64,000 bases of DNA from an uncultured Gemmiger sp. (lineage in GTDB: Bacteria > Bacillota > Clostridia > Oscillospirales > Ruminococcaceae): contig CALXAH010000006.1 in the NCBI GenBank assembly GCA_944386225.1, forward strand, positions 82,256 through 146,255. Reading direction: 5' to 3'. The position numbers were made by a program, and so were the translations under genes. Under the pieces are notes generated by a model that was not told the origin of the DNA, did not search any database, and was given only the letters and a program-made list of their open reading frames with translations. Within the stretch, counting starts at the first letter, position 1, and each line of letters begins with the position of its first letter. This document shows, piece by piece, positions 1 through 64,000 of the stretch.

Positions 1-543
1 CACCGTAAACAGGGTCTGGATGCCGGGCATCAGATAACTCAGCAGCAGCACCCCGAAGGTGGACAGGGCAGCCAGAATGGTGTTTTCGGTCAGACCGCTC
101 AGAAACAGCCCGATGGCGATACCGGCGCAGCCGAGCAGCCAGTAGCCGAACAGCGCCCCATAGGCCTTGGCCAGGCTGACGGTTCCGTACATCCGCATGA
201 CCAGCGGGCACAGCCCCAGCACCGCCACCGGCACGGTGAACACCGCTGCCATGGCCAGGTATTTGCCCAGTATGATGGAGGGTACCCCCACCGGCGCTGT
301 GAGCAGCAGCTGGTCGGTGCGGGCACGGCGTTCTTCCGCCAGGCTGCGCATGGTCAGGATAGGAATGAACACCAGCATGGCAAAGGTGGTGCTGTACAGG
401 GTGTAGCCGAAATCCGGATACAGGTTCAGCAGGTTGTAGACCCAGAAATACAGCCCGCCCACCAGCACGTAGGCCGCACAGAGGGAATACCCCAGCATGC
501 CGCTGAAGATGCTTTTCCATTCCCGTTTGAATATGGCGATCAC
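1..543 (-). CDS. ABC-2 type transporter permease (3' part cut by window edge)
   Basis: Membrane subunit of an ABC exporter; pairs with the ATPase encoded just upstream. The start is a GTG at 543 whose first bases overlap the ATPase stop (GTGA), so the two are translationally coupled. The visible 181 residues begin with a short basic N-terminus (VIAIFKREWKSIF) and then show several hydrophobic segments, with a conserved cytosolic 'MRSLAEERRARTDQLLLTAPV' type loop characteristic of GldF/NosY-like ABC-2 permeases. The gene continues past base 1. Substrate cannot be told from the sequence. Confidence 0.85.
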   Translation of the reverse strand, partial: MIAIFKREWKSIFSGMLGYSLCAAYVLVGGLYFWVYNLLNLYPDFGYTLYSTTFAMLVFIPILTMRSLAEERRARTDQLLLTAPVGVPSIILGKYLAMAAVFTVPVAVLGLCPLVMRMYGTVSLAKAYGALFGYWLLGCAGIAIGLFLSGLTENTILAALSTFGVLLLSYLMPGIQTLFTV

Positions 544-1526
544 GGCTGCTGCCCTCCTTCCTCCTCAAAATCGGTCTCGTCCGGTTCGGGCGAATCCGTT
601 TCGGTCAGCTGCAGGAATACTTCTTCCAGGCTCAGCGCTTCGGTTTCCATCTGCAGTACCGCACAGCCGGCGGCTGCCAGCGCCAGGCTGACGGCAGCCT
701 GCTGCTTCTGGTCCGCCCCTGTGGTCAGGGTGATTTCCAGTTGCGTTTTGCCGGTTTCTTCTTCGGCGCGTACTTCCTGTACGCCCTCCAGGCCGCGCAC
801 CACCCGGGCGGCGGTTTCGGCCTCGCCCAGCACCAGTACCCGCAGACGGGTGCGGCCGGCCAGCTGTTCGGCCAGCTGATCCGGGGTCCCCTGCGCCATA
901 AGCTGCCCATGGGACAGGATCAGCACCTGGTCGCATACGGCGCTTACCTCGCTCAGGATATGGCTGGACAGGATCACGGTATGCTTGCGGCCCAGCTGGC
1001 GGATCAGTGCCCGGAATTCAATCATCTGCGCCGGGTCCAGCCCCACGGTGGGCTCATCCAGAATCAGTACTTCCGGGTCGCCCAGCAGGGCGGCGGCCAG
1101 GCCCACCCGCTGCCGGTATCCTTTGGACAGGTTGCGGATCAGGCGATGGGCCATATCGGCGGCCGCTACCCGGTTCATAGCTTTGCGCACCTGTTCTGCC
1201 CGCTGCGCCCGGGGCACCCGGCGCAGTTCGGCCACAAAGCGCAGGTATTCCTCTACCGTCATTTCCGGGTAGAGGGGTGGCTGTTCAGGCAGGTATCCCA
1301 GCTGCCGACGGGCTTCCATGGGCTCTTCCAGAATATCGTGCCCGCTGATGATCACACGCCCCTCGCTGGCGGAGAGATACCCGGTCAGCACGTTCATGGT
1401 GGTGGTTTTTCCGGCGCCGTTGGGCCCCAGCAGACCGCAGATCTGCCCGGTGGGTACCGTAAAGGATAAATCCTTTACCGCAATTTGTGACCCGTATCGG
1501 CGGGTCAGATGCTCCACTTGGATCAA
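540..1526 (-). CDS. ABC transporter ATP-binding protein
   Basis: Cytosolic ATPase of an ABC-2 exporter. Walker A GPNGAGKTT (about residue 38), signature LSKGYRQRVGLA, Walker B VLILDEPTVGLDPAQ, and an H-loop (ILSSH) are all present; the last 100 residues form the extension seen in GldA/NatA-like ATPases. I chose the TTG start at 1526 (MIQVEHLTRRYG): it has an AAAGGAG nine bases upstream. The in-frame ATG at 1559 falls inside a transcription terminator stem and adds a tail not typical of the family. Overlaps the permease by four bases. Acidic C-terminus (about 20 residues) is likely disordered. Confidence 0.9.
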   Translation of the reverse strand: MIQVEHLTRRYGSQIAVKDLSFTVPTGQICGLLGPNGAGKTTTMNVLTGYLSASEGRVIISGHDILEEPMEARRQLGYLPEQPPLYPEMTVEEYLRFVAELRRVPRAQRAEQVRKAMNRVAAADMAHRLIRNLSKGYRQRVGLAAALLGDPEVLILDEPTVGLDPAQMIEFRALIRQLGRKHTVILSSHILSEVSAVCDQVLILSHGQLMAQGTPDQLAEQLAGRTRLRVLVLGEAETAARVVRGLEGVQEVRAEEETGKTQLEITLTTGADQKQQAAVSLALAAAGCAVLQMETEALSLEEVFLQLTETDSPEPDETDFEEEGGQQP

Positions 1527-1542
1527 TGTGCCACGCTCCTTT

Positions 1543-1577
1543 GCAAAAGAAAAGGCCATCCCTTTCGGGATGACCTT
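1543..1577 (-). terminator. Rho-independent terminator
   Basis: Stem 1552-1562 / 1567-1577 (11 bp with one mismatch, TTTC loop on the plus strand) followed on the minus strand by TTTTCTTTTG. It lies between the DUF4153-type gene and the ABC ATPase, so it ends or attenuates the upstream transcript before the ABC pair. Confidence 0.7.
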
Positions 1578-1652
1578 ATCCGGTCTGCAGGCAGTATACG
1601 CCGGCGATGTGTGGATTCTGCAAACAGCCGGTGAGAAAAGGATGAAAAGCGT

Positions 1653-3266
1653 TCAGCGGATCTCGGCCCGGGTCGAAAGGCCGATGGACGGGTCAAGGGT
1701 TACGGTCAGCTGCCGGCCATCGTCAAGCGGCCAACACATTGTATTGCTGCCGGAATGCCCCATATAGCCCAGCATATCCACCAGTTCCTCATCGGTGCGG
1801 CCCAGCATCCAGCCGCAATCCAGCAGAGGCTGGGCAAGCTCTGTCCGGTTGTCCCAGCCCTGGCACTGTCCGATCACATCCGCGTCCAGGCTGTCCACCA
1901 CGCCGTGTGCATAAAGGGAGATGTTGCCCCGCACGATCCAGCCGTCCGGATGGGACAGGCAGAGCAGCGCAAAGGCTGCCGCCGCCGCCCACACGGCCAG
2001 CCGGATGGCCCGGATCGGGCGCAGCAGGGTAAACAGGGCGATCAGGGCCCAGACGCCCAGCACCAGGATGAACCAGGCGGCCAGTACCCGGCGGGGCGTC
2101 AGGCCGAACCGGCCGATGTACAGCGCCAGCTTGGCCCCGGCCACCGCCACAAACAACAGGCTGAACCCGCAGAGGGCAGCGCCCAATGCCTGCAGCACCC
2201 GGCTGCGGCGCAGAGGTGTCCGGCTGAATTTGGCACAGCCGCCCAGCACCGCCATGTTCAGCAGCATCAGGCGGCACACTTCCTCAAATCCGCTGACCGC
2301 ATATTCGGCGGCGGTGAAGCCGTCGGGCAGATGGCCGAAGAATCCGCCCAGCAGATAACTGCCCTGCAAAACAAAGAAAATCAGATACAATCCGTTTAAT
2401 GCTGCAAGCAATATACAAATTGTACTGTATGGGAGCACACGAAGCTGCTCAGCCGCGCCGCGCACTTCGGCGCAGATGGCGGGATCCTGCTTGTTTCGCA
2501 GGCAGGAGGCCGCCAGACCGTACAGCCAGGCGCCTACCGGCAGGCTCAGCAGCAGACGCAGTACCAGTTCACCGTTCAGCCAGCTCCAGTCAACGGTCAG
2601 CCGCATCAGCGCCGCAAAATGCCCGTCCACTGCGGCCAGCAGTTCATAGGCAACCAGCAGCAGCGGCACCGCTGCCACCAGACCGATCAGAACACCCGGC
2701 AGTCGTTTGCCGGGCCGGGTGCGTCGGACACGGCAGGCGATAGTACGGATGCGCAGGAAGAAGCCGCCGAACGGATAAGAGAAGAATCCCCGCAGCAGAT
2801 CCAGCCAGATCATGGGGCCGGTGCCGCCTTCGGCCAGTGCGCCGGTGCGGCTCAAGGTCCAGTAGACGGCCAGCCCGTGCAGAGCCAGCAGGTCCCAGCC
2901 GCCCACCGTGCGGCCGTTGTGCCCCCACAATCCGATGCTGAGCGCCACCAGCCCCAGGCAGGCCAGCCAGAACCAGCTCTCAGCGGGAACGGCACGCCGG
3001 CCCATGGCCCGGCAGAACCATTCGGTCCCGGCGCAGAACAGAAGCACAAAGACGACCAGCCAGCCCCGTGGGGTATCAAGGCTCACCCACAATACCAGCT
3101 GCATATACAAAAAGCCGATCAGGTAGCTGCCCAGCGCGGCCCACAGTTCGACAGGGGCGGCGGTGAAAGAGGGGCGAACCGGTACGGCCGGACGCGGAGG
3201 AAAATCGGTTTGGGGCGCACTTGAATAGAGGGGACGCCCCGCGCCCTCTTGCATGCGGTTTTCCAT
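1653..3266 (-). CDS. DUF4153/DUF4173-type multi-spanning membrane protein
   Basis: 537-residue integral membrane protein of unknown function. A proline-rich cytosolic N-terminus (about 40 residues) is followed by roughly ten to twelve hydrophobic segments and a soluble C-terminal part of about 100 residues (from 'NISLYAHGVVDSLDADVIG'). The overall layout and the 'SLYAHG..VDSLD' style segment fit the DUF4153/DUF4173 family found next to small regulators in Firmicutes. ATG start is preceded by AAGGAGAACC. Lies directly downstream of the lipoprotein gene (14-base gap), so it may be the last gene of the XRE/DUF2975 operon. No catalytic motif visible. Confidence 0.7.
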   Translation of the reverse strand: MENRMQEGAGRPLYSSAPQTDFPPRPAVPVRPSFTAAPVELWAALGSYLIGFLYMQLVLWVSLDTPRGWLVVFVLLFCAGTEWFCRAMGRRAVPAESWFWLACLGLVALSIGLWGHNGRTVGGWDLLALHGLAVYWTLSRTGALAEGGTGPMIWLDLLRGFFSYPFGGFFLRIRTIACRVRRTRPGKRLPGVLIGLVAAVPLLLVAYELLAAVDGHFAALMRLTVDWSWLNGELVLRLLLSLPVGAWLYGLAASCLRNKQDPAICAEVRGAAEQLRVLPYSTICILLAALNGLYLIFFVLQGSYLLGGFFGHLPDGFTAAEYAVSGFEEVCRLMLLNMAVLGGCAKFSRTPLRRSRVLQALGAALCGFSLLFVAVAGAKLALYIGRFGLTPRRVLAAWFILVLGVWALIALFTLLRPIRAIRLAVWAAAAAFALLCLSHPDGWIVRGNISLYAHGVVDSLDADVIGQCQGWDNRTELAQPLLDCGWMLGRTDEELVDMLGYMGHSGSNTMCWPLDDGRQLTVTLDPSIGLSTRAEIR

Positions 3267-3280
3267 ATTGGTTCTCCTTG

Positions 3281-3802
3281 TCAGGTATCCAGGGTCAGAT
3301 AATACAGTTCATTCCGGTCGGCGTCGTAAAGCGCCAGGGTAAAGTTAAAGGAACCCCGTTCCATTACTTCACTTTCATCAGCAGAATCATAGCTTTGGGA
3401 ATGCCGGTCGATAAACCGGTACCATCCGGTTTCTACCGCAGGGCTTACCAACGGTTCGCCCTGCTCATCGGTCAGGTAAGGGCCCCAGCCCAGATCGGAG
3501 CCGTCCTCTTCGCTCCTGAGCCCATAAACCAGCGCGGTGGTCACATTGGACAGCGGAAGCGGATTCCAGGCCGGATCGGCCGCGATGACATCAGCCAGTG
3601 CATCGTCCGGAAGAGACAGCTTCAGAAAGGACATGCCGTCCCCATGAAAGCCGCCGTGGGTATCATGTTCGGATATAATTGTTCCTGCGCTCAGATCCAG
3701 TTCCAGTGCGCGGGAAGCTTCGTCCTGCAGGGAACGGGCTCCGCAGCCGGTGAGTGCCAGAAGAAGGCAAAGTACGATCAGAAGCCATCGATAGTGTTTC
3801 AT
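3281..3802 (-). CDS. Small lipoprotein of unknown function
   Basis: 173 residues. N-terminal signal peptide (MKHYRWLLIVLCLLLALTGC) with a lipobox LTGC, so it should be lipid-anchored on the outer face of the membrane. The rest is a soluble domain without a motif I recognise; it is rich in acidic residues and aromatics and ends with a 'YYLTLDT' strand. Start codon overlaps the stop of the upstream XRE regulator gene (ATGA at 3799-3802), which points to co-translation with it. Confidence 0.75.
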   Translation of the reverse strand: MKHYRWLLIVLCLLLALTGCGARSLQDEASRALELDLSAGTIISEHDTHGGFHGDGMSFLKLSLPDDALADVIAADPAWNPLPLSNVTTALVYGLRSEEDGSDLGWGPYLTDEQGEPLVSPAVETGWYRFIDRHSQSYDSADESEVMERGSFNFTLALYDADRNELYYLTLDT

Positions 3803-4020
3803 GGTGATTCCTCCTCATCCGGCAGGTATTCCAGAATGTCGCCGGGCTGGCAGTCCAGCTCCCGGCACAGGGCTTCCAGGGTGGAAAACCGTACCGCTTT
3901 GGCTTTGTTGTTTTTCAGGATGGACAGATTGGCCGGGGTAATCCCGATCCGCTCCGCCAGATCGCCGGCGGCGATGTGGCGGCGGGCCATCATGACATCC
4001 AGGTTGATTCGGATGGACAT
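3799..4020 (-). CDS. XRE-family regulator (Cro/C1 type, YozG-like)
   Basis: 73-residue protein that is almost only a helix-turn-helix: residues 18-60 read as AGDLAERIGITP.NLSILKN followed by a 'STLEALCRELDCQPGDIL' tail, the hallmark of the small HTH_26 regulators. These proteins are commonly encoded next to DUF2975 membrane proteins, as here, and probably autoregulate the operon. The inverted repeat TTTATCG...CGATAAA upstream of the operon (4577-4609) is a candidate binding site. Confidence 0.88.
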   Translation of the reverse strand: MSIRINLDVMMARRHIAAGDLAERIGITPANLSILKNNKAKAVRFSTLEALCRELDCQPGDILEYLPDEEESP

Positions 4021-4041
4021 AAGCGCATTCCCTCCCCGGCG

Positions 4042-4503
4042 TCAAATGGTGAAATCCAGTTCGTCCTTCATGGCGGCGGCCTGGGCAAAACAGTTCTTTA
4101 CGATCCGCACGATCAGCGCCATAAAGCCCGCCGCTACCGCTACCAGCAGCCAGGGCAGGTAGTACCAGGCGCTTGCCAGGCACAAAAGACAGGCCGCCAT
4201 GCAGCACCAGCTCACCCGGCGCAGCCTTGCCACGTTGGCCGATACGAATACCTGCCCGGCGGCCAGCGCCCCCAGCAGGCGGTGCAGATTGACCAGCAAA
4301 ATCCAGGCGGGGATGCTGCCCAGGTAGATGGTGGCCATCATCAGAATCCCTTCCCGCACACCGAACCCCAGCAGTATCGGCCGGGTGCCGATGAACCAGT
4401 CCACCGCCCAGTAACAGCCCAGATCCAGAGCCGCCAGCAGCACGGCAAATACCAGCACGCACACCCGGGACAGCCGGATGCTCTGTTCGCTTGTGATTTT
4501 CAT
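4042..4503 (-). CDS. DUF2975 domain membrane protein
   Basis: 153 residues with four hydrophobic segments (about residues 14-34, 48-70, 95-118 and 122-142). The size and partnership with a small XRE regulator fit the DUF2975 family, proposed to form two-gene regulator/membrane-protein modules whose role is unknown. ATG preceded by AAGGAGGAACTG. First gene of the 4503-3281 operon, reading from the promoter at 4542-4570. Confidence 0.8.
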   Translation of the reverse strand: MKITSEQSIRLSRVCVLVFAVLLAALDLGCYWAVDWFIGTRPILLGFGVREGILMMATIYLGSIPAWILLVNLHRLLGALAAGQVFVSANVARLRRVSWCCMAACLLCLASAWYYLPWLLVAVAAGFMALIVRIVKNCFAQAAAMKDELDFTI

Positions 4504-4541
4504 AGTCAGTTCCTCCTTGTGTGGGGATATCCTCTGCCGAT

Positions 4542-4570
4542 ACTATAGCACGGGATAAACTGAAAATCAA
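4542..4570 (-). promoter_or_regulatory. Sigma-A promoter of the DUF2975/XRE operon
   Basis: On the minus strand, TTGATT at 4565-4570 and TATAGT at 4542-4547 are separated by exactly 17 bases. Confidence 0.7.
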
Positions 4571-4576
4571 TATATT

Positions 4577-4609
4577 TTTATCGAAAAACAATAAAAATTT
4601 TCCGATAAA
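4577..4609 (-). promoter_or_regulatory. Candidate operator (inverted repeat)
   Basis: TTTATCG (4577-4583) and CGATAAA (4603-4609) form perfect 7-base arms 19 bases apart in an AT-rich stretch just upstream of the -35 box. A site for the XRE regulator of this operon is the simplest reading. Confidence 0.4.
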
Positions 4610-4610
4610 C

Positions 4611-4641
4611 AAAAATCCCCGGCGGAATTGTCCGCCGGGGG
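4611..4641 (-). terminator. Terminator of yifB
   Basis: Perfect 10-bp stem 4617-4626 / 4631-4640 with a 4-base loop; on the minus strand it is followed by ATTTTTGTTT. Sits immediately 3' of yifB. Confidence 0.85.
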
Positions 4642-4646
4642 AGAGG

Positions 4647-6176
4647 TTATTCCGTATACCAGTATTTCCGATCCAGGCTGCGGTACTGCAGCGCTTCAGC
4701 CAGATGTTCCTCGCCGATGCGGTCCGCGCCCGCCAGGTCGGCAATGGTGCGGGCCACCTTCAGGATGCGGTCGTAGGCCCGGGCGCTGAGCCCCATGGCC
4801 CGGAATGCCTCCCGCAGCAGGGAAGCGGCGGCAGGGGTGGTTGCGCAGTACCGGCGCAGCAGGGCAGGGGGCAGCTGGGCGTTGCAGCGCACACCGGTGC
4901 CTGCGTACCGGGCGGCCTGAATTTCCCGGGCGGCCAGCACCCGGGCCAGGATGGCGGCGCTGCTCTCGCCCCCGGCGGTATCGGCCAGATCCTCGTACTC
5001 CACCGGGGCCACCTCCACATGCAGGTCGATCCGGTCCAGCAGCGGGCCGCTGATCTTCTGGCGGTACCGGTCAATGGCGCTGGGCGGGCAGGTGCAGGCC
5101 CGGGTGGGATGGCCAAAATACCCGCACCGGCAGGGGTTCATGGCGGCGGCCAGCAAAAACCGGCTGGGATAGGTGGCGCTGCCCGCCACCCGGCTTACCG
5201 TTACCTGGCCGTCCTCCACCGGCTGGCGCAGAATCTCCAGCGCATCCCGGCTGAATTCCGGCAGCTCGTCCAGAAACAGCACCCCGTCGTGGGCCAGGCT
5301 CACCTCGCCGGGGCGAGGGCTGGAACCGCCGCCCGCCAGTGCGGTGGCGCTCACGCTGTGATGGGGGCTGCGGAAGGGGCGCCGGGTCATCAGCCCGCTG
5401 CCTGCGGGCAGCAGCCCGGCTACCGAGTAAATCTGGGTTACCTCCACCGCTTCTTCCCGCGTCAGGGGCGGCAGAATGCCGGGCAGCCGCTTGGCCAGCA
5501 TGCTTTTTCCGGTGCCCGGCGGGCCGATCAGCAGGATGTTGTGCCCGCCTGCCGCGGCCACCTCCATGGCGCGGCGGGCTTCCGCCTGGCCGTGCACATC
5601 GGCAAAATCCGGCAGATCCCCGTCAGGGGCGCTTGCGTAGGCGACAGGTTCCACCGGGGTCAGCGGCGCATCGCCCCGCAGATGATCCGCCACCTGCCGG
5701 GCGCTGGCCACCCCGTAAACGGTCAGCCCTTCTGCCACGGCGGCTTCCCGGGCGTTGGCCTCGGGCACAAACAGCTGCCGGACGCCGCAGGCGGCCGCAT
5801 GCAGCGCCATGGGCAGCACCCCGTTTACCGGCCGCACCGCCCCGTCCAGGGCCAGTTCGCCCACAAAGGCGCAGTCCGGCGGCGGGGGCGGCAGCTGCCC
5901 GGCTGCGCACAATATCCCCAGCAGAATGGGCAGATCGTATACCGGCCCGGCTTTTTTCCGGTGGGCCGGGGCCAGGTTTACCGTGATCCGCCCGGCGGGC
6001 CAGCCGAAGCCCAGATTCTTGCTGGCGCTGCGCACCCGGTCGGCGGCCTCCTTGACGGCGCTGTCCGGCAGGCCCACAATGGCAAACTGGGGCAGCCCGC
6101 CGCTCAGGTCGGCCTCGGCCGTTACAAGAAATCCCTCCAGCCCGTGTATCCCGAAGCTGTTCACCCTGGCAAACAT
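4647..6176 (-). CDS. YifB-family Mg-chelatase-like AAA ATPase
   Basis: 509 residues. N-terminal ribosomal-S5-fold domain (about 20-140), AAA domain with Walker A GPPGTGKS (about 215-222) and Walker B VLFLDELPEF, the family's cysteine motif NPCRCGYFGHP..CTC (about 345-365), and a C-terminal Mg_chelatase_C domain. YifB/ComM proteins act as hexameric helicases that help integrate DNA during natural transformation in Gram-negatives; the role in Firmicutes is less clear. ATG at 6176 chosen: GGGAGGG lies seven bases upstream and MFARVNSFG is the usual family start; a longer in-frame reading would overlap the promoter. Monocistronic. Confidence 0.92.
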   Translation of the reverse strand: MFARVNSFGIHGLEGFLVTAEADLSGGLPQFAIVGLPDSAVKEAADRVRSASKNLGFGWPAGRITVNLAPAHRKKAGPVYDLPILLGILCAAGQLPPPPPDCAFVGELALDGAVRPVNGVLPMALHAAACGVRQLFVPEANAREAAVAEGLTVYGVASARQVADHLRGDAPLTPVEPVAYASAPDGDLPDFADVHGQAEARRAMEVAAAGGHNILLIGPPGTGKSMLAKRLPGILPPLTREEAVEVTQIYSVAGLLPAGSGLMTRRPFRSPHHSVSATALAGGGSSPRPGEVSLAHDGVLFLDELPEFSRDALEILRQPVEDGQVTVSRVAGSATYPSRFLLAAAMNPCRCGYFGHPTRACTCPPSAIDRYRQKISGPLLDRIDLHVEVAPVEYEDLADTAGGESSAAILARVLAAREIQAARYAGTGVRCNAQLPPALLRRYCATTPAAASLLREAFRAMGLSARAYDRILKVARTIADLAGADRIGEEHLAEALQYRSLDRKYWYTE

Positions 6177-6206
6177 GGCAGACCCTCCCACGCATTCTAT
6201 GAAATA

Positions 6207-6235
6207 AGTATAGAACGCTCTGCCAAAATCCACAA
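6207..6235 (-). promoter_or_regulatory. Promoter of yifB
   Basis: Minus strand TTGTGG (6230-6235), 17-base spacer, TATACT (6207-6212). Confidence 0.6.
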
Positions 6236-6242
6236 GAGCGAA

Positions 6243-6271
6243 TTGACAATCCTCCCGCCTGTCTATAAAAT
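6243..6271 (+). promoter_or_regulatory. Promoter of the phosphohexomutase gene
   Basis: TTGACA at 6243-6248 and TAAAAT at 6266-6271, spacer 17. Divergent from the yifB promoter. Confidence 0.7.
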
Positions 6272-6328
6272 GAAAGATAGAGAACCTATTCTGCAAGGCT
6301 CAGAATCCACAGAAAGAGGGTAATTGCC

Positions 6329-8041
6329 ATGTATCAGGAAGAGTATGAACGCTGGCTTGCCGCCGACCTGGACGACGCTGATCTGAAACCCGAGCTGGAA
6401 TCCGTGCGCGGGGATGAGGAGGCGATTCAGGACCGGTTTGCCGTGGCGCTCAAGTTCGGTACCGCCGGTCTGCGAGGGGTCATCGGTGCGGGTACCAACC
6501 GGATGAACGTATATGTGGTGCGGCAGGCCACCCAGGGCCTGGCCAACTGGGTCAAGACCCAGGGCGGCACCCAGACCGTAGCCATCAGCTACGACAGCCG
6601 CATCAAGAGCGATGTGTTTGCCAAAGCCGCCGCCGAAGTGCTGGCCGCCAACGGGGTCAAGGTGCGCATCTACAAGGCGCTGATGCCGGTGCCCGCTTTG
6701 AGCTTTGCCACCCGGTATTACCAGTGCAACGCGGGCATCATGGTCACCGCCAGCCACAACCCGGCCAAGTACAACGGCTACAAGGCCTACGGCCCGGACG
6801 GCTGCCAGATGACCGACGAGGCCGCCGACATTGTCTACGCTGAGATCCAAAAAACCGACGTGCTCACCGGCGCCAGGACCATGCCCTTTGAGGAGGGGAT
6901 GGCCGCCGGCCTGATCCAGTACGTGGAGGACGCCTGCTACGAGGCCCTGTACGACGCCATCAAGGCCCGCAGCGTGCGCCCGGGCCTGTGCGCCACCGCC
7001 GGGCTCAAGCTGGTGTACAGCCCGCTGAACGGCAGCGGTCTGGTGCCGGTCACCCGGGTGCTGAACGACATCGGTATCACCGATATCACCATCGTGCCCG
7101 AGCAGAAAGATCCGGACGGCAACTTCCCCACCTGCCCCTATCCCAACCCGGAGATCTTCGAGGCGCTGCGCCTGGGCCTGGAACTGGCCGAAAAGAGCGG
7201 CGCCGACCTGATGCTGGCCACCGACCCGGACGCTGACCGGGTAGGCATCGCCGTGCGCTGCAAGGACGGCAGCTATGAGCTGCTCAGCGGCAACGAGGTA
7301 GGCGTGCTGCTGCTGGACTACATCTGCGCCGCCCGCATCGAGAACGGCACCATGCCCCAGGATCCGGTCATGGTCAAGAGCATCGTGTCCACCCCGCTGG
7401 CGGACGTGGTGGCTGCCCATTACGGGGTCGAGTGCCGCAACGTGCTCACCGGCTTCAAGTGGATCGGCGACCAGATCGCCCGTCTGGAGGCCGCCGGTCA
7501 GGTGGAGCGGTTCATCTTCGGCTTCGAGGAGAGCTACGGCTATCTGGCGGGCAGCTATGTGCGGGATAAGGACGCCGTGATCGGCAGTATGCTGATCTGC
7601 GAGATGGCCGCCTACTACCGCAGCATCGGTTCTTCCATCAAGGAGGAACTGGAGCGTATCTACGCCCAGTACGGCCGTTATCTGAACAAGGTGGACAGCT
7701 TTGAGTTCCCGGGCCTGTCCGGTATGGACAAGATGGCCGGCATCATGCAGAGCCTGCGCCAGAACCCGCCTGCCGAGTTCGCCGGCTATAAGGTTGTGTC
7801 GGTGGCCGACTACCAGGCCCGCACCAAGACCGACCTGGTCACCGGCGCGGTGGAACCCATCGACCTGCCTGCCGCCAACGTGCTGATCTATGCCCTGGAG
7901 GGCGGCGCTTCGGTGGTGGTTCGTCCCAGCGGCACCGAGCCCAAGATCAAGACCTACTTCACCACCCTGGGCAAGGATCTGGCCGAGGCCGAGGCCCAGA
8001 AGGACGCCCTGGCGGAGGCCCTCAAGCCTCTGTTCAGCTGA
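6329..8041 (+). CDS. Phospho-sugar mutase (phosphoglucomutase/phosphomannomutase)
   Basis: 570-residue alpha-D-phosphohexomutase that interconverts hexose 1- and 6-phosphates in the cytosol, feeding glycogen, cell wall and nucleotide-sugar synthesis. All four family motifs are visible: the phosphoserine loop TASHNP (about 141), the metal-binding loop DPDADRVG (about 300), the sugar loop GFEESYG, and the phosphate loop RPSGTEPKIK near the C-terminus. Length and motif order match PgcA-type enzymes of Firmicutes. AGAGGG precedes the ATG. Stand-alone gene with its own promoter and terminator. Glucose versus mannose preference cannot be read from sequence. Confidence 0.92.
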   Translation: MYQEEYERWLAADLDDADLKPELESVRGDEEAIQDRFAVALKFGTAGLRGVIGAGTNRMNVYVVRQATQGLANWVKTQGGTQTVAISYDSRIKSDVFAKAAAEVLAANGVKVRIYKALMPVPALSFATRYYQCNAGIMVTASHNPAKYNGYKAYGPDGCQMTDEAADIVYAEIQKTDVLTGARTMPFEEGMAAGLIQYVEDACYEALYDAIKARSVRPGLCATAGLKLVYSPLNGSGLVPVTRVLNDIGITDITIVPEQKDPDGNFPTCPYPNPEIFEALRLGLELAEKSGADLMLATDPDADRVGIAVRCKDGSYELLSGNEVGVLLLDYICAARIENGTMPQDPVMVKSIVSTPLADVVAAHYGVECRNVLTGFKWIGDQIARLEAAGQVERFIFGFEESYGYLAGSYVRDKDAVIGSMLICEMAAYYRSIGSSIKEELERIYAQYGRYLNKVDSFEFPGLSGMDKMAGIMQSLRQNPPAEFAGYKVVSVADYQARTKTDLVTGAVEPIDLPAANVLIYALEGGASVVVRPSGTEPKIKTYFTTLGKDLAEAEAQKDALAEALKPLFS

Positions 8042-8061
8042 TTCACACAAAAAACAAAAAC

Positions 8062-8098
8062 ACAGGCGCGCTGCCTAAGGCAGCGCGCCTTGTTCGTT
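8062..8098. terminator. Bidirectional terminator
   Basis: Perfect 11-bp GC-rich stem 8065-8075 / 8079-8089 with a TAA loop; A-rich on the left, TTGTTCGTTT on the right. Separates the convergent mutase and aminotransferase genes. Confidence 0.85.
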
Positions 8099-8108
8099 TG
8101 TCGTGTCC

Positions 8109-9293
8109 TTAGCGGTACTCCGCCGCCAGTTTGCGCAGGGCCGGCAGACTGCGCAGCACCTTGTCGGTGTCGATGCAGTAGGCCATCCGGAAATACCCCG
8201 GGCAGCCGAAGCTGTCCCCCGGTACAAGCAGCAGGTCGTACTGCAGGGCTTTTTTGCAGAAAGCCCCCGCATCCGCCTCCAGCGCCTTGGGGAAGATGTA
8301 AAAGGTGCCGCCCGGTTCCACACAGGTGAAGCCCAGGTTGGTCAGTTCCTTGTACAGGATGTCCCGGTTGGTGCGGTAAACGCGCAGATCGCTGGTCATA
8401 TCCAGGCAGCGGGCCACCGCCAGCTGAATGATGGAGGGCGGGCAGTTGTGGCCGGTGCCCCGGGAGATCTGCCCGCAGATCTCGATGATGGTTTCCGCCT
8501 CGGCGCAGTCCGGCCCGGCGGCCACATACCCGATCCGTTCCCCGGGCAGGCTCAGCGACTTGCTGAAGGAGTAGCAGGTCAGGGTGTTGGGATAAATCGC
8601 GGCCGGGTAGGGGGCGGGCCCGTCGCCGAACACGATCTCCCGGTAGGGCTCGTCGCTGATCAGGTAGACGGGCTGGCCCCATTCCGTCTGCTTTGCTTCC
8701 AGCAGGGCAGCCAGGCGGCGCAGGGTCGCTTCGGTGTACACCACGCCGCTGGGATTGTTGGGGGTGTTGATCAGCACCGCCGCCACATCGGGGGCAAGCC
8801 GCTTTTCCAGTTCGTCGAACTGGATCTGGAAGTCCTCCACATGGGCGGGAACTACCTCCAGCCGCAGCCCCGCGCCCTCCACATAGGGCCGGTATTCCGG
8901 AAAGAACGGCGCAAAGGTCAGCACCCGGTCACCGGGACGGCCCACCGCCCGCAGCGCGTGGGCCACCGCCCCCGCCGCACCGGTGGTGGGGAAGATGTGC
9001 CGGCCCTCGTAGGCGATTCCGAACCGCCGCCGCAGCGAATCCGCAATGGCCTGCCGCACGCTCTCAATGCCCAGACTGGGGCTGTAGCCGTGCAGGGTCA
9101 GCGGATCGCTGGTCTGCAGCAGATCCAGCATGGCCTGGGTGAACTGCTCCGGCGGCGCAACCGACGGATTGCCCAGGCTGTAGTCAAATACGTTTTCCGG
9201 GCCGATCACCTTGGCCCGCTCCATGCCGTAGGCAAAAATCTCCCGAATGGCCGATTTCTGCCCCAGCATCTTCCGGTAGTGTTCCGGTATCAT
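8109..9293 (-). CDS. Class I PLP-dependent aminotransferase
   Basis: 394-residue fold-type I aminotransferase. The PLP lysine lies in SFSKSLSLPGERIGY (about residue 240); the phosphate-binding GAAGAV, the NTPNNPSG loop and the YLISDEPYRE segment are typical of aspartate/aromatic-type aminotransferases. ATG at 9293 chosen because GGGAG stands eight bases upstream; the GTG three codons earlier sits too close to the site. Lies 29 bases downstream of a cysteine-synthase homologue and shares its promoter, so an amino-acid (sulfur or aspartate family) role is likely; the substrate is not determinable. Confidence 0.88.
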   Translation of the reverse strand: MIPEHYRKMLGQKSAIREIFAYGMERAKVIGPENVFDYSLGNPSVAPPEQFTQAMLDLLQTSDPLTLHGYSPSLGIESVRQAIADSLRRRFGIAYEGRHIFPTTGAAGAVAHALRAVGRPGDRVLTFAPFFPEYRPYVEGAGLRLEVVPAHVEDFQIQFDELEKRLAPDVAAVLINTPNNPSGVVYTEATLRRLAALLEAKQTEWGQPVYLISDEPYREIVFGDGPAPYPAAIYPNTLTCYSFSKSLSLPGERIGYVAAGPDCAEAETIIEICGQISRGTGHNCPPSIIQLAVARCLDMTSDLRVYRTNRDILYKELTNLGFTCVEPGGTFYIFPKALEADAGAFCKKALQYDLLLVPGDSFGCPGYFRMAYCIDTDKVLRSLPALRKLAAEYR

Positions 9294-9322
9294 GCTATAC
9301 ACTCCCTCTTCCTCAAGAAAAA

Positions 9323-10219
9323 TCAGTCATAGGTCACCCGTCCGCTGAATATGCACAGCGGACGGCGGGCCTTGCCTTTTTCAATCAGCTGCCGGGCCGC
9401 AAACAGCACCGCGCCCGCACTGGGGCAGGCGGGGATGCCGTCGGTCAGCAGTACCTCCCGGGCGGCGCGCTGGGCGTCGCCGCTGGTCACCGCCATCACC
9501 AGATCCACCACATAGGGATTGTAGTTGGCGGGCACAAACCCGGCGCCCAGGCCGGGAATGCCGTGCTTGCCCACAAAACCGCCGCCGATGGCCTGGCTTT
9601 CGTAGGGCTCCACCGCCACGATCTTGATATGGTCGTGCCAGGCGCGGATGTGTTCGCCCACGCCGGTCACGGTGCCGCCGCTGCCCACACCGGCCACCAC
9701 CGCGTCGATCTGCCCGCCGGTGGCTTTCAGGATCGCCGGGCCGGTCACCCGCCGGTGGTGCTCCGGGTTGTCGTCGTTGGCAAAGTAGTCCACGTAGTAG
9801 CCGCCGCAGCTCTCGGCTGTCTGGCGGGCCAGCTGCTCCATACCCCGGCGGCCGTCCAGCGGGGAGGAGTACAGCAGCTTTGCCCCCAGCCCCCGCAGAT
9901 AGCTCATCCGCTCCGCGTCCAGGGTGCGGGATACTATTAAAGTAACAGGGTGGCCGCTTACCCGGCAGGCCAGCGCCAGCGCCGCCCCAAAGGTGCCGCT
10001 GCTGGCCTCCACCACCGTCTGGCCCGGGGCCAGGTCGCCCCGTTCCGTGGCCAGGGCCAGCATGCTTTCCGCCAGGCCGTCCTTGGCGCTGCCGGTGGCC
10101 CCGCCGAAATCCAGATAAGCCAGGATCTCACCGCGCAGCCGGTTTTGGGCGGCATAGCCCCCCAGTTTTACCACCGGGCAGCGGTAAAGTACCGGATAGT
10201 AGCTGTTCAGAACCTCCAT
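9323..10219 (-). CDS. Cysteine synthase-like PLP enzyme (CysK/CBS family)
   Basis: 298-residue fold-type II PLP enzyme. The Schiff-base lysine is in TGSAKDGLA (canonical S-x-K-D/R), the asparagine loop is EASSGTFG (canonical E-x-T/S-S-G-N-T/T-F-G), and the phosphate loop is GVGSGGTVTGVG. The family makes cysteine from O-acetylserine or runs related beta-replacement reactions. Several signature positions differ from strict CysK (SAKDG rather than SVKDR), so a sideways activity such as cystathionine or diaminopropionate synthesis is possible. ATG at 10219 has AAAGGAGG seven bases upstream. First gene of a two-gene operon with the aminotransferase. Confidence 0.82.
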   Translation of the reverse strand: MEVLNSYYPVLYRCPVVKLGGYAAQNRLRGEILAYLDFGGATGSAKDGLAESMLALATERGDLAPGQTVVEASSGTFGAALALACRVSGHPVTLIVSRTLDAERMSYLRGLGAKLLYSSPLDGRRGMEQLARQTAESCGGYYVDYFANDDNPEHHRRVTGPAILKATGGQIDAVVAGVGSGGTVTGVGEHIRAWHDHIKIVAVEPYESQAIGGGFVGKHGIPGLGAGFVPANYNPYVVDLVMAVTSGDAQRAAREVLLTDGIPACPSAGAVLFAARQLIEKGKARRPLCIFSGRVTYD

Positions 10220-10258
10220 GGCGGCGCCTCCTTTCGGCATTTGCCCCTTTACTATAGT

Positions 10259-10287
10259 ATCTTATTCCATCGTTTTTGCGCCGTCAA
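10259..10287 (-). promoter_or_regulatory. Promoter of the PLP enzyme operon
   Basis: Minus strand TTGACG (10282-10287), 17-base spacer, TAAGAT (10259-10264). Confidence 0.6.
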
Positions 10288-10350
10288 GCGTCCGGCACCA
10301 TGCAATGAGCGCAAAAGCCCGAAAAAACCAAAATATTTGCCGCATTCCCC

Positions 10351-10379
10351 TTGACAGGCCGGTGCCCGTCTGGTATAAT
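10351..10379 (+). promoter_or_regulatory. Strong sigma-A promoter of the ylxM-ffh operon
   Basis: Perfect consensus: TTGACA at 10351-10356, 17-base spacer, TATAAT at 10374-10379. Confidence 0.9.
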
Positions 10380-10432
10380 CTGCAACTGTAAAGTGAAACG
10401 CTTTACAGAAATGCGGAGGGGAGGGCGCAGCC

Positions 10433-10798
10433 GTGGCCAAGAATCTGGAGATCTCGTACCTGCTGGATTTCTACGGCGAAGTCCTCACCGAGAAGCAGCG
10501 CGACGTGATGGAGCAGTATTACAACGACGATCTGTCCCTGGCGGAGATCGCGGATAACTTCGGCATCACCCGGCAGGGGGTGCGGGACTCCATCAAGCGG
10601 GGCGAGGGCATCCTGCTGGAGCTGGAGGAAAAGGTGGGCTTTGCCCGCCGGTACCGGGCCGTGCAGGAAGGCGTTGCCCGGCTGGAAAAGCTGACGCGGG
10701 ATATCCGCTTCTACAACTCCACCTCCTACGCCATGAGCGAGGAGATCGACAAGGCCACCAGCGAGATGCTGGCACTGATTGAGCATATCAGCGAGTAA
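10433..10798 (+). CDS. ylxM: YlxM (UPF0122) helix-turn-helix SRP-associated protein
   Basis: 121 residues, GTG start after GGAGGGGAGGG. N-terminal sigma-70 region 4-like helix-turn-helix ('LTEKQRDVMEQYYNDDLSLAEIADNFGITRQGVRDSIKRGE', here broken by comment) followed by a helical tail. YlxM is encoded next to ffh across Firmicutes and has been linked to signal recognition particle function in streptococci. Placed 18 bases before ffh under the strong 10351 promoter. Confidence 0.92.
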   Translation: MAKNLEISYLLDFYGEVLTEKQRDVMEQYYNDDLSLAEIADNFGITRQGVRDSIKRGEGILLELEEKVGFARRYRAVQEGVARLEKLTRDIRFYNSTSYAMSEEIDKATSEMLALIEHISE

Positions 10799-10816
10799 GG
10801 GCAGCGAGGAAACGAT

Positions 10817-12154
10817 ATGGCATTTGAATCCCTTTCCGACCGGCTGGCCGGTGTATTCAAAAAACTGCGCGGCAAAGGCAAGCTGACCGAGGCGGACGTC
10901 AAGGCCGCCATGCGGGAAGTGCGCATGGCCCTGCTGGAAGCCGACGTCAACTTCAAGGTTGCCAAGGACTTCTGCAACGAGGTCACCGAGCGCGCCATGG
11001 GGCAGGAGGTCATGGAAAGCCTGACCCCCGCCCAGCAGGTGGTTAAGATCGTCAACGAGGAGCTTACCGAGCTCATGGGCGGTCAGGAAGCCGCCCGCAT
11101 CCACATCAAGTCCAAGCCCCCCACGGTCATCATGATGTGCGGCCTGCAGGGCAACGGTAAAACCACCCATGCCGCCAAGCTGGGCAAGTGGTTCCTGAAA
11201 CAGGGCCACCGCCCGCTGCTGGTAGCCTGCGACGTGTACCGCCCCGCGGCTATCGACCAGTTGAAGGTGGTGGGCGCTCAGGCCGGTGTTCCGGTGTTTG
11301 AACTGGGACAGGCCAAGCCCGAGGAGATCGCCGCCAAGGCGGTGGCCCATGCCAAGGATCACGGCAACGACGTGGTGATCCTGGATACCGCCGGCCGCCT
11401 GCATGTGGACGAGGCCCTCATGGCCGAGCTGGGCCGCATCAAGGAAGCGGTCACGGTGGACGAGGTTCTGCTGGTGGTGGACGCCATGGCCGGTCAGGAC
11501 GCAGTCAACGTGGCCAAGGCCTTCAACGAGGCGGTGGAGGTGGACGGCATCGTCCTCACCAAGACCGACGGCGACACCCGGGGCGGCGCGGCGCTCAGCG
11601 TCAAGGCTGTCACCGGCAAACCGATCAAGTTCCAGGGTACCGGCGAAAAGCTGGACGACCTGGAGGTCTTTCATCCGGGCCGCATGGCCGGGCGGATCCT
11701 GGGCATGGGCGATGTGCTCACCCTGATCGAGAAAGCCCAGCAGGCCCAGGACGACAAGCAGGCGGAGGAAACCGCCCGCCGTCTGATGGAAAACAAGTTC
11801 GATATGAACGACATGCTGGCCCAGCTTGCCCAGATGAAAAAGATGGGCGGCGCCGCGGCCCTGCTGAGCATGCTGCCCGGCGGCAACAAGATCGACCCCA
11901 GCCAGGTGGACGACAAGGCATTTGTTCAGATCGAGGCCATCATCTACAGCATGACCCCCGCCGAGCGGGAAAATCCCTCCATCATCAATCCCAAGCGCAA
12001 GCGCCGGATTGCTGCGGGCAGCGGCACCACGGTGGAGCAGGTCAACAAACTGCTGCGTCAGTATGAGATGATGCAGAAGCTGATGAAGCAGTTCAAGAAG
12101 AATCCCAAGGCCTTTGGCCGGCGGATGGGCATGGGCGGCATGATGCCGCGCTGA
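10817..12154 (+). CDS. ffh: Signal recognition particle protein Ffh
   Basis: 445 residues, SRP54 family GTPase that binds the 4.5S/6S RNA and nascent signal sequences and delivers ribosomes to FtsY. N domain (1-85), G domain with GLQGNGKTT (G1), DVYRPAAIDQLK, DTAGRL (G3), TKTDGDTRGG (G4), and a methionine-rich M domain from about 300 (MLAQLAQMKKMGG...MLPGG) ending MGMGGMMPR. Length is normal. Follows ylxM and precedes rpsP as in other Clostridia. Confidence 0.97.
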   Translation: MAFESLSDRLAGVFKKLRGKGKLTEADVKAAMREVRMALLEADVNFKVAKDFCNEVTERAMGQEVMESLTPAQQVVKIVNEELTELMGGQEAARIHIKSKPPTVIMMCGLQGNGKTTHAAKLGKWFLKQGHRPLLVACDVYRPAAIDQLKVVGAQAGVPVFELGQAKPEEIAAKAVAHAKDHGNDVVILDTAGRLHVDEALMAELGRIKEAVTVDEVLLVVDAMAGQDAVNVAKAFNEAVEVDGIVLTKTDGDTRGGAALSVKAVTGKPIKFQGTGEKLDDLEVFHPGRMAGRILGMGDVLTLIEKAQQAQDDKQAEETARRLMENKFDMNDMLAQLAQMKKMGGAAALLSMLPGGNKIDPSQVDDKAFVQIEAIIYSMTPAERENPSIINPKRKRRIAAGSGTTVEQVNKLLRQYEMMQKLMKQFKKNPKAFGRRMGMGGMMPR

Positions 12155-12265
12155 GTGCCCCTAACATTTTATTCGGTATGACCCAGGCCGCCAGGCGGTG
12201 CGGGTGTTATACATTTTCTTTACCGCGCCCGGACCGGGCCGACACATTTCAGGAGGTAACGTATC

Positions 12266-12508
12266 ATGGCTGTTAAGATCAGACTGCGCCGCATGGGCGC
12301 CAAGAAGGCTCCTTTCTATCGTGTGGTTGTGGCGGATAGCCGCTTCCCCCGCGACGGCCGCTTCATTGAGGAGATCGGCTACTACGATCCCACCAAGGAG
12401 CCCGCTGTTGTGAACATCGATTCCGAGAAGGCCAAGAAGTGGATCGCCACCGGCGCTCAGCCCACCGACACCGTGCGTGTGCTGCTGAAGAAGTCCAACA
12501 TTCTGTAA
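12266..12508 (+). CDS. rpsP: 30S ribosomal protein S16
   Basis: 80 residues with the conserved opening [19 protein letters not shown] and IGYYDP motif. Binds 16S rRNA in the 5' domain during 30S assembly. AGGAGG nine bases upstream of the ATG. A 111-base gap separates it from ffh; I see no clear promoter there. Confidence 0.98.
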
Positions 12509-12530
12509 CCCAAAAACGGAGGTACGATCC

Positions 12531-12764
12531 ATGCAGGAGCTGTTGCTGGCCGTTGCCAGAGGGCTGGTGGATGAGCCGGACGCCGTGCAGGTCACTGTGG
12601 ATGCCCCCCGAGAGGACGGCACCATCGTCTATCACCTGCATGTGGCCGAAGGGGACATGGGCCGTGTCATTGGCAAGCAGGGCCGTATCGCAAAAGCCAT
12701 CCGCATTGTCATGCGGGCGGCTGCCGTCCGTCAGGGCGACAAGGTAATGGTCGAGATCGACTGA
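12531..12764 (+). CDS. khpA: KH-domain RNA-binding protein KhpA
   Basis: 77 residues, one KH domain with the GXXG-type loop GKQGR in 'VIGKQGRIAKAIRIVMRAA'. KhpA pairs with KhpB/EloR in Firmicutes to bind RNA and influence cell elongation and division. Always found between rpsP and rimM in this group, as here. Ends 17 bases before a terminator. Confidence 0.95.
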   Translation: MQELLLAVARGLVDEPDAVQVTVDAPREDGTIVYHLHVAEGDMGRVIGKQGRIAKAIRIVMRAAAVRQGDKVMVEID

Positions 12765-12780
12765 TCCCGGCCGCAGGATC

Positions 12781-12816
12781 AAAAGCCTTTTGCCCCGTGC
12801 AAAAGGCTTTTTTGTT
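12781..12816 (+). terminator. Terminator inside the rpsP-trmD gene string
   Basis: Perfect 13-bp stem 12781-12793 / 12799-12811 followed by TTTGTTTG. Lies only 25 bases before the rimM start, so it must end or attenuate the operon at this point. Confidence 0.8.
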
Positions 12817-12835
12817 TGTGAACAAAGGAGCCGTT

Positions 12836-13369
12836 ATGCAGCAATATCTGGAGATCGGCCGGATTGTGGCGCCCCACGGGGTCACCGGCGAAATGAAACT
12901 GGAACTCTGGTGCGACAGTGTAGCCTTTCTGGGCCGGCTGAAGCGGGTATACCGCTCCGGGCAGGGGGAAGGGGAGATGCAGGTCACCGGCCTGCGTCCC
13001 CATAAGAACATGGGCCTGCTCCGGCTGGAAGGGGTATCCGACATGGACGCCGCCCGGGCCCTGGTGGGCCGTGTGCTCTGGGCTGCCCGGGGGGATCTGC
13101 GCCTGCCCAAAGGCGCCTGCTTTATCCAGGATCTTCTGGGCTGTCAGGTGCTGGACGCGGATACCGGCCGCTGCTACGGCACGGTAAGCGACATCAGCCA
13201 CCCCGCCGCCCAGGACATCTACACCGTCAAGGCGGAGGACGGCGCCGAGTATCGCTTTCCCGGCGTGGCGGAATTTCTGGTGGAAAAGTGCCCGGAGGAG
13301 GGCTATATCCGGGTGCGGCCGATCCCCGGCATGTTCGGCGCTGCCCAGAACGGAGATGAAGCCGAATGA
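12836..13369 (+). CDS. rimM: Ribosome maturation factor RimM
   Basis: 177 residues. N-terminal RimM beta-barrel (IGRIVAPHGVTGEMKL... through about 85) and C-terminal PRC barrel (GCQVLDADTGRCYGTVSDI, about 95-170). Binds S19 and assists 30S head maturation. The ATG at 12836 is chosen because AAAGGAG is six bases upstream; a longer reading runs back into the terminator hairpin. Stop overlaps the trmD start (ATGA). Confidence 0.95.
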   Translation: MQQYLEIGRIVAPHGVTGEMKLELWCDSVAFLGRLKRVYRSGQGEGEMQVTGLRPHKNMGLLRLEGVSDMDAARALVGRVLWAARGDLRLPKGACFIQDLLGCQVLDADTGRCYGTVSDISHPAAQDIYTVKAEDGAEYRFPGVAEFLVEKCPEEGYIRVRPIPGMFGAAQNGDEAE

Positions 13370-14085
13370 TGCGCATTGACATTGCCACCCTGTTTCCGGA
13401 TGTGTGCCAGGCCTATATGAACGAGAGCATTCTGGGCCGGGCGGCCCGCAAAGGCCTGATCGAGACCCACTGCCACCAGATCCGGGACTATACCCTGAAC
13501 AAGCAGAAACAGGTGGATGACTACCCCTATGGCGGCGGCTGCGGCATGGTGATGAACGCCCAGCCGATTTATGACTGCTGCCGGGCCATCATCCGGCAGA
13601 ACTGGCTGTATGGCCGTCCCCGGCCTCATATCGTCTTTATGACGGCAGCCGGCGCCCGTTATGACGAGAGCCATGCCCGACGTCTGGCCACCTACGACAA
13701 TCTGCTGCTGGTCTGCGGCCACTACGAGGGCATGGACGAGCGGGTGATCCAGAAGATCGCCGACGAGGAGATCAGCATCGGGGACTATGTGCTCACCGGC
13801 GGGGAACTGGCCGCGCTGGTGGTGGCGGACAGCGTGCTGCGGCTGCAGCCCGGCGTGCTGGCCGAGCCCCAGGGATACCAGGAGGAAAGCCACTGGAACG
13901 GCCTGCTGGAGTATCCCCAGTACACCCGGCCGGAGGTCTGGCAGGGCCGTGCCGTGCCGCCGGTTCTGCTTACCGGGCACCATGCCAATATCGGGAAGTG
14001 GCGCGCCCGGCAGAGCCTGGAACGCACCCGGTCCCGCCGCCCCGATCTGTATGCCGCCTGGCAGGCCAAAAATGCCAAAACCTGA
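13366..14085 (+). CDS. trmD: tRNA (guanine37-N1)-methyltransferase TrmD
   Basis: 239-residue SPOUT methyltransferase that uses SAM to methylate G37 of tRNAs and prevents +1 frameshifting. Visible motifs: PYGGGCGMVMNAQPI, HYEGMDERV, and the trefoil-knot segment SIGDYVLTGGELA. C-terminal tRNA-binding domain from about 170. Overlaps rimM by four bases; an alternative ATG one codon later (13369) is equally possible. Confidence 0.97.
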   Translation: MMRIDIATLFPDVCQAYMNESILGRAARKGLIETHCHQIRDYTLNKQKQVDDYPYGGGCGMVMNAQPIYDCCRAIIRQNWLYGRPRPHIVFMTAAGARYDESHARRLATYDNLLLVCGHYEGMDERVIQKIADEEISIGDYVLTGGELAALVVADSVLRLQPGVLAEPQGYQEESHWNGLLEYPQYTRPEVWQGRAVPPVLLTGHHANIGKWRARQSLERTRSRRPDLYAAWQAKNAKT

Positions 14086-14320
14086 TACAGCGTTCGCCGA
14101 TCGTGGAAAGATGTTGAAAACCTTTGACTATCTGGCCAAGTTTGTGAAAAACTAACTGGTGAAGTTGTACAAACGCGGCGTTTTTGAAAAAGCCAAGATT
14201 CGGAGAACTGACAAAATTACCCAAAACCCCTGTACAAGGCAGGGGGGATGCGATAAAATTATACCATGCAATGGGGCTCTCAAACCCAAATCTATGATGA
14301 GAATTAGGAGCGAAGGAACC

Positions 14321-14584
14321 ATGTTTGTTAAAGAAATCACTGTTGAGAATCAGGTCGGTCTGCACGCTCGTCCCGCTACCTTCTTCATCCAGAAGGCCAA
14401 CGAGTACAAGTCTTCCATTTGGGTGGAAAAAGAAGAGCGCCGCGTCAACGCCAAGAGCCTGCTGGGCGTTCTGAGCCTGGGCATCGTGGGCGGCACCTCG
14501 ATCCGGATCATTGCCGACGGCGCCGATGAGCAGGCTGCCGTGGAAGGTCTGGTCAAGCTGGTTAACAGCGGTTTTGCCGAATAA
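14321..14584 (+). CDS. ptsH: HPr-family phosphocarrier protein
   Basis: 87 residues. Active-site histidine in GLHARPA (His15 position) and the regulatory serine region KSLLGVLSLGI (Ser46 position), so both EI-dependent and HPr-kinase phosphorylation look possible. HPr carries phosphate in the PTS and, with CcpA, signals carbon status. Start ATG 14321 after AGGAGCGAAGGAACC. No ptsI nearby; the gene stands alone between trmD and uvrC. Confidence 0.93.
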   Translation: MFVKEITVENQVGLHARPATFFIQKANEYKSSIWVEKEERRVNAKSLLGVLSLGIVGGTSIRIIADGADEQAAVEGLVKLVNSGFAE

Positions 14585-14668
14585 TCCGATACCATGTCAT
14601 GAGCGGGCGGCCCGGCGGCTGCCCGCTCTTTGCTTTCCCCAATTTTCAGCAAAAGGAGCCTTTTGTCC

Positions 14669-16567
14669 ATGACCAAAGCCCAGCTGTACCAGAAAGCCTG
14701 CATGCTGCCTCTGCTGCCCGGCGTGTATATCATCCGGGACGCGGAAGGGATCATCATCTATATCGGCAAGGCCAAGCGTCTGCGCACCCGGGTCAGCCAG
14801 TATTTCCGGGAAGGGGTACCCCACGACGCCAAGGTCACCCGCATGATCGAGAATGCCTTTGAATTTGACGTGATCGTCTGCCAGAGCGAGTTCGAGGCGC
14901 TGGTGCTGGAGGCCAGCCAGATCAAGGCCCACACCCCCAAGTACAACATTCTGCTCAAGGACGACAAGGGCTACAGCTATGTGCGCGTTACCCGGGAAGC
15001 CTACCCCCGCCTGTCCGCCGTGCTGCAGAAGGAGGAGGACGGCGCCGAGTATATCGGCCCCTTTACCTCCAGCTTCGCGGTGCGGGAGATGGTCGGGACG
15101 GCCCAGGACTGCTTTCAGCTGCCCCGGTGCAACCGCCGGTTCCCGGAGGATATCGGCAAGGGCCGCCCCTGCCTGAATGCCCATATCGGCAAATGTATGG
15201 GCCTGTGCAGCGGCAAAATCAGCCGGAAAGCCTACAACGAGGCGGTGGCCGGGGCGGTGCATATGATCCGCTACGGCAAAAAGGAGATCATCAAAACCCT
15301 GGAGGAGCGGATGAACGCCGCCGCCGAGCGGCTGGACTTTGAGCAGGCCGCCCTGATCCGGGATCAGCTGGCCGCCATCCGCAAGGTCAGCGAAGGACAG
15401 AAGGTGGTGGTGGACGAGCGCACCCAGATGGATGTGATCGCCCTGGCCGCCACTACGCGGGCGGTCTGCGCCGCGGTGCTGCGGTATCGCCGGGGCCGCC
15501 TGGCGGATAAGCGGGAATTCGTGTTCCACGATACCGCCGACGCGGACGGCGTGCGGGAGGAATTCCTCTCCCGCTATTACCTGGACGGGGAAGAGATTCC
15601 CCGCACCATTGCGGTGGATGCCCTGCCGGAGGACGCCGACGCCCTGGCCCAGCTGCTGGAGCAGACCAGGGGGGCCAAGGTGCATCTGTATGTACCCCAG
15701 AAAGGGGACGTGGCCAAACTGGTCACTATGGCCTACACCAACGCGGTGGAGCGGCTGGCCCGGGAGAGCGGCCGCTACGGCAAGCAGGAGCGCCTTCTGG
15801 ACGAGACCGCCCAGGTGCTGGGTCTGGCCACACCGCCCCACCGGATCGAGAGCTACGACATCTCCAACTGGGGCGAGGGCACCAGCGTCTGCGGCATGGT
15901 GGTGTTTGAAGAGGGAAAACCCAAAAAGAGCGACTACCGCCGCTTCAAAATGCGCACTGTGCTGGGCACCGACGACTATGCCAGCATGGCCGAGACTCTG
16001 AGCCGCCGGGCCGCGGAGTATGAAAAGCCGGATGCCGCCGGTTCCTTTGCCCAAAAGCCCGACCTGATCCTGCTGGACGGCGGCCGGGGCCAGGTGAGTG
16101 CGGTGCAGGCGGTGCTGGCCGGTACCAAACTGGCGGATGTACCGCTGTTCGGCATGGTCAAGGACGATCACCACCGTACCCGGGCCATCGTGGCCCCGGG
16201 CGGGGAGGAGATCGCGGTGAGCATGCACCGGGGAATCTTCACCTTCATCACTTCCATTCAGGACGAGGTGCACCGGTTTGCCATCGCCTACCAGCGGCAG
16301 ACCCAGAAGAAGAAGTCCTATTCCTCCCGCCTGACCGAAGTGCCGGGGGTAGGCCCCGCCGCCGCCAGGGCGCTGCTGGCAAAATTCCGCACGGTAGCCG
16401 CCGTGCGGGAGGCTTCGGTGGAGCAGCTCTGCGAAACGCCGGGGGTGGGCCCGGTGACAGCCCGGGCGATTTTTGCCCATTTTCATCCCCAAACGGCTCT
16501 TGACAAGCCGTCCGACAGCCCCCATAATGAAACATGCCCCCAAGACGGGGCGCCCAAGGAGGTATGA
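14669..16567 (+). CDS. uvrC: Excinuclease ABC subunit C
   Basis: 632 residues; makes both incisions in nucleotide excision repair with UvrAB. GIY-YIG nuclease at the N-terminus (GVYIIRD...IIYIGKAKRLRTRV, residues 12-40), UVR motif around 200-235, RNase H-like nuclease (IESYDISNWGEGTSV..., LILLDGGRGQV) in the C-terminal half, and a tandem helix-hairpin-helix (VPGVGPAAARALL, TPGVGPVTARAI). Start ATG 14669 with AAAGGAG eight bases upstream. The last 30 residues after the HhH are a non-conserved tail. The stop lies four bases before rsmD. Confidence 0.96.
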   Translation: MTKAQLYQKACMLPLLPGVYIIRDAEGIIIYIGKAKRLRTRVSQYFREGVPHDAKVTRMIENAFEFDVIVCQSEFEALVLEASQIKAHTPKYNILLKDDKGYSYVRVTREAYPRLSAVLQKEEDGAEYIGPFTSSFAVREMVGTAQDCFQLPRCNRRFPEDIGKGRPCLNAHIGKCMGLCSGKISRKAYNEAVAGAVHMIRYGKKEIIKTLEERMNAAAERLDFEQAALIRDQLAAIRKVSEGQKVVVDERTQMDVIALAATTRAVCAAVLRYRRGRLADKREFVFHDTADADGVREEFLSRYYLDGEEIPRTIAVDALPEDADALAQLLEQTRGAKVHLYVPQKGDVAKLVTMAYTNAVERLARESGRYGKQERLLDETAQVLGLATPPHRIESYDISNWGEGTSVCGMVVFEEGKPKKSDYRRFKMRTVLGTDDYASMAETLSRRAAEYEKPDAAGSFAQKPDLILLDGGRGQVSAVQAVLAGTKLADVPLFGMVKDDHHRTRAIVAPGGEEIAVSMHRGIFTFITSIQDEVHRFAIAYQRQTQKKKSYSSRLTEVPGVGPAAARALLAKFRTVAAVREASVEQLCETPGVGPVTARAIFAHFHPQTALDKPSDSPHNETCPQDGAPKEV

Positions 16568-16570
16568 ACC

Positions 16571-17122
16571 ATGCGCGTAATTTCCGGAAGCGCCCGGGGC
16601 ACCCGCCTCGAAACCCTGCCCGGCGAGGATGTGACCCGGCCTACCATTGACCGGGTCAAGGAAGGCATGTTCAGCGCCCTGCAGTTTCTGCTGCCCGGGG
16701 CCCGGGTACTGGATCTGTTTGCGGGCAGTGGCCAGCTGGGCATCGAGGCGCTGAGCCGCGGCGCGGCCCGCTGCGTCTTTGTGGACAGCAGCCGCCCGGC
16801 CGTGGAGGTAGTCAAGCGCAACTGCCGGGCCGCCGGCGTGGAAAACCAGGCCCAGGTGGTGTGGGGCGAGGCGGACAAGTTCCTGGCCCGTACCCAGGAT
16901 ACCTTCCATCTGGCGCTGCTGGATCCGCCTTACCGGCACGGCACTCTGGCTGAGATCCTGCCGCTGCTGGCGGCGCATATGGAACCGGGCGGCACGGTGC
17001 TCTGTGAGAGCGAACTGGCCGCCGATCTGCCGGATGAGGCCGCCGGGCTGGAGAAAGTCAAACAATACCGATATGGCACCGTGCTGGTGACCCGCTATCA
17101 GAAAAGGAGTGCAGACCTATGA
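16571..17122 (+). CDS. rsmD: 16S rRNA (guanine966-N2)-methyltransferase RsmD
   Basis: 183 residues; SAM motif DLFAGSGQLGIEAL (about 47-60), catalytic LLDPPY (about 118). Methylates G966 of 16S rRNA. The GGAGG of its ribosome binding site is in the last codons of uvrC. Its stop overlaps the next start (ATGA). Confidence 0.93.
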   Translation: MRVISGSARGTRLETLPGEDVTRPTIDRVKEGMFSALQFLLPGARVLDLFAGSGQLGIEALSRGAARCVFVDSSRPAVEVVKRNCRAAGVENQAQVVWGEADKFLARTQDTFHLALLDPPYRHGTLAEILPLLAAHMEPGGTVLCESELAADLPDEAAGLEKVKQYRYGTVLVTRYQKRSADL

Positions 17123-17577
17123 ACATCGACGAATTGCTGGACATGATGGAGGAAACCCTGGAAGAAGGGGCGGGCCTGCCTTTCAGCGGCGGCAAGCGTG
17201 CCGTGGATGTGGAAAAGGTGCGGGATCTGATCGACGAAGTGCGCCTGAACCTGCCCAACGAGATCCGTCAGGCCAAGGCCATCGTGCAGGATCGGGGCGA
17301 GATCATCGCCAGTGCCAAGCGGGAGAGCGAAGCCATCATCAAAAAGGCGGAGGAGCGTGCCCGCATCCTGGTGGGCGAGCAGGAGGTTGTGCGCGCGGCC
17401 CAGCAGCGGGCGGCGGAGATCATCTCCACGGCCCAGGGCCAGGCCCGGGAGATGCGCCAGACCGTCACCGAGTACTGCGATAATATGCTGCGTGCCAGTG
17501 AGGAACAGCTGGCCCGCAGTGCGGCTGAGGTGAAAAATGTGCGCACCAACCTGCGCCAGGCCGCCAAGAACGGCTGA
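17119..17577 (+). CDS. Coiled-coil protein resembling ATP synthase subunit B/H stalks
   Basis: 152 residues, soluble, no membrane segment. From about residue 30 onward it is one long charged helix rich in Ala, Glu, Gln and Arg (EIRQAKAIVQDRGEII..., AQQRAAEIISTAQGQAREM), the pattern of F0-B or V-type H stalk proteins and of DivIVA-like scaffolds. Conserved placement after rsmD in Clostridia is known, but the function is not. Starts inside the rsmD stop (ATGA), so it is co-translated. Confidence 0.75.
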   Translation: MNIDELLDMMEETLEEGAGLPFSGGKRAVDVEKVRDLIDEVRLNLPNEIRQAKAIVQDRGEIIASAKRESEAIIKKAEERARILVGEQEVVRAAQQRAAEIISTAQGQAREMRQTVTEYCDNMLRASEEQLARSAAEVKNVRTNLRQAAKNG

Positions 17578-17592
17578 TTGAACCGAGAAAGA

Positions 17593-17625
17593 AACCGGGA
17601 TGCCGCGTGCGGCATCCCGGTTTTT
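17593..17625 (+). terminator. Terminator of the uvrC-rsmD operon
   Basis: Perfect 12-bp stem 17595-17606 / 17609-17620, then TTTTT. Very short loop (GT), so the top pairs probably open. Confidence 0.85.
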
Positions 17626-17737
17626 GCGTCGTCGGCCATTTGGTTTCACCACTTTGCCCCACTTTTGTAACCGATCTTTCACACCGGAGGACAAATACGC
17701 CAAAAATGGCGAGATTCTGCCATAAATAGACAATCGG

Positions 17738-17775
17738 GGCCCGGCCTTTTTTGCGCCGGGCCTATTGCTTTTTAG
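17738..17775 (+). terminator. Second terminator-like hairpin ahead of mraZ
   Basis: 8-bp stem 17738-17745 / 17755-17762 followed by TATTGCTTTTT. The T-run overlaps the -35 box of the mraZ promoter. Confidence 0.5.
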
Positions 17776-17793
17776 GGGGCTATTCAGTATAAT
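17765..17793 (+). promoter_or_regulatory. Promoter of the dcw cluster
   Basis: TTGCTT (17765-17770), 17-base spacer, TATAAT (17788-17793). Start of transcription would fall just before the GTGGG repeats. Confidence 0.75.
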
Positions 17794-17804
17794 AAACCAT
17801 ATAA

Positions 17805-17829
17805 GTGGGTAAAAGTGGGTAGAAGTGGG
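17805..17829 (+). promoter_or_regulatory. MraZ operator (three GTGGG repeats)
   Basis: GTGGG at 17805-17809, 17815-17819 and 17825-17829, exactly one helical turn apart. MraZ is known to bind such TGGGN repeats upstream of its own gene, so the cluster should be under MraZ autocontrol. Confidence 0.85.
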
Positions 17830-17885
17830 TTAAAATCCAGGAAATCCCCTTTACCAAGCCGCGAAGAGAAAGGAGGCGGGCCGCG

Positions 17886-18311
17886 ATGCTGGTGGGCGAG
17901 TACAACTACGCCATCGACGCGAAGGGCCGCCTGAATTTCCCCGCCCGTTTCCGGGAGGAAATGGGGGAGCGGTTTGTGGTCACCCGCTGGCTGGACGGCT
18001 GCCTTGTGGCTTTTTCCCAAAGCGAGTTTGAGCAGCTGGCCGCCACCTTTGCCGCCAAGGGCATGACCAAAAGCCGCGATATCCAGCGGTTTTTGTTCTC
18101 CGCCGCCGAGGAGGTCACGCCGGACAAGCAGGGCCGTATCCTGCTGCCGCCGGTGTTGCGCCGCCACGCCGGGCTGGAAAAGGAGGTCACCATCATCGGC
18201 AACCGCAACCATGCCGAGATCTGGGATACCCGTTCCTGGCGTGCCTACAACGAACAGATCACCATGGATACCCAGAAGCTGGCGGCCACCATGGAGGAAC
18301 TGGATATCTGA
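17886..18311 (+). CDS. mraZ: Transcriptional regulator MraZ
   Basis: 141 residues, two SpoVT-AbrB half-domains (GEYNYAIDAKGRLNFPARFR near the start; PDKQGRILLPPVLRRHAGL about 80-98). Forms ring-shaped oligomers that bind the repeats 60-80 bases upstream and control the division and wall cluster. First gene of the dcw string. ATG after AAAGGAGGCGGGCCGCG. Confidence 0.95.
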   Translation: MLVGEYNYAIDAKGRLNFPARFREEMGERFVVTRWLDGCLVAFSQSEFEQLAATFAAKGMTKSRDIQRFLFSAAEEVTPDKQGRILLPPVLRRHAGLEKEVTIIGNRNHAEIWDTRSWRAYNEQITMDTQKLAATMEELDI

Positions 18312-18341
18312 TCATTCTGAGCCGAAAGGGGACAAGCCATC

Positions 18342-19265
18342 GTGGAATTCAGCCATCAGCCCGTGCTGCTGCAGGAATGTCTGGACGGGCTTGCCATCAA
18401 ACCGGACGGCATTTATCTGGACGGTACCGCCGGCGGGGCCGGGCACTCCGGCGCGATTGCCCGCCGGCTGACCACCGGCCGCCTCATCAGCCTGGACCAG
18501 GACCCGGACGCCATTGAGGTGGCCACTCAGCGATTGGCGGGTCTGCCCGCTACTGTGGTGCAGTCCAACTTCCGCAATGCCCCCGCCGTGCTGCGGCAGT
18601 TGGGCATTGACGGGCTGGACGGCGCACTGCTGGATCTGGGCGTGTCCAGCCATCAGCTGGACGACGGGGAGCGGGGCTTCTCCTACCGGATGGACGCGCC
18701 GCTGGATATGCGGATGAGCCAGAGTGGCCCCACTGCCGCCGATCTGGTCAACACCGCCAGCCGGGAGGAACTGGCCCGCATCCTGCGGGAGTACGGCGAG
18801 GAACCCTACGCCTGGGCGATTGCCGGGCATATCGTGCGGCTGCGGGAACGCCAGCCCATTCTGACCACTCTGCAGCTGGCGGATACCATTGCTTCGGCAC
18901 TGCCGCCTGCGGTGCGCCGCAAGGACAAAAACCCCAGCCGCCGCTCGTTCCAGGCGCTGCGTATCGCCGTAAACGGCGAGCTGGACGCCTTGAGCGAAGG
19001 GCTGGACGGTATCTTTGAAGCTCTTAACCCCGGCGGACGGTTTGCCATCATCACCTTCCATTCCCTGGAAGACCGGCTGGTCAAAAACCGGTTCCGCCAG
19101 TGGGCTACCGCCTGCACCTGCCCGCCGGAACTGCCGGTCTGCGTCTGCGGCGGCAAGGCGAAAGGGCGGCTTGTCAACCGCAAGCCCATTGAAGCGGCGC
19201 CGCAGGAACTGGAAGAAAACCGCCGCAGCCGCAGCGCCAAGCTGCGGGTCATCGAAAAACTGTAA
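18342..19265 (+). CDS. rsmH: 16S rRNA (cytosine1402-N4)-methyltransferase RsmH
   Basis: 307 residues, GTG start with GAAAGGGG upstream. SAM motif YLDGTAGGAGHSGAI (about 24-38), substrate loop LGVSSHQLD and FSYRMDAPLDMRMS, and the C-terminal IITFHSLEDRLVKNRF. N4-methylates C1402 in the decoding centre. Standard second gene of dcw clusters. Confidence 0.96.
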   Translation: MEFSHQPVLLQECLDGLAIKPDGIYLDGTAGGAGHSGAIARRLTTGRLISLDQDPDAIEVATQRLAGLPATVVQSNFRNAPAVLRQLGIDGLDGALLDLGVSSHQLDDGERGFSYRMDAPLDMRMSQSGPTAADLVNTASREELARILREYGEEPYAWAIAGHIVRLRERQPILTTLQLADTIASALPPAVRRKDKNPSRRSFQALRIAVNGELDALSEGLDGIFEALNPGGRFAIITFHSLEDRLVKNRFRQWATACTCPPELPVCVCGGKAKGRLVNRKPIEAAPQELEENRRSRSAKLRVIEKL

Positions 19266-19300
19266 TCCCTATTTGAGCAACCGGAAAGGAGGGATTTCCT

Positions 19301-19771
19301 GTGCCTCAAACTGCGTATGACCTGTCGGTATTTGAAAATCGCCCCCAGGCCAAAAAACAACAGACTCTGCGGGTAGCCAAAGGCAGCCGCACCGGTATGG
19401 TTTGGGTCGTGCTCCGGCAGGTTCGTGTAGTAGCCGCAGGGGGTATCCTTCTGGCATTGCTGTGCAGCTATCTGTTCAGTCAGGCTCAGGTGTCCGCTCT
19501 GGCTGCTGATATTCAGAAGTATGAAAGTCAGCTGACTGCCGCTCAAAGTGAGTACAGCTATCTCACCAGTCAGATGGATGCCATCACCAACCAGAGCAAC
19601 GTGGATGAGATCGCAGCCAAACTGGGTCTGATGAAGATCGATCCCAGCCAGGTTACCTACATAACCGTGGAACAGGAAAGCCAGATCACCCGCCCGGACA
19701 GCGGTCTGAACAAGTTCGCCCGCCAGATCGGCGAGATGGCCCTGAGCATCCTGAATTATCTCAATCCGTAA
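19301..19771 (+). CDS. ftsL: FtsL-type division protein
   Basis: 156 residues, GTG start after GGAAAGGAGGG. Cytosolic N-terminus, one membrane segment (about 45-65, VVAAGGILLALLCSYLFS), then a coiled coil (LAADIQKYESQLTAAQSEY...). This bitopic layout and position between rsmH and a class B penicillin-binding protein identify FtsL, which with DivIC and FtsQ/DivIB forms the complex that activates FtsW-PBP2. Sequence is poorly conserved, so the call leans on topology and context. Confidence 0.82.
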   Translation: MPQTAYDLSVFENRPQAKKQQTLRVAKGSRTGMVWVVLRQVRVVAAGGILLALLCSYLFSQAQVSALAADIQKYESQLTAAQSEYSYLTSQMDAITNQSNVDEIAAKLGLMKIDPSQVTYITVEQESQITRPDSGLNKFARQIGEMALSILNYLNP

Positions 19772-19783
19772 TCAAACCGGGAC

Positions 19784-19818
19784 CGGACAAGCGTGCTTCG
19801 GCACGCTTGTTGTCCTTT
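19784..19818 (+). terminator. Hairpin between ftsL and the PBP gene
   Basis: Perfect 10-bp stem 19787-19796 / 19801-19810 with a stable TTCG loop, then TGTCCTTTTC. The weak T-tract suggests partial termination or RNA stabilisation rather than a full stop. Confidence 0.5.
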
Positions 19819-19879
19819 TCGCCGCCCGGCGCGGTGTTTCCTACTCGGCCTCTGGCCGGAAAGGATGGTACTTTCACCT

Positions 19880-22135
19880 ATGGCACCTCCCCGCAAAAAT
19901 ATGCCTTCCGCTTCGCCTGAACCCCAGCCCGGTGTGCCCCGCATGCTGTCGCGGCGCACCGCTGTCCTGCTGGGGCTGTTTATTGTACTGGGATTCGGGC
20001 TTCTGATCGGGCGCTTGTACTGGCTGCAGATCACCATGGGGGACGAATACCAGGCCGAGGCAGCGGCCCAGCAGACCCTGGACGCTACCCTGCCTGCCCA
20101 ACGCGGCAACATCTACGATGCCACGGGCAATGTGCTGGCCCGCAGTGTTACCGTCTGGGACATTACCGCCGACCCCACCGTCTGTGATCCCGAGGGAATT
20201 GCCGAGGCCAGCGAAAGCCTGGCCGAAATTCTGGGCCTGGACGCGGATGAGGTATATGAAAAATTGTCGGATACTTCCACCCGCTACAAGGTACTGGCCA
20301 AGAGTGTGGATAAGCCTACCGCCGACGCGGTCAAGGAGTACGTAAACAACTTTGACAAGGATCTGGCGGTGATTACCACCCAGACCAGTGTGCGTCAGTA
20401 TCCCTGCGGTGCGTTCCTGGCTAGCGTGCTGGGCTTCTGCAACGCAGACGGTGACGGCTTCTACGGTCTGGAAAAATACTACGACGAGACCCTGGCCGGG
20501 GTGGATGGACGCACCGTTACCGTGCGCAACCGCTGGGGCTATGAGGTGGACAACGATCAGGCTACGACCTACCCGGCAGAGGACGGAAAAAGTCTGGTTC
20601 TCACGGTGGATATCAACATCCAGTCCATTCTGGAGCGTTACCTGAGCGAAGCCATTGATACCTACGACGTGCAGGAACGCGGCGTGGCCATTGCCATGGA
20701 TGTGAACACCGGTGCGGTGCTGGGCATGGCCAGCAAGCCGGATTTTGATCCCAACGATCCCTACACCATCTATGACGAGGACCTGGCCGCCACGCTGGAT
20801 GGCCTGAGCGGCGAGGAGTTTACCACAGCCCAGGGCGCCGCCCGGGAACGGCAGTGGAAAAACAAGGCTATTACCGAGCTGTATGAGCCGGGTTCGGTGT
20901 TCAAGCTGGTCACAGCGGCGGCCGCGCTGGACGCGGGGGTCATCATTCCGAATTCCAGCTTCAACTGCCCGGGCAGCTACACCGTGGCAGATACCACCTA
21001 TACCTGCTTCAACCATAAAGCGCATGGGATACAAACGGTGGGGCAGGCGGTGAACAACAGCTGCAACATTGCGTTTATCCAGATCGCGCAGCGTTTGGGT
21101 TCTGAGGAATTCTACGAATACTACAACGGTTTCGGCTTCCGGGAAAAAACCGGAATTGACCTGCCCGGCGAGGAAAGCGGCATTTCCCACACCCTCTCCA
21201 GCCTGGGCCCGGTGCAGCTGGCCAGCAGCAGCTTCGGCCAGACCCATAAGGTCACCCCCATCCAGATGATCACAGCGGTGTGCGCGGTGGTCAACGGCGG
21301 GTATCTGGTACAGCCCCACATTGTATCCAGCATTCTGGACAGCAACGGGAATCTGGTGGAGGAGATCGATCCCGAACCCAAGCGGCAGGTGGTGAGCGAG
21401 GCGGTCAGCAGCCAGGTGGTCAGCATGATGGAGGGCGTTGTGGATGGCGGCAGCGGCCGCAACGCCTATGTGGCGGGCTACCGCATCGGCGGCAAATCCG
21501 GCACCAGTGAGAAACTGGATGTGGACGCAAACGAGGATGGGAGTTATAATGTAAGTTACAGCTTTGTGGGCGTTATGCCGGTGGACGATCCCCAGATCGC
21601 CGTGCTGGTCATGCTGGACGATGTACGCAGCGACACCTTTGAAACCAGCGGTACCATCAGCGCCCCGCTGGTGGGCAATATGCTCAGCGAGATTGCCCCC
21701 TACATGGGCTTTGAAAAGGATACTTCCAACCTGTCCTCCACCGTTACGGTGCCGAATCTGGTGCTGGGCAACTCTTCCAGCGAGTGGATCCTGGCTCAGT
21801 CCACCCTGAACAGCAAGGGCCTGGGTCATGAGCTGGTGGACGGCATCGGTCAGGTGATCCATCAGTCGCCCGCCGCCGGTACCAAGGTACCGCTGGGCTC
21901 CACCGTTTACCTGTATACCCAGAGTACCGAGGACAAAACCGCCGCGGTACCGGATGTGGTGGGCCGCCAGGGCGAGTTTGCCTCCCAGATGCTGAAAGCT
22001 GCCGGGTTCAACGTGTCGGTTTCCGGCCCGGAGAACGGGCTGGTCACCGCCCAGAGCGTGGAAAAGGACACCCAGCAACCACTGGGTACGGTGATTACCA
22101 TTACAACCACCGATTCCGGCACGGGAGAGGAATAA
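19880..22135 (+). CDS. Class B penicillin-binding protein with two PASTA domains (PBP2/SpoVD type)
   Basis: 751 residues if started at ATG 19880 (MAPPRKNM); AAAGGATGG lies about 12 bases upstream, so ATG 19865 cannot be excluded. One membrane segment (about 25-45), PBP dimerisation domain (about 60-240), and a transpeptidase domain with SVFK (EPGSVFKL), SCN (NNSCN) and KSGT (GGKSGT) active-site motifs. Two PASTA repeats close the protein (TVPNLVLGN..., AVPDVVGRQ...). Cross-links septal or spore peptidoglycan with its SEDS partner FtsW encoded downstream. PASTA domains place it with SpoVD/PBP2x-like enzymes. Confidence 0.93.
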   Translation: MAPPRKNMPSASPEPQPGVPRMLSRRTAVLLGLFIVLGFGLLIGRLYWLQITMGDEYQAEAAAQQTLDATLPAQRGNIYDATGNVLARSVTVWDITADPTVCDPEGIAEASESLAEILGLDADEVYEKLSDTSTRYKVLAKSVDKPTADAVKEYVNNFDKDLAVITTQTSVRQYPCGAFLASVLGFCNADGDGFYGLEKYYDETLAGVDGRTVTVRNRWGYEVDNDQATTYPAEDGKSLVLTVDINIQSILERYLSEAIDTYDVQERGVAIAMDVNTGAVLGMASKPDFDPNDPYTIYDEDLAATLDGLSGEEFTTAQGAARERQWKNKAITELYEPGSVFKLVTAAAALDAGVIIPNSSFNCPGSYTVADTTYTCFNHKAHGIQTVGQAVNNSCNIAFIQIAQRLGSEEFYEYYNGFGFREKTGIDLPGEESGISHTLSSLGPVQLASSSFGQTHKVTPIQMITAVCAVVNGGYLVQPHIVSSILDSNGNLVEEIDPEPKRQVVSEAVSSQVVSMMEGVVDGGSGRNAYVAGYRIGGKSGTSEKLDVDANEDGSYNVSYSFVGVMPVDDPQIAVLVMLDDVRSDTFETSGTISAPLVGNMLSEIAPYMGFEKDTSNLSSTVTVPNLVLGNSSSEWILAQSTLNSKGLGHELVDGIGQVIHQSPAAGTKVPLGSTVYLYTQSTEDKTAAVPDVVGRQGEFASQMLKAAGFNVSVSGPENGLVTAQSVEKDTQQPLGTVITITTTDSGTGEE

Positions 22136-22198
22136 TCCGGCTGTTTACGCGCTACACATACTACCGGGACGGTTTGTCCCGAACAAGGAGGGAATTGT

Positions 22199-23569
22199 AT
22201 GCAACCGATTGCAGCCAATCATCTGCTGGCGGGGGTAGGCCTGGCCGACGGAAGCCCGGTCACCGCGGTGGTCACCGACAGCCGCAAGGTCGTTCCCGGT
22301 TGTGTGTTTGTGTGTTTCCCCGGCCAGAAGGTGGACGGGCATGACTATGCCGCCGCCGCCATCCGGGATGGCGCGGGCTGGGTGGTGGCCAACCATCCGG
22401 TGCCGGGCGTTCCGCCTGAACGGCTGATCCTCTGCGCCAACAGCCATCACGCCATGGTGCGGATGGCTGCCAACTACCGCACCCTGTTTTCGCCCGTGCT
22501 GATCGGGGTCACCGGCAGCGTGGGCAAAACCACCACCAAGGAATTCTGCTACGCGGTGCTGTCCGCCTTCGGTACGGCACTGAAAACCGAGGGCAACCAG
22601 AACAACGAGATCGGCCTGCCCAATACCCTGTTCCGTCTGGATGATACCATCCGCTACGGCGTGGTGGAGATGGGAATGAGCAATCTGGGCGAGATCGAGC
22701 GGCTGACCCGCGCCGCCCGCCCCTCCGCCGGCATCATCACCTGCATCGGCGTATCCCATCTGGAGAGTTTGGGCAGCCGGGAGAATATCCTGAAAGCGAA
22801 GATGGAGATCTGCGCCGGCCTGCCGGACGGTGCGCCGCTGGTACTCAACCGGGACGATGACCTGCTGCCCGGCGCGCAGGTGCCCAGCCGGCTGCGCCCG
22901 GTTTGGTTCAGCGCCGCGGGAGATCCATCCGCTGATGTGCGCGCGCTGGATCTGCGGGATGAGGAGGACGGCCAGGCCTTCACCATCGAGGACCGCACGC
23001 TTGGCCGGTTCGAGGCCCGTATTCCGGTGATCGGGCGGCACAACGTGGCCGACGCGCTGGCCGCCTGGACCGCCGCTACCCGTCTGGGCCTGGATCCGGC
23101 CCGGGCCGCGGCTGCCCTGGCGGATTATCAGGCCACCGGCATGCGCCAGCATATCGTACACTGCGGCGGCGTTACGGTGGTGGAGGACTGCTACAACGCC
23201 AGCCCGGACAGTATGAAAGCCTCGCTGACCATGTTTGGCCAGATGCCCCTGGCCCGCCGGGCGGCGCTGCTGGGCGATATGCTGGAGCTGGGCGCGGTGA
23301 GCGAGGAAGCCCATACCCAGGCCGGCCGTTGGGCCGCGGAAAACGGGGTAAACTATCTGGTAGCCTACGGGCCGCAGAGTGCCCTGACCGCCCGGGCCGC
23401 CGCCGAAGCCGGGGTGGAGACGGTGCACTGCACCGACCCGGAGGAAGCTGCCGCCCGTCTGGCCGCCTGGCTTCGTCCCGGTGACGGGCTGCTGGCAAAG
23501 GCCAGCCGCGGCATGGCGCTGGAAACAATCTTGCAGCGGGTTTACCAGATGCAGAAAAAAGGAGAATGA
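22199..23569 (+). CDS. murF: UDP-MurNAc-tripeptide D-Ala-D-Ala ligase MurF
   Basis: 456 residues. N-terminal Mur ligase domain, central ATP-binding domain with GVTGSVGKTTTKEF (about 101-114), and the C-terminal domain with the VEDCYNASPDSMKASL motif. Adds D-Ala-D-Ala to the UDP-MurNAc tripeptide in the cytosol. AAGGAGG seven bases before the ATG. The sister ligases murC, murD and murE are not in this cluster. Confidence 0.96.
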   Translation: MQPIAANHLLAGVGLADGSPVTAVVTDSRKVVPGCVFVCFPGQKVDGHDYAAAAIRDGAGWVVANHPVPGVPPERLILCANSHHAMVRMAANYRTLFSPVLIGVTGSVGKTTTKEFCYAVLSAFGTALKTEGNQNNEIGLPNTLFRLDDTIRYGVVEMGMSNLGEIERLTRAARPSAGIITCIGVSHLESLGSRENILKAKMEICAGLPDGAPLVLNRDDDLLPGAQVPSRLRPVWFSAAGDPSADVRALDLRDEEDGQAFTIEDRTLGRFEARIPVIGRHNVADALAAWTAATRLGLDPARAAAALADYQATGMRQHIVHCGGVTVVEDCYNASPDSMKASLTMFGQMPLARRAALLGDMLELGAVSEEAHTQAGRWAAENGVNYLVAYGPQSALTARAAAEAGVETVHCTDPEEAAARLAAWLRPGDGLLAKASRGMALETILQRVYQMQKKGE

Positions 23570-23574
23570 TTTCC

Positions 23575-24579
23575 ATGACAACCATTTCCCTGATCGTAGC
23601 CGTGGTGAGCGCGGCGCTGATCTCGGCCACGTCCGGATGCTTTATCGTGCCCATGCTGCGCAGGCTGCATCTGGGCCAGACCATTAAAGAGATCGGCCCA
23701 ACCTGGCACAAGAAAAAACAGGGTACCCCCATTATGGGCGGGCTGTGCTTCATCCTGGGCAGTACGCTGGGGCTTTGCTTTGCGCTGCTTACCCTGTTTT
23801 TGCGGGCGCCGGGCCTGTTTACCCCCGGCAGCCTGACCGGGGTGCTGCAGGTGCTGTTCAGTGCCTTTGCGTTCGGGCTGGTCGGTTTTGCGGATGACTT
23901 TTCCAAGGTGGTGCACCATCGCAATCTGGGCCTGCGCGCATGGCAGAAGATGGCCATTCAGGTGGTTATTGCCGCCATGTTCATGGCGTCCCTGGCCCAC
24001 AGCGGCAACCTGACCACCCTGGTGGCTCTGCCGGTGTTCGGCACGGTAGATCTGGGGCTGGCCTTTTACCCGATCGCGTTTCTGGGGATCATCTTCATGG
24101 TCAACGCGGTCAACCTGACCGACGGCATCGACGGCCTGGCCAGCAGCGTGACCTTTGTGGTCATGGTAGGGTATCTGCTCATCACCGGCCTGCTGGGCAT
24201 GTTTGAACTGTCCCTGTACGCGGCGTCGTTGGGCGGCGCTTTGGCCGGATTCCTGGTCTGGAACTTCTACCCGGCCAAGACCTTCATGGGCGATACCGGC
24301 AGCATGTTCCTGGGCGGCGCGGTCACGGCCATGGCCTTCTGCATGGGCCGGCCGGAACTGCTGGTTTTCATGGGCTTTGTCTATATCTGCGAGGCGGGCA
24401 GCGTGGTCATTCAGGTAACCTGTTTCAAGCTGACCCACGGTAAGCGTATCTTTAAAATGACCCCTATCCACCATTCTTTTGAACTTTCCGGCTGGAGCGA
24501 GGTGCGCATTGTGGCCACCTTCAGCTTTGTGGCCGCCAGCGCAATCCTGCTGGGTGTGGTGTTTTTGTATCTGAGCTGA
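23575..24579 (+). CDS. mraY: Phospho-MurNAc-pentapeptide transferase MraY
   Basis: 334 residues, about ten membrane segments. Makes lipid I from UDP-MurNAc-pentapeptide and undecaprenyl phosphate. Motifs: VGFADDFSK (Asp pair), NAVNLTDGIDGLA, MGDTGSMFLGG, and the histidine loop MTPIHHSFELSGWSE. Start at 23575 chosen because AAAGGAG is ten bases upstream; the ATG at 23566 would be only one or two bases from it. Confidence 0.96.
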   Translation: MTTISLIVAVVSAALISATSGCFIVPMLRRLHLGQTIKEIGPTWHKKKQGTPIMGGLCFILGSTLGLCFALLTLFLRAPGLFTPGSLTGVLQVLFSAFAFGLVGFADDFSKVVHHRNLGLRAWQKMAIQVVIAAMFMASLAHSGNLTTLVALPVFGTVDLGLAFYPIAFLGIIFMVNAVNLTDGIDGLASSVTFVVMVGYLLITGLLGMFELSLYAASLGGALAGFLVWNFYPAKTFMGDTGSMFLGGAVTAMAFCMGRPELLVFMGFVYICEAGSVVIQVTCFKLTHGKRIFKMTPIHHSFELSGWSEVRIVATFSFVAASAILLGVVFLYLS

Positions 24580-24617
24580 CAGGCGGCGGCCTGATTTTCT
24601 GAAAAGGAGGTGCGGCC

Positions 24618-25895
24618 GTGGCATCGACGGCACAAAACCGCGGGGTACGGTCTGCCCCCCGCAAACGGAAACGTCTGCGCCGGCCCCGTTTTTTTTACCG
24701 GCACCCCGGCCAGCTATCTCCCTATCTGGTGGTTACGCTGCTGGTGCTGATGGTTTTCGGGCTGATCATGCTGTTCAGCGCCAGCTATGTCACCGCCTAT
24801 TACAAGCACAGCGGCAACAGCTTCTACTACATCGGGCCACAGTTTCTCTATGCCCTGGTGGGGTTGGGGATAGCCTGGTTTGTCTCCATGGTGGACTATC
24901 ACTGGCTGCGCCAATGGACCTGGCCGTTCTATGGCGTGACCCTGTTTTTGCTGGTCGTGGTGCTCATTTTGCCCGACCTGTACGGTTACCACCGGTGGAT
25001 CCGTCTGCCCGGCCTGCCCAACGTGCAGCCCAGCGAGATCGCCAAGTTTGCGGTGATCCTGTACGGCGCTCACCTGCTGGACGCCCATCACCGGCGCATC
25101 CACACCCTGTGGTACGGCATTGTTCTGCCGTTGATCTTCGTGCTGCCCATCCTGGTGCTGCTGAAATTTGAGCCCCACTATTCCGCGATGGTTCTGATGG
25201 TTTGCATCCTGATGACCATGATCGCCGTGGGCGGAGCCAGCCTGCGCTGGCTGTTCCTGGGCGCAGGCTGTGTGGGTGCGGTGGGCGTGATCTTCTTCCT
25301 GGTACAGAAAGGTTACGTGGAGGAACGTCTGGCCGGCTGGCTGGATCCCTTCTCCGATATTCTGGACAGCACCATGCAGACCGCCCAGAGCCTGTATACC
25401 ATCGCTTCCGGCGGATTGTTCGGTGTGGGCATCGGCAACAGCATGCAGAAAAACCTCTGGCTGCCCGAGGCCCAGAACGACTTTATCTTTGCGGTGCTTT
25501 GTGAGGAACTGGGCTTTGTGGGGGCCTGTCTGTGCATCGGCCTGTTCGCGGCGTTTATCATCCAGTGTGCCTGGGTGTCCATGCATGCCCCCGACCGGTA
25601 CGGCGCACTGCTGGGAATCGGCATTACCGCCCAGATCGCCTGGCAGGTGTTCCTGAACATCGCGGTGGTTACCAACACCATTCCCAATACGGGCATCAGT
25701 CTGCCCTTTTTCTCCTCCGGCGGTACCAGTCTGACAATGCTGCTGGCCCAGATGGGGGTGCTGTTCAGTATATGCCGGGCGGGCAACGCCAACCAGGCGC
25801 TGCAGCGTCAGCTGGAAAAGGAACGGCAGGCAGCCGAACGTGCCCAGCGGGAGGCACAGCAAAAAGCCCGCCGTCGGGATTTCTTTGGTTCCTGA
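24618..25895 (+). CDS. ftsW: SEDS glycosyltransferase FtsW/SpoVE
   Basis: 425 residues, GTG start after AAAAGGAGG. Basic N-terminus (RSAPRKRKRLRRPRFF), ten hydrophobic segments, and the SEDS signatures GYHRWIRLPGLPNVQPSEIAKF and LPFFSSGGTS. Polymerises lipid II together with the class B PBP two genes upstream. C-terminal 35 residues are a charged tail (ERQAAERAQREAQQKARR). FtsW versus SpoVE cannot be separated here; synteny favours a division or sporulation septum enzyme. Confidence 0.92.
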   Translation: MASTAQNRGVRSAPRKRKRLRRPRFFYRHPGQLSPYLVVTLLVLMVFGLIMLFSASYVTAYYKHSGNSFYYIGPQFLYALVGLGIAWFVSMVDYHWLRQWTWPFYGVTLFLLVVVLILPDLYGYHRWIRLPGLPNVQPSEIAKFAVILYGAHLLDAHHRRIHTLWYGIVLPLIFVLPILVLLKFEPHYSAMVLMVCILMTMIAVGGASLRWLFLGAGCVGAVGVIFFLVQKGYVEERLAGWLDPFSDILDSTMQTAQSLYTIASGGLFGVGIGNSMQKNLWLPEAQNDFIFAVLCEELGFVGACLCIGLFAAFIIQCAWVSMHAPDRYGALLGIGITAQIAWQVFLNIAVVTNTIPNTGISLPFFSSGGTSLTMLLAQMGVLFSICRAGNANQALQRQLEKERQAAERAQREAQQKARRRDFFGS

Positions 25896-25932
25896 CAGGC
25901 AAGAAAGCAAAAGGGAAAGGAGAGCGCGACCC

Positions 25933-27060
25933 ATGCGAGTACTCATTGCGGCCGGTGGAACAGCCGGTCATATCAACCCGGCTTTGGCCATTGCCGGTGC
26001 ACTGCGTGCCGCCCGGCCGGATACCGAGATTCACTTTGCCGGCCGGCGGGAGGGCATGGAATTCGGCCTTGTTACCGAGGCAGGGTATGCCTTTCATCAC
26101 ATCGAGGTCAACGGCATCCAGCGCCGTCTGACCCCCCAGAACATCGTGCGCAACCTGCAGGCTGTGTGGCATCTGGCCCTGTCCGGGCCGCGGGCAAAAG
26201 CCATCCTGCGGGAGGTGCGGCCCGATCTGGTGATCGGCTGCGGCGGCTATGTAAGCGGGCCGGTGGTGCGCTGCGCCGCTAAAATGGGCATTCATACCGC
26301 CATCCATGAGCAGAATGCTTTCCCCGGCGTGACCAACAAGCTGCTGGCGCGGGATGTGGACGTGGTGTTTGCCGCGGTGCCCGCCGCCGTGGAGAAGCTG
26401 GGCGCGCCGGACAAAACCCTGGTGGTGGGCAATCCGGTACGGCCGGAGATTTTTGCCCAGAACCGTGCAGAAGAGAGAGCCCGTCTGGCTGCCGGGGATA
26501 AAACCGTGATCCTGAGTTTCGGCGGCAGCCTGGGCGCACGCCGTATCAACGAGGTGGTGGCCGATCTGGTCGCCTGGGAGCAAAAGACCCGGCCGCACAC
26601 CATCCTGCATCTGCATGCCACCGGCAGCCGGGGTGTGGAGTTGTTCCGCCGGCTGGGGGAGGAAAAGGGCTTTGCGCCCGGCCAGGATCTGGTGGTCAGC
26701 GAGTACATCCGCAATATGCCCCAGCTGCTGGCCGCCGCTGATCTGGTCATCAGCCGGGCCGGTGCACTGACCCTGGCGGAACTGCAGGCCGCCGGGCGGG
26801 CAGCCATCCTGATCCCCAGCCCCAACGTGGCGGAAAACCACCAGTATTACAACGCGATGGAACTGCAGAAGGCCGGGGCTGCGCTGGTAATCGAGGAGAA
26901 GGATCTGACCGGTGATGGCTTGATCCGGGCTGTGGAGGGCCTGCTGGCCGAACCGGGCAAGCTGGGTGTCATGGGCAAGATGGCCCGGGCCATGGCCGAG
27001 CCGGAAAGCCTGAACAAGATCACCGCCCGCCTGCTGCGTCTGGTGGACGAAGGAAAGTAA
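25933..27060 (+). CDS. murG: MurG N-acetylglucosaminyltransferase
   Basis: 375 residues, GT-B glycosyltransferase that converts lipid I to lipid II at the inner membrane face. GGTAGHINPALA at residues 8-19, HEQNAFPGVTNKLLA, ILSFGGSLGARRIN, and the donor-site ISRAGALTLAELQAAGRAAILIPSP. Start ATG 25933 with GGAAAGGAG upstream; a longer reading has no support. Confidence 0.96.
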   Translation: MRVLIAAGGTAGHINPALAIAGALRAARPDTEIHFAGRREGMEFGLVTEAGYAFHHIEVNGIQRRLTPQNIVRNLQAVWHLALSGPRAKAILREVRPDLVIGCGGYVSGPVVRCAAKMGIHTAIHEQNAFPGVTNKLLARDVDVVFAAVPAAVEKLGAPDKTLVVGNPVRPEIFAQNRAEERARLAAGDKTVILSFGGSLGARRINEVVADLVAWEQKTRPHTILHLHATGSRGVELFRRLGEEKGFAPGQDLVVSEYIRNMPQLLAAADLVISRAGALTLAELQAAGRAAILIPSPNVAENHQYYNAMELQKAGAALVIEEKDLTGDGLIRAVEGLLAEPGKLGVMGKMARAMAEPESLNKITARLLRLVDEGK

Positions 27061-27125
27061 ACCGACCGCGCCGCCGTGCCCTCCTAGGGGGGATGGCGGC
27101 TTTGTAAAAAAGGGGGAGAGACCGG

Positions 27126-28256
27126 ATGGCAAAACGAAAAAAGAAAAATGCCTGCCGTCCCTCGCCGCGCCCTGTGCGGCAGGCCCCTCTGTTTGACCAG
27201 AATACCGCACCTGCCCCGACGCCCCGTCGTGCCGGACGAAGCGGCGGTATGCAGCAGATTGAGCTGAATCTGGGGGAAATGCCTGCCCGTGCTCCGGCGC
27301 CTTCCCAACGGCCGCCCCGCGGGAAGAAGAACCGCAATTCCCGTTCCCGGGCGGCCCGCCGCCGGGTAACTAAAGGAGAGATGCGCCGCCGCCGCCGCAA
27401 CCGGCGGATTCTGGCGGGTCTGCTGATCTGTGCGCTTATCGTTACCGGTGTGGTGCTCTCCTTTACGGTGCTGTTCAAGGTAGAAACGATCACCGTACAG
27501 AATCTGGATCGTTCCACTCCGGCGGACACAGGCCCCTATGCGGAAGAAGCCATTACTGCCGCGTTGGGGGTAGCCGTAGGGGATCAGCTATACAGCTTCA
27601 GTGCGCAGGAAAAAGCTCAGGAGTTGGCGCTGGAGTTTCCGCTGCTGGAAACAGTGGAAGTCTACCAGCACATCCCTTCCACCGTGATCGTTCGGGTACA
27701 GCCGGCTGTGGCCACTTACTGTGTGCAGACTGCCGCCGGCTGGGCCACCCTGAGCGAACAGTTCAAGGTTATGGAACTGTCCAATACCCAGCCCAGCGGG
27801 TTGCTGAGCATTTTGGGCCTGGATGTGCAGACGCCGGTGCCGGGAACTTTCCTGCAGCTGGATATGCCCAGCACAACGGCAAAGCCTACCGAGCAGCCGG
27901 ATTCTTCCGACAGCAGCTCTTCTTCGGCAGAAGCTACACCCGCGCCCACCGCCGAGCCGCAGGATCGTTCCGGCGACCTGTTGCTGCTGCGGCAGATCCT
28001 GAAACAGCTGCAGGAAGAAGGCTTGCTGGATTCGGTTACCCAACTGGATATGACCGATCTGAACCAGATGAGCTTTACCTATGATGGACGGATCAAGGTG
28101 CTGTTGGGAACATCCAACAACCTGACCTATAAGATCCAGTTTACCCAGGCGATTCTGACCAGCCCGGACGGGCTGTCCGCTACCGATACCGGAACACTGG
28201 ATGTGAGCAACATCCGGGAGGACGGTACCATCCGGCCGGTGTTCAGCCCCGATTGA
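27126..28256 (+). CDS. ftsQ: FtsQ/DivIB-type division protein
   Basis: 376 residues. Very basic, Arg/Pro-rich cytosolic N-terminus of about 95 residues, one membrane segment (about 96-120), then a POTRA-like domain (FKVETITVQNL...) and FtsQ domain with the ETVEVYQHIPSTVIVRVQPA strand. A Ser/Pro/Glu-rich linker (STTAKPTEQPDSSDSSSSSAE, broken here) interrupts the C-terminal part. Last gene of the dcw string, and joins FtsL in activating septal wall synthesis. Confidence 0.85.
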   Translation: MAKRKKKNACRPSPRPVRQAPLFDQNTAPAPTPRRAGRSGGMQQIELNLGEMPARAPAPSQRPPRGKKNRNSRSRAARRRVTKGEMRRRRRNRRILAGLLICALIVTGVVLSFTVLFKVETITVQNLDRSTPADTGPYAEEAITAALGVAVGDQLYSFSAQEKAQELALEFPLLETVEVYQHIPSTVIVRVQPAVATYCVQTAAGWATLSEQFKVMELSNTQPSGLLSILGLDVQTPVPGTFLQLDMPSTTAKPTEQPDSSDSSSSSAEATPAPTAEPQDRSGDLLLLRQILKQLQEEGLLDSVTQLDMTDLNQMSFTYDGRIKVLLGTSNNLTYKIQFTQAILTSPDGLSATDTGTLDVSNIREDGTIRPVFSPD

Positions 28257-28269
28257 GTTCACAATATGC

Positions 28270-28300
28270 GCGGCGCCGCCCTGCTGCGGCGCCGCTTTTC
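28270..28300 (+). terminator. Terminator of the dcw cluster
   Basis: Perfect 10-bp GC stem 28270-28279 / 28286-28295 followed by TTTTC. The MFS gene start is only 15 bases further. Confidence 0.75.
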
Positions 28301-28314
28301 TGTAAGGAGTCAGT

Positions 28315-29508
28315 ATGACCAAAAGCCGATGGAATTATAACCACACCCTGTATGCCAGCTATCTGGGGTATGTCTGCCAGGCCATTGTGAACAACCTGGC
28401 GCCGCTGCTGTTTCTGACGCTGCAGCGTACCTATGGAATTTCCCTGGGGCAGATTACGCTGCTGGTGACCTTTAATTTTGGTGTGCAGCTGCTGGTGGAT
28501 CTGGCCAGTACCCAGTTTGTGGACAGGCTGGGATACCGGTGCTGCGCGGTAATTGCCCATGTATGCTGCGCGCTGGGTCTGGCCGGTCTGGCCGTGCTGC
28601 CGGAACTGTTGCCGTATCCTTATATAGGGCTGCTGGCGGCGGTTTGCCTGTATGCGGTGGGCGGCGGCCTGATCGAGGTGCTGATCAGCCCGATTGTGGA
28701 GGCCTGCCCCACCGAGAAAAAAGACGCCGCCATGAGCCTGCTGCATTCCTTTTACTGCTGGGGCTGTGTGCTGGTGATTGCGCTGTCCACCGCGTTTCTG
28801 GCCCTGCTGGGAAACGGCAGCTGGCGGATGCTGCCGCTGCTGTGGGCGCTGGTGCCCGCCGCCAATGCGGTGTTGTTCAGCCGGGTACCGGTCAACAGCC
28901 TGACTCCGGAGGGCGGCGGCATGTCCGTGAGGGAACTGCTGCGAAACAGTGGATTCTGGCTGTTGGCGCTGCTGATGGTCTGTGCCGGCGCGTCGGAGCT
29001 CTCCATGAGCCAGTGGGCTTCTGCCTTTGCCGAAAAGGGCCTGGGCATCAGCAAGACCCTGGGTGATCTGGCGGGGCCCTGCTTTTTTGCGGTGCTGATG
29101 GGGCTTGCCCGCGTGCTGTATGCGGCTTTCAGCGACCGGATCAGCCTGTTGGGCTTTATGCGGGGCAGCTGTGTGCTCTGTGTCGCATCCTATCTGCTGG
29201 CCGTGTTTGCCCCGCATCCGGCTCTGGCGCTGCTGGGGTGTGGGCTGTGCGGCCTGTCGGTGGGTATCCTCTGGCCGGGTGTGTTCAGCATTGCGGCCAG
29301 CCGGATGCCCGCCGGCGGTACCGCGCTGTTTGCCCTGCTGGCGCTGGGGGGCGATCTGGGCTGTTCCTCCGGCCCTGCGCTGGTGGGCTTTGTGTCCGAA
29401 CGGGCAGGCGGCGTATTGCAGGCCGGCCTGCTGGCGGCGATCCTGTTCCCGCTGGTGCTGCTGGCAGGCAGCTTCTGGCTGCGGCGCATCCTGCCGGAAA
29501 ACCGATGA
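28315..29508 (+). CDS. MFS transporter
   Basis: 397 residues with twelve hydrophobic segments and the MFS loop between helices 2 and 3 (VDRLGYRCCAV, a variant of the D-R-x-G-R-R motif). Resembles sugar/fucose-permease-like MFS carriers of Clostridia; substrate unknown. AAGGAGTCAGT before the ATG. It follows the dcw terminator and ends at a bidirectional terminator, so expression may come from readthrough. Confidence 0.8.
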   Translation: MTKSRWNYNHTLYASYLGYVCQAIVNNLAPLLFLTLQRTYGISLGQITLLVTFNFGVQLLVDLASTQFVDRLGYRCCAVIAHVCCALGLAGLAVLPELLPYPYIGLLAAVCLYAVGGGLIEVLISPIVEACPTEKKDAAMSLLHSFYCWGCVLVIALSTAFLALLGNGSWRMLPLLWALVPAANAVLFSRVPVNSLTPEGGGMSVRELLRNSGFWLLALLMVCAGASELSMSQWASAFAEKGLGISKTLGDLAGPCFFAVLMGLARVLYAAFSDRISLLGFMRGSCVLCVASYLLAVFAPHPALALLGCGLCGLSVGILWPGVFSIAASRMPAGGTALFALLALGGDLGCSSGPALVGFVSERAGGVLQAGLLAAILFPLVLLAGSFWLRRILPENR

Positions 29509-29563
29509 AGCAAAAACTCCCCGGAGAACCGCAGCGGCGGCTTTTCCGGGGAGATTTGCTTTT
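29509..29563. terminator. Bidirectional terminator between convergent genes
   Basis: Long imperfect stem built from AGCAAAAACTCCCCGG (from 29509) and CCGGGGAGATTTGCTT (to about 29562); T-rich tails in both directions. Confidence 0.75.
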
Positions 29564-30039
29564 CAGCCTTGCAAGGCGCGGCGCAGACAGGCCAGATCCT
29601 CGTCATTCGGGTGTGCCAGAGCGGCGTCGAAGTTGTCCAGCATGGCCTGCCGCCGGGGGCTGTCCGGCATGGCTTCATACCGTGTGCGCACCGCCGCGGG
29701 CATCCGGCCCTGGCACATGAAGCGGCCTGTCACCGGGCCCTGCACATGGGCCTGTACCGAATCCAGAATTTTGTCGAAATAGGCTGCTGCACCGCCAAAA
29801 CCCGCAGTGCCGAACAGAAAAACCGGCGCATTCCCGATCCCTTCCAGAAATGCGGCCACATCCCCGTCACAGCTGCCCTTGTCCGTCCAGAAACCTATAT
29901 AATAGCGGTCGGCCGCCGGGACATCCGGGCCCGGCTGGCCAAAATACACACACCCGTCTGCGGGCAGTGTATCCCGGATTGTTTCGGCCAATCGGCGGGT
30001 GTTGCCGGTGCGGCTGCTGAAAACGATTGCGTAACCCAT
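29563..30039 (-). CDS. Flavodoxin-fold protein, BilS-like
   Basis: 158 residues. FMN phosphate loop at the very N-terminus (SSRTGNTRRLA, residues 7-17), then flavodoxin strands with the aromatic FMN-flanking segments WTDKGSCDGD and FLFGTAGFGG. The C-terminal MCQGRMPAAVRTRYEAM stretch resembles what I remember of BilS, the small flavodoxin associated with the gut bilirubin reductase BilR. Start ATG 30039 with AAGGAAGGATC upstream. It follows a MarR regulator (BilQ-like) in one operon, but no bilR is seen in the window. A general electron carrier is the alternative. Confidence 0.75.
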   Translation of the reverse strand: MGYAIVFSSRTGNTRRLAETIRDTLPADGCVYFGQPGPDVPAADRYYIGFWTDKGSCDGDVAAFLEGIGNAPVFLFGTAGFGGAAAYFDKILDSVQAHVQGPVTGRFMCQGRMPAAVRTRYEAMPDSPRRQAMLDNFDAALAHPNDEDLACLRRALQG

Positions 30040-30099
30040 AGTCGATCCTTCCTTAAATGCAATGTATGCGCCTGCGAGGGCCAAAGCACCGGCAGATGT

Positions 30100-30531
30100 T
30101 TAAGCTTTCGTACAGCTGCGTTTGTCTGCGATTTTGCGTGTAAGTTTTTCCAGCAGCGCAAGCAGCTGCGCCTGTTCCGCCGCATCCAGGCAGCAGAGGT
30201 TTTCCTGATCCCAGTCAAAAAACACCTGATGGCTGACGGCAAAGGCCTCCTGCCCCTTTTTGCTCAGATCAAGGTGGTAGGCACGGCCATGCTTTTCCCG
30301 CAGCAAAAAACCGTCCTCTACCAGCTTCAGAATGCTGCGCTGGCCATAACCCCAGTCCAGACCCAGCGCCTCGGTAAGTTCAGCCTGGCTGCACCCGGGG
30401 TGCTTGCCTACATAGAGTATCAGAAACAGCATCCCACGGTTCAGACCCAGCTGCTGGAGCTGCCGGGAAGTAAAATCAGAAAAATCGCGGAATAAAACGG
30501 TGGTGCTGTACGCCACAGTCTGCCGGAACAT
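30100..30531 (-). CDS. MarR-family regulator
   Basis: 143 residues, winged helix-turn-helix (CSQAELTEALGLDWGYGQRSILKLVEDGFLLREKHGRAYHLDLSKKG, broken by comment at about residues 46-92) between dimerisation helices. Likely an autorepressor: two palindromes lie over its promoter. Co-transcribed with the flavodoxin gene 60 bases downstream, a pairing that recalls bilQ-bilS. Effector unknown. GGGAGGG before ATG. Confidence 0.85.
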   Translation of the reverse strand: MFRQTVAYSTTVLFRDFSDFTSRQLQQLGLNRGMLFLILYVGKHPGCSQAELTEALGLDWGYGQRSILKLVEDGFLLREKHGRAYHLDLSKKGQEAFAVSHQVFFDWDQENLCCLDAAEQAQLLALLEKLTRKIADKRSCTKA

Positions 30532-30553
30532 GAAACGCCCTCCCTGTTTGTTT

Positions 30554-30594
30554 TACTGGACCCAGTATACGCTGATTACTTGATGAAGTCAAGT
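30554..30594 (-). promoter_or_regulatory. Promoter and two operator palindromes of the MarR/flavodoxin operon
   Basis: Minus strand TTGACT (30587-30592), 17-base spacer, TATACT (30564-30569). TACTGG/CCAGTA (30554-30567) covers the -10 and start region; ACTTGA/TCAAGT (30578-30594) covers the -35. Both fit MarR self-repression. Confidence 0.7.
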
Positions 30595-30609
30595 TGAAGT
30601 TTTACATAT

Positions 30610-30640
30610 AAAAAGGGACAGGCGCAGCCTGTCCCTTTCG
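30610..30640 (-). terminator. Terminator of the lipoprotein gene
   Basis: Perfect 12-bp stem 30612-30623 / 30627-30638; minus strand tail TTTTTATATG. Confidence 0.85.
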
Positions 30641-30663
30641 TTTGTGCATCTGTGCCGAGCGTA

Positions 30664-31479
30664 TCAGCCCACCACGGTCACCGAAGTGATGTGGGGGTTC
30701 AGACCCTCGTACCAGTACAGGAAGCCCTCGGCGTCGATCACCTGACCCACCTGCAGCGCTTCCACGGCGGCATACACCTCGGTGGTGCTGTCGCACAGGT
30801 AGGACTCCACCGTAAAGGTGTAGGTCTCGCCGTTGTAGGAAACGTTGAAGTACAGGTCATCGCCCTGGCTGCCGGAGCCGTCCCAGTTGTACAGGAACGC
30901 CACGTCGTTGCCGGCTTCATCCTGGCCGGCGGCTTCCACCGTCAGGCCCTTGAACTGGGCAAACTGGTTCTGATGGTCGATCAGTTCCTCGGTGCCCAGC
31001 AGGCTGGTGGCGTCGATGGGCTCGGCAATGTAGGAATCGCCTTCCACAAAGGTGAAGGTGCCGTCCATGATCTCCACTTCACCGCTCCACTCGGCCTTGT
31101 AGCCGGTCACGCGGATGCGGGTGCCCTCGGTCAGCTTGGCGTAGTCTTCTTCCGAACAAGCCATGTTGTACAGGAAGTAGGCGCCGTTCTCGTCCTGCGC
31201 GTATACGGTGGCTTTGTCCTCCCACCAGGACTGCTTGGCCTGCACACAGGCTTCGATGGTAACCTGGCTGTCCAGTTCGGCGGCCATATACTCCTCGTAG
31301 CTCATGACGGCCACTTCCTCGCCGTCAGCGGCGGCGCTGGAGCTCTCCTGCGGCTGGCTCTCGGCAGGCTGGGAAGCGGACGCCGCTTCGCTGCTGGAGC
31401 TGGAGCCGGAACCGCCCGCGCAGGCTGCCAGGGAAAGTGCCAGGCAGAACACGGTCAGCAAGACCAGAATCTTTTTCAT
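30664..31479 (-). CDS. Lipoprotein with two OB-fold-like domains
   Basis: 271 residues. Signal peptide with lipobox LAAC (cysteine about residue 20), a Ser/Ala/Gln linker to about 55, then two similar beta-rich domains (about 60-160 and 170-270), each with the pattern of a small OB fold ('QVTIEACVQAKQSWW...', 'RIRVTGYKAEWSGEVEIMDG', 'KGLTVEAAGQDEAGNDV'). Exposed on the cell surface; possibly binds nucleic acid, sugar or ions, but no ligand motif is visible. Single gene with its own promoter and terminator. Confidence 0.72.
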   Translation of the reverse strand: MKKILVLLTVFCLALSLAACAGGSGSSSSSEAASASQPAESQPQESSSAAADGEEVAVMSYEEYMAAELDSQVTIEACVQAKQSWWEDKATVYAQDENGAYFLYNMACSEEDYAKLTEGTRIRVTGYKAEWSGEVEIMDGTFTFVEGDSYIAEPIDATSLLGTEELIDHQNQFAQFKGLTVEAAGQDEAGNDVAFLYNWDGSGSQGDDLYFNVSYNGETYTFTVESYLCDSTTEVYAAVEALQVGQVIDAEGFLYWYEGLNPHITSVTVVG

Positions 31480-31558
31480 GGTATCTCCTCCTTATATCGG
31501 TCTGCTGCGCCCGGCCCCCCTCGGACCGGAAATTCGCAGCAGGCTGCAACACCTAAAC

Positions 31559-31586
31559 ATTATACCGTAAACGGCGCAAAAATCAA
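31559..31586 (-). promoter_or_regulatory. Promoter of the OB-fold lipoprotein gene
   Basis: Minus strand TTGATT (31581-31586), 16-base spacer, TATAAT (31559-31564). The -35 overlaps the stop of the upstream solute-binding protein gene. Confidence 0.65.
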
Positions 31587-33184
31587 CGTTCAGCGCTTTT
31601 TTTGCGGTGATGACGCAGGGCCAGATAGGCCAGGATCAGCACCCAGGCAGCTGCCAGCGCCGCCAGCAGCCCTACCGACATGGCAGGCATCGCCCCCAGA
31701 TCCACCTTGCCGCCGGAGGCAGAGATTGAATCCAGGTGGTACAGGGAAACGGTGTCGGCATACAGCGTATCAATAAAAGCGTCGTCCACCGTCTGATCGC
31801 GCCGCACCGATTTTGTTACCGTTTCGATCAGCTGACCTGCCGCGTCACGCAGCGAGGCTGAACCGTTGAACACAGGGGTGGTAAAGGTATCATCCAGGTG
31901 ATCCAGCAGCAGCCGGGTAGCCTCCAGCTTTACCTGGTAATAGGTGTCGTTGTCCTCGCCGGCCCGGCTCAGATAGTCCTGGTACTCCGGGCTTTCCAAC
32001 GCCTTGGTGGTTACCGGCACATAGCCCTCGGTCTGGGAATAGGCAATCTGCACCGAATCGGTCAGCAGATACTGGGCAAACAGCCAGGAGGCCAGCACCT
32101 CCTGCGGGTCTTCCTTATTAAAGATGCAGACCGAAGGCCCCTGGGAGATCATCTGGGGATGCTCCGGGTCAAACTGGGGTACTGGCATGACGGCGGTTTC
32201 AAATTCCACCACCTTGTCGGCGGGGATATCCAGCAGCGGGGCGTCGGTACCCATCCAGGTGGAACCGGCGGTGGAGTCAATGGCAAACACACACTGGCCC
32301 GCGTTCAGAAAGTTGGCCGGGTATCCGGAGATCTTGAAGGTGGAGAACGCCCCCGCGGCGGTGGCGTCCGCGATCTGATACAGCAGATCGGTGGTTGTGT
32401 CGTTGAACAGCTGAATTACCCCGGTGGAGGTGGAATAGCCCGCCCCCAGCTGCTGCAGCATCTGAATCATCATATTGTCGGTGGATTTGTACAGGAAGGG
32501 GATCAGCACCTGCTGCCCGTTCAGGCTGTACACTCCGTCCGCGCCCTCGGTGGCGGCTGCCGCCCGGGATACCTCCCAGATAAAATCCCAGGTCAGGGTC
32601 TCCGGCAGGGTGTAGCCCAGTGCCTCCACGTAGGTCTTGTTGATGTAGCAGGCCTCGGTGGAACGCATGTAGGGAATGGCATAGTAGTGGCCGTCCAGAC
32701 GGCACTCGTCCAGGAACTGAGGCACGATCTGCTCCTGAGCAGGGGAGTCAAACCGCACCTCGCTGCCGCCCAGCCCGTATTTTTCGTCGGCAAACAGCTC
32801 GTCCAGCGGCGCCACCACGTTGTCGCCGGTCAGATAGGTGGCGATGTGATCCGGGTAGGTAATGCAGACGTTGGGGGTGGTCTGGGTGGTGATGTTGGTG
32901 ATTACGTCGTTGTAGATATCCCCGTAGTTGGTGTACAGCCGCAGCGTTACCGTGATGTTGGGGTACAGGGCCTGGAACTCCTCGATGGTCTGCTTGTAGA
33001 TATCGGTCTGGCGTTTGTTGGTATCGTTCTTTGCCCAGAAGGTGATCTCATACTGGCGGCTTTCATCAAATGTTTCCGGTACGGTGAAGGCTGTCTGTTC
33101 CTGCCGGCCGTGGCAGCCGGCAAAAAGGGACAGGCAGACCGCCGCCAGCACCCCGGCAGCCAACCGGCGCAATCCGGTTTTCAT
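31583..33184 (-). CDS. Extracellular sugar-binding protein with C-terminal membrane helix
   Basis: 533 residues. Signal peptide with lipobox FAGC (about residue 23), followed by a family 1 solute-binding domain (YEITFWAKND..., ITVTLRLYTNYGDIYNDVITN, DEL-type hinge segments). Binds a sugar or oligosaccharide for the two permeases and ATPase encoded upstream. Odd feature: after the binding domain there is a hydrophobic helix (MPAMSVGLLAALAAAWVLI, about 495-520) and a basic end (RHHRKKSAER), so both ends seem membrane-attached. Start overlaps the permease stop (ATGA at 33181-33184). Confidence 0.85.
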   Translation of the reverse strand: MKTGLRRLAAGVLAAVCLSLFAGCHGRQEQTAFTVPETFDESRQYEITFWAKNDTNKRQTDIYKQTIEEFQALYPNITVTLRLYTNYGDIYNDVITNITTQTTPNVCITYPDHIATYLTGDNVVAPLDELFADEKYGLGGSEVRFDSPAQEQIVPQFLDECRLDGHYYAIPYMRSTEACYINKTYVEALGYTLPETLTWDFIWEVSRAAAATEGADGVYSLNGQQVLIPFLYKSTDNMMIQMLQQLGAGYSTSTGVIQLFNDTTTDLLYQIADATAAGAFSTFKISGYPANFLNAGQCVFAIDSTAGSTWMGTDAPLLDIPADKVVEFETAVMPVPQFDPEHPQMISQGPSVCIFNKEDPQEVLASWLFAQYLLTDSVQIAYSQTEGYVPVTTKALESPEYQDYLSRAGEDNDTYYQVKLEATRLLLDHLDDTFTTPVFNGSASLRDAAGQLIETVTKSVRRDQTVDDAFIDTLYADTVSLYHLDSISASGGKVDLGAMPAMSVGLLAALAAAWVLILAYLALRHHRKKSAER

Positions 33185-34056
33185 CCCTTCATCCCTCCTC
33201 TGGAAACGCCCTCCATGATCTTCTTGCGGAACGCCAAAAACAGCAGGATCAGCGGCACCGAGATCACCACCACCGCGGCCATCATGGCGGGGATGTTTTC
33301 CCGGCCAAAGCCGTTCTCCCGGATCTCCTGAATGCCGTTGGAAACCAGGAAATAAGCCGCGTCGTCGGTGATCAGGCGGGGCCACACATAGGAGTTCCAG
33401 CACTCGATCAGTTTCAGGATCGTAATGGTCACCAGGGTGGGGCGGCAGATAGGCACCATGACCTTCCACAGATACTTCAGGTCGGAGGTACCGTCCACCT
33501 TGGCGGCTTTGTACAGCTCGTTCGGCACCTGCTCGAAACTTTCTTTCAGCAGATAGATATAGAATACCGAGGTAATGGAGGGCAGGATCAGGCCGGGGAA
33601 GCTGTTGCGCAGATCCAGGTTGGTAATGGTCACAAAGTTGGTGATCACCACCAGCTCACTGGGAATCATCATCATGGACAGGAACAGCCCGAACAGAAGA
33701 TCCTTGCCCCGGAAAGAAAGCCGGGCAAAGGCGTAGGCGGCCAGTGTGCTGACCACTACCATGGCCGCGGTGGTCAGTACCGAGAAAATCAGGGTGTTCA
33801 GCAGGTACCGGCCCAGGGGCACGGCGGTAAAAGCCTCCGCATAGTTTTCCAGGGTGGGGGAGAGGGTGAAAAAGCTGGGGGTGTATTCGGCGTTGTAGGC
33901 GGCGTAGCTTTTCAAAGAGGTGAGCACCATCCAGTAAAAGGGGAACAGCACGACCACAGCCCAGATGCTAAGCCCCAGATAGGTGACGGCCCGCACAGCA
34001 CCGCTGCGCCGCCGGGCAGACCGGCCGGTGGCCGCCAGATCGGAAGTATGTTTCAT
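33181..34056 (-). CDS. Sugar ABC transporter permease (MalG type)
   Basis: 291 residues, six membrane segments. The EAA loop with the ATPase-binding glycine reads ELYKAAKVDGTSDLKYLWKVMVPICRP (about 185-210, cut here to its core KAAKVDGTSD). Second permease of the importer. Overlaps the binding protein gene by four bases and lies 11 bases after the first permease. Confidence 0.9.
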   Translation of the reverse strand: MKHTSDLAATGRSARRRSGAVRAVTYLGLSIWAVVVLFPFYWMVLTSLKSYAAYNAEYTPSFFTLSPTLENYAEAFTAVPLGRYLLNTLIFSVLTTAAMVVVSTLAAYAFARLSFRGKDLLFGLFLSMMMIPSELVVITNFVTITNLDLRNSFPGLILPSITSVFYIYLLKESFEQVPNELYKAAKVDGTSDLKYLWKVMVPICRPTLVTITILKLIECWNSYVWPRLITDDAAYFLVSNGIQEIRENGFGRENIPAMMAAVVVISVPLILLFLAFRKKIMEGVSRGGMKG

Positions 34057-34067
34057 AAGGCGCCTCC

Positions 34068-34958
34068 TCAGTCTTCCAGCCGCCGGCGGCTGACCAGCAG
34101 GTTGATGCAGGTGATGGTCAGCACGATGGCGAACAGCAGGATGGCGGCAGCGGATGCATAGGACGGGTAGCCGCCGCTGTCACCGTACAGCATGTCGTAT
34201 ACATAGCCCACAATGGTGTTCATGCCGGCCGCGTTCAGATCGGTGCCGAACAGGGCTACCGCGTCGCTGTAAGCCTTGAACGCACCGATAAAGCCGGTGA
34301 TCACCAGATACACCAGCATGGGGGAAATCATGGGCAGGGTGATGCGGAAAAAGATCCGCGTGCGGGAGGTACCATCCACCCGGGCGGCCTTGTAGTAGTC
34401 CGGGTTCACCGAGGCCAGCGCGCTGGTCAGCACCAGGATTTTAAAGGGCATCACCACCCAGATGGTGTAAAAGCAAAGCACAAACATCTTGGCCCAGTAC
34501 GGCCCGTCGATAAAGTCGATGGTGGGGCCGCCGAACCATTGCAGCATCAGGTTTACCAGACCGTCGGTGTATTCGGTTTTCTGAAACAGCACCATGAACA
34601 CCAGGCCCACCGCCAGGGTGTTGGTCACGTAGGGGAGAAAATAGACGGTCTGGTACAGCTGGCGCAGCGGCCGGATGGAGCTGAGCCCGGTGGAGATAAG
34701 CAGGGCCAGCCCGGTGGAAAGCGGCACCGTGATCGCCACCAGGATCAGGGTATTTTTCAGTGCCTGCAGAAAATAGGGATCGTGCAGTACATAGGAATAA
34801 TTGTAGCCGCCGATGCCCCAGTAGGTCTGGGAGGCGAAGTTGTAGCCTTCCTCAAAGGAATAGATCAGCACGTCGATCAGCGGATATACCAGAAACGCGC
34901 CCAGCAGAATCAGGGCGGGCAGCAGATACAGCCACGCTTTTTTGGAGCCGTTGTTCAT
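34068..34958 (-). CDS. Sugar ABC transporter permease (MalF type)
   Basis: 296 residues, six membrane segments and the EAA loop DYYKAARVDGTSRTRIFFRI. Forms the channel with the MalG-type subunit. Start overlaps the ATPase stop by four bases (ATGA at 34955-34958). Confidence 0.9.
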   Translation of the reverse strand: MNNGSKKAWLYLLPALILLGAFLVYPLIDVLIYSFEEGYNFASQTYWGIGGYNYSYVLHDPYFLQALKNTLILVAITVPLSTGLALLISTGLSSIRPLRQLYQTVYFLPYVTNTLAVGLVFMVLFQKTEYTDGLVNLMLQWFGGPTIDFIDGPYWAKMFVLCFYTIWVVMPFKILVLTSALASVNPDYYKAARVDGTSRTRIFFRITLPMISPMLVYLVITGFIGAFKAYSDAVALFGTDLNAAGMNTIVGYVYDMLYGDSGGYPSYASAAAILLFAIVLTITCINLLVSRRRLED

Positions 34959-36073
34959 CGTGCCGCCCCCTTATCCGCCGCAAAGGGAATACGCTGCTCG
35001 GTTTCGGTGTCGAACAGCAGCACCTTGTCCGCACGCAGCGAGAAGCGCACGGTCTCGGCGTCGGCCCGCAGCCCGCAGGCCGGATCCAGGATGGCACGCA
35101 GGGCACCGTCCCGTGCATCCGGATGGGAGCAGACCATGCTCAGATCCCGGCCCAGCACCTCGGCCCGTTCCGGCGTGCAGACCACCGGCCCGGCCTCGTC
35201 CGGAATAAAGCCCTCCGGGCGCACACCTGCCCAGACCTCCCGGTCGGCCACGCCCGGAACCGCCAGTACCGGCCGGTTGGCCAGCCACAGTTCGCCGGCC
35301 TGTACCCGGGCTTTGAACACATTGATGGGCGGCGTGCCCAGAAAGCGCGCCACAAACAGGCTGGCCGGATCGTCGTACACCTGCTGGGGCTTGCCCTCCT
35401 GCATGAGTACGCCCTCCTTCATCACCACGATCCGGTCGGAGATGCTCATGGCTTCTTCCTGGTCGTGGGTCACAAACAGGGTGGTGATGCCGGTCTTTTT
35501 CTGGATTTTGCAGATTTCCTCCCGGGTCTGCAGCCGCAGCCGGGCGTCCAGGTTGGACAACGGTTCGTCCAGCAGCAGTACCCGGGGCATCTTGACCAGC
35601 GCCCGGGCGATGGCCACCCGCTGCTGCTGCCCGCCGCTCAGTTCCCGGGGCTTGCGATCCAGCAGTTCCTCAATCTGTACCAGGGCGGCGGCCTCGGTGG
35701 CCCGGCGGCGCATCTCCTGCCGGGAGGGCCGTGCCGCCCCTTTCAGATTCTCCAGAGGGAACAGAATGTTCTGCAATACCGTCAGGTGCGGGTACAGGGC
35801 GTAGTTCTGGAATACCATGCCTACCCCGCGCAGCTCCGGCGGCAGATCGGTCACGTCCTTATCACCAAAAAAGATCCGTCCGGTGGTGGGCTTTTCCAGG
35901 CCGCAGATCATGTTCAGCGTGGTGGTCTTGCCGCAGCCCGATGGCCCGAGCAATCCAACCAAAGAACCGTCTGGCACCTGGAAGCTCAACTCCCGAACGG
36001 CGACCGTTTCTCCCTGGCTGCGCCGGCCCCTGCCGGCAAAACGTTTGGTGATATCCTGCAATCTGATATCCAT
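34955..36073 (-). CDS. Sugar importer ATPase (MsmK/UgpC type)
   Basis: 372 residues. Walker A GPSGCGKTT (about 44-52), signature LSGGQQQRVAIARA, Walker B VLLLDEPLSNLDARLR, switch FVTHDQEEAM, then a C-terminal OB/TOBE regulatory domain (about 245-372). Energises uptake through the two permeases. ATG at 36073 preferred (MDIRLQDITKRF) with GGGGGG seven bases upstream. First gene of the four-gene importer operon, an unusual ATPase-first order. Confidence 0.9.
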   Translation of the reverse strand: MDIRLQDITKRFAGRGRRSQGETVAVRELSFQVPDGSLVGLLGPSGCGKTTTLNMICGLEKPTTGRIFFGDKDVTDLPPELRGVGMVFQNYALYPHLTVLQNILFPLENLKGAARPSRQEMRRRATEAAALVQIEELLDRKPRELSGGQQQRVAIARALVKMPRVLLLDEPLSNLDARLRLQTREEICKIQKKTGITTLFVTHDQEEAMSISDRIVVMKEGVLMQEGKPQQVYDDPASLFVARFLGTPPINVFKARVQAGELWLANRPVLAVPGVADREVWAGVRPEGFIPDEAGPVVCTPERAEVLGRDLSMVCSHPDARDGALRAILDPACGLRADAETVRFSLRADKVLLFDTETEQRIPFAADKGAAR

Positions 36074-36106
36074 GCTGTTTCCCCCCACAGTTCAATGCTT
36101 GTACTG

Positions 36107-36135
36107 ATTATAGCGGATTTTGGGGCATATCACAA
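36107..36135 (-). promoter_or_regulatory. Promoter of the sugar importer operon
   Basis: Minus strand TTGTGA (36130-36135), 17-base spacer, TATAAT (36107-36112). Confidence 0.75.
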
Positions 36136-36160
36136 GGTTTTGCGGCGCAGGGCAAAACAA

Positions 36161-36188
36161 AACGCCCCGGCCAACCGGCCGGGGCGTT
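36161..36188 (-). terminator. Terminator of the Phe-Gly-Leu tRNA operon
   Basis: Perfect 12-bp stem 36161-36172 / 36177-36188 with AACC loop; on the minus strand it runs into TTTTGTTTTG. Confidence 0.85.
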
Positions 36189-36213
36189 CTGGGCGGGCAA
36201 AAACCGCCAATGT

Positions 36214-36297
36214 TGGTGCGGATAACAGGACTTGAACCTGCACGTCATGGACACTGGACCCTAAAACCAGCGCGTCTGCCAATTCCGCCATATCCGC
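36214..36297 (-). tRNA. tRNA-Leu (UAG)
   Basis: 84 nt including an encoded CCA. Acceptor GCGGATA/TATCCGC, D-arm GCGGAATTGGCAGACGCGC, anticodon loop TTTAGGG (TAG), GTTCAAGTC T-loop, class II variable arm. The closing anticodon-stem pair is T-T. Confidence 0.92.
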
Positions 36298-36368
36298 AGA
36301 CGAATCCATCAAGAATGTTTACCGATGGATAAAGAAAAACACCCGACGCAGGTACGACGGGTGCTTTG

Positions 36369-36444
36369 TGGAGCGGCTTACGAGGCTCGAACTCGCTACC
36401 TCCACCTTGGCAAGGTGGCGCTCTACCAGATGAGCTAAAGCCGC
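36369..36444 (-). tRNA. tRNA-Gly (GCC)
   Basis: 76 nt with encoded CCA. Acceptor GCGGCTT/AAGCCGC, anticodon stem-loop CCACC-TTGCCAA-GGTGG, T-loop GTTCGAGCC. Confidence 0.95.
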
Positions 36445-36448
36445 AAAA

Positions 36449-36524
36449 TGGTGCCTCCGATCGGAATCGAACCAATGACACGGGGATTTTCAGTCCCCTG
36501 CTCTACCAACTGAGCTACAGAGGC
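36449..36524 (-). tRNA. tRNA-Phe (GAA)
   Basis: 76 nt with encoded CCA. Acceptor GCCTCTG/CGGAGGC, anticodon stem-loop GGGGA-CTGAAAA-TCCCC, T-loop GTTCGATTC. Confidence 0.95.
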
Positions 36525-36547
36525 CTGTCTGCCGTTGCAGCTTAATC

Positions 36548-36576
36548 AGTATAGCGCGCTGGGCAGAATTTGTCAA
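36548..36576 (-). promoter_or_regulatory. Promoter of the Phe-Gly-Leu tRNA operon
   Basis: Minus strand TTGACA (36571-36576), 17-base spacer, TATACT (36548-36553). Confidence 0.85.
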
Positions 36577-36655
36577 TACTTTTTTGAATATTTTTTCTTT
36601 TCTCCGTATAGCAAGATACCGGAAAGGCAAACAGGCCGGGGCGAAACAATGAAAA

Positions 36656-37081
36656 TCATGATTTTAGGCTGCTTCGGAGTTCCGACATCCGGATATACCC
36701 ATTTTCATCTTCGACATCCAACGAAAGAATACGCATGGTTTCAATGATTTCCGAAATATGCGATTGACTGATTTCCGGACTCAACACCAAATACCCATAT
36801 ACTTCATTGCAGAAAGTGTAGTTGACGGCTTTATTTGTCCCTTCCGTCAATGAATGGTATGCTTGCTGAAAAGAGCGAAAGGCGGCAACCCCATACCAAT
36901 AGCTGCTTTCGCAGCCATCTGTCTGGTATTCTGCAAAGTGAGTACAAGCATCAGCGGCACCTGCCTGTGCCAGTGCCCGAATATCATCCTTATTGTTTTT
37001 TTGGTTTTGCCAGAGCAGGGCAAAGGTTAAAGTGGAAATGGAAAGGCAAACGATTAGAATAACTTCAAATCGCTTTTTCAT
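36656..37081 (-). CDS. AT-rich orphan gene, membrane-anchored or secreted protein
   Basis: 141 residues, not recognised. N-terminal hydrophobic segment (about 6-24, VILIVCLSISTLTFALLW) after a basic start (MKKRFE), then a mostly helical soluble part with aromatic and polar residues (YWYGVAAFRSFQQAYHSL). Codon use and base composition are clearly more AT-rich than the neighbours, which fits recent acquisition between the two tRNA operons. AAAGGAG stands eight bases before ATG, so it looks translated. Confidence 0.6.
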   Translation of the reverse strand: MKKRFEVILIVCLSISTLTFALLWQNQKNNKDDIRALAQAGAADACTHFAEYQTDGCESSYWYGVAAFRSFQQAYHSLTEGTNKAVNYTFCNEVYGYLVLSPEISQSHISEIIETMRILSLDVEDENGYIRMSELRSSLKS

Positions 37082-37185
37082 ATTGTGATCTCCTTTCCCT
37101 GTATACCAAACTCTTTATAAATAAAAACATACCACACGCTAAATAATTTTACCAGCGCATTTGAAAGAGGGCGGATCAATAACAA

Positions 37186-37219
37186 AAATACCGCAGAGGA
37201 GAAATCCTCTGCGGTATTT
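37186..37219 (-). terminator. Terminator of the Gln-Pro tRNA operon
   Basis: Perfect 15-bp stem 37186-37200 / 37205-37219 with GAAA loop, followed on the minus strand by TTTTGTTATTG. It begins at the CCA end of tRNA-Pro. Confidence 0.85.
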
Positions 37220-37294
37220 GGTCGGAGTGGCGGGATTTGAACCCACGGCTTCCTAGTCCCGAACCAGGCGCGCTACCAACTGCGCTACACCCCG
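37219..37294 (-). tRNA. tRNA-Pro (CGG)
   Basis: 76 nt with encoded CCA. Acceptor CGGGGTG/CACTCCG (one G-T pair), anticodon stem-loop CCTGG-TTCGGGA-CTAGG, T-loop GTTCAAATC. Confidence 0.95.
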
Positions 37295-37334
37295 AAAAAA
37301 ATGGCAGCAGCTCGTAAAAACACGCTGCTGCCGG

Positions 37335-37408
37335 TGGTTGGGGAAGAAGGATTCGAACCCTCACAAACAGAGTCAGAGTCTGTCGTGCTACCCTTACACA
37401 ATTCCCCA
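37335..37408 (-). tRNA. tRNA-Gln (CUG)
   Basis: 74 nt with encoded CCA. Acceptor TGGGGAA/TTCCCCA (U1-A72 as usual for tRNA-Gln), anticodon stem-loop ACAGA-CTCTGAC-TCTGT, T-loop GTTCGAATC. Confidence 0.95.
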
Positions 37409-37448
37409 TCGGTCTTTGTGCGGCGCTCCGTTTCCAGAGCGCTCTATT

Positions 37449-37477
37449 ATTATAGCTAACCCCCATGGATTTGTCAA
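37449..37477 (-). promoter_or_regulatory. Promoter of the Gln-Pro tRNA operon
   Basis: Minus strand TTGACA (37472-37477), 17-base spacer, TATAAT (37449-37454): full consensus. Confidence 0.9.
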
Positions 37478-37580
37478 CAGGTAATTTCAAATTTTTTTGA
37501 AAAATTTGGCGAAGCCATTTTTGCGGCCTGCGAGGATAGTTTTCCGGGCCTGAAACATACTGAAACAGGAGGTGATTATT

Positions 37581-37823
37581 GTGAGCACACACAAGCACAC
37601 ATTGGATCAACGTTTATATAAAGTACAGGCGCAGGCGCGGGCAGAAAGCTTGAATGCGCTGCCGGCTGCCCGGCGCGCAGCGCAGGCCCGGGCGGATGGG
37701 GCACTTCGCCCGGAGGAATACTTTACGCAGCGGCAGCTGATCCACAAGCCCCAGCGCGTGGAGGAAGCCCGGCCCACGGTGAACAGCCGCCTGCACAGCA
37801 AGGAAGAATTTCCGCAGGGCTGA
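37581..37823 (+). CDS. Small hypothetical protein
   Basis: 80 residues from GTG 37581, chosen because AGGAGG lies eight bases upstream. Highly charged and Arg/Gln/Ala-rich (STHKHTLDQRLYKVQAQARAE...), no membrane segment, no motif recognised; probably helical. Followed by a strong terminator. A real gene is likely from the ribosome binding site, but function is unknown. Confidence 0.6.
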   Translation: MSTHKHTLDQRLYKVQAQARAESLNALPAARRAAQARADGALRPEEYFTQRQLIHKPQRVEEARPTVNSRLHSKEEFPQG

Positions 37824-37837
37824 CCAGAATCAAGCCG

Positions 37838-37882
37838 AAAGCGGCCGCCATTCCGGGAACTTTCCGGAATGGCGGCCGCTTT
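37838..37882 (+). terminator. Terminator with 19-bp stem
   Basis: Perfect arms 37838-37856 / 37864-37882 (AAAGCGGCCGCCATTCCGG and its complement). T-tail is short (TTTG), A-rich on the left, so it may act in both directions. Confidence 0.7.
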
Positions 37883-38048
37883 GCCGTTGCCGCTCTGCCT
37901 GGCGGGGGGATCTTTGGGCGGCGATGCCGGTGTTCGGCATTTTTAGGTACAGCCGCCATATTTCGTTGCGAAAAACAGTTGCAATCCTTAATTGAATCTT
38001 TTATGATAAAAGAAAGACAAAATGAAGAAGACAGGAAGGGTTTGCAAT

Positions 38049-38270
38049 ATGGCAGAGTTCAAGTATGAAATTACCGAGCGGATCGCGGTGCTGAGCACCA
38101 GCGCCAACGGCTGGGAGCGTCAGCTGAATATGGTCAGCTGGAACGACCGGGAGCCCAAGTATGACATCCGCGACTGGTCTCCGGACGGCAGCAAGATGGG
38201 TAAGGGCATCAGCCTGAGCCACGATGAGCTGGCCATCCTGAAAGGCATCCTGGAGGATATGGAACTGTAA
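38049..38270 (+). CDS. PC4/YdbC-family single-strand DNA-binding protein
   Basis: 73 residues. Matches the PC4-like YdbC layout: EITERIAVLSTSANGWERQLNMVSWN...YDIRDWSPDG..MGKGISLS.DELAILKGIL, a four-strand sheet plus C-terminal helix. Such proteins bind single-stranded DNA as dimers and may affect transcription or repair. ATG at 38049 preferred (AGGAAGGG eight bases upstream) over ATG 38022. Its stop shares a base with the next start (TAATG). Confidence 0.88.
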   Translation: MAEFKYEITERIAVLSTSANGWERQLNMVSWNDREPKYDIRDWSPDGSKMGKGISLSHDELAILKGILEDMEL

Positions 38271-38845
38271 TGGGGTACCGGGAAGAGTTCATTGAGATAT
38301 TCACCCAGAATATTACCCGTCCGGGTGCGGACAAGCTGCTGGAATGGCTGGACACCACCGATTTTTATCGGGCGCCGGCATCCACCCGCTTTCACGGAGC
38401 CTGCGAGTCGGGCCTTGTCATGCACAGCCTGAACGTATACCACGCTCTTATGGATCGGTTCTATACCGAAGAAGAGAGCAAGGAGAGCTTTGCAGTAGTG
38501 GCGCTGCTGCACGATCTGTGCAAGGCAAACTACTACAAAGCGGGCACCCGGAACGTGAAAAACGAGACTACCGGCCAATGGGAAAAGGTTCCCACCTATA
38601 ATGTGGAGGATATGTTCCCCTACGGGCACGGAGAAAAGAGCGTCTATCTCATTGAGCGCTTCATCCGGCTGCGCCCGGCGGAGGCCGTGGCAATCCGCTG
38701 GCATATGGGCGGATTTGACGATGCGGCCCGGGGCGGCTGCCGCGCCATCAGCGAGGCGTATGATAAATACCCGCTGGCGGTAAAGCTGCATATAGCGGAT
38801 CTGGAAGCTACCTACCTGATGGAAAAGGGCACCGGCCGTCACTGA
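38270..38845 (+). CDS. HD-domain phosphohydrolase
   Basis: 191 residues. Metal-binding H...HD...D pattern: FHGACESGLVMHSLNVYHAL, then LLHDLCKANYY, with GHGEKS and IRWHMGGFDD further on. Resembles HD hydrolases encoded next to YdbC-type genes in Clostridia; a nucleotide or RNA 2',3'-cyclic phosphate substrate is conceivable. Translationally coupled to the PC4-like gene. Confidence 0.85.
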   Translation: MGYREEFIEIFTQNITRPGADKLLEWLDTTDFYRAPASTRFHGACESGLVMHSLNVYHALMDRFYTEEESKESFAVVALLHDLCKANYYKAGTRNVKNETTGQWEKVPTYNVEDMFPYGHGEKSVYLIERFIRLRPAEAVAIRWHMGGFDDAARGGCRAISEAYDKYPLAVKLHIADLEATYLMEKGTGRH

Positions 38846-38858
38846 TACTGAATAGAAA

Positions 38859-38903
38859 AACAGAGGGCGTCGTTCTCATTCGGAACGGCGCCCTCTGTTT
38901 TTA
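38859..38903 (+). terminator. Terminator of the PC4/HD operon
   Basis: 11-bp stem 38859-38869 / 38889-38899 enclosing a smaller GTTC/GGAAC stem, then TTTTTAT. Confidence 0.85.
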
Positions 38904-38910
38904 TGCAAAA

Positions 38911-38948
38911 AAAGCCAGGCTGTATTTATGAAAATACAACCTGGCTTT
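38911..38948 (-). terminator. Second 17-bp hairpin, terminator-like on the minus strand
   Basis: Arms 38911-38927 / 38932-38948 with one mismatch and an ATGA loop. T-run (TTTTTTTG) follows on the minus strand only, though no minus-strand gene lies upstream. Confidence 0.5.
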
Positions 38949-39059
38949 CCAGCGCTGTGCCGGGGAATTCGTTTGTGCTATGTGTGAAAACAGCTGCTTT
39001 TGCGCAATGTGCCCAGCAATTGCCGGGGAAAACTGCCTGTGGGCTGGACAAAATGATAA

Positions 39060-39103
39060 ATTCATAAAAATGCATTGACAATGCATAAATATCCAACTAT
39101 AAT
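39060..39103 (+). promoter_or_regulatory. argG promoter with two ArgR-box-like sites
   Basis: TTGACA (39075-39080), 17-base spacer, TATAAT (39098-39103). ATTCATAAAAATGCATT (39060-39076) and ATGCATAAATATCCA (39081-39095) each match most positions of the Bacillus ARG box CATGAATAAAAATKCAAGT and cover the -35 region, as expected for ArgR repression by arginine. Confidence 0.75.
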
Positions 39104-39147
39104 ACAGACAAACCCAAGCGAAAACAAAATGGAGAGAGGGAACCATT

Positions 39148-40383
39148 ATGAACCATAAAGCGCAGAACAAGCAGTACAACAAGGTAGTGCTGGCCTACTC
39201 CGGCGGGCTGGACACCTCCATCATCATCCCCTGGCTGAAAGAAAACTACGGCTGTGAAGTGGTGGCCGTTTCCGCCAATGTGGGTCAGGCCGACGAGCTG
39301 GAAGGCCTGGAGGCCAAAGCGCTGGCCACCGGCGCCTCCAAGCTGTATGTGCTGGATCTGGTGGACGAGTTCGTGGAGGACTACATTGCTCCCACCGTGA
39401 TGGCCGGGGCCAAGTACGAGGGCACCTACCTGCTGGGCACCAGCTTTGCCCGTCCGCTGATCGCCAAAAAGCTGGTGGAGATCGCGCTGCAGGAAGGCGC
39501 GGACGCCATCTGCCACGGCTGCACCGGCAAGGGCAACGACCAGGTGCGGTTTGAGCTGGGCATCAAGGCGTTTGCCCCGGATATGCCCATCATCGCCCCC
39601 TGGCGGGAGTGGGACATCACCAGCCGGGACGAGGAGATCGACTACGCCGAGGCCCACAACATCCCCCTGAAGATCAGCCGGGAGACCAACTACTCCAAGG
39701 ACAAGAACATCTGGCACCTGTCCCATGAGGGCCTGGATCTGGAAGACCCCGCCAACGAGCCCCAGTACACCAAGCCCGGTTTCCTGGAGCTGGGCGTGGC
39801 CCCGGAGCAGGCGCCCGACACCCCCACCTATGTGACCATCCACTTTGAAAAGGGTATGCCCACCGCGCTGGACGGGGTGGAGATGAAGGCAGCCGATCTG
39901 CTGACCAAGCTGAACGAGCTGGGCGGCGCCAACGGCGTTGGCATCATCGATATCGTGGAGAACCGGCTGGTTGGCATGAAGAGCCGCGGCGTCTACGAGA
40001 CCCCCGGCGGCACCATCTGGTATGCGGCCCACGCCCAGCTGGAGATGCTCTGCCTGGACAAGGAGACCAGCCACTACAAGGCCCTGGTGGCCCAGAAATA
40101 CGCGGATCTGGTATACAACGGCCAGTGGTTCACCCCGCTGATGGACGCGCTGAACGCCTTTGTCAAATCCACCCAGGAGAAGGTTACCGGCGATGTGAAG
40201 GTCAAGCTGTACAAGGGCAATGTGCTGCCGGTATCGGTCACCAGCCCCAACAGCCTGTACAGCGAAGATCTGGCCACTTTTGGCGAGGACGCGATCTACG
40301 ACCAGGCCGATGCGGGCGGATTCATCAACCTGTTCGGCCTGCCCATCACCGTCAGCGCCAAGCTGGCCGGCAAGGGCAAGTAA
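39148..40383 (+). CDS. argG: Argininosuccinate synthase
   Basis: 411 residues; joins citrulline and aspartate with ATP in the cytosol. PP-loop [12 protein letters not shown] (about 13-24), substrate motif [14 protein letters not shown], and IAPWREWD. First gene of argGH. The remaining arginine genes are at 46-56 kb on the other strand. Confidence 0.97.
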
Positions 40384-40408
40384 ACACCAGAAAAGGAGGG
40401 TACTGCCC

Positions 40409-41746
40409 ATGGCAGACGCATACGAGACCCGCCTGTGGGGCGGCCGCTTCCACGAGGACGAGGATGCATTGATGCAGCGGTTCAACGGCAACGCCTGCGA
40501 AACGCTGTGGCTCATGGAGCCGGACATCGAGGGGAGTCTGGCCCATGTGGCCATGCAGGTACGGTGCGGTCTGCTCACCGAGGAGGAGGGCAAGACCCTC
40601 ACCGAGGGGCTGGAAAGCATTCTGGCCGACTGGCGCAGCGGCGCCATCACCTGCGGCCCGGAATATGAGGACGTGCATACCTTTGTGGAGCTGAACCTGA
40701 TCCGCCGGGTAGGGGAGGTGGGCAAAAAGCTGCACGCCGCCCGCAGCCGCAACGATCAGGTCAACACCGACATGAAGCTGTATGTCAAGGCGCAGCTGCA
40801 CCGGGTGGCCGGCCTGATCGACAGCTTCACCGCTACCCTGAACCAGGCGGCGGAAAAGAACCCCTGGCCCATGCCCGGCTATACCCATCTGCAGCGGGCC
40901 CAGGTGGTCACCTTCAAGTATTACATGCTGGCTTATGCCGAGATGATGGCCCGGGACAAGCAGCGGGTGCTGAATGCCCTGGATCTGATGGACGAGAGCC
41001 CCCTGGGCTGCGGTGCGCTGGCGGGTACCACCCACCAGATCGACCGGGCGTTTACCGCCGAAAAGCTGGGCTTTTCCCATGGGCCCTGCAAAAACTTTCT
41101 GGACGGCGTGTCCGACCGGGACTATGTGCTGGAATCGCTGAGCGCGTTTTCCATTCTGATGATGCACCTGTCCCGCCTGTCGGAAGAACTGGTGCTCTGG
41201 TCCAGTGCCGAGTTCGGCTTCATTACGCTGGATGACAAGTACACCACCGGTTCCAGCATCATGCCCCAGAAGAAGAACGCCGACGGGGCGGAACTGGTAC
41301 GCGGCCAGACCGGCCGTGTCTATGGCCACCTGACCGCTCTGCTCTGCACCATGAAGGGCCTGCCGCTGGCCTACAACAAGGATATGCAGGAGGATAAACT
41401 GGCTTTCTACGACAGCCTGAACGTGGTTACCGCCTGCCTGCAAGTTACTGAGCGGATGATCGCCACCCTGACCCCTCACCCGGAGGTCATGCGGGCGGCC
41501 ATCAAGAAAGGATTCATCAACGCCACCGAAGCCGCCGACTATCTGGTGCGCAAGGGTATGCCCTTCCGGGATGCCCACAGCGTGGTGGGGCAGCTGGTGC
41601 TCTACTGTGAGCAGCAGGGCAAGGCACTGGAAGAACTGTCGCTGGAAGAACTGAAAGCGGTCAGCCCGGTTTTTGAGGCGGACGTCTATCCGGAGCTTGC
41701 CTGCGACGCCATCCTCCACCGGGGCATCAAGCAGGAGATGCTCTGA
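40409..41746 (+). CDS. argH: Argininosuccinate lyase
   Basis: 445 residues, fumarase/aspartase superfamily. Signature GSSIMPQKKNADGAEL (about 280-295), plus the other conserved regions AARSRNDQVNTD and YTHLQRAQ. Releases arginine and fumarate, the last step of the pathway. Start ATG 40409 with AAAGGAGGG nine bases upstream; 25 bases after argG. Confidence 0.97.
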   Translation: MADAYETRLWGGRFHEDEDALMQRFNGNACETLWLMEPDIEGSLAHVAMQVRCGLLTEEEGKTLTEGLESILADWRSGAITCGPEYEDVHTFVELNLIRRVGEVGKKLHAARSRNDQVNTDMKLYVKAQLHRVAGLIDSFTATLNQAAEKNPWPMPGYTHLQRAQVVTFKYYMLAYAEMMARDKQRVLNALDLMDESPLGCGALAGTTHQIDRAFTAEKLGFSHGPCKNFLDGVSDRDYVLESLSAFSILMMHLSRLSEELVLWSSAEFGFITLDDKYTTGSSIMPQKKNADGAELVRGQTGRVYGHLTALLCTMKGLPLAYNKDMQEDKLAFYDSLNVVTACLQVTERMIATLTPHPEVMRAAIKKGFINATEAADYLVRKGMPFRDAHSVVGQLVLYCEQQGKALEELSLEELKAVSPVFEADVYPELACDAILHRGIKQEML

Positions 41747-41805
41747 ACGAAGAAGAAGCCCGTTCCTTTTTTCCTTTTCCAATGCGCAGCGATGCGCACA
41801 CACAG

Positions 41806-41840
41806 CAAAACCGCCGGCAGCCTGGCTGCCGGCGGTTTTG
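41806..41840. terminator. Bidirectional terminator
   Basis: Perfect 15-bp stem 41806-41820 / 41826-41840 with CCTGG loop, A-tract left and TTTTG right; serves argGH and the convergent marR gene. Confidence 0.85.
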
Positions 41841-41852
41841 TGCGTGTTGGGA

Positions 41853-42299
41853 TTATTCACTGTCTTCCCAGGCGGGGTTCTGCAGGGATTGATACAGCCG
41901 GTTCAGATATTCCAGAAGCTGGCGGGCCTCCTCCTCGCTCAAAGCGGCGCGGAACCGGGCGTCCAGCTTTTCAAACCGGACAGCTACCTGTTCGGCGGCC
42001 AGGCGGCCGGATTCGGTCAGGGTGATCTTCTGGCAGCGCCGGCAGGCCGGGTCCTGGGTGCGGGTTACCAGCCCCGCTTCCACCAGCCGGTCCACGCTTC
42101 GGGAGAGGGTGGAAACGTCGATGCCGCATTCCTCGCCCAGTTCCCGCTGGGTACGGGGGCCGGTGCGCAGCAGACATTCCAGCAGCCGGGGCTGCCCCTG
42201 GCCCAGCGGAATGTCCAGCTGCAGAAACTCTTTGCGCAGCAGGCGCCGCTTTTCGTTCTCCAGCCTGGCAACGGCCAGACGCAGTTCACGGGGATCCAT
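41853..42299 (-). CDS. MarR-family regulator of the ABC exporter
   Basis: 148 residues, winged helix-turn-helix (TQRELGEECGIDVSTLSRSVDRLVEAGLV, about 52-80) and dimer helices at both ends; two cysteines in DPACRRCQ may sense oxidation. Last gene of a three-gene operon with a heterodimeric ABC exporter, 18 bases after the second ABC gene. The palindrome at the operon promoter (45943-45954) is its probable target. Confidence 0.88.
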   Translation of the reverse strand: MDPRELRLAVARLENEKRRLLRKEFLQLDIPLGQGQPRLLECLLRTGPRTQRELGEECGIDVSTLSRSVDRLVEAGLVTRTQDPACRRCQKITLTESGRLAAEQVAVRFEKLDARFRAALSEEEARQLLEYLNRLYQSLQNPAWEDSE

Positions 42300-42317
42300 T
42301 GGTTTGCCTCCCTCCGA

Positions 42318-44180
42318 TCAGGCCAGCTGGGACTGGCCGGTGTACAGCTGATAGTACCGCCCTTTCTGCTCCAGCAGGGCGGCGTGGTCACCGCGCTCGA
42401 TCACCTGGCCCTGTTCCACCACCAGGATGGCGTCGGCGTTGCGCACGGTGCTCAGCCGGTGGGCGATCACAAAGACGGTGCGGCCCTCCATCAGGCTGTC
42501 CAGCCCCTGCTCAATCAACTTTTCGGTGCGGGTATCAATGCTGCTGGTGGCCTCGTCCAGGATAAAGACCGGCGGTTTGGCCACCGCCGCCCGGGCAATG
42601 GCCAGCAGCTGGCGCTGGCCTTGGCTCAGGTTATCCCCGTCGCCGGACAGCTGGGTGTTGTACCCGTCCGGCAGCCGCCGGATGAAGGAATCCGCGTTGG
42701 CCAGCACCGCGGCCTGCCGCACCTCCTCATCGTTGGCGGAAAGCCGCCCGTACCGGATGTTATCCGCGATGGTTCCGGTGAACAGGTGGGTGTCCTGCAC
42801 AACAACCGACAGGCTGCGGCGCAGATCGTGCTTGCGGATGCGGCGCAGATCCAGCCCGTCGTAGGTGATGGTGCCGCTGTCAATCTCGTAAAAGCGGGTG
42901 ATCAGGTTGATGATGGTGGTTTTGCCCGCGCCGGTGCTGCCCACAAAGGCGATGGTCTCGCCCGGCCGGGCAAACAGGCTTACATCCCGCAGCACCGGTT
43001 TGCCGGGCACATAGCTGAAGGTCACATGGTCAAACCGTACGTCGCCTTTCAGCGGTACCAGTCGGCTGCCGCCTGCTTCGGGGCATTTCCAGGCGTAATG
43101 GCCGGTGCGCTCGGGCACTTCAGTCAGACTGCCGTCCGCTTCGGGGCGTACCCGCACCAGGGTGATATCCCCCTCGTCCACTTCCGGGGCCACATCCATC
43201 AGGTTGAAGATCCGCTCCGCGCCGGACAGGGCGCTCAGCAGGAAGTTGCTCTGCTGGGTCAGCTGGTTCAGCGGCATGGCGCTCTGCCGTACCAGTATCA
43301 GATAGGAACTCAGGCTGCCCAGATCGCTGTGCCCGGCCAGCACAAACAATCCGCCCACACAGGCTGCCACCGCGTAGTTGACGTAGGAAAGGCTCACCAC
43401 GGTGGGCACCATCATGCCCGCATAGCTGGCGGCGGAGGTGCCGGCCTTGCGCAGGGATTCGTTCAGCTGGCAGAACCGGGCAAAATCCTGGGGTTCGTGG
43501 TTGAACACCTTTTCCACCTTCTGTCCGGCCACCATCTCCTCCACAAAGCCGTTCAGTTCGCCCAGATGCTTCTGCTGCTGGGCAAAGTAGTGCTTGCTGC
43601 GCTTGCTGCTGTAGAGGATAAAGGCGGTCATTGCCGCCAGAAACGCGATCACAATCAGGGAAAGCCGGGCGTTCAGCACGATCAGCAGGGTGATGGTGCC
43701 GGTGACCATGCAGAAGCTCTGGATCAGCAGGGTGAAGCTGTTGTTCAGGGCGTCGGTCACGGTATCCACGTCGTTGGTGAAATGGCTCATCAGCTCCCCG
43801 TGGGTATGGGCGTCAAAATACTGCAGGGGCAGGCTCTGGACATGGGTGAACAGATCCTGCCGGATCCGGGCCACCACCTGCTGGGCGGTGCGCACCATCA
43901 GCTGGTTGTAGCCGAAGGTGGCCAGCGCGCCCACGGCATACATTACCGCCATGCCCAGAATGGCTCGGGTCAGCCCGGGCAGGTCGCCCGGGGCGATAAA
44001 GTTGTTGATGACCGGTTTGAGCAGATAGGTGCCCATCAGGTTGGCCAAACTGCTGATAATCACCAGCACCGCCACCACGGCCAGCGTCAGCCGGTGCATT
44101 CCCAGATAGCGGCACAGGCGGCGCAGCGCCTTTTTCAGGTCTTTGGGCCGCTTGTAGCTGCCCGGTGTACGCATTGCCAT
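42318..44180 (-). CDS. Heterodimeric ABC exporter, canonical half
   Basis: 620 residues: six-helix export domain (about 30-350) and nucleotide-binding domain with Walker A GSTGAGKTT, signature LSQGQRQLLAIARA and Walker B VFILDEATSSID (catalytic Glu intact). Between the domains is a segment of about 45 residues (RPEADGSLTEVPERTGHYAW). ATG at 44180 overlaps the stop of the partner gene (TAATG). Probably exports drugs, lipids or peptides. Confidence 0.9.
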   Translation of the reverse strand: MAMRTPGSYKRPKDLKKALRRLCRYLGMHRLTLAVVAVLVIISSLANLMGTYLLKPVINNFIAPGDLPGLTRAILGMAVMYAVGALATFGYNQLMVRTAQQVVARIRQDLFTHVQSLPLQYFDAHTHGELMSHFTNDVDTVTDALNNSFTLLIQSFCMVTGTITLLIVLNARLSLIVIAFLAAMTAFILYSSKRSKHYFAQQQKHLGELNGFVEEMVAGQKVEKVFNHEPQDFARFCQLNESLRKAGTSAASYAGMMVPTVVSLSYVNYAVAACVGGLFVLAGHSDLGSLSSYLILVRQSAMPLNQLTQQSNFLLSALSGAERIFNLMDVAPEVDEGDITLVRVRPEADGSLTEVPERTGHYAWKCPEAGGSRLVPLKGDVRFDHVTFSYVPGKPVLRDVSLFARPGETIAFVGSTGAGKTTIINLITRFYEIDSGTITYDGLDLRRIRKHDLRRSLSVVVQDTHLFTGTIADNIRYGRLSANDEEVRQAAVLANADSFIRRLPDGYNTQLSGDGDNLSQGQRQLLAIARAAVAKPPVFILDEATSSIDTRTEKLIEQGLDSLMEGRTVFVIAHRLSTVRNADAILVVEQGQVIERGDHAALLEQKGRYYQLYTGQSQLA

Positions 44181-45913
44181 TACAATCCCGCTCCTTCCTG
44201 CTGCGAATGGTAGATCTCCTGATAGATGCGGTTGTGCTCCAGCAGGCTCCAGTGGGTACCGACCTCGTTGATCCAGCCGTTGTCCAGAATCACAATCAGG
44301 TCCGCGTTCAGCACCGAGGAGATCCGCTGCGCAATGATGATCTTGGTGGTGTCGGGCAGGCATTGAGCCAGTCCGTCCCGGATTTTGGCCTCGGTGACCA
44401 TATCCACCGCACTGGTGGAGTCATCCAGAATCAGCACCTTGGGTTTTTTCAGGATGGCCCGGGCGATGCACAGGCGCTGTTTCTGGCCGCCGCTCACGTT
44501 TACGCCGCCCTGGCCCAAATCGGTGTCATAGCCGTTTTCCAGCCGCCCGATGAACTCGTCCACACAGGCGATGCGGCAGGCTTCTTCAATCTCGGCGTCG
44601 GTGGCGTCCGGCTTGCCCCAGCGCAGGTTGTCCCGCACCGTGCCGCTGAACAGGGTGTTCTTCTGCAGCACCATGGCGATGGCGTCCCGCAGATGGGCCA
44701 GCGGATATTCCCTCACCGGGCGCCCGTCCACCCGCACGGTGCCCTCGGTGGCGTCGTACAGCCGGGGAATCAGCTGCACCAGGGTGGATTTGGCCGAGCC
44801 GGTGCCGCCGATGATGCCCACGGTGGAACCGGCCGGGATGGTCAGGCTGATATCCCGCAGCACATACTCCGCCGCGCCTGCCCGGTACTGGAAGGAAACA
44901 TGGTCAAACTCGATGGCGCCGCGCTCCACCGTCACGTCTTTTGCGTCCTCCTCGGTGATGTCCAACGGCTCGTCGATCACTTCAAAGATGCGCTGGCCGC
45001 TGGCGATGGCCCGGGTCAGCAGCAGAAACACGCTGGAGAACATCATCAGGCTGTTCAGCACCTGCAGCACATAGCTGAGAAAACCGGTCAGCTTGCCGAT
45101 CTGCATGGTGCCGCCGATGATCATGCCGCCGCCGATCCACAGAATCGCCAGAATGGTGCTGTACATCACCAGCTGCATGGCGGGCATGTTCAACACCGCG
45201 ATCCGCATGGCCTGGCGGGAAACCTGGCACAGGTTGTCGTTTACCTGGCCGAACTTCTCAATCTCGTATTCCCCGCGCACATAGGCCTTGACGATCCGCA
45301 CGGCGGTCAGGTTTTCCTGCACGATCCGGTTCACCAGATCGATGGCCCGCTGCATCCGGGAATAGAGCGGCCGCACGTGCCGGATGATCTGGAACAGCAG
45401 GAATCCCAGCGTCGGGGCCGCCACCAGAAACACCAGCGCCAGACGGGCGTTGATCAGAAAGGACATGGACAGCGCGGTGACCATCATGATGGGGCTGCGG
45501 ATCCCCGGCCGGAGGCCGTTGATTACCGCGTTCTGGATGGTGGTCACGTCGCTGGTCAGCCTTGTCACCAGGGATTCGGTCTGGAACCGGTCCCGGTTGG
45601 CAAAGGAGAAGCTTTGGATTTTGGCGTACTCGGCTTTGCGCACCTCGGCGGCCAGACCATGGCCGCACAGCGCCGAGAACCGGGCGCTGCCCACGCCCAG
45701 CGCCATGGCAATCACCGAGCAGACGCACATCAGCGCCCCTTGCTGGAAGATATACGCCCGGTCGCCGTTGGCCACGCCCACGTCCACGATGTTCACCATG
45801 ATCATGGGGATCACCAGTTCAAAGACCGTTTCGGCAGCCACGCAGAACACAGCCAGCGCGGCCCACAGCCGGTATTTGTGCAGATAGCCCGCAAAACGGC
45901 GGATCAGCTGCAT
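44180..45913 (-). CDS. Heterodimeric ABC exporter, degenerate half
   Basis: 577 residues: six-helix export domain and nucleotide-binding domain with Walker A GGTGSAKST, signature VSGGQKQRLCIARA and Walker B VLILDDSTSAVD. The usual catalytic Glu after Walker B is Asp, the degenerate site typical of heterodimeric exporters such as BmrCD or TM287/288. First gene of the operon; AAAGGAG nine bases before ATG. Confidence 0.9.
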   Translation of the reverse strand: MQLIRRFAGYLHKYRLWAALAVFCVAAETVFELVIPMIMVNIVDVGVANGDRAYIFQQGALMCVCSVIAMALGVGSARFSALCGHGLAAEVRKAEYAKIQSFSFANRDRFQTESLVTRLTSDVTTIQNAVINGLRPGIRSPIMMVTALSMSFLINARLALVFLVAAPTLGFLLFQIIRHVRPLYSRMQRAIDLVNRIVQENLTAVRIVKAYVRGEYEIEKFGQVNDNLCQVSRQAMRIAVLNMPAMQLVMYSTILAILWIGGGMIIGGTMQIGKLTGFLSYVLQVLNSLMMFSSVFLLLTRAIASGQRIFEVIDEPLDITEEDAKDVTVERGAIEFDHVSFQYRAGAAEYVLRDISLTIPAGSTVGIIGGTGSAKSTLVQLIPRLYDATEGTVRVDGRPVREYPLAHLRDAIAMVLQKNTLFSGTVRDNLRWGKPDATDAEIEEACRIACVDEFIGRLENGYDTDLGQGGVNVSGGQKQRLCIARAILKKPKVLILDDSTSAVDMVTEAKIRDGLAQCLPDTTKIIIAQRISSVLNADLIVILDNGWINEVGTHWSLLEHNRIYQEIYHSQQEGAGL

Positions 45914-45942
45914 ACAGAATCACTCCTTTACGGCATTGATAC

Positions 45943-45985
45943 TTGCATATGCAACTATTGTAAATGCAAATGCTGCCGTTGTCAA
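45943..45985 (-). promoter_or_regulatory. Promoter and MarR-type operator of the ABC exporter operon
   Basis: Minus strand TTGACA (45980-45985), 17-base spacer, TACAAT (45957-45962). A perfect 12-base palindrome TTGCATATGCAA (45943-45954) covers the transcription start. Confidence 0.75.
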
Positions 45986-46002
45986 CTAAGGGGCAAAACG
46001 AA

Positions 46003-46032
46003 GGGGCGCGTCCCGTTTCCGGAACGCGCCCC
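46003..46032 (-). terminator. Terminator of the arg-car operon
   Basis: 8-bp arms 46003-46010 / 46025-46032 (GGGGCGCG/CGCGCCCC) with a small inner stem; minus strand tail TTCGTTTTG. Confidence 0.7.
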
Positions 46033-46046
46033 GCGCTTTTTCCCTC

Positions 46047-49000
46047 TTATACTTCCACAACACCCTCGTACACCAGCACGGCGTCGCCGGTGAGGGTGAC
46101 CCCTTCGTCTGTATAGCAGACTGTCACATCGCCGCCCCGCAGCTTGACGGTGATGGGCTCGCCCTTGGGGCAGTAGCCGTTTTCCACCGCCGCCACCACC
46201 GCCGCGCAGGCGCCGGTGCCGCAGGCCACGGTCTCCCCGTTGCCCCGCTCAAACACCCGCATCTTCAGGGTGTGATCGTTTACCACCCGTACAAATTCAG
46301 TGTTGACCCGCTGGGGGAACAGCGGCGCATGCTCGAACTGCGGGCCCACCGTTTCCAGATCCACCGCGTCCACCCGGGGGCAGAACACCACGCAATGGGG
46401 ATTGCCCATGGACACGCAGGTCACCCGCCAGTCCTGGCCGGCGATGGTCACCGGCACGTCCACTGCCGGATCAGCGGTCAGGGTGCAGGGCAGGTCGGCA
46501 GGATGCAGGCTGGCTTTGCCCATCTCCACCCGGGCGCTGCTTACCTTGCCGCCCCGCAGATAGAGATGCAGCTGTTTTATGCCGCTGGCGGTCTCCACCG
46601 TGATCTCCTCGCCGGTTACGTAGCCCCGGTCGCGAGCCAGTTTGGCCGCGCCCCGGATGCTGTTGCCGGCCATCCTGCCCTCGCTGCCGTCCTGGTTGAA
46701 GATCCGCATCCGGATGTCCGCAACCTCCGAGCGCTCCAGCAGCACCACGCCGTCGCCGCCGATGCCGTAGTTCCGGTGGCACAGCCGCACCGCCAGGGAT
46801 TCCGGGCAGGTGATGGCCCCGTCGAAGTTTTCAAAGAAGGTGTAGTCGTCTCCGGTGCCCTGCAGTTTGGCAAAGGGCAGGGCCTGCCGGGCGGTGCGCA
46901 TATGGTTCAGATCCACCAGCTCGGTGTTCTGCTGGGTGAACCGGCTGGCCAGAATATCCGCCAGCGCCCCGGCAGTGTCCAGCGAGGTAAAGCAGGGGAT
47001 GGACAAGGTCAGCGCGTGCCGGTGCAGGGTGATGTAGTCGGCGATCGATTCATCCTCCGCCGCGCCGGTGTAGACGATGGCGCCGATCCGGCCCTCGTCC
47101 AGCAGCCGCAGAACCTCATCTCCTTCCCCCATGGGCTGTACCCGCTGCACATCCACGCCCAGGGCCTCCACCGCGTCGGCGGTGTCCGGGGTGGCATACA
47201 GGCGGATGCCCAGGTCGTCCAGCTTCTTGGCCACCGTGATGACCTCGTACAGGTCGTGGCCGTCCACGCTCAGCAGCACGCCTGCGCCGCCCTCCAGCAG
47301 GGCCGGACGCACATCGATGCCTGCCGCGGCCAGCCCCTTGAACAGGGCTTCCCGCAGATCCTTGCCGATGCCCAGCACCTCGCCGGTGCTCTTCATCTCC
47401 GGGCCCAGGTAGGCGTTCACGTCGTTCAGCTTTTCAAAGCTGAACACAGGCACCTTGACCGCCACATAGGGCGGGGCGGGCCACAGCCCGTCGCCGAAGC
47501 CCAGTTCTTTCAGCGGCGTGCCGGTCATCACCTTGGCGGCCAGATCCACCATGGGAACCCCGGTCACCTTGCTGATGTAGGGCACCGTGCGGCTGGCCCG
47601 AGGGTTCACTTCGATAACATACAGTTCGTTTTTCCAGATCAGGTACTGGATGTTCACCAGCCCTTTGGTTCCAAGGGCCAGCGCCAGCTTGCGGGAGCAA
47701 TCCACCACCTGATCCATCATCATATCGCTCAGATTGTAGGGGGGATACACGGCGATGGAATCGCCGGAGTGCACCCCGGCCCGCTCGATATGCTGCATCA
47801 CGCCGGGGATCAGCACGTCGGTGCCGTCGCTGATCACGTCCACTTCCAGTTCGGTACCGGGCATGTACTGGTCGATCAGCACCGGGTTTTCGATACCCCC
47901 GGCCAGAATCCGCTGCATGTAGCGGCGCACCTCGTCGTCGCTGCGCACGATGCGCATGTTCTGGCCGCCGATCACGTAACTGGGCCGCAGCAGCACCGGA
48001 TACTCCAGCTGGCGGGCGGCGTCCAGCGCTTCTTCCAGCGTCAGGGCGCTCAGGCCCCGGGGCCGCCGGATGCCGAATTTTTCCAGCAGCGCGTCAAACC
48101 GCTCCCGGTCCTCGGCGGTGTCAATGCCCTCGGCGCTGGTGCCCAGGATGGGAATGCGCTTTTCGTCCAGATACCGGGTCAGCCGGATGGCGGTCTGGCC
48201 GCCGAAGGCCACCACCACACCCACCGGCTTTTCCACCGCGATGATGTCCATTACATCCTCCGGGCAGAGTGGCTCAAAGTAGAGCCGGTCGCCGGTGTCG
48301 TAGTCGGTGGAGACGGTTTCCGGGTTGTTGTTCACGATCACCACATCGTAGCCCAGTTCTTTCAGCGTCCAGACACAGTGCACCGAGGAATAGTCAAACT
48401 CGATGCCCTGGCCGATGCGGATCGGGCCGCTGCCCAGCACCAGCACGGTGGGGCGGCCGCTGCGGGCAAAGCTGCGGGCTTCGCAGTGTACGCCCCAGCC
48501 GCTGTAGAAATAGGGGGTGCGGGCGGAGAACTCGGCGGCGCAGGTGTCCACCATCTTGTAGATGGCGGACAGGTGTTCCGGCAGCGCCCCGCCGCTCAGG
48601 CGGGCCAGCGCCGCATCCGGATAGCCCAGTTCCTTGCCGGCCAGGTATTCCTCCCGGGTCAGGGTCTTGCCCGCGATGCTCGCTTCATAGGCCGCCAGCC
48701 GGGCCAGCCGGTGCAAAAACCACCGGTCAATGCGGGTAATGGCGAAAATCTCATCCACCGATACCCCGGCCTTGAGGGCTTCAAACACCGTGAACAGCCG
48801 CTTGTCGTCCATCCGGTGCAGCTGTTCGGTCACCGGGGTGTCGTCGGCGGGGGCGACGTTCAGGGTATCCAGGCCGATCTCCGCGCCCCGCACGGCTTTC
48901 ATCAGTGCCATCTCAAAGCTGGGCCCGATGGCCATAACCTCGCCGGTGGCCTTCATCTGGGTGCCCAGTTTGCGGCTGGCCCCGGCAAACTTGTCAAAGG

Positions 49001-50081
49001 GCCACTTGGGCATCTTGACCACCACGTAGTCCAGCGCGGGCTCAAAGCAGGCGCAGGTCTCGCCGGTCACGTCATTGGGAATCTCGTCCAGGGTGTAGCC
49101 AAGGGCAATGCGGGTGGTGATCTTGGCGATGGGATACCCAGTAGCCTTGGAGGCCAGCGCCGAGGAACGGCTTACCCGGGGGTTTACCTCGATCACCGCG
49201 TATTCAAAGCTGTCCGGATTCAGGGCGAACTGGCAGTTGCAGCCGCCCACAATGCCCAGCGCGCTGATAATGTTCAGCGAGGCCGAGCGCAGCATCTGAT
49301 ACTCCTTGTCGGACAGGGTCAGCGCCGGGGCCACCACAATGGAGTCGCCGGTATGTACTCCTACCGGGTCAAAGTTTTCCATGCTGCAGATGGCGATGAC
49401 ATTGCCGGCCGCGTCCCGCATGGTCTCAAACTCGATCTCTTTCCAGCCGTAGATGTACCGCTCCACCAGGATCTGGGTGATGGGGGAGGCGTCCAGCCCG
49501 GTGTGGGCCACCGCCCGCAGCTCCTCCGGCGTGTAGGCCACGCCGCCGCCGGTGCCGCCCAGAGTATAAGCGGGCCGTACAATTACCGGGTAGCCGATCC
49601 GGTCGGCCACCGCCAGCGCGGCGTCCACCGTTTCGGCGATGTCGCTGGGGATCACCGGCTCGCCGATGGCGGCCATGGTTTCCTTGAATTTTTCCCGGTC
49701 CTCGGCCTTTTCGATGGCTTCCACATTGCTGCCGATCAGCCGCACGCCCCGGCTTTCCAGAAAGCCTTCCCGGCCCAGCTGCATGGCGATGGTCAGGCCG
49801 GTCTGGCCGCCCAGCCCCGCCAGCAGGCAGTCGGGTTTTTCCTTGTCAATGATGCGCTTGACCGTTTCGGCGGTGAGCGGTTCCAGATAGATCTCGTCCG
49901 CCAGCGCCTTGTCGGTCATGATGGTGGCCGGGTTGGAGTTGACCAGCACCACGTTCACGCCTGCCTCTTTCAGTACCCGGCAGGCCTGGGCGCCGGCGTA
50001 GTCGAACTCCGCCGCCTGCCCGATCACGATCGGCCCGGAGCCGATCATCAGCACCTTGCGGATGCTTGTATCAAGTGGCAT
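46047..50081 (-). CDS. carB: Carbamoyl-phosphate synthase large subunit fused to a DapF-like domain
   Basis: 1344 residues in one uninterrupted frame. Residues 1-1060 are a complete CarB: two ATP-grasp halves (first motif GSGPIVIGQAAEFDYAG, second GSGPIRIGQGIEFDYSS, about 7 and 560), oligomerisation domain between them, and an MGS-like allosteric domain (about 935-1060). It makes carbamoyl phosphate for both arginine and pyrimidines with CarA. Residues 1065-1344 align with diaminopimelate epimerase: LPFAKLQGTGDDY, GIGGDGVVL, NQDGSEGRMAGNSIRG, SMGNPHCVVF, VNTEFV and ERGNGETVACGTGACAA. The first catalytic Cys (canonical MCGNG/QCGNG) is Ala; the second (ACGTGAC) is present. An internal ATG at 46901 could also start the DapF part alone, but its ribosome binding site is weak. 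Confidence 0.95.
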   Translation of the reverse strand: MPLDTSIRKVLMIGSGPIVIGQAAEFDYAGAQACRVLKEAGVNVVLVNSNPATIMTDKALADEIYLEPLTAETVKRIIDKEKPDCLLAGLGGQTGLTIAMQLGREGFLESRGVRLIGSNVEAIEKAEDREKFKETMAAIGEPVIPSDIAETVDAALAVADRIGYPVIVRPAYTLGGTGGGVAYTPEELRAVAHTGLDASPITQILVERYIYGWKEIEFETMRDAAGNVIAICSMENFDPVGVHTGDSIVVAPALTLSDKEYQMLRSASLNIISALGIVGGCNCQFALNPDSFEYAVIEVNPRVSRSSALASKATGYPIAKITTRIALGYTLDEIPNDVTGETCACFEPALDYVVVKMPKWPFDKFAGASRKLGTQMKATGEVMAIGPSFEMALMKAVRGAEIGLDTLNVAPADDTPVTEQLHRMDDKRLFTVFEALKAGVSVDEIFAITRIDRWFLHRLARLAAYEASIAGKTLTREEYLAGKELGYPDAALARLSGGALPEHLSAIYKMVDTCAAEFSARTPYFYSGWGVHCEARSFARSGRPTVLVLGSGPIRIGQGIEFDYSSVHCVWTLKELGYDVVIVNNNPETVSTDYDTGDRLYFEPLCPEDVMDIIAVEKPVGVVVAFGGQTAIRLTRYLDEKRIPILGTSAEGIDTAEDRERFDALLEKFGIRRPRGLSALTLEEALDAARQLEYPVLLRPSYVIGGQNMRIVRSDDEVRRYMQRILAGGIENPVLIDQYMPGTELEVDVISDGTDVLIPGVMQHIERAGVHSGDSIAVYPPYNLSDMMMDQVVDCSRKLALALGTKGLVNIQYLIWKNELYVIEVNPRASRTVPYISKVTGVPMVDLAAKVMTGTPLKELGFGDGLWPAPPYVAVKVPVFSFEKLNDVNAYLGPEMKSTGEVLGIGKDLREALFKGLAAAGIDVRPALLEGGAGVLLSVDGHDLYEVITVAKKLDDLGIRLYATPDTADAVEALGVDVQRVQPMGEGDEVLRLLDEGRIGAIVYTGAAEDESIADYITLHRHALTLSIPCFTSLDTAGALADILASRFTQQNTELVDLNHMRTARQALPFAKLQGTGDDYTFFENFDGAITCPESLAVRLCHRNYGIGGDGVVLLERSEVADIRMRIFNQDGSEGRMAGNSIRGAAKLARDRGYVTGEEITVETASGIKQLHLYLRGGKVSSARVEMGKASLHPADLPCTLTADPAVDVPVTIAGQDWRVTCVSMGNPHCVVFCPRVDAVDLETVGPQFEHAPLFPQRVNTEFVRVVNDHTLKMRVFERGNGETVACGTGACAAVVAAVENGYCPKGEPITVKLRGGDVTVCYTDEGVTLTGDAVLVYEGVVEV

Positions 50082-51144
50082 CGACCGACCCTCCCTCCAT
50101 CAGTTGAATGAACCGGTCAAACAGAAAACCGGTGTCCCGGGGGCCGGCACAGGCCTCCGGGTGGAACTGCACCGTAAAAGCGCGCAGCTGGGGATAGTCC
50201 AGCCCCTCGCAGGTGCCGTCGTTGGCGTTCACAAACCGCAGCCGCGCCCCGGGCACCGAGTCCGCCACCACCGCGTAGCCGTGGTTCTGGCTGGTGATGT
50301 AGGTGCGTCCGCCCGCAAGATCCCGGGCGGGCTGGTTGGCACCCCGGTGGCCGTATTTCAGCTTGACGGTGCGTCCGCCCGCCGCCAGGGCCAGCAGCTG
50401 GTGCCCCAGGCAGATGCCGAAGATGGGCAGTTTGCCCAGCAGCCGGGACAACTCCGCGATGCAGCCGGTGTTTTCCGCCGGGTCGCCGGGCCCGTTGGAG
50501 AGCAAAATCCCGTCCGCGCCCAGCGCCAGCACCTGTTCGGCGCTGGTACCGGCGGGCAGCACCGTTACCCGGCAGCCTCGTTTCTGCAGTTCCCGGGCGA
50601 TGTTGGCCTTGGCGCCGTAGTCCAGCAGGGCCACATGGTGGGTTTCCTCTCCCGCCGCGGGCAGGGTATAGGGGGCGGCGCAGGTGACCGAGGCCACCGC
50701 GCCCTCTACCCGGTACGCGGCCACATCCGCCAGGTCGGCGGGCGGGGCGGAGGTAATGATGGCGTTGGTCACGCCCTTTTCCCGGATGATGCGGGTGACT
50801 TCCCGGGTATCGATGCCGCAGATGCCCGGCACGCCCTTCGCTTTCAGGAAGGCGTCCAGGTCATACTGGCTGCGGAAGTTGGAGGGGGTGGGGCACCAGT
50901 GGCGCACCACATAGCCCTTTACCCGGCATTCGCCCTCAAAATCCGCCTCGATCACCCCGTAGTTGCCGATGAGCGGAAAGGTCTGCAGCACGATCTGCCC
51001 GGCATAGCTGGGGTCGGTGAGGGTTTCCAGATAGCCGCACATGTTGGTGGTAAACACCAGTTCGCCCACCGTGTCGCCCTCCGCGCCGAACCGCTGCCCC
51101 TCAAAGGCGGTGCCGTCCTGCAGCACAAGCCATGCCTTTTCCAT
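50071..51144 (-). CDS. carA: Carbamoyl-phosphate synthase small subunit
   Basis: 357 residues. N-terminal CPSase domain and class I glutamine amidotransferase with the nucleophile in IFGICLGHQLL and His/Glu in VQFHPEACAGP. Supplies ammonia from glutamine to CarB. ATG 51144 preferred over a GTG three codons upstream (GTGAGGTG spacing). Overlaps carB by 11 bases. Sits within the arginine operon, so one synthase probably serves both pathways. Confidence 0.96.
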   Translation of the reverse strand: MEKAWLVLQDGTAFEGQRFGAEGDTVGELVFTTNMCGYLETLTDPSYAGQIVLQTFPLIGNYGVIEADFEGECRVKGYVVRHWCPTPSNFRSQYDLDAFLKAKGVPGICGIDTREVTRIIREKGVTNAIITSAPPADLADVAAYRVEGAVASVTCAAPYTLPAAGEETHHVALLDYGAKANIARELQKRGCRVTVLPAGTSAEQVLALGADGILLSNGPGDPAENTGCIAELSRLLGKLPIFGICLGHQLLALAAGGRTVKLKYGHRGANQPARDLAGGRTYITSQNHGYAVVADSVPGARLRFVNANDGTCEGLDYPQLRAFTVQFHPEACAGPRDTGFLFDRFIQLMEGGSVDAT

Positions 51145-51154
51145 TGCTGTCACC

Positions 51155-52066
51155 TCACTGTGCGTTTCCCATGCACTTCACCAGCACCGCTTTCTGGGCG
51201 TGCAGGCGGTTCTCGGCCTGTTCAAAGATCTCGTCCGCGTGCTGCTCAAACACCTCGGCGGTGATCTCCTCCTCCCGGTGGGCGGGCAGGCAGTGCAGCA
51301 CCATCGCGTCGGGCTTGGCCACCGCCATGTTGGCGGCGTTCACCTGGTAGGCGGCGAATACCTTGCGGCGCTCCTCCGCCTCGGCCTCCTGACCCATGGA
51401 GGCCCACACATCGGTGTACACCACGTCCGCGTCCTTCATGGCCTCCTGCACATCTTCGGTGCACAGGAAGCTGCCGTTCTCCGCCGCCCACTGCATCAGG
51501 GCCGCGTCCGGCTCATGCCCGGCCGGGCAGGCAATCGCCACCTGCATGCCCATGGTGATGCCGCCGGCAATCAGGCTGTTGGCCATGTTGTTGCCGTCGC
51601 CCACAAAGCAGAGCTTCTTGCCTGCCAGGGCGCCCTTGCGTTCCCGGATGGTCATCAGGTCGGCCAGCACCTGGCAGGGATGGCAGTAGTCGGTCAGGCC
51701 GTTGATGATGGGGATGGAGCCGTACTTGGCCAGATCCTCCACCTCCTGCTGGGCAAAGGTACGGATCATGATGCCGTCCAGGTAGCGGCTCAGCACCCGG
51801 GCGGTGTCCTCCACCGGTTCGCCCCGGCCGATCTGCAGATCCCGGCTGCTCAGAAACAGGGCCGAACCGCCCAGATCGTACATGCCCACTTCAAAGGACA
51901 CCCGGGTGCGGGTGGAGGATTTGGAGAAGATCATGCCCAGGGTCTTGCCCTTGAGCAGGTGATGCTCCACGCCGTTTTTCTTTTCGTATTTCAGCTGATC
52001 CGCAATGTTCAGGATTTCGTTGATCTCCGCGGCGGACAGATCCGCCAGTTTCAGCAAATGTTTCAT
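51155..52066 (-). CDS. argF: Ornithine carbamoyltransferase
   Basis: 303 residues; ornithine plus carbamoyl phosphate to citrulline. Carbamoyl-phosphate motif SSTRTRVSFE (about 47-56), HPCQVLADL, and ornithine loop VLHCLPAHREEE. Its start overlaps the argD stop (ATGA) and it lies 10 bases before carA, which makes its co-substrate. Confidence 0.97.
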   Translation of the reverse strand: MKHLLKLADLSAAEINEILNIADQLKYEKKNGVEHHLLKGKTLGMIFSKSSTRTRVSFEVGMYDLGGSALFLSSRDLQIGRGEPVEDTARVLSRYLDGIMIRTFAQQEVEDLAKYGSIPIINGLTDYCHPCQVLADLMTIRERKGALAGKKLCFVGDGNNMANSLIAGGITMGMQVAIACPAGHEPDAALMQWAAENGSFLCTEDVQEAMKDADVVYTDVWASMGQEAEAEERRKVFAAYQVNAANMAVAKPDAMVLHCLPAHREEEITAEVFEQHADEIFEQAENRLHAQKAVLVKCMGNAQ

Positions 52067-53229
52067 TCTGCACACACCTCTTTGAGAATTTGTATTGCCT
52101 GCGCCAGCAGGTCCTGGGGAATGTTCAGCGGCGGAAGCAGCCGCACCTTGTTCTTGGCCCGCAGGGGCAGAACGCCCCGTGCCTGACAGGCGGCCAGTAC
52201 CTCGCCTGCATCCTTTTCGGTCTCAATGCCCAGCATCAGGCCGGTTCCGGTCACGCTCTTGATGCCCGGCGCGCCTTCCAGCTGGCTGCGTACCCAGTCG
52301 CCCTTGGCAGCCACCTGGGCCAGGAAGGCTTCGTCCAGCCGTTCCAGGATGGTCAGCGCCCCGGCGCAGCACACCGGGTTGCCGCCGAAGGTGCTGCCGT
52401 GGCTGCCCGGCACCAGAACACCGGCAGCCTTGCCGCCCAGGATGGCTGCGCCCAGCGGCAGCCCGCCGCCCAGGCCCTTGGCGGTGGTTACCACGTCGGG
52501 CTGCACACCGCTGTGCATATAGCCGAACAGCTTGCCGGTGCGGCCGTTTCCGGTCTGCACCTCGTCCGCCATGAGCAGCAGGCCCCGTTCCTGCGCCAGC
52601 TTGGCCAGCCCCTGGATAAAGGCGGGCTCCAGCGGGATGACCCCGCCTTCGCCCTGGATGGCTTCAAACAGGATGGCACAGCAGGGATTCGAGTCCAGCT
52701 GCTTTTCCACATCGGCCAGGTTGCCCGGCTCGGCGTAGACAAAGCCCGGTGTCAGGGGCAGGAAATCTTTGTGGAATACCTCCTGCCCGGTGGCGGCCAG
52801 GGTGGCCAGAGTGCGGCCGTGGAAGCTGCCTTTCATGGTCAGGATGGTGGTGTGCGCCGGCCCCAGGTGCTCGGCCCCGTATTTGCGGGCCACCTTGATG
52901 GCACATTCGTTGACCTCCGCGCCGGAGTTGCAGAAGAACACCTGCTGCATGCCGGTACGTTCACAGAGCGTGGCGGCCAGTTTGGCGCAGGGGCCGGTGT
53001 AGTAGAGGTTGGAGGTGTGCTGCAGTTTGGCGGCCTGTTCACAGACTGCTTTCTGCCACACCTCGTCGCAGGCGCCGAAGGCGTTTACCCCGATGCCGCT
53101 GCCCAGGTCGATGTATTCCTTGCCGTCCTCATCGGTCAGCACCGACCCGTGCCCGCCGGTCAGCACCACCGGGAACCGGGCGTAGGTGGGGGCTATATAG
53201 GTCTGGTCCAGCTGTTTAATGTTGTCCAT
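52063..53229 (-). CDS. argD: Acetylornithine aminotransferase
   Basis: 388 residues, class III PLP aminotransferase. PLP lysine in VVTTAKGLGGGLPLGA (about 242), LMADEVQTGNGRTG upstream of it, and NSGAEVNECAIKVARKYG at the phosphate site. Makes N-acetylornithine; may also act in lysine synthesis as N-succinyl-DAP aminotransferase. Overlaps argB by 14 bases. Confidence 0.96.
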   Translation of the reverse strand: MDNIKQLDQTYIAPTYARFPVVLTGGHGSVLTDEDGKEYIDLGSGIGVNAFGACDEVWQKAVCEQAAKLQHTSNLYYTGPCAKLAATLCERTGMQQVFFCNSGAEVNECAIKVARKYGAEHLGPAHTTILTMKGSFHGRTLATLAATGQEVFHKDFLPLTPGFVYAEPGNLADVEKQLDSNPCCAILFEAIQGEGGVIPLEPAFIQGLAKLAQERGLLLMADEVQTGNGRTGKLFGYMHSGVQPDVVTTAKGLGGGLPLGAAILGGKAAGVLVPGSHGSTFGGNPVCCAGALTILERLDEAFLAQVAAKGDWVRSQLEGAPGIKSVTGTGLMLGIETEKDAGEVLAACQARGVLPLRAKNKVRLLPPLNIPQDLLAQAIQILKEVCAE

Positions 53230-54091
53230 AGCTGCCTCCCTGGATAAACATGGTGCCGATGCCCTCGTCGGTGAGGGTCTCGATCAGGATGGCATGGGGA
53301 ATGCGCCCGTCGATGATGAATACCCGGTTCACGCCCCGCCGGATGGCCTCGATGCAGCAGTCCACCTTGGGGATCATGCCGCCGGAGATGATGCCCTCCC
53401 GCATCAGCTGGGGCGCTTCGCTCACCGTGATCTGGCTGATCAGGGTGGCGGGATCGTCCTTGTCCCGCAGAATGCCGCTGGTATCGGTCATGGAGATCAG
53501 GCTCTCGGCCTTGAGGGCGGCGGCGATGCGGGCGGCGGCGGTGTCCGCGTTGATGTTGTACACATTGCCCTCTGTGTCGCAGCCTACGGTGGAAATCACC
53601 GGGATGTAGCCCTTTTCCAGCACATCCAGCACCGGCTCCACATTGATCTGGGTGATCTCGCCCACGTAGCCCAGTTCCTCTCGCAGGGGCCTGGCCTGGA
53701 TCAGGTAGCCGTCCATGCCGCTCAGGCCGATGGCCTTGCCGCCCTTGCTCTGCAAAAGGCTTACCAGGCTCTTGTTGATCTTGCCTGCCAGCACCATCTG
53801 CACCAGCTCGGCGGTTTCCTTGTCGGTCACCCGCAACCCGTCCACAAACTTGCTTTCCTTGCCCACCCGGCGCATCAGGTCGCTGATTTCCGGGCCGCCG
53901 CCGTGCACCAGCACAACCTTCACCCCGATCAGGCTCAGCAGCACCAGGTCACCCATAACGGCCTGTTTCAGCTCTTCGTTGATCATGGCGTTGCCGCCGT
54001 ATTTCACCACCAGGATCTTGCCGGTGTATTTCTGTATGTAGGGCAGGGCGTGGATCAGCACCTGTGCCCGCTGTGCGTTGCTCAGTTCCAT
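53216..54091 (-). CDS. argB: Acetylglutamate kinase
   Basis: 291 residues, amino-acid kinase fold: VVKYGGNAM near the N-terminus, VHGGGPEIS, and NINADTAAARIAAAL. N-terminal helix of about 20 residues (MELSNAQRAQVLIHALPYIQ) is of the kind found in arginine-sensitive, hexameric enzymes. AGGAGG upstream of ATG. Second step of the pathway. Confidence 0.96.
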   Translation of the reverse strand: MELSNAQRAQVLIHALPYIQKYTGKILVVKYGGNAMINEELKQAVMGDLVLLSLIGVKVVLVHGGGPEISDLMRRVGKESKFVDGLRVTDKETAELVQMVLAGKINKSLVSLLQSKGGKAIGLSGMDGYLIQARPLREELGYVGEITQINVEPVLDVLEKGYIPVISTVGCDTEGNVYNINADTAAARIAAALKAESLISMTDTSGILRDKDDPATLISQITVSEAPQLMREGIISGGMIPKVDCCIEAIRRGVNRVFIIDGRIPHAILIETLTDEGIGTMFIQGGSYGQH

Positions 54092-54106
54092 TTCTGTACA
54101 GCCTCC

Positions 54107-55321
54107 TCAGGTGCGGTAGTCGCCGTTGATCTTTACGTAGTCGTAGGTCAGATCGCAGCCCCAGGCGGTGCTTTCCGCTTCGCCCATGTGCAGATCTACC
54201 TGAATCTCAATCTCATTCTTGAGCAGGATCTCCTTGGCGTACTCCTCGGAGAAGGGGATGCCTGCCCCGTCCTTGCAGACCTCGATCCGGCCCGCTGCGC
54301 TGGCAAAGGCCACATCTACTTTCTGCACGTCTACAGCCGCGCCGCTGTAGCCGATGGCGCAGAGCACCCGGCCCCAGTTGGCGTCCGCCCCGAACATGGC
54401 CGCCTTGACCAGAGAGGAGCAGATCACCGCCTTGGCCACGGTGCGGGCGGTGGCCAGATCGGCCGCGCCCTGCACCCGGCACTCCAGCAGGCGGGTGGCG
54501 CCTTCACCGTCGCCGGCCAGCATCCGGCACAGCTGCATGGTTACGGTGTTCAGCGCTTTCATGAAAACGGCAAACTCCTCGTTTTCCTCGGTTACGGGGG
54601 CGTTGCCGGCCAGTCCGTTGGCCAGGATGACCACCATGTCGTTGGTGGAGGTGTCCCCGTCCACGCTGACCATGTTGAAGGTGCTCTGCACGTCGGTGGA
54701 CAGGGCCTTGTGCAGCAGTTCGCTGCTGATGGCCGCGTCGGTGGTCAGGAACACCAGCATGGTGGCCATATTGGGATGGATCATGCCGCTGCCCTTGGCG
54801 ATGCCGCCCAGATGGCAGGTCTTGCCGCCCAGGGGGAACTCCACGGCGGCCTCCTTGGCGATGGTGTCGGTGGTCATGATGGCCATGGCGGCGTGCAGGC
54901 TGTTGTCATAGCCCAGATCCGCGGCCAGGGGCGCCATGCCGGCCGCAATGGGGGCCAGGTTCAGCGGCTGGCCGATCACGCCGGTGGAGGCCACCGCCAC
55001 GTCCTCGGGGGCGATGCCCAGCTGGTCAGCGGCCAGCTGGCACATCTCTTTGGCGATCTGCGGGCCATCCGCGTTGCAGGTGTTGGCGTTGCCGCTGTTG
55101 CACAGAATGGCCTGGGCCTTGCCGTCGGCCAGATGCTCTTTGGTTACCAGAAGCGGCGCACCCTTGACCAGGTTGGTGGTGTAAACCGCCGCTGCGCTGG
55201 CGGGGCAGTCGCTGACAATCAGTGCCAGATCCCGTTTGGTCTGGTTCTTCCGGATGCCGCAGTGCACGCCCGCAGCCTTGAATCCCTGTGCGGCGCACAC
55301 GCCGCCTGTGATCTGTTTCAT
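54107..55321 (-). CDS. argJ: Bifunctional ornithine acetyltransferase/acetylglutamate synthase
   Basis: 404 residues. Self-cleavage site in KGSGMIHPNMATMLVF, with Thr as the new N-terminal nucleophile (about 182). Recycles the acetyl group from acetylornithine to glutamate, so no argA/argE is needed. GAGGGAG before ATG; 15 bases upstream of argB. Confidence 0.96.
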   Translation of the reverse strand: MKQITGGVCAAQGFKAAGVHCGIRKNQTKRDLALIVSDCPASAAAVYTTNLVKGAPLLVTKEHLADGKAQAILCNSGNANTCNADGPQIAKEMCQLAADQLGIAPEDVAVASTGVIGQPLNLAPIAAGMAPLAADLGYDNSLHAAMAIMTTDTIAKEAAVEFPLGGKTCHLGGIAKGSGMIHPNMATMLVFLTTDAAISSELLHKALSTDVQSTFNMVSVDGDTSTNDMVVILANGLAGNAPVTEENEEFAVFMKALNTVTMQLCRMLAGDGEGATRLLECRVQGAADLATARTVAKAVICSSLVKAAMFGADANWGRVLCAIGYSGAAVDVQKVDVAFASAAGRIEVCKDGAGIPFSEEYAKEILLKNEIEIQVDLHMGEAESTAWGCDLTYDYVKINGDYRT

Positions 55322-55384
55322 GATTTCTCCCTCTTTTTTCTTGGTTGCTCGTTGTTCCTTCTTATATTATATAAAGAGCGGTTA

Positions 55385-56314
55385 TCAGGCAAGATGCAGC
55401 CCGGTTTCGGGCGGCAGGCCCAGCACCAGATTCATGCATTCCACCGCAGCGCCGCTGGCCCCCTTGCCCAGATTGTCGTACCGGGCCATCAGCAGGATGC
55501 GGTCTTCGTTGCCGCCCACCGAGATCTCCATGCGGTCCAGCCCGCTCAGTGCCGCGGCGGAGAAGAAGCCTTCCTCCCCGGTTTCGGGCTGCCAGTGAAC
55601 CACCGGCCCGGTGTAGAGCGATGCGTACAGCTGCCGCACATCCTCCGGTGTGCCCTTCAGCTGGCTGCGGAACAGCGGCACCGTCACCGCCATACCGCTG
55701 TAAAAGTCCGCCACGATGGGGCAGAACACAGGCGCGTTTTCCAGCCCGGTCACCGCCTGCATCTCGGGCAGATGCTTGTGGGTCTGGCCCAGGCCGTACT
55801 GGCGGGGCGCGTCCAGCAGCCCGCTTCGGTCATCGGATTCGTACTGGGCGATCATGGATTTGCCGCCGCCGCTGTATCCGGTTACCGAGTGGCAGGTGAG
55901 CAGCGCGTCCTTATCCAGCAGCCCGGCCTGCACCAGCGGCTGCACCAGGGCAATGAACCCGCTGGCATGGCAGCCTGGTACGGCGATGCGCTTGCCGGTT
56001 TTGATTTTGTCGGCAAAGGCGGGCCCCAGTTCCGGAAATCCGTACGCCCAGCCCGGTGCGGTCCGGTGGGCGGTGGAGGCATCCAGAATCACCGCCTGGC
56101 TGCCCTCCGCCAGTGCCGCCGCTTCCCGGGCGGCTGCGTCGGGCAGGCAGAGAAACGCGATGTCACATTCATGCAGAGCCTTTTGACGGGCCTGGGGGTC
56201 TTTTCGCTGTTCCTCCGGCAGGTTCAGCAGCTGAATGTCATCCCGCTGCTCCAGACGCTGGCGGATCTGCAGACCGGTGGTACCGGCGCTGCCGTCAATA
56301 AAAATCGTATGCAT
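55385..56314 (-). CDS. argC: N-acetyl-gamma-glutamyl-phosphate reductase, type 2
   Basis: 309 residues, the shorter type 2 form. NADP loop IDGSAGTTGLQI, catalytic Cys in AVPGCHASGFIAL (about 113), and THKHLPEMQ. Reduces acetylglutamyl phosphate to the semialdehyde. First gene of the operon, under the ArgR-type control region at 56371-56423. Confidence 0.95.
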   Translation of the reverse strand: MHTIFIDGSAGTTGLQIRQRLEQRDDIQLLNLPEEQRKDPQARQKALHECDIAFLCLPDAAAREAAALAEGSQAVILDASTAHRTAPGWAYGFPELGPAFADKIKTGKRIAVPGCHASGFIALVQPLVQAGLLDKDALLTCHSVTGYSGGGKSMIAQYESDDRSGLLDAPRQYGLGQTHKHLPEMQAVTGLENAPVFCPIVADFYSGMAVTVPLFRSQLKGTPEDVRQLYASLYTGPVVHWQPETGEEGFFSAAALSGLDRMEISVGGNEDRILLMARYDNLGKGASGAAVECMNLVLGLPPETGLHLA

Positions 56315-56337
56315 ATATACAATCCCCTCACAGTGCG

Positions 56338-56360
56338 GGTAAGCCTTTTACGGGCTTACC
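56338..56360 (-). promoter_or_regulatory. Hairpin in the argC leader
   Basis: Perfect 8-bp stem GGTAAGCC (56338-56345) / GGCTTACC (56353-56360) within the approximately 50-nt 5' leader. No T-run follows, so it is not a plain terminator. Confidence 0.5.
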
Positions 56361-56370
56361 GGTTGGGAAT

Positions 56371-56423
56371 ATTGTATATCATGATGAAATAATATGCAAT
56401 AGATTTTGCAATAAAATGCAATG
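56371..56423 (-). promoter_or_regulatory. argC promoter with two ArgR-box-like sites
   Basis: Minus strand TTGCAT (56394-56399), 17-base spacer, TACAAT (56371-56376). ATGAAATAATATGCAAT (56384-56400) and TTGCAATAAAATGCAATG (56406-56423) resemble the ARG box and overlap the spacer and -35 region. Confidence 0.7.
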
Positions 56424-56578
56424 CAAGAGGCGGATTTTACGGAATGAATAAGGGTTATTGTGAATGTAAGCGGGTTATTCGGCGGTTTAACCAGAGAGTG
56501 AGAATGCATAAATACACGATAAATATGGACGCTGAAAGACTGCGCGAAAAATATTGAAAAATTTTTTGAAAAAAGGTG

Positions 56579-56607
56579 TTGACTTTTGCCATTGCATCCC
56601 GTATAAT
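56579..56607 (+). promoter_or_regulatory. Promoter of tRNA-Asp/tRNA-Thr
   Basis: TTGACT (56579-56584), 17-base spacer, TATAAT (56602-56607). Confidence 0.85.
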
Positions 56608-56650
56608 AAACAACGTCGCCGGTGCGACGACGACAAAAACAACAAAACCT

Positions 56651-56727
56651 GGCCCGGTAGTTCAGTTGGTTAGAACGCTAGCCTGTCACGCTAGAGGTCG
56701 TGAGTTCGAGCCTCATCCGGGTCGCCA
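56651..56727 (+). tRNA. tRNA-Asp (GUC)
   Basis: 77 nt with encoded CCA. Acceptor GGCCCGG/CCGGGTC, anticodon stem-loop CTAGC-CTGTCAC-GCTAG, T-loop GTTCGAGCC. Confidence 0.95.
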
Positions 56728-56730
56728 CCT

Positions 56731-56806
56731 GCTGTTATAGCTCAGTCGGCAGAGCACATCCTTGGTAAGGATGAGGTCGTGCGTTCGAATCGCATTAACA
56801 GCTCCA
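56731..56806 (+). tRNA. tRNA-Thr (GGU), likely attachment site of the mobile element
   Basis: 76 nt with encoded CCA. Acceptor GCTGTTA/TAACAGC, anticodon stem-loop CATCC-TTGGTAA-GGATG, T-loop GTTCGAATC. An integrase gene ends 127 bases downstream, so the 3' half of this tRNA or its terminator is the probable attB/attL. Confidence 0.93.
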
Positions 56807-56812
56807 GTGGAT

Positions 56813-56855
56813 AGCCCCGCAAAACCGCTTCACAGCAGGTTTTGCGGGGCTTTTT
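56813..56855 (+). terminator. Terminator of the tRNA-Asp/Thr operon
   Basis: Perfect 14-bp arms AGCCCCGCAAAACC (from 56813) and its complement (to 56851), then TTTTTG. Confidence 0.85.
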
Positions 56856-56888
56856 GTTATTCATTCTCAATTATCAAAATCTGCCTCA

Positions 56889-56906
56889 AAAAGCCTGGAA
56901 AAGGCT
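56889..56906 (-). terminator. Short terminator-like hairpin after the integrase
   Basis: AGCCT/AGGCT stem with a TTTTT run on the minus strand, about 30 bases past the integrase stop. Confidence 0.45.
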
Positions 56907-56907
56907 C

Positions 56908-56930
56908 ATAAACTAACAGATAAACTAACA
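56908..56930. repeat. Two direct repeats beside the integrase
   Basis: ATAAACTAACA occurs at 56908-56918 and 56920-56930, a 12-base period. Placement between tRNA-Thr and the integrase fits arm-type integrase binding sites. Confidence 0.5.
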
Positions 56931-56932
56931 AA

Positions 56933-58159
56933 TCAAGCCTTCTTTTTCATCTCATCCCGCAAATATTCCAGGTCCAGGTCATCCGCGTACTTGTCCACAG
57001 CTACGTCATAGCGGCTGTATCCGGCAATCTTGGTCAGGGCCTCCGGCGCCACGCCGCCCTGGATGCTGTCAGCCACGAAGGTGTGGCGGGAACGGTGGGG
57101 GGTCAGGGCGTTTCTGCCGGCAGCATCCTGGTAGCGGATCCCCAGCTCCTCCAGTTTGGGATAGAACCGCCGGCGCCGGAAGGTATCATCGCTCAAGGGG
57201 CGGCCCTGCTCCTCGATAAGATAGGTCCCGGCCCGCTCATAGAAGTAGCGCACATAGGGCAGGATGCTGTCCAGGATGGGTACCACCCGGTTGCGGCCCG
57301 CCTCGGTCTTGCTGCCGCCGGTCAGGATCCGGCGCTCCAGGTCCACCGCCTGTTTCGGAAGGCGCAGCAGCTCGTTCAGCCGCATGCCGGTCCCCAGGTA
57401 GATCAGGATGATCTTCACGGTAGGATCATCATCATGCCGGCGCAGCAGCTCTTTCTCCTCCGGTGTGAAATTCCGCTTTGCCCGGGTGTGCTGCGGGGGC
57501 AGCACCAGCACTCCGGACAGATTCTCCTTTGTGATCTGCAGACGGATCATCTCGTTGTACAGGTGCGAGACCAGCTGCTTGATCCGGTTTTTGCCGTCAT
57601 ATCCCAGTGGCTGCGGCGGCTGGGCGGCCAGCGCCTCGTACCTTTTTCGCTCGGAGGGCTTCATCCGTGCCAGTTCGGCGGCTGTGCGGGCCTTGTAGCG
57701 CGTTTGAACGGTGGCGGTGTCCAGTATCTCCTGGAATTCGAAAACGCCCACAGAGAGCGCCCTGCGGCCCGCCAGGGGGGCCAGGCGCGGCCAGGCGGAG
57801 AGAAGCCCTTCCCGGCCTTTGTCCGACAGCTTGTTCCAGGCAGGGGAGCGGCGGAATGAGAGCCACACCTGCTCCAAGGTGTATTTGCTCCGGTCGGCGG
57901 GTAGCTGGCCAGCGTTGAAGGCGTCCAGCGCCTCCACCGCCTCGCCAGAGCTGGCGTAGGTGCCCAGGATCGCCCCGCTGCTCGCGGCGGCCACCCAGGG
58001 TCTGGCCCGGTTGCCGGAAAGTTGATAGACCGAGCCGCTGCCCTTCGCCCGCCGGCGTCGCCGGCGCTGGGGCGGGGGAGAAGCGCCTAGGCGTTTACCG
58101 CAGAAAAGGCAAAAGCCGGAGCCGTCGGGGATCTCCTTACGGCATCGGGGACAGAACAT
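56933..58159 (-). CDS. Tyrosine recombinase (integrase) with N-terminal zinc ribbon
   Basis: 408 residues from ATG 58159, chosen for GGGAGGTG five bases upstream and because the protein then begins with a zinc ribbon (MFCPRCRKEIPDGSGFCLFC, two CxxC pairs). Arg/Lys-rich linker, SAM-like core-binding domain (about 110-230), and catalytic domain with GTGMRLNELLRL (first Arg), HRSRHTF (H-x-x-R), and the nucleophile in AVDKYAD. Integrates the element next to tRNA-Thr. The stop lies at the element's left end. Confidence 0.92.
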   Translation of the reverse strand: MFCPRCRKEIPDGSGFCLFCGKRLGASPPPQRRRRRRAKGSGSVYQLSGNRARPWVAAASSGAILGTYASSGEAVEALDAFNAGQLPADRSKYTLEQVWLSFRRSPAWNKLSDKGREGLLSAWPRLAPLAGRRALSVGVFEFQEILDTATVQTRYKARTAAELARMKPSERKRYEALAAQPPQPLGYDGKNRIKQLVSHLYNEMIRLQITKENLSGVLVLPPQHTRAKRNFTPEEKELLRRHDDDPTVKIILIYLGTGMRLNELLRLPKQAVDLERRILTGGSKTEAGRNRVVPILDSILPYVRYFYERAGTYLIEEQGRPLSDDTFRRRRFYPKLEELGIRYQDAAGRNALTPHRSRHTFVADSIQGGVAPEALTKIAGYSRYDVAVDKYADDLDLEYLRDEMKKKA

Positions 58160-58181
58160 AAAAACACCTCCCAGGCACACT

Positions 58182-58211
58182 TTGACAAGCCCGCCCGGAA
58201 GGTGGTATAAT
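58182..58211 (+). promoter_or_regulatory. Promoter divergent from the integrase
   Basis: TTGACA (58182-58187), 18-base spacer, TATAAT (58206-58211). It drives no open reading frame; see the RNA at 58218. Confidence 0.7.
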
Positions 58212-58217
58212 TTCGCT

Positions 58218-58292
58218 GTGAGGACGGGGTTATACCTTCGGGTAAGCCTGTTCTGCTGACGCCCTGCCGGTTGCCGCCGGCGGGGCGTTTTT
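58218..58292 (+). ncRNA. Candidate structured small RNA of about 75 nt
   Basis: Starts about seven bases after a consensus promoter and ends at a strong terminator. Hairpin 1 at 58228-58248 closes on a C(TTCG)G tetraloop with 8 pairs and one bulged A; the terminator stem is 12 bp (58259-58270 / 58277-58288) followed by TTTTT. No start codon with a ribosome binding site lies inside. Not recognised as a known family; antisense to the untranslated region upstream of the integrase. Confidence 0.55.
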
Positions 58293-58617
58293 AGTGGAGA
58301 ATAAGGCGGATAATCCAGAGAATACCCCATATAAAAAAAGAGAGCATTCCATAGCCTCCTAAGATACCTGTAAGGAGGCGTAAAGGATTATTGGATGTCC
58401 TTAAACCAACAAATTGTGTTAATCCATCAAAGGCCATTGGCCCCGCAAAAAGGATGAATTTCCAAGAAGGAGAGATAAACCAAGCTAAAATAATGGCAAG
58501 CACATATCCTGCCATTATTCCGGTGCACCTTGCACATACAGGGAACTGGTACCCAAAAAAGAAAAAGCTCCTTTCGGGCATCTGGTGACACCCCCAGTAT
58601 TTATCGCACCACTCCAT
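58291..58617 (-). CDS. DUF2085-type small membrane protein
   Basis: 108 residues from ATG 58617 (MEWCDKYWGCHQMPERSF). Conserved CHQMPERS and CARCTGIMAGY motifs are those of DUF2085 proteins; three hydrophobic segments follow. The ribosome binding site is weak, but the gene starts 20 bases after the zinc-ribbon gene and is probably translationally coupled. Function unknown. Its last bases overlap the terminator of the candidate RNA on the other strand. Confidence 0.75.
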   Translation of the reverse strand: MEWCDKYWGCHQMPERSFFFFGYQFPVCARCTGIMAGYVLAIILAWFISPSWKFILFAGPMAFDGLTQFVGLRTSNNPLRLLTGILGGYGMLSFFIWGILWIIRLILH

Positions 58618-58636
58618 GCAATTTATCCATAATTGG

Positions 58637-58813
58637 TCATACTTTGAATTTGTGACCACAATCCTTGCAGACCCAGAAGTGTGTGGTTGTTGTCTTTCCG
58701 GCGCCAGCAAGTCCGCAAAGTCCGCAGAAGCAGATTTTCCAGAAACTTGCACCTTTGCCCTTGACATCACTGATGACCTCCAAATTTTCGCCGCCACATT
58801 TCGGGCATTTCAT
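58637..58813 (-). CDS. Small zinc-ribbon protein
   Basis: 58 residues, ATG 58813 with AGGAGGAG six bases upstream. Begins MKCPKCGGENLEVIS and ends VCKDCGHKFKV: two CxxC knuckles of a zinc ribbon, with a middle segment carrying more cysteines (ICFCGLCGL) and GKTTT. Resembles zinc-ribbon proteins often found in Firmicute prophages. Function unknown; paired with the DUF2085 gene as a two-gene cassette between integrase and repressor. Confidence 0.75.
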   Translation of the reverse strand: MKCPKCGGENLEVISDVKGKGASFWKICFCGLCGLAGAGKTTTTHFWVCKDCGHKFKV

Positions 58814-58999
58814 AGTAAACTCCTCCTGTTTAAGTGCTTTTATTTATGATATACCCACAAGGGTACCATAATCAGGATTTTTAACGCTCTTCCCGTGCAG
58901 AAAAATCTGATTGCTATTTGGGTAGATTGCCAATTGAAATACAACCACAAGTTGTTATATGATGGTCTTGCACAATTTTCCAGAAGCGGAGGGATCAGT

Positions 59000-59140
59000 G
59001 TGACCATCACCGACGAAGAGCGTAGGCTCCTGGCAGCAGTGCATACTGACCCAGAGCTGCGGGATAAGATCCAGGCTATTTTAACAGCGCCAGGATCGCC
59101 TGACGCTTCTCCGGCGAAGCCGCCCGAAACGCCTCAATAA
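59000..59140 (+). CDS. Possible small acidic protein convergent with the repressor
   Basis: 46 residues from GTG 59000 with GGAGGG six bases upstream: MTITDEERRLLAAVHTDPEL..., a helical, charged sequence typical of small phage proteins. Its last 65 bases overlap the 3' end of the repressor gene on the opposite strand. TTGAAA...TATATG about 40 bases upstream may be a promoter. Moderate support only. Confidence 0.45.
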   Translation: MTITDEERRLLAAVHTDPELRDKIQAILTAPGSPDASPAKPPETPQ

Positions 59141-59411
59141 GTTCACGATCCTCATCGCTCAGCCCATCGGCCGCCAGGCCGGTGGGCTCTTTTTTTGTTT
59201 CTGCGGAAGGATCGTCGGTTTCTCCCATCAGGTAGGCGGGGGTAGTGTGGAGAGCGGCGGCCCAAGATGACACTGCTTGCGGCGTTGGTTCACGATGTAA
59301 TCTTCGCAGGTCGGCAATATAGGAGGCATTTTTCCCTGCTAAGGTACAGAGATGTGATTTGGACACGCCGAACTGTTTGCTCAGAGAATATAGTCTGTCA
59401 AAATCAAACAT
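59076..59411 (-). CDS. XRE-family phage-type repressor
   Basis: 111 residues from ATG 59411. Helix-turn-helix FGVSKSHLCTLAGKNASYIADL (about residues 11-32), then a linker and a C-terminal helical segment with LSDEDRELIEAFRAASPEKRQ, a common tail in Firmicute phage repressors. Probably keeps the element silent through the operators at 59446-59491. No peptidase domain, so it is not LexA/CI-cleavable in the usual sense. Confidence 0.85.
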   Translation of the reverse strand: MFDFDRLYSLSKQFGVSKSHLCTLAGKNASYIADLRRLHREPTPQAVSSWAAALHTTPAYLMGETDDPSAETKKEPTGLAADGLSDEDRELIEAFRAASPEKRQAILALLK

Positions 59412-59445
59412 AAGTGCGCCCCCAAGATTGTAGAATACGCCGAAA

Positions 59446-59491
59446 TCGTAGAATTTCACGATAACCCATTGAAAATCGTGAAAACCTACGA
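59446..59491. promoter_or_regulatory. Two repressor operators
   Basis: TCGTAGAATTTCACGA (59446-59461) and TCGTGAAAACCTACGA (59476-59491) are the same 16-base imperfect palindrome, once in each orientation, centred 30 bases (about three turns) apart. Confidence 0.75.
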
Positions 59492-59497
59492 TATACT
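59469..59497 (+). promoter_or_regulatory. Early promoter of the element
   Basis: TTGAAA (59469-59474), 17-base spacer, TATACT (59492-59497). The second operator fills the spacer exactly, so bound repressor would block RNA polymerase. Confidence 0.75.
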
Positions 59498-59501
59498 ACC
59501 C

Positions 59502-59523
59502 TTGTACCCTAAAACAGGTACAA
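59502..59523. repeat. Inverted repeat in the early leader
   Basis: TTGTACC (59502-59508) and GGTACAA (59517-59523) are perfect arms 8 bases apart, just after the expected transcription start. The rest of the leader to 59688 shows no gene. Confidence 0.5.
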
Positions 59524-59688
59524 AAACACCAGACCATACAGGAAAAGCCCTGCACAGTATGTGCTTGTTGTTGTTAATTTGTCTTCGCACCTCAAATTTA
59601 CCACAACAGGCCCAGAAACGCAAGGTTTTCTGTTGGACTGGCCAAGAAAAAGCCCGCGCGAGGTGGGCGGAAAGGAGTGATTTACAAA

Positions 59689-59889
59689 ATGGCAATCGAG
59701 GCGAATGTGCTCTACACCATCGAGCAGGCAGCCGACCGGATGCAGCTCAGCGTGGAAAAGGTCAAGCAGCTGATCCGCGAGAAACGCCTTCGGGCATCGG
59801 TGCTGGGCAAAGCCCGGGCGTATCGAATCAGCGGTGCTGACATCCTGGCCTTCTACGATGCCAATGCCACCCGGCCGAAAGGAGAGTGA
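59689..59889 (+). CDS. Excisionase-like MerR-fold DNA-binding protein
   Basis: 66 residues. YTIEQAADRMQLSVEKVKQLIREKRLRASVLGKARAYRISGADILAFYD (given here only as the pattern of residues 9-58) is a winged helix-turn-helix of the excisionase/HTH_17 family. Likely directs excision or acts as an early regulator. ATG 59689 with AAAGGAG eleven bases upstream. First gene of the early operon. Confidence 0.85.
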   Translation: MAIEANVLYTIEQAADRMQLSVEKVKQLIREKRLRASVLGKARAYRISGADILAFYDANATRPKGE

Positions 59890-59894
59890 CCCGC

Positions 59895-60119
59895 ATGGAA
59901 TGGCCGACCATGACCTTGCATGAGTGCTGCGAAGCACTTCGTGCAAACCAGATCCCTATGAGCGAAAACCTGTTGGGGCGGATGATCCTGGAGGAGAAAC
60001 TGCCCTTCGCGGTAGGGGTTCAAGCGGGAGATTCGACCCGCAGCAAGTTTCTGATTTTCCGTGGCGCCTTTTATCGCTGGCTGGATGATATGCTGGCCAG
60101 ACAGGCGATTCGAATCTGA
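59895..60119 (+). CDS. Small hypothetical element protein
   Basis: 74 residues, ATG 59895 with AAAGGAG ten bases upstream. MTLHECCEALRANQIPMSENLLGRMI...FRGAFYRWLDDML looks like a small helix-turn-helix or excisionase-related fold (a helical DNA-binding core followed by a strand), but no family is certain. Lies five bases after the excisionase-like gene. Confidence 0.65.
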   Translation: MEWPTMTLHECCEALRANQIPMSENLLGRMILEEKLPFAVGVQAGDSTRSKFLIFRGAFYRWLDDMLARQAIRI

Positions 60120-60135
60120 GAGAGGAGGGGATTGG

Positions 60136-60255
60136 ATGCGATGGTACCACCACGCGCTGGGTGTGGCGATCTGCACGGTGCTGATTCTTGTGATCGGTGC
60201 GGGCCTGTGGTTCTGGCTGCAGGTCATTCGGCTGGCCCTGTATGGGGCCCTGTAA
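60136..60255 (+). CDS. Single-pass membrane mini-protein
   Basis: 39 residues, ATG 60136 with GAGGAGGGG ahead. One hydrophobic helix (VAICTVLILVIGAGLWFWL) between short polar ends. Function unknown; holin-like or regulatory mini-proteins are possible. Confidence 0.6.
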   Translation: MRWYHHALGVAICTVLILVIGAGLWFWLQVIRLALYGAL

Positions 60256-60277
60256 CACAAAAGAAAGGAGAAGCAGT

Positions 60278-60436
60278 ATGTCCCTGGAAAAGAAAAAGCT
60301 GGACCGCCTGTACGGCCTGATGCAGCGCCTGGAGCAGGCCGGCAACGACGAAGCAGCTTCGGACCTTCGGTGGGCAATCCACACGCTGGAGACCGCCCTC
60401 GGCATCACGATCGGAGAGGAGGCCGAGGATGAATGA
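60278..60436 (+). CDS. Small helical hypothetical protein
   Basis: 52 residues, ATG 60278 with AAAGGAG seven bases upstream. Charged and helical (MSLEKKKLDRLYGLMQRLEQ), acidic end EEAEDE. Unknown. The next start overlaps its stop (ATGA). Confidence 0.65.
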   Translation: MSLEKKKLDRLYGLMQRLEQAGNDEAASDLRWAIHTLETALGITIGEEAEDE

Positions 60437-60732
60437 CCGGCAAAAAGAATGCCGCCCCGGTGCTGGAACACCGTGACGGCAAAAAGCGCCAGGAGGCCTC
60501 GACAACCACCGGCACCCTCATTGTACACCAGGCCGCCGCAGCCTGCAAGGTCTATCTGCTGCGCTGCGGAGCAATCCTGGCCGCCCTGGCGTCCATCTGG
60601 TGGCTCTGCGCCATCATCGAGGGCACTGCCGGCGGTGTGACCGGCCCGCTGGTGTTGTCGGGCGTGTGCGCCTGGCTGGCCCGGGCTCTGGCCCGGGCGG
60701 CGGAAAGGGGGTACATCGATGGCGAAGATTGA
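60433..60732 (+). CDS. Two-helix membrane protein
   Basis: 99 residues. Polar N-terminus of 35 residues, then two hydrophobic segments (CGAILAALASIWWLCAIIEG about 45-63; VTGPLVLSGVCAWLARALA about 68-86). Unknown function. Overlaps its neighbours on both sides. Confidence 0.65.
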   Translation: MTGKKNAAPVLEHRDGKKRQEASTTTGTLIVHQAAAACKVYLLRCGAILAALASIWWLCAIIEGTAGGVTGPLVLSGVCAWLARALARAAERGYIDGED

Positions 60733-61039
60733 TTTTGCGGCACACCGAAAGAAAATCGCAGAAGCGATGAAGAGCAGGAACGCGGAAGCGGTTGCAGAGG
60801 TGTGCATTGACCTGGAATCGAAGATCCTGTTTTGCCTGAACGAACAGATCGATGGATTTGGCATGTGGGAGATCCCTTCCATCGTGGCCGCGCTGGACCG
60901 ATATAAATCCATTGTGCTGGATGTTGCCGCGCAGAGAGGGGAATCCCGGCAATATATCCAGTCCGCAGCGGATGAGCTCAATGAGGCAACAGGAATCACC
61001 TACATGCACAAAATCAGGAGGGCGCAGAGTGATGACTAA
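60719..61039 (+). CDS. Hypothetical helical protein
   Basis: 106 residues, ATG 60719 after AAAGGGGG inside the preceding gene (14-base overlap). All-helical pattern (HRKKIAEAMKSRNAEAVAEV, LDRYKSIVLDVAAQRGE). No family recognised. Confidence 0.6.
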   Translation: MAKIDFAAHRKKIAEAMKSRNAEAVAEVCIDLESKILFCLNEQIDGFGMWEIPSIVAALDRYKSIVLDVAAQRGESRQYIQSAADELNEATGITYMHKIRRAQSDD

Positions 61040-61670
61040 GACTAATCTCACCCCGGAGCAAATTTCCGAGATCCAGGCGGCATATCGGGATTCCGCCAAC
61101 CCGAAAAAGCAGATCGGGATTCTGGCCGATCTGTACGACACGACGGAGAACGCGATCCGGGAGGTTCTGGGGTTGCCGGATGAACCGGAGGGTAACAAGA
61201 AGAAAAGAATGTTCCGCAGCTACGACCAGGCTATCAAGGAGGATGTGGTCAGGGCGGTGTTGCTGGAGGGTATGACAAACCGGGAGGCCGCCGAGAAGTT
61301 CGCTGTGCCGTATGGGAATGTATCGGCCTGGGTGAACAAGGCCCGGAAGAAACAGGCGGAATTTGCCCGGTATGCTGAAGAGGTACAGGCGGAGCAGGCG
61401 CCGGAGACAGCCGAAGCGCCGGAGAGCGCACCGGCACAGGTCGCCGCAGGTAAAAAGGATATCACACAGATGGCGCTGCAGGAAGTCAAGGAGGGTGTGT
61501 CCGGATTGGATACGTTCCTGGACGGGTATGCCGGCATATGTGTGCTTCGCAACGATGAGCGGGAAATGATGCGAATAATCTGTGCGCGTGCTCATGGTTT
61601 TTTGTCCGGCATGCAGACCGGGATCAATCTCATGAGAGGGGAGGCGAAAGTCGTTGCGAGTGATTCGTAA
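61032..61670 (+). CDS. Helix-turn-helix protein of the element
   Basis: 212 residues, ATG 61032 with GGAGGG upstream. Two HTH-like regions: LTPEQISEIQAAYRDSANPK..ILADLYDTTENAIREVLG (about 6-45) and a resolvase/transposase-type IKEDVVRAVLLEGMTNREAAEKFAVPYGNVSAWVN (about 68-102). Ala/Glu/Pro linker, then a helical C-terminal domain. Possibly a replication or terminase-small-subunit-like DNA-binding protein; unproven. Confidence 0.65.
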   Translation: MTKTNLTPEQISEIQAAYRDSANPKKQIGILADLYDTTENAIREVLGLPDEPEGNKKKRMFRSYDQAIKEDVVRAVLLEGMTNREAAEKFAVPYGNVSAWVNKARKKQAEFARYAEEVQAEQAPETAEAPESAPAQVAAGKKDITQMALQEVKEGVSGLDTFLDGYAGICVLRNDEREMMRIICARAHGFLSGMQTGINLMRGEAKVVASDS

Positions 61671-61953
61671 AGCTCCCGGCCGGCCGCCGGAGCTGGTGGA
61701 GATGGAGAACACCCTGGCGGCGCTGCAGCAGGCCGTGGGCGGCTATATCGAGACGGTGACCCTGAGTGTAGACACCGCAATCATCTGCAACGAGGAAGGC
61801 CGGCTGCAAGGCCTGCCGTACAACTGCGATTTCCTGGGCATCTCCTTTGTCGGCCCGATCCTGGTGGTGGGCATCGACGGGGACGAGATGTGCAGCCTGG
61901 ATAACGGAGACGCCGCCCTGATCCTGCACATGCTGGGGAGGGCTGCACCGTGA
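61654..61953 (+). CDS. DUF3846-type protein
   Basis: 99 residues, TTG start 61654 preceded by GGGGAGG. MRVIRKAPGRPPELVEMENT, then VGGYIETVTL and GPILVVGIDGDEM, matching DUF3846 proteins common in Firmicute mobile elements. Function unknown. Overlaps the previous gene by 17 bases and the next by 4 (GTGA). Confidence 0.8.
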   Translation: MRVIRKAPGRPPELVEMENTLAALQQAVGGYIETVTLSVDTAIICNEEGRLQGLPYNCDFLGISFVGPILVVGIDGDEMCSLDNGDAALILHMLGRAAP

Positions 61954-64000
61954 CCAAGTACATTTGCAAATGCGGGCGGGTGGTGGCCAAGAACACCACC
62001 GCCGACAATACCGGCAACCGGGACACCGCCGGCTGCGAGGGCTGTCCGTACCTGCTGCCCTGGGGACCGTTCGAGTATGTGGCAGGGAAAGGCTTTGCGG
62101 TAAACGTGCAGGGGTATGAGTGCCGGATGTCGAAGGACTTGGAATACGCGACACGATTCGGCGGGTCCATCACGGACAAGTGCACCTGCTACATTGCCAG
62201 CCTGGATTTCGATTTTCTGACCTGTGTCAGTGACTGGATCAAAGAGACCTATCCCGGCAAAGAGCTCGTCGGCAGCTTTTCTGTATCCAGCATCCGAGCC
62301 GTGGAATATTCGAGCAATGGGCGCTATCGCATGGGCATTTCCTGCGTTCAGAACAAAAAGGGGATTGCCGCCAAGGCGGCGCTGCTGCACCAGTTCTTTG
62401 ATGACAGCGGGGCACGCCTGGATATGACCCCGGAAGAGGAGAAAGCCCACATCCTGGCCGCCATTGAGGCGGGCAAGGCTCGGGCGCAAAAGAAGGAGGA
62501 GAGCACCGTGATCTACAAGGACCCCGCGACCGGGTGGTTGTATCGGGTCAGCCCGAATCCGGAAGGCGAAAAAGCAACCTATTGCATTCAATATCTCGAT
62601 CCGCAGAGCAGTGCAATTTGGAAGCCGGACCGTCAGGCAGCGCAAGAACATCCAAGAGTGGAATCGGTGCAGAGCAGACTTGCGTACTTAGCCAAAGAAA
62701 AAGGCTGGGAGTTGCTTGACGAGAAGGAGAGCAGAGCCACTTGCACCTGTGCCGACTGCAAGCGGCAGGACTGTACCTGCCCAGGGGGACATAAAGCTAT
62801 GGGCCGGAAATACTGCGATGGAGAGCAGAACTGTGCGCAGAATGGTTGCAGCCATGATACAAGGCTCGAAGACGCTGCCGCTGCTGCAGCTGAACAAGAG
62901 CTGGTAGATACCAGTCCGTCGGATGATTCCACCACGACCGATGGTTGTCCCTATCTTCAGCCATTGGAAAAAAGCACCAGAACGAAGTACGCCTTCCAAT
63001 GCTCCATTTGCGGTGATAAATTCGTGACTCAGGAGAGCTGCAACAAAACGTTTCGCGGTTGCGGCTGGTACCTGGATCGGCAAGAAAAATCCGGACAGAT
63101 GGACGATGATGAACCCGTCGACAAACCTATCTGCATGTGCCGCACCTGTGGAAAAGAGAGCTGCTGCGCGCATGGCTGTGCAAGAGAGTGTCCTGCCAAT
63201 GCTGACGAATCCTGCCTGACCGAGAGTTGTCCCGAGTATGTTGAAAGGATGGAGAACGTATGTGGCGGCGAAACGACCTGTGCCCCGAGTGTGGATACTG
63301 CTGCGATGTCGGGCGAGAGTGTTGTGGCCGTGCAGTTGCCGAAGGCGGAAACTTCTACCGATTGCTCGGAGATGAAGACCGGCACTGTAAGCAGCTCCCC
63401 CTCTGCCGAGGATGCACCGAGCGAGAACGAACCCTCGGGCATTGCCCAGGTTGCCCCTATTTCCGCAGCTCCGGAGTTTGACTACTCCGGCCTGGACGCC
63501 GGCACCGCTGAGCGCCTGCAGAACCTAGCCCGGCGTGCCATGGAGGCCAAGCAGCGGTATGTGCTGGACCTGATGGAGATCGTGGTGGAGGCCCATCGGG
63601 AGCTTGTCCAACGGTTGGACAAGCTGCAATCCGTAGGAGTTGTCGCACCGTGCGACAACTCGAAGCACGGGAACCGTGGAGATGCAACGTTCCGCGCCTG
63701 GTGCGCCAGCATCGGCGTGGGCAAAGATACCGCGTACCGGCTCCTTCAGGTGCAGGCCCTTATGGACGGCAGCACTCCGGAAGAACAGGGGGTGCTAGCC
63801 GAAGCGCCCGTGAAACTGCTCTACGCCGCCGCCAAGCCCTCGGCCCCTGCCGAGCTGGTGCAGGCCGTCAAGGATGGCGACATCACCACCCACAAGCAGT
63901 ACCAGGAGGCCATGGCTGCGATTAAGGAGCGGGACGCCAAAATCCAGGAGCTGCTGGAAATGAGTGAAGCCGCAGACCGCCGGGCTGACGAGGCCCAGGC
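61950..64000 (+). CDS. Long cysteine-rich mosaic protein (3' end outside window)
   Basis: At least 683 residues, open to the window edge; I checked the frame line by line and found no stop. GTG at 61950 overlaps the DUF3846 stop. Regions: zinc ribbon (YICKCGRVVAKNT...CEGCPYLLPWG, 1-35); a domain with CTCYIASLDFDFLTC (about 80); a second block with CTCADCKRQDCTCPGGH and YCDGEQNCAQNGC (about 265-300); a third with CSICGDKFVT (about 352) and CMCRTCGKESCCAHGCARECP (about 392-412, shortened); a Ser/Glu-rich linker (about 437-505); and a C-terminal phage-type domain (EFDYSGLDAGTAERL...FRAWCASIGVGKDTAYRLLQV...LLYAAAKPSAPAELVQAVK). Likely a DNA- or RNA-binding element protein; function unknown. Confidence 0.75.
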   Translation, partial: MTKYICKCGRVVAKNTTADNTGNRDTAGCEGCPYLLPWGPFEYVAGKGFAVNVQGYECRMSKDLEYATRFGGSITDKCTCYIASLDFDFLTCVSDWIKETYPGKELVGSFSVSSIRAVEYSSNGRYRMGISCVQNKKGIAAKAALLHQFFDDSGARLDMTPEEEKAHILAAIEAGKARAQKKEESTVIYKDPATGWLYRVSPNPEGEKATYCIQYLDPQSSAIWKPDRQAAQEHPRVESVQSRLAYLAKEKGWELLDEKESRATCTCADCKRQDCTCPGGHKAMGRKYCDGEQNCAQNGCSHDTRLEDAAAAAAEQELVDTSPSDDSTTTDGCPYLQPLEKSTRTKYAFQCSICGDKFVTQESCNKTFRGCGWYLDRQEKSGQMDDDEPVDKPICMCRTCGKESCCAHGCARECPANADESCLTESCPEYVERMENVCGGETTCAPSVDTAAMSGESVVAVQLPKAETSTDCSEMKTGTVSSSPSAEDAPSENEPSGIAQVAPISAAPEFDYSGLDAGTAERLQNLARRAMEAKQRYVLDLMEIVVEAHRELVQRLDKLQSVGVVAPCDNSKHGNRGDATFRAWCASIGVGKDTAYRLLQVQALMDGSTPEEQGVLAEAPVKLLYAAAKPSAPAELVQAVKDGDITTHKQYQEAMAAIKERDAKIQELLEMSEAADRRADEAQ
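63260..63481 (+). CDS. Possible nested cysteine-rich small protein in another frame
   Basis: 73 residues read in the frame one base different from the surrounding long gene. ATG 63260 has AAAGGATGGAG ending five bases upstream. Cysteine pairs LCPECGYCCD and LCRGCTERERTLGHCPGCPYF look like zinc knuckles, whereas the main frame here is a low-complexity Ser/Glu linker. My count gives similar GC at third positions in both frames (about 62-64 percent), so neither is ruled out. Confidence 0.35.
   Translation: MWRRNDLCPECGYCCDVGRECCGRAVAEGGNFYRLLGDEDRHCKQLPLCRGCTERERTLGHCPGCPYFRSSGV

Follow-up and report, generated by a model that had tools for sequence, protein, structure and literature searches.

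A C-Terminal DapF-Like Domain without the First Catalytic Cysteine on the Carbamoyl-Phosphate Synthase Large Subunit of an Arginine Operon in Gemmiger sp.

Results

The carB::dapF Locus

The window, i.e., the whole analyzed stretch of 64,000 nt from an uncultured Gemmiger sp., carries on its minus strand an arginine gene cluster in the order argC-J-B-D-F-carA-carB::dapF (Table 1). The final gene starts with ATG and contains no internal stops. Its product scored 1409.6 bits with the CarB profile NF003671 over residues 1–1047 (cut-off 599) and 1372.5 bits with TIGR01369, and carA, the gene of the small subunit, adjoins. The DapF profile TIGR00652 matched residues 1070–1342 with 245 bits (cut-off 114.65), so the DapF domain lies behind the allosteric MGS domain (PF02142, residues 947–1032), as proposed in the first-pass annotation.

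Table 1. Features of the carB::dapF region of the window.
Feature	Position	Strand	Description	Basis
carB::dapF	46047..50081	−	1344 aa, CarB + DapF-fold domain	ORF, profile matches
CarB part	46941..50081	−	residues 1–1047	NF003671, TIGR01369
MGS (allosteric) domain	46986..47243	−	residues 947–1032	PF02142, alignments
Linker	46875..46940	−	residues 1048–1069, contains NTELVDLNHMR; without ribosome-binding-like site	low pLDDT
DapF-fold domain	46056..46874	−	residues 1070–1342	TIGR00652, PF01678, Foldseek
Ala1138 codon	46668..46670	−	position of first catalytic Cys	alignments
Cys1287 codon	46221..46223	−	second catalytic Cys, kept	alignments
carA	50071..51153	−	11-nt overlap with carB start	PF00988, PF00117
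argF-type carbamoyltransferase	51155..52075	−	argF name from arg-operon position	PF02729/PF00185
argD	52063..53229	−		TIGR00707
argB-type amino-acid kinase	53216..54091	−	argB name from arg-operon position	PF00696
argJ	54107..55321	−		TIGR00120
argC	55385..56314	−		TIGR01851
Terminator-like hairpin	46003..46032	−	directly 3' of carB::dapF	1 found vs. 1.0 expected in shuffles; weak alone

In the AF2 model of the MGS and DapF parts (pLDDT 89.8, pTM 0.69), the linker was of low confidence, and the orientation of the two domains is not fixed by this prediction. When the model was used with Foldseek, the first 17 rows were DapFs, and 3-hydroxyproline dehydratases were present among the fold matches. 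The window domain resembles DapF (TIGR00652; PDB 9mro, 3ejx, 2otn, 5m47) in fold, length, DAP contacts and the second Cys, with a TMt of 0.91 for 9mro. It is unlike DapF in having Ala for the first Cys and Asp for Asn11, in its fusion to CarB and in its location in an arg operon. All CarB domains including MGS are common to the window protein and CarB of E. coli (1bxr) and others, with carA directly upstream in the window; unlike the E. coli enzyme, the window protein has approximately 280 additional C-terminal residues and changed MGS nucleotide-site positions.

The Fusion Is a Genuine Single Frame

The 1344-residue CarB–DapF frame is real. Two congeneric genomes (G008 and G127) carry the same frame of 1350 codons with no stops, their DapF domains being 98% and 95% identical to that of the window, respectively. 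The dN/dS of the domain between the window and each of the two congeners was 0.065, far below the value expected of functionless read-through. A sequencing error or lost stop was ruled out, as the frame recurs in both congeners, where it is single and not split into two genes, and in dozens of genera. The one-frame fusion claimed at the outset is thus borne out by the profiles, the congeners and the dN/dS.

Separate translation of DapF from its own start inside the linker is unlikely, since none of the 103 fused genes had a Shine–Dalgarno-like sequence before the linker Met/Leu, compared with 542 of 4047 control sites, and the codon at this position was neither ATG nor TTG in 23 of the 103. 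Three candidates (G072, G110 and G054; frames of 820, 988 and 548 aa) were rejected as fusions and counted as stand-alone because their extra N-terminal part is not protein-like and CarB is located elsewhere.

Distribution and Two States of the Fusion

Of 197 genomes sampled from the window's family, at least 43 carry the fusion, as do 40 further genomes across 18 other families of the order; the latter were hand-picked, one per genus, among the matches listed, and their second DapF copies were counted by profile match alone. Many of the fusion-bearing Clostridia are recorded as coming from animal guts. The fusion is old and exists in two states. In the first, both catalytic Cys and a canonical MGS nucleotide site are present and a second DapF is rare; this form, seen for example in Ruminococcus sp. 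FC2018, is probably a working bifunctional CarB–DapF enzyme. In the second, to which the window belongs, the first Cys is replaced, the MGS site is altered, the gene often lies in an arg operon and a stand-alone two-Cys DapF is encoded elsewhere. The first-pass annotation was right on the fusion and its placement and missed the Cys loss with the separate two-Cys dapF, the altered MGS and the wide spread across Clostridia, where fusions outside the window's lineage often have both Cys and in part lie beside dapL.

Among the 106 fused rows, representing 103 distinct sequences, 58 had lost the first Cys; none of 39 stand-alone rows had. The dapL gene lay directly downstream of 18 of 47 two-Cys fusions vs. 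0 of the 52 Cys-lost ones with room, and MGS was altered in 45 of 57 Cys-lost rows vs. 0 of 48 two-Cys rows. These are row and not genome counts, because the named and the genome-search collections overlap (three identical-domain pairs among 145 rows; some further records may be of the same genome). Genes of the arg pathway were seen near 30 of the 45 MGS-altered rows, and the remaining 60 rows had none in view; none was seen near two-Cys fusions at the examined loci. Many DapF-profile matches in these genomes need a second look, as they sit on CarB and do not have a catalytic Cys.

The patterns ERG[NS]GETxAC and MRxFNxDGSE served to find the named loci. As they favor copies that carry the second Cys and N64, retention of these residues is quoted from the genome-search set. 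Its 48 rows with a broken Cys pair came from searches without selection for Cys or contact motifs. The genome counts (49 broken, 34 intact) likewise cover only genome-search genomes, the named loci being left out. The tree was built without G014 (L157; internal stop), without L082 and L104, whose frames are broken, and without identical rows; one further row count also omitted G014, L082 and L104. In the contact-retention set and the independent-pair test, G014 was left out and G036 was counted twice, having two fusions.

The DapF Domain Lost a Catalytic Cysteine and Is Still Selected

In the alignments, MAGN replaces MCGN in the window domain, which places Ala1138 at the position of C73 of E. 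coli DapF and C83 of C. glutamicum DapF, so only one of the two catalytic Cys, Cys1287, is present. Among the 48 broken rows, the first Cys was replaced by Ala (32), Gly (9), Ser (5) or Phe (1), and the second was kept in 46. The accessible part of PMC5296763 names nine residues of C. glutamicum DapF that contact D,L-DAP. Assigned by motif and without alignment to the C. glutamicum sequence, all nine are found in the window domain and in 46 of the 48 broken rows. Retention at the contacts exceeded that at other fixed columns only to a modest degree (8 vs. 52 columns, p = 0.025, and p = 0.012 for non-Gly columns), which is compatible with a purely structural role. At Asn11, which the literature describes as a contact to the reactive alpha-amino group of DAP, the window and 11 of the 48 broken rows have Asp.

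The Cys-lost domain is kept under purifying selection, with dN/dS of 0.02–0.26 in eight pairs. In all eight, the CarB part of the protein had a lower value than the domain. Of the 52 non-contact columns that are fixed among two-Cys fusions, 17 dropped below 95% in the broken rows, and the Cys-lost copy of G014 contains a TAG stop.

Other Routes to meso-DAP

As the first reading had thought worth checking, a separate complete dapF, with both Cys, is present in the window genome, together with a DAP dehydrogenase (Ddh). A second DapF or Ddh was found in 47 of 49 broken genomes vs. 19 of 34 intact ones, and a second DapF in 36 of 49 vs. 2 of 34 (G414 and G255). By raw counts, Cys loss and possession of a second DapF are strongly associated, but phylogenetically independent pairs are few, with one on supported branches and seven on all, and the sign tests were not significant. 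No other DapF or Ddh was found in 15 of the 34 two-Cys genomes, G128 and G049 among them being 70–75% complete; neither was found in G041, a broken and near-complete (94%) genome. Homologues in G031, G039, G136 and G163 that were weak or partial and scored under the profile cut-off were not taken as second DapFs; those of G031 and G039 have no Cys motifs. The second DapF of G159 is truncated by the contig end, its first Cys falling outside the visible part.

The MGS Domain and the Second CPSase

At K954, K993, N1015 and T1017, the nucleotide-site residues of E. coli MGS, the window has L, P, Y and G, and so differs from both E. coli and the two-Cys fusions; two MGS Thr, T974 and T977, are retained. 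A canonical MGS persists in 12 of 57 Cys-lost rows, so a replacement effector site could apply to the remaining 45 at most. The window genome also encodes a second, unfused CarB, whose MGS has ISTSAKGR and whose gene lies beside pyrE and pyrK; the Lys of the K954 position is absent there too. Two specialized CPSases, one of them in the arg operon, are also described for Bacillus subtilis/G. stearothermophilus in the accessible part of PMC6245113, which, unlike the situation in the window, mentions no DapF domain.

Discussion

CarB is a textbook allosteric enzyme. That a tail deprived of its catalytic Cys is still selected suggests the reuse of a former enzyme as a regulatory or structural part. 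Our leading, though tentative, reading is that the window encodes the large subunit of an arginine-specific CPSase with a C-terminal, putatively ligand-binding pseudo-DapF as a replacement effector site. We infer that a single fusion event, or very few, joined carB to a functional dapF and that in many lineages the fused domain kept both Cys, in some as the sole recognized meso-DAP route. In the window lineage, the gene would have come to lie in the arg operon with DAP synthesis covered by the second DapF and DAP dehydrogenase, the first Cys would have changed to Ala and the MGS nucleotide site would have been altered, the domain being kept because it performs another function. An open/closed movement of DapF is known; the pseudo-DapF may bind, but not turn over, DAP or a similar L-amino acid and transmit such a movement to the adjacent MGS/CarB. 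In broader terms, our best guess is that DAP or another amino acid would be bound and the arginine-specific CPSase tuned or stabilized. The first-pass suggestion of an effector sensor or scaffold was a fair guess, consistent with the retained DAP-contact residues.

A serious candidate, though an unlikely one, is a structural scaffold, in which the fused DapF dimerizes and holds or stabilizes the CPSase oligomer, catalysis and ligand being irrelevant in Cys-lost lineages. Persisting purifying selection after Cys loss would fit, as would the Tyr or Phe at the presumed Y268 position of E. coli DapF (47 of 48 broken, 33 of 35 intact and 32 of 39 stand-alone rows; a Y268A mutant structure was among the Foldseek matches). 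E. coli DapF was a dimer by gel filtration in the accessible part of PMC4227774. However, N64, N157, N190, E208, R209 and Cys217 would be dispensable in a scaffold, and the DAP-contact pocket is kept slightly above other fixed columns.

In the proline racemase family, a Cys-to-Thr change accompanies trans-3-hydroxyproline dehydratases. A comparable one-Cys enzyme that uses Cys1287 for a new type of reaction on an amino acid, be it elimination, dehydration or one-sided exchange, would suit the retained second Cys and the dehydratases among the fold matches. We regard it as improbable: the replacing residue is variable, unlike a new catalytic residue, and the neighbors are ordinary arginine-path genes that hint at no substrate.

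Bifunctionality is likely for the two-Cys fusions, given the genomes with no other DapF or Ddh found and the adjoining dapL. For the window domain, continued DAP epimerase activity is very improbable, with Ala at Cys73, Asp at Asn11 and the other two-Cys DapF and Ddh in the genome; the corresponding C. glutamicum mutant lost its activity almost completely, as stated in the accessible part of PMC5296763. In the window type, the domain is very likely not a DAP epimerase. A functionless neutral leftover or chance read-through, with which the relaxed columns, the higher dN/dS than in CarB and the stop in G014 would agree, is hardly credible against the low dN/dS vs. congeners and a frame maintained in dozens of genera after Cys loss.

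The reading of a replacement effector site has a parallel in E. coli, where, according to the accessible part of PMC4227774, the catalytically dead DapF(C73&217A) still binds and activates RppH. There, DapF is a separate protein with an unrelated partner and its Cys were removed by mutation, whereas the window Cys was lost naturally. The DapF fold also serves other amino-acid ligands in the O-ureidoserine racemase (7vdy) and the Dab racemase PddB (PMC8225329); in the parts of these sources available, both are racemases, PddB was shown to use two Cys and neither is described as fused. No report of a CarB–DapF fusion was found in the literature searched, a set with most subscription papers, preprints and UniProt-type entries outside its scope.

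The allosteric end of CarB thus bears a second enzyme, and some lineages presumably disable its catalysis, while they keep the ligand contacts and alter the nucleotide site. With the natural series from two-Cys through Cys-lost to MGS-altered forms, it can be tested stepwise how an enzyme may give rise to a regulatory domain. For annotation, a DapF-profile match may be CarB-fused and lack the catalytic Cys. In a bolder and rather unlikely version, the pseudo-DapF would be a cell-wall-precursor sensor that binds LL-/meso-DAP (or lysine/ornithine) and takes over from the altered UMP/IMP site in setting CPSase activity, so that arginine synthesis would track aspartate-family/peptidoglycan supply in a large part of Clostridia. 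If DAP is indeed sensed, this would directly connect arginine metabolism with that of the cell wall and lysine in Clostridia.

The fused gene and its surroundings

The first-pass annotation had read carB and a dapF-like domain as a single frame, and this reading was borne out. Profile matches assigned residues 1-1047 to CarB, the large subunit of carbamoyl-phosphate synthase (CPSase), and residues 1070-1342 to DapF, both far over the curated cut-offs. The fused gene is the last in the order argC-argJ-argB-argD-argF-carA-carB::dapF and has a terminator-like hairpin on its 3' side.

Coordinates of the fused gene, other features of the window and two loci of the comparison set
Feature	Position	Strand	Remark
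carB::dapF	window 46047-50081	-	ATG to stop, 1344 aa
Two ABC-transporter-like ORFs	window 42318-45913		behind arg operon; second ORF profiled
MarR-type regulator	window 41853-42299		behind arg operon
Promoter-like site	window 45985-45957		behind arg operon, near the ABC-transporter-like ORFs
tRNA-Asp, tRNA-Thr, then an ORF	window 56651-58330		lower GC (0.54)
ORF after the tRNA genes	window 56933-58330	-	tyrosine recombinase-like by eye; possible integrated element
Stand-alone dapF directly behind fused gene	genome G414, contig C11, 310908-312777		tandem copies, first Cys in both
CarA small-subunit domain (PF00988) in frame with CarB::DapF	locus L036, 5317-9852		1512 aa

Distribution of the fusion

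At least 43 of the 197 Ruminococcaceae genomes carried the fusion, including one cut at a contig end (G037), one with a split CarB frame (G039) and one with a stop (G014); 51 of the 197 gave no DapF match at E <= 0.001. A survey of lineages, as proposed in the first-pass annotation, extended the fusion beyond the family: among 245 genomes of the order Oscillospirales, many frames of about 1350 codons lay outside the family, and MGS sequence (the allosteric domain of CarB) lay upstream of the domain in all 40 examined, one per genus from 18 families. Judged by frame length alone, more such frames outside the order occurred in a set of 118 genomes of the class Clostridia. It was also present in records without a MAG title, among them Ruminococcus sp. 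FC2018 (L057) and Neglectibacter sp. X58 (L108). A record titled Treponema sp. MAG (L079) held a fused gene inside the clostridial clade, by transfer or wrong binning, and one genome (G036) had two different fusions on contigs C38 and C21 (L149, L150), each with both cysteines.

The L036 chain is possibly a triple fusion without an amidotransferase of its own, as its scan found no glutamine amidotransferase domain. Frames resembling argC-J-B-D-F precede the gene. Frames of 1503-1514 codons were also seen in four genomes of one genus (G241, G273, G297, G324). The domain scan covered L036 only, and L036 and G241 may represent a single genome.

The families of the fusion's parts are already known; none of the papers reached by the literature searches describes the fused chain or the form of it that lacks the first Cys.

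Loss of the first catalytic cysteine

In the window domain, alignment placed Ala1138 at the first catalytic Cys (MAGN vs MCGN) and Asp1078 at the Asn11 position, with the second catalytic Cys present as Cys1287; judged by its sequence, this is no standard DapF. Among fused domains at large, the first Cys was kept in 48 and lost in 58 of 106 fused domains (103 distinct sequences), and all 39 stand-alone DapFs had it. The second was lost in two (G410, G427) of the 48 domains lacking either Cys. In a tree of 139 domains built by a quick method, 97 of 100 fused domains formed one clade (SH-aLRT 99), the placement of the other three not being resolved. First-Cys loss required at least nine changes, only two of them forced by supported branches: a Cys-lost clade of 46 domains (support 92) contains the window's genus, and about eight further losses are scattered. 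Cys loss in a fused copy could plausibly have set out from a tandem such as that of G414. At another locus (L080), fused and stand-alone dapF also occur together.

The first-pass annotation had also asked for a separate dapF. Genomes were scored as broken if the fused copy lacked either Cys, giving 19 broken and 24 intact in the family set, and 30 and 10 in the 40-genome set (including the contig-cut fusions of G335 and G316, and with G410, which has Ser in place of the second Cys, among the broken); G036, with two two-Cys fusions and no stand-alone DapF, was scored intact. A second DapF was indeed found in 13/19 broken vs 0/24 intact genomes (Fisher p=7e-7) and in 23/30 vs 2/10 (p=0.002), counts of non-independent events; the seven independent pairs on the tree, one on supported branches, are too few to test Cys loss against second DapF. 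DAP dehydrogenase (Ddh) was encoded in 11 of the 13 broken genomes without second DapF (4/6 and 7/7 in the two sets), and profile searches found neither in G041 (94% complete) and G039 (64%). The same profiles found neither in 15 of 34 intact genomes (two of them just 70-75% complete), so the fused domain is the sole recognised meso-DAP route there.

Genomic context and the MGS domain

LL-DAP, the product of DapL, is the substrate of DapF. Among two-Cys fusions with room for it, dapL (detected by similarity to the FC2018 copy, 491 bits to TIGR03542) lay directly behind 18 of 47, elsewhere in the locus in nine, and was not seen in 20; it was behind none of the 52 Cys-lost fusions with room. We take the MGS nucleotide-site positions to correspond to E. 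coli K954, K993, N1015 and T1017; those of these numbers that were looked for in one review (PMC6245113) did not occur in it. Two-Cys fusions had K at the first (48/48), mostly K at the second (by eye), S or C at the third (48/48) and S at the fourth (47/48); the window MGS aligned with L, P, Y and G. Arg genes were near 30 of 45 fusions both Cys-lost and MGS-altered (N1015 position without S, N or C), and near none of the 12 Cys-lost fusions whose MGS is canonical or of the 48 two-Cys fusions. These absences are weak evidence, since the visible locus is often short: 2 kb or more can be seen upstream of carB in 18/48 two-Cys and 24/58 Cys-lost cases, and 1.3 kb or more in 43 and 45, respectively. 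Genomic context splits along the same line as Cys state.

Possible role of the Cys-lost domain

The window's own genome (99.8% complete) encodes, on a different contig, a second DapF that stands alone and has both Cys (TIGR00652, 211 bits) and, by profile search, Ddh. Its second CarB is unfused and adjoins pyrE and pyrK; the MGS of this copy has ISTSAKGR but Gln at the K954 position. With this copy beside pyrE/pyrK and the fused one in the arg operon, the genome resembles Bacillus subtilis, for which two specialised CPSases are described (PMC6245113), and the fused CarB is the arginine copy.

Across eight pairs, dN/dS of the Cys-lost domain lay within 0.02-0.26, somewhat above that of the attached CarB every time; the window domain against its congeners gave 0.065. 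Work on Corynebacterium glutamicum DapF reports nine residues touching D,L-DAP, almost abolished activity upon Cys-to-Ala change at either Cys, and closure of the two enzyme halves upon ligand binding (PMC5296763). All nine contacts, placed by motif, were present in 46 of 48 broken domains, and retention of contact columns slightly exceeded that of the remaining columns without variation in intact fusions (mean 0.995 vs 0.945, p=0.025).

Dead E. coli DapF still activated its partner RppH (PMC4227774). The main rival to ligand binding, a dimer scaffold, is the less likely of the two. An AF2 model of MGS plus DapF gave confident domains (pLDDT 89.8, pTM 0.69; the first 17 PDB matches were DapFs), and its loose linker means that it cannot choose between ligand binding and scaffold. 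Low dN/dS and kept DAP contacts make it very unlikely that the domain is debris. The best reading, which we hold tentatively and at slightly under even chances from the sequence, is ligand binding without turnover: a domain with the contacts and without the first Cys would bind DAP, or an L-amino acid resembling it, and its closure, given its place behind the MGS, could be passed on to CarB.
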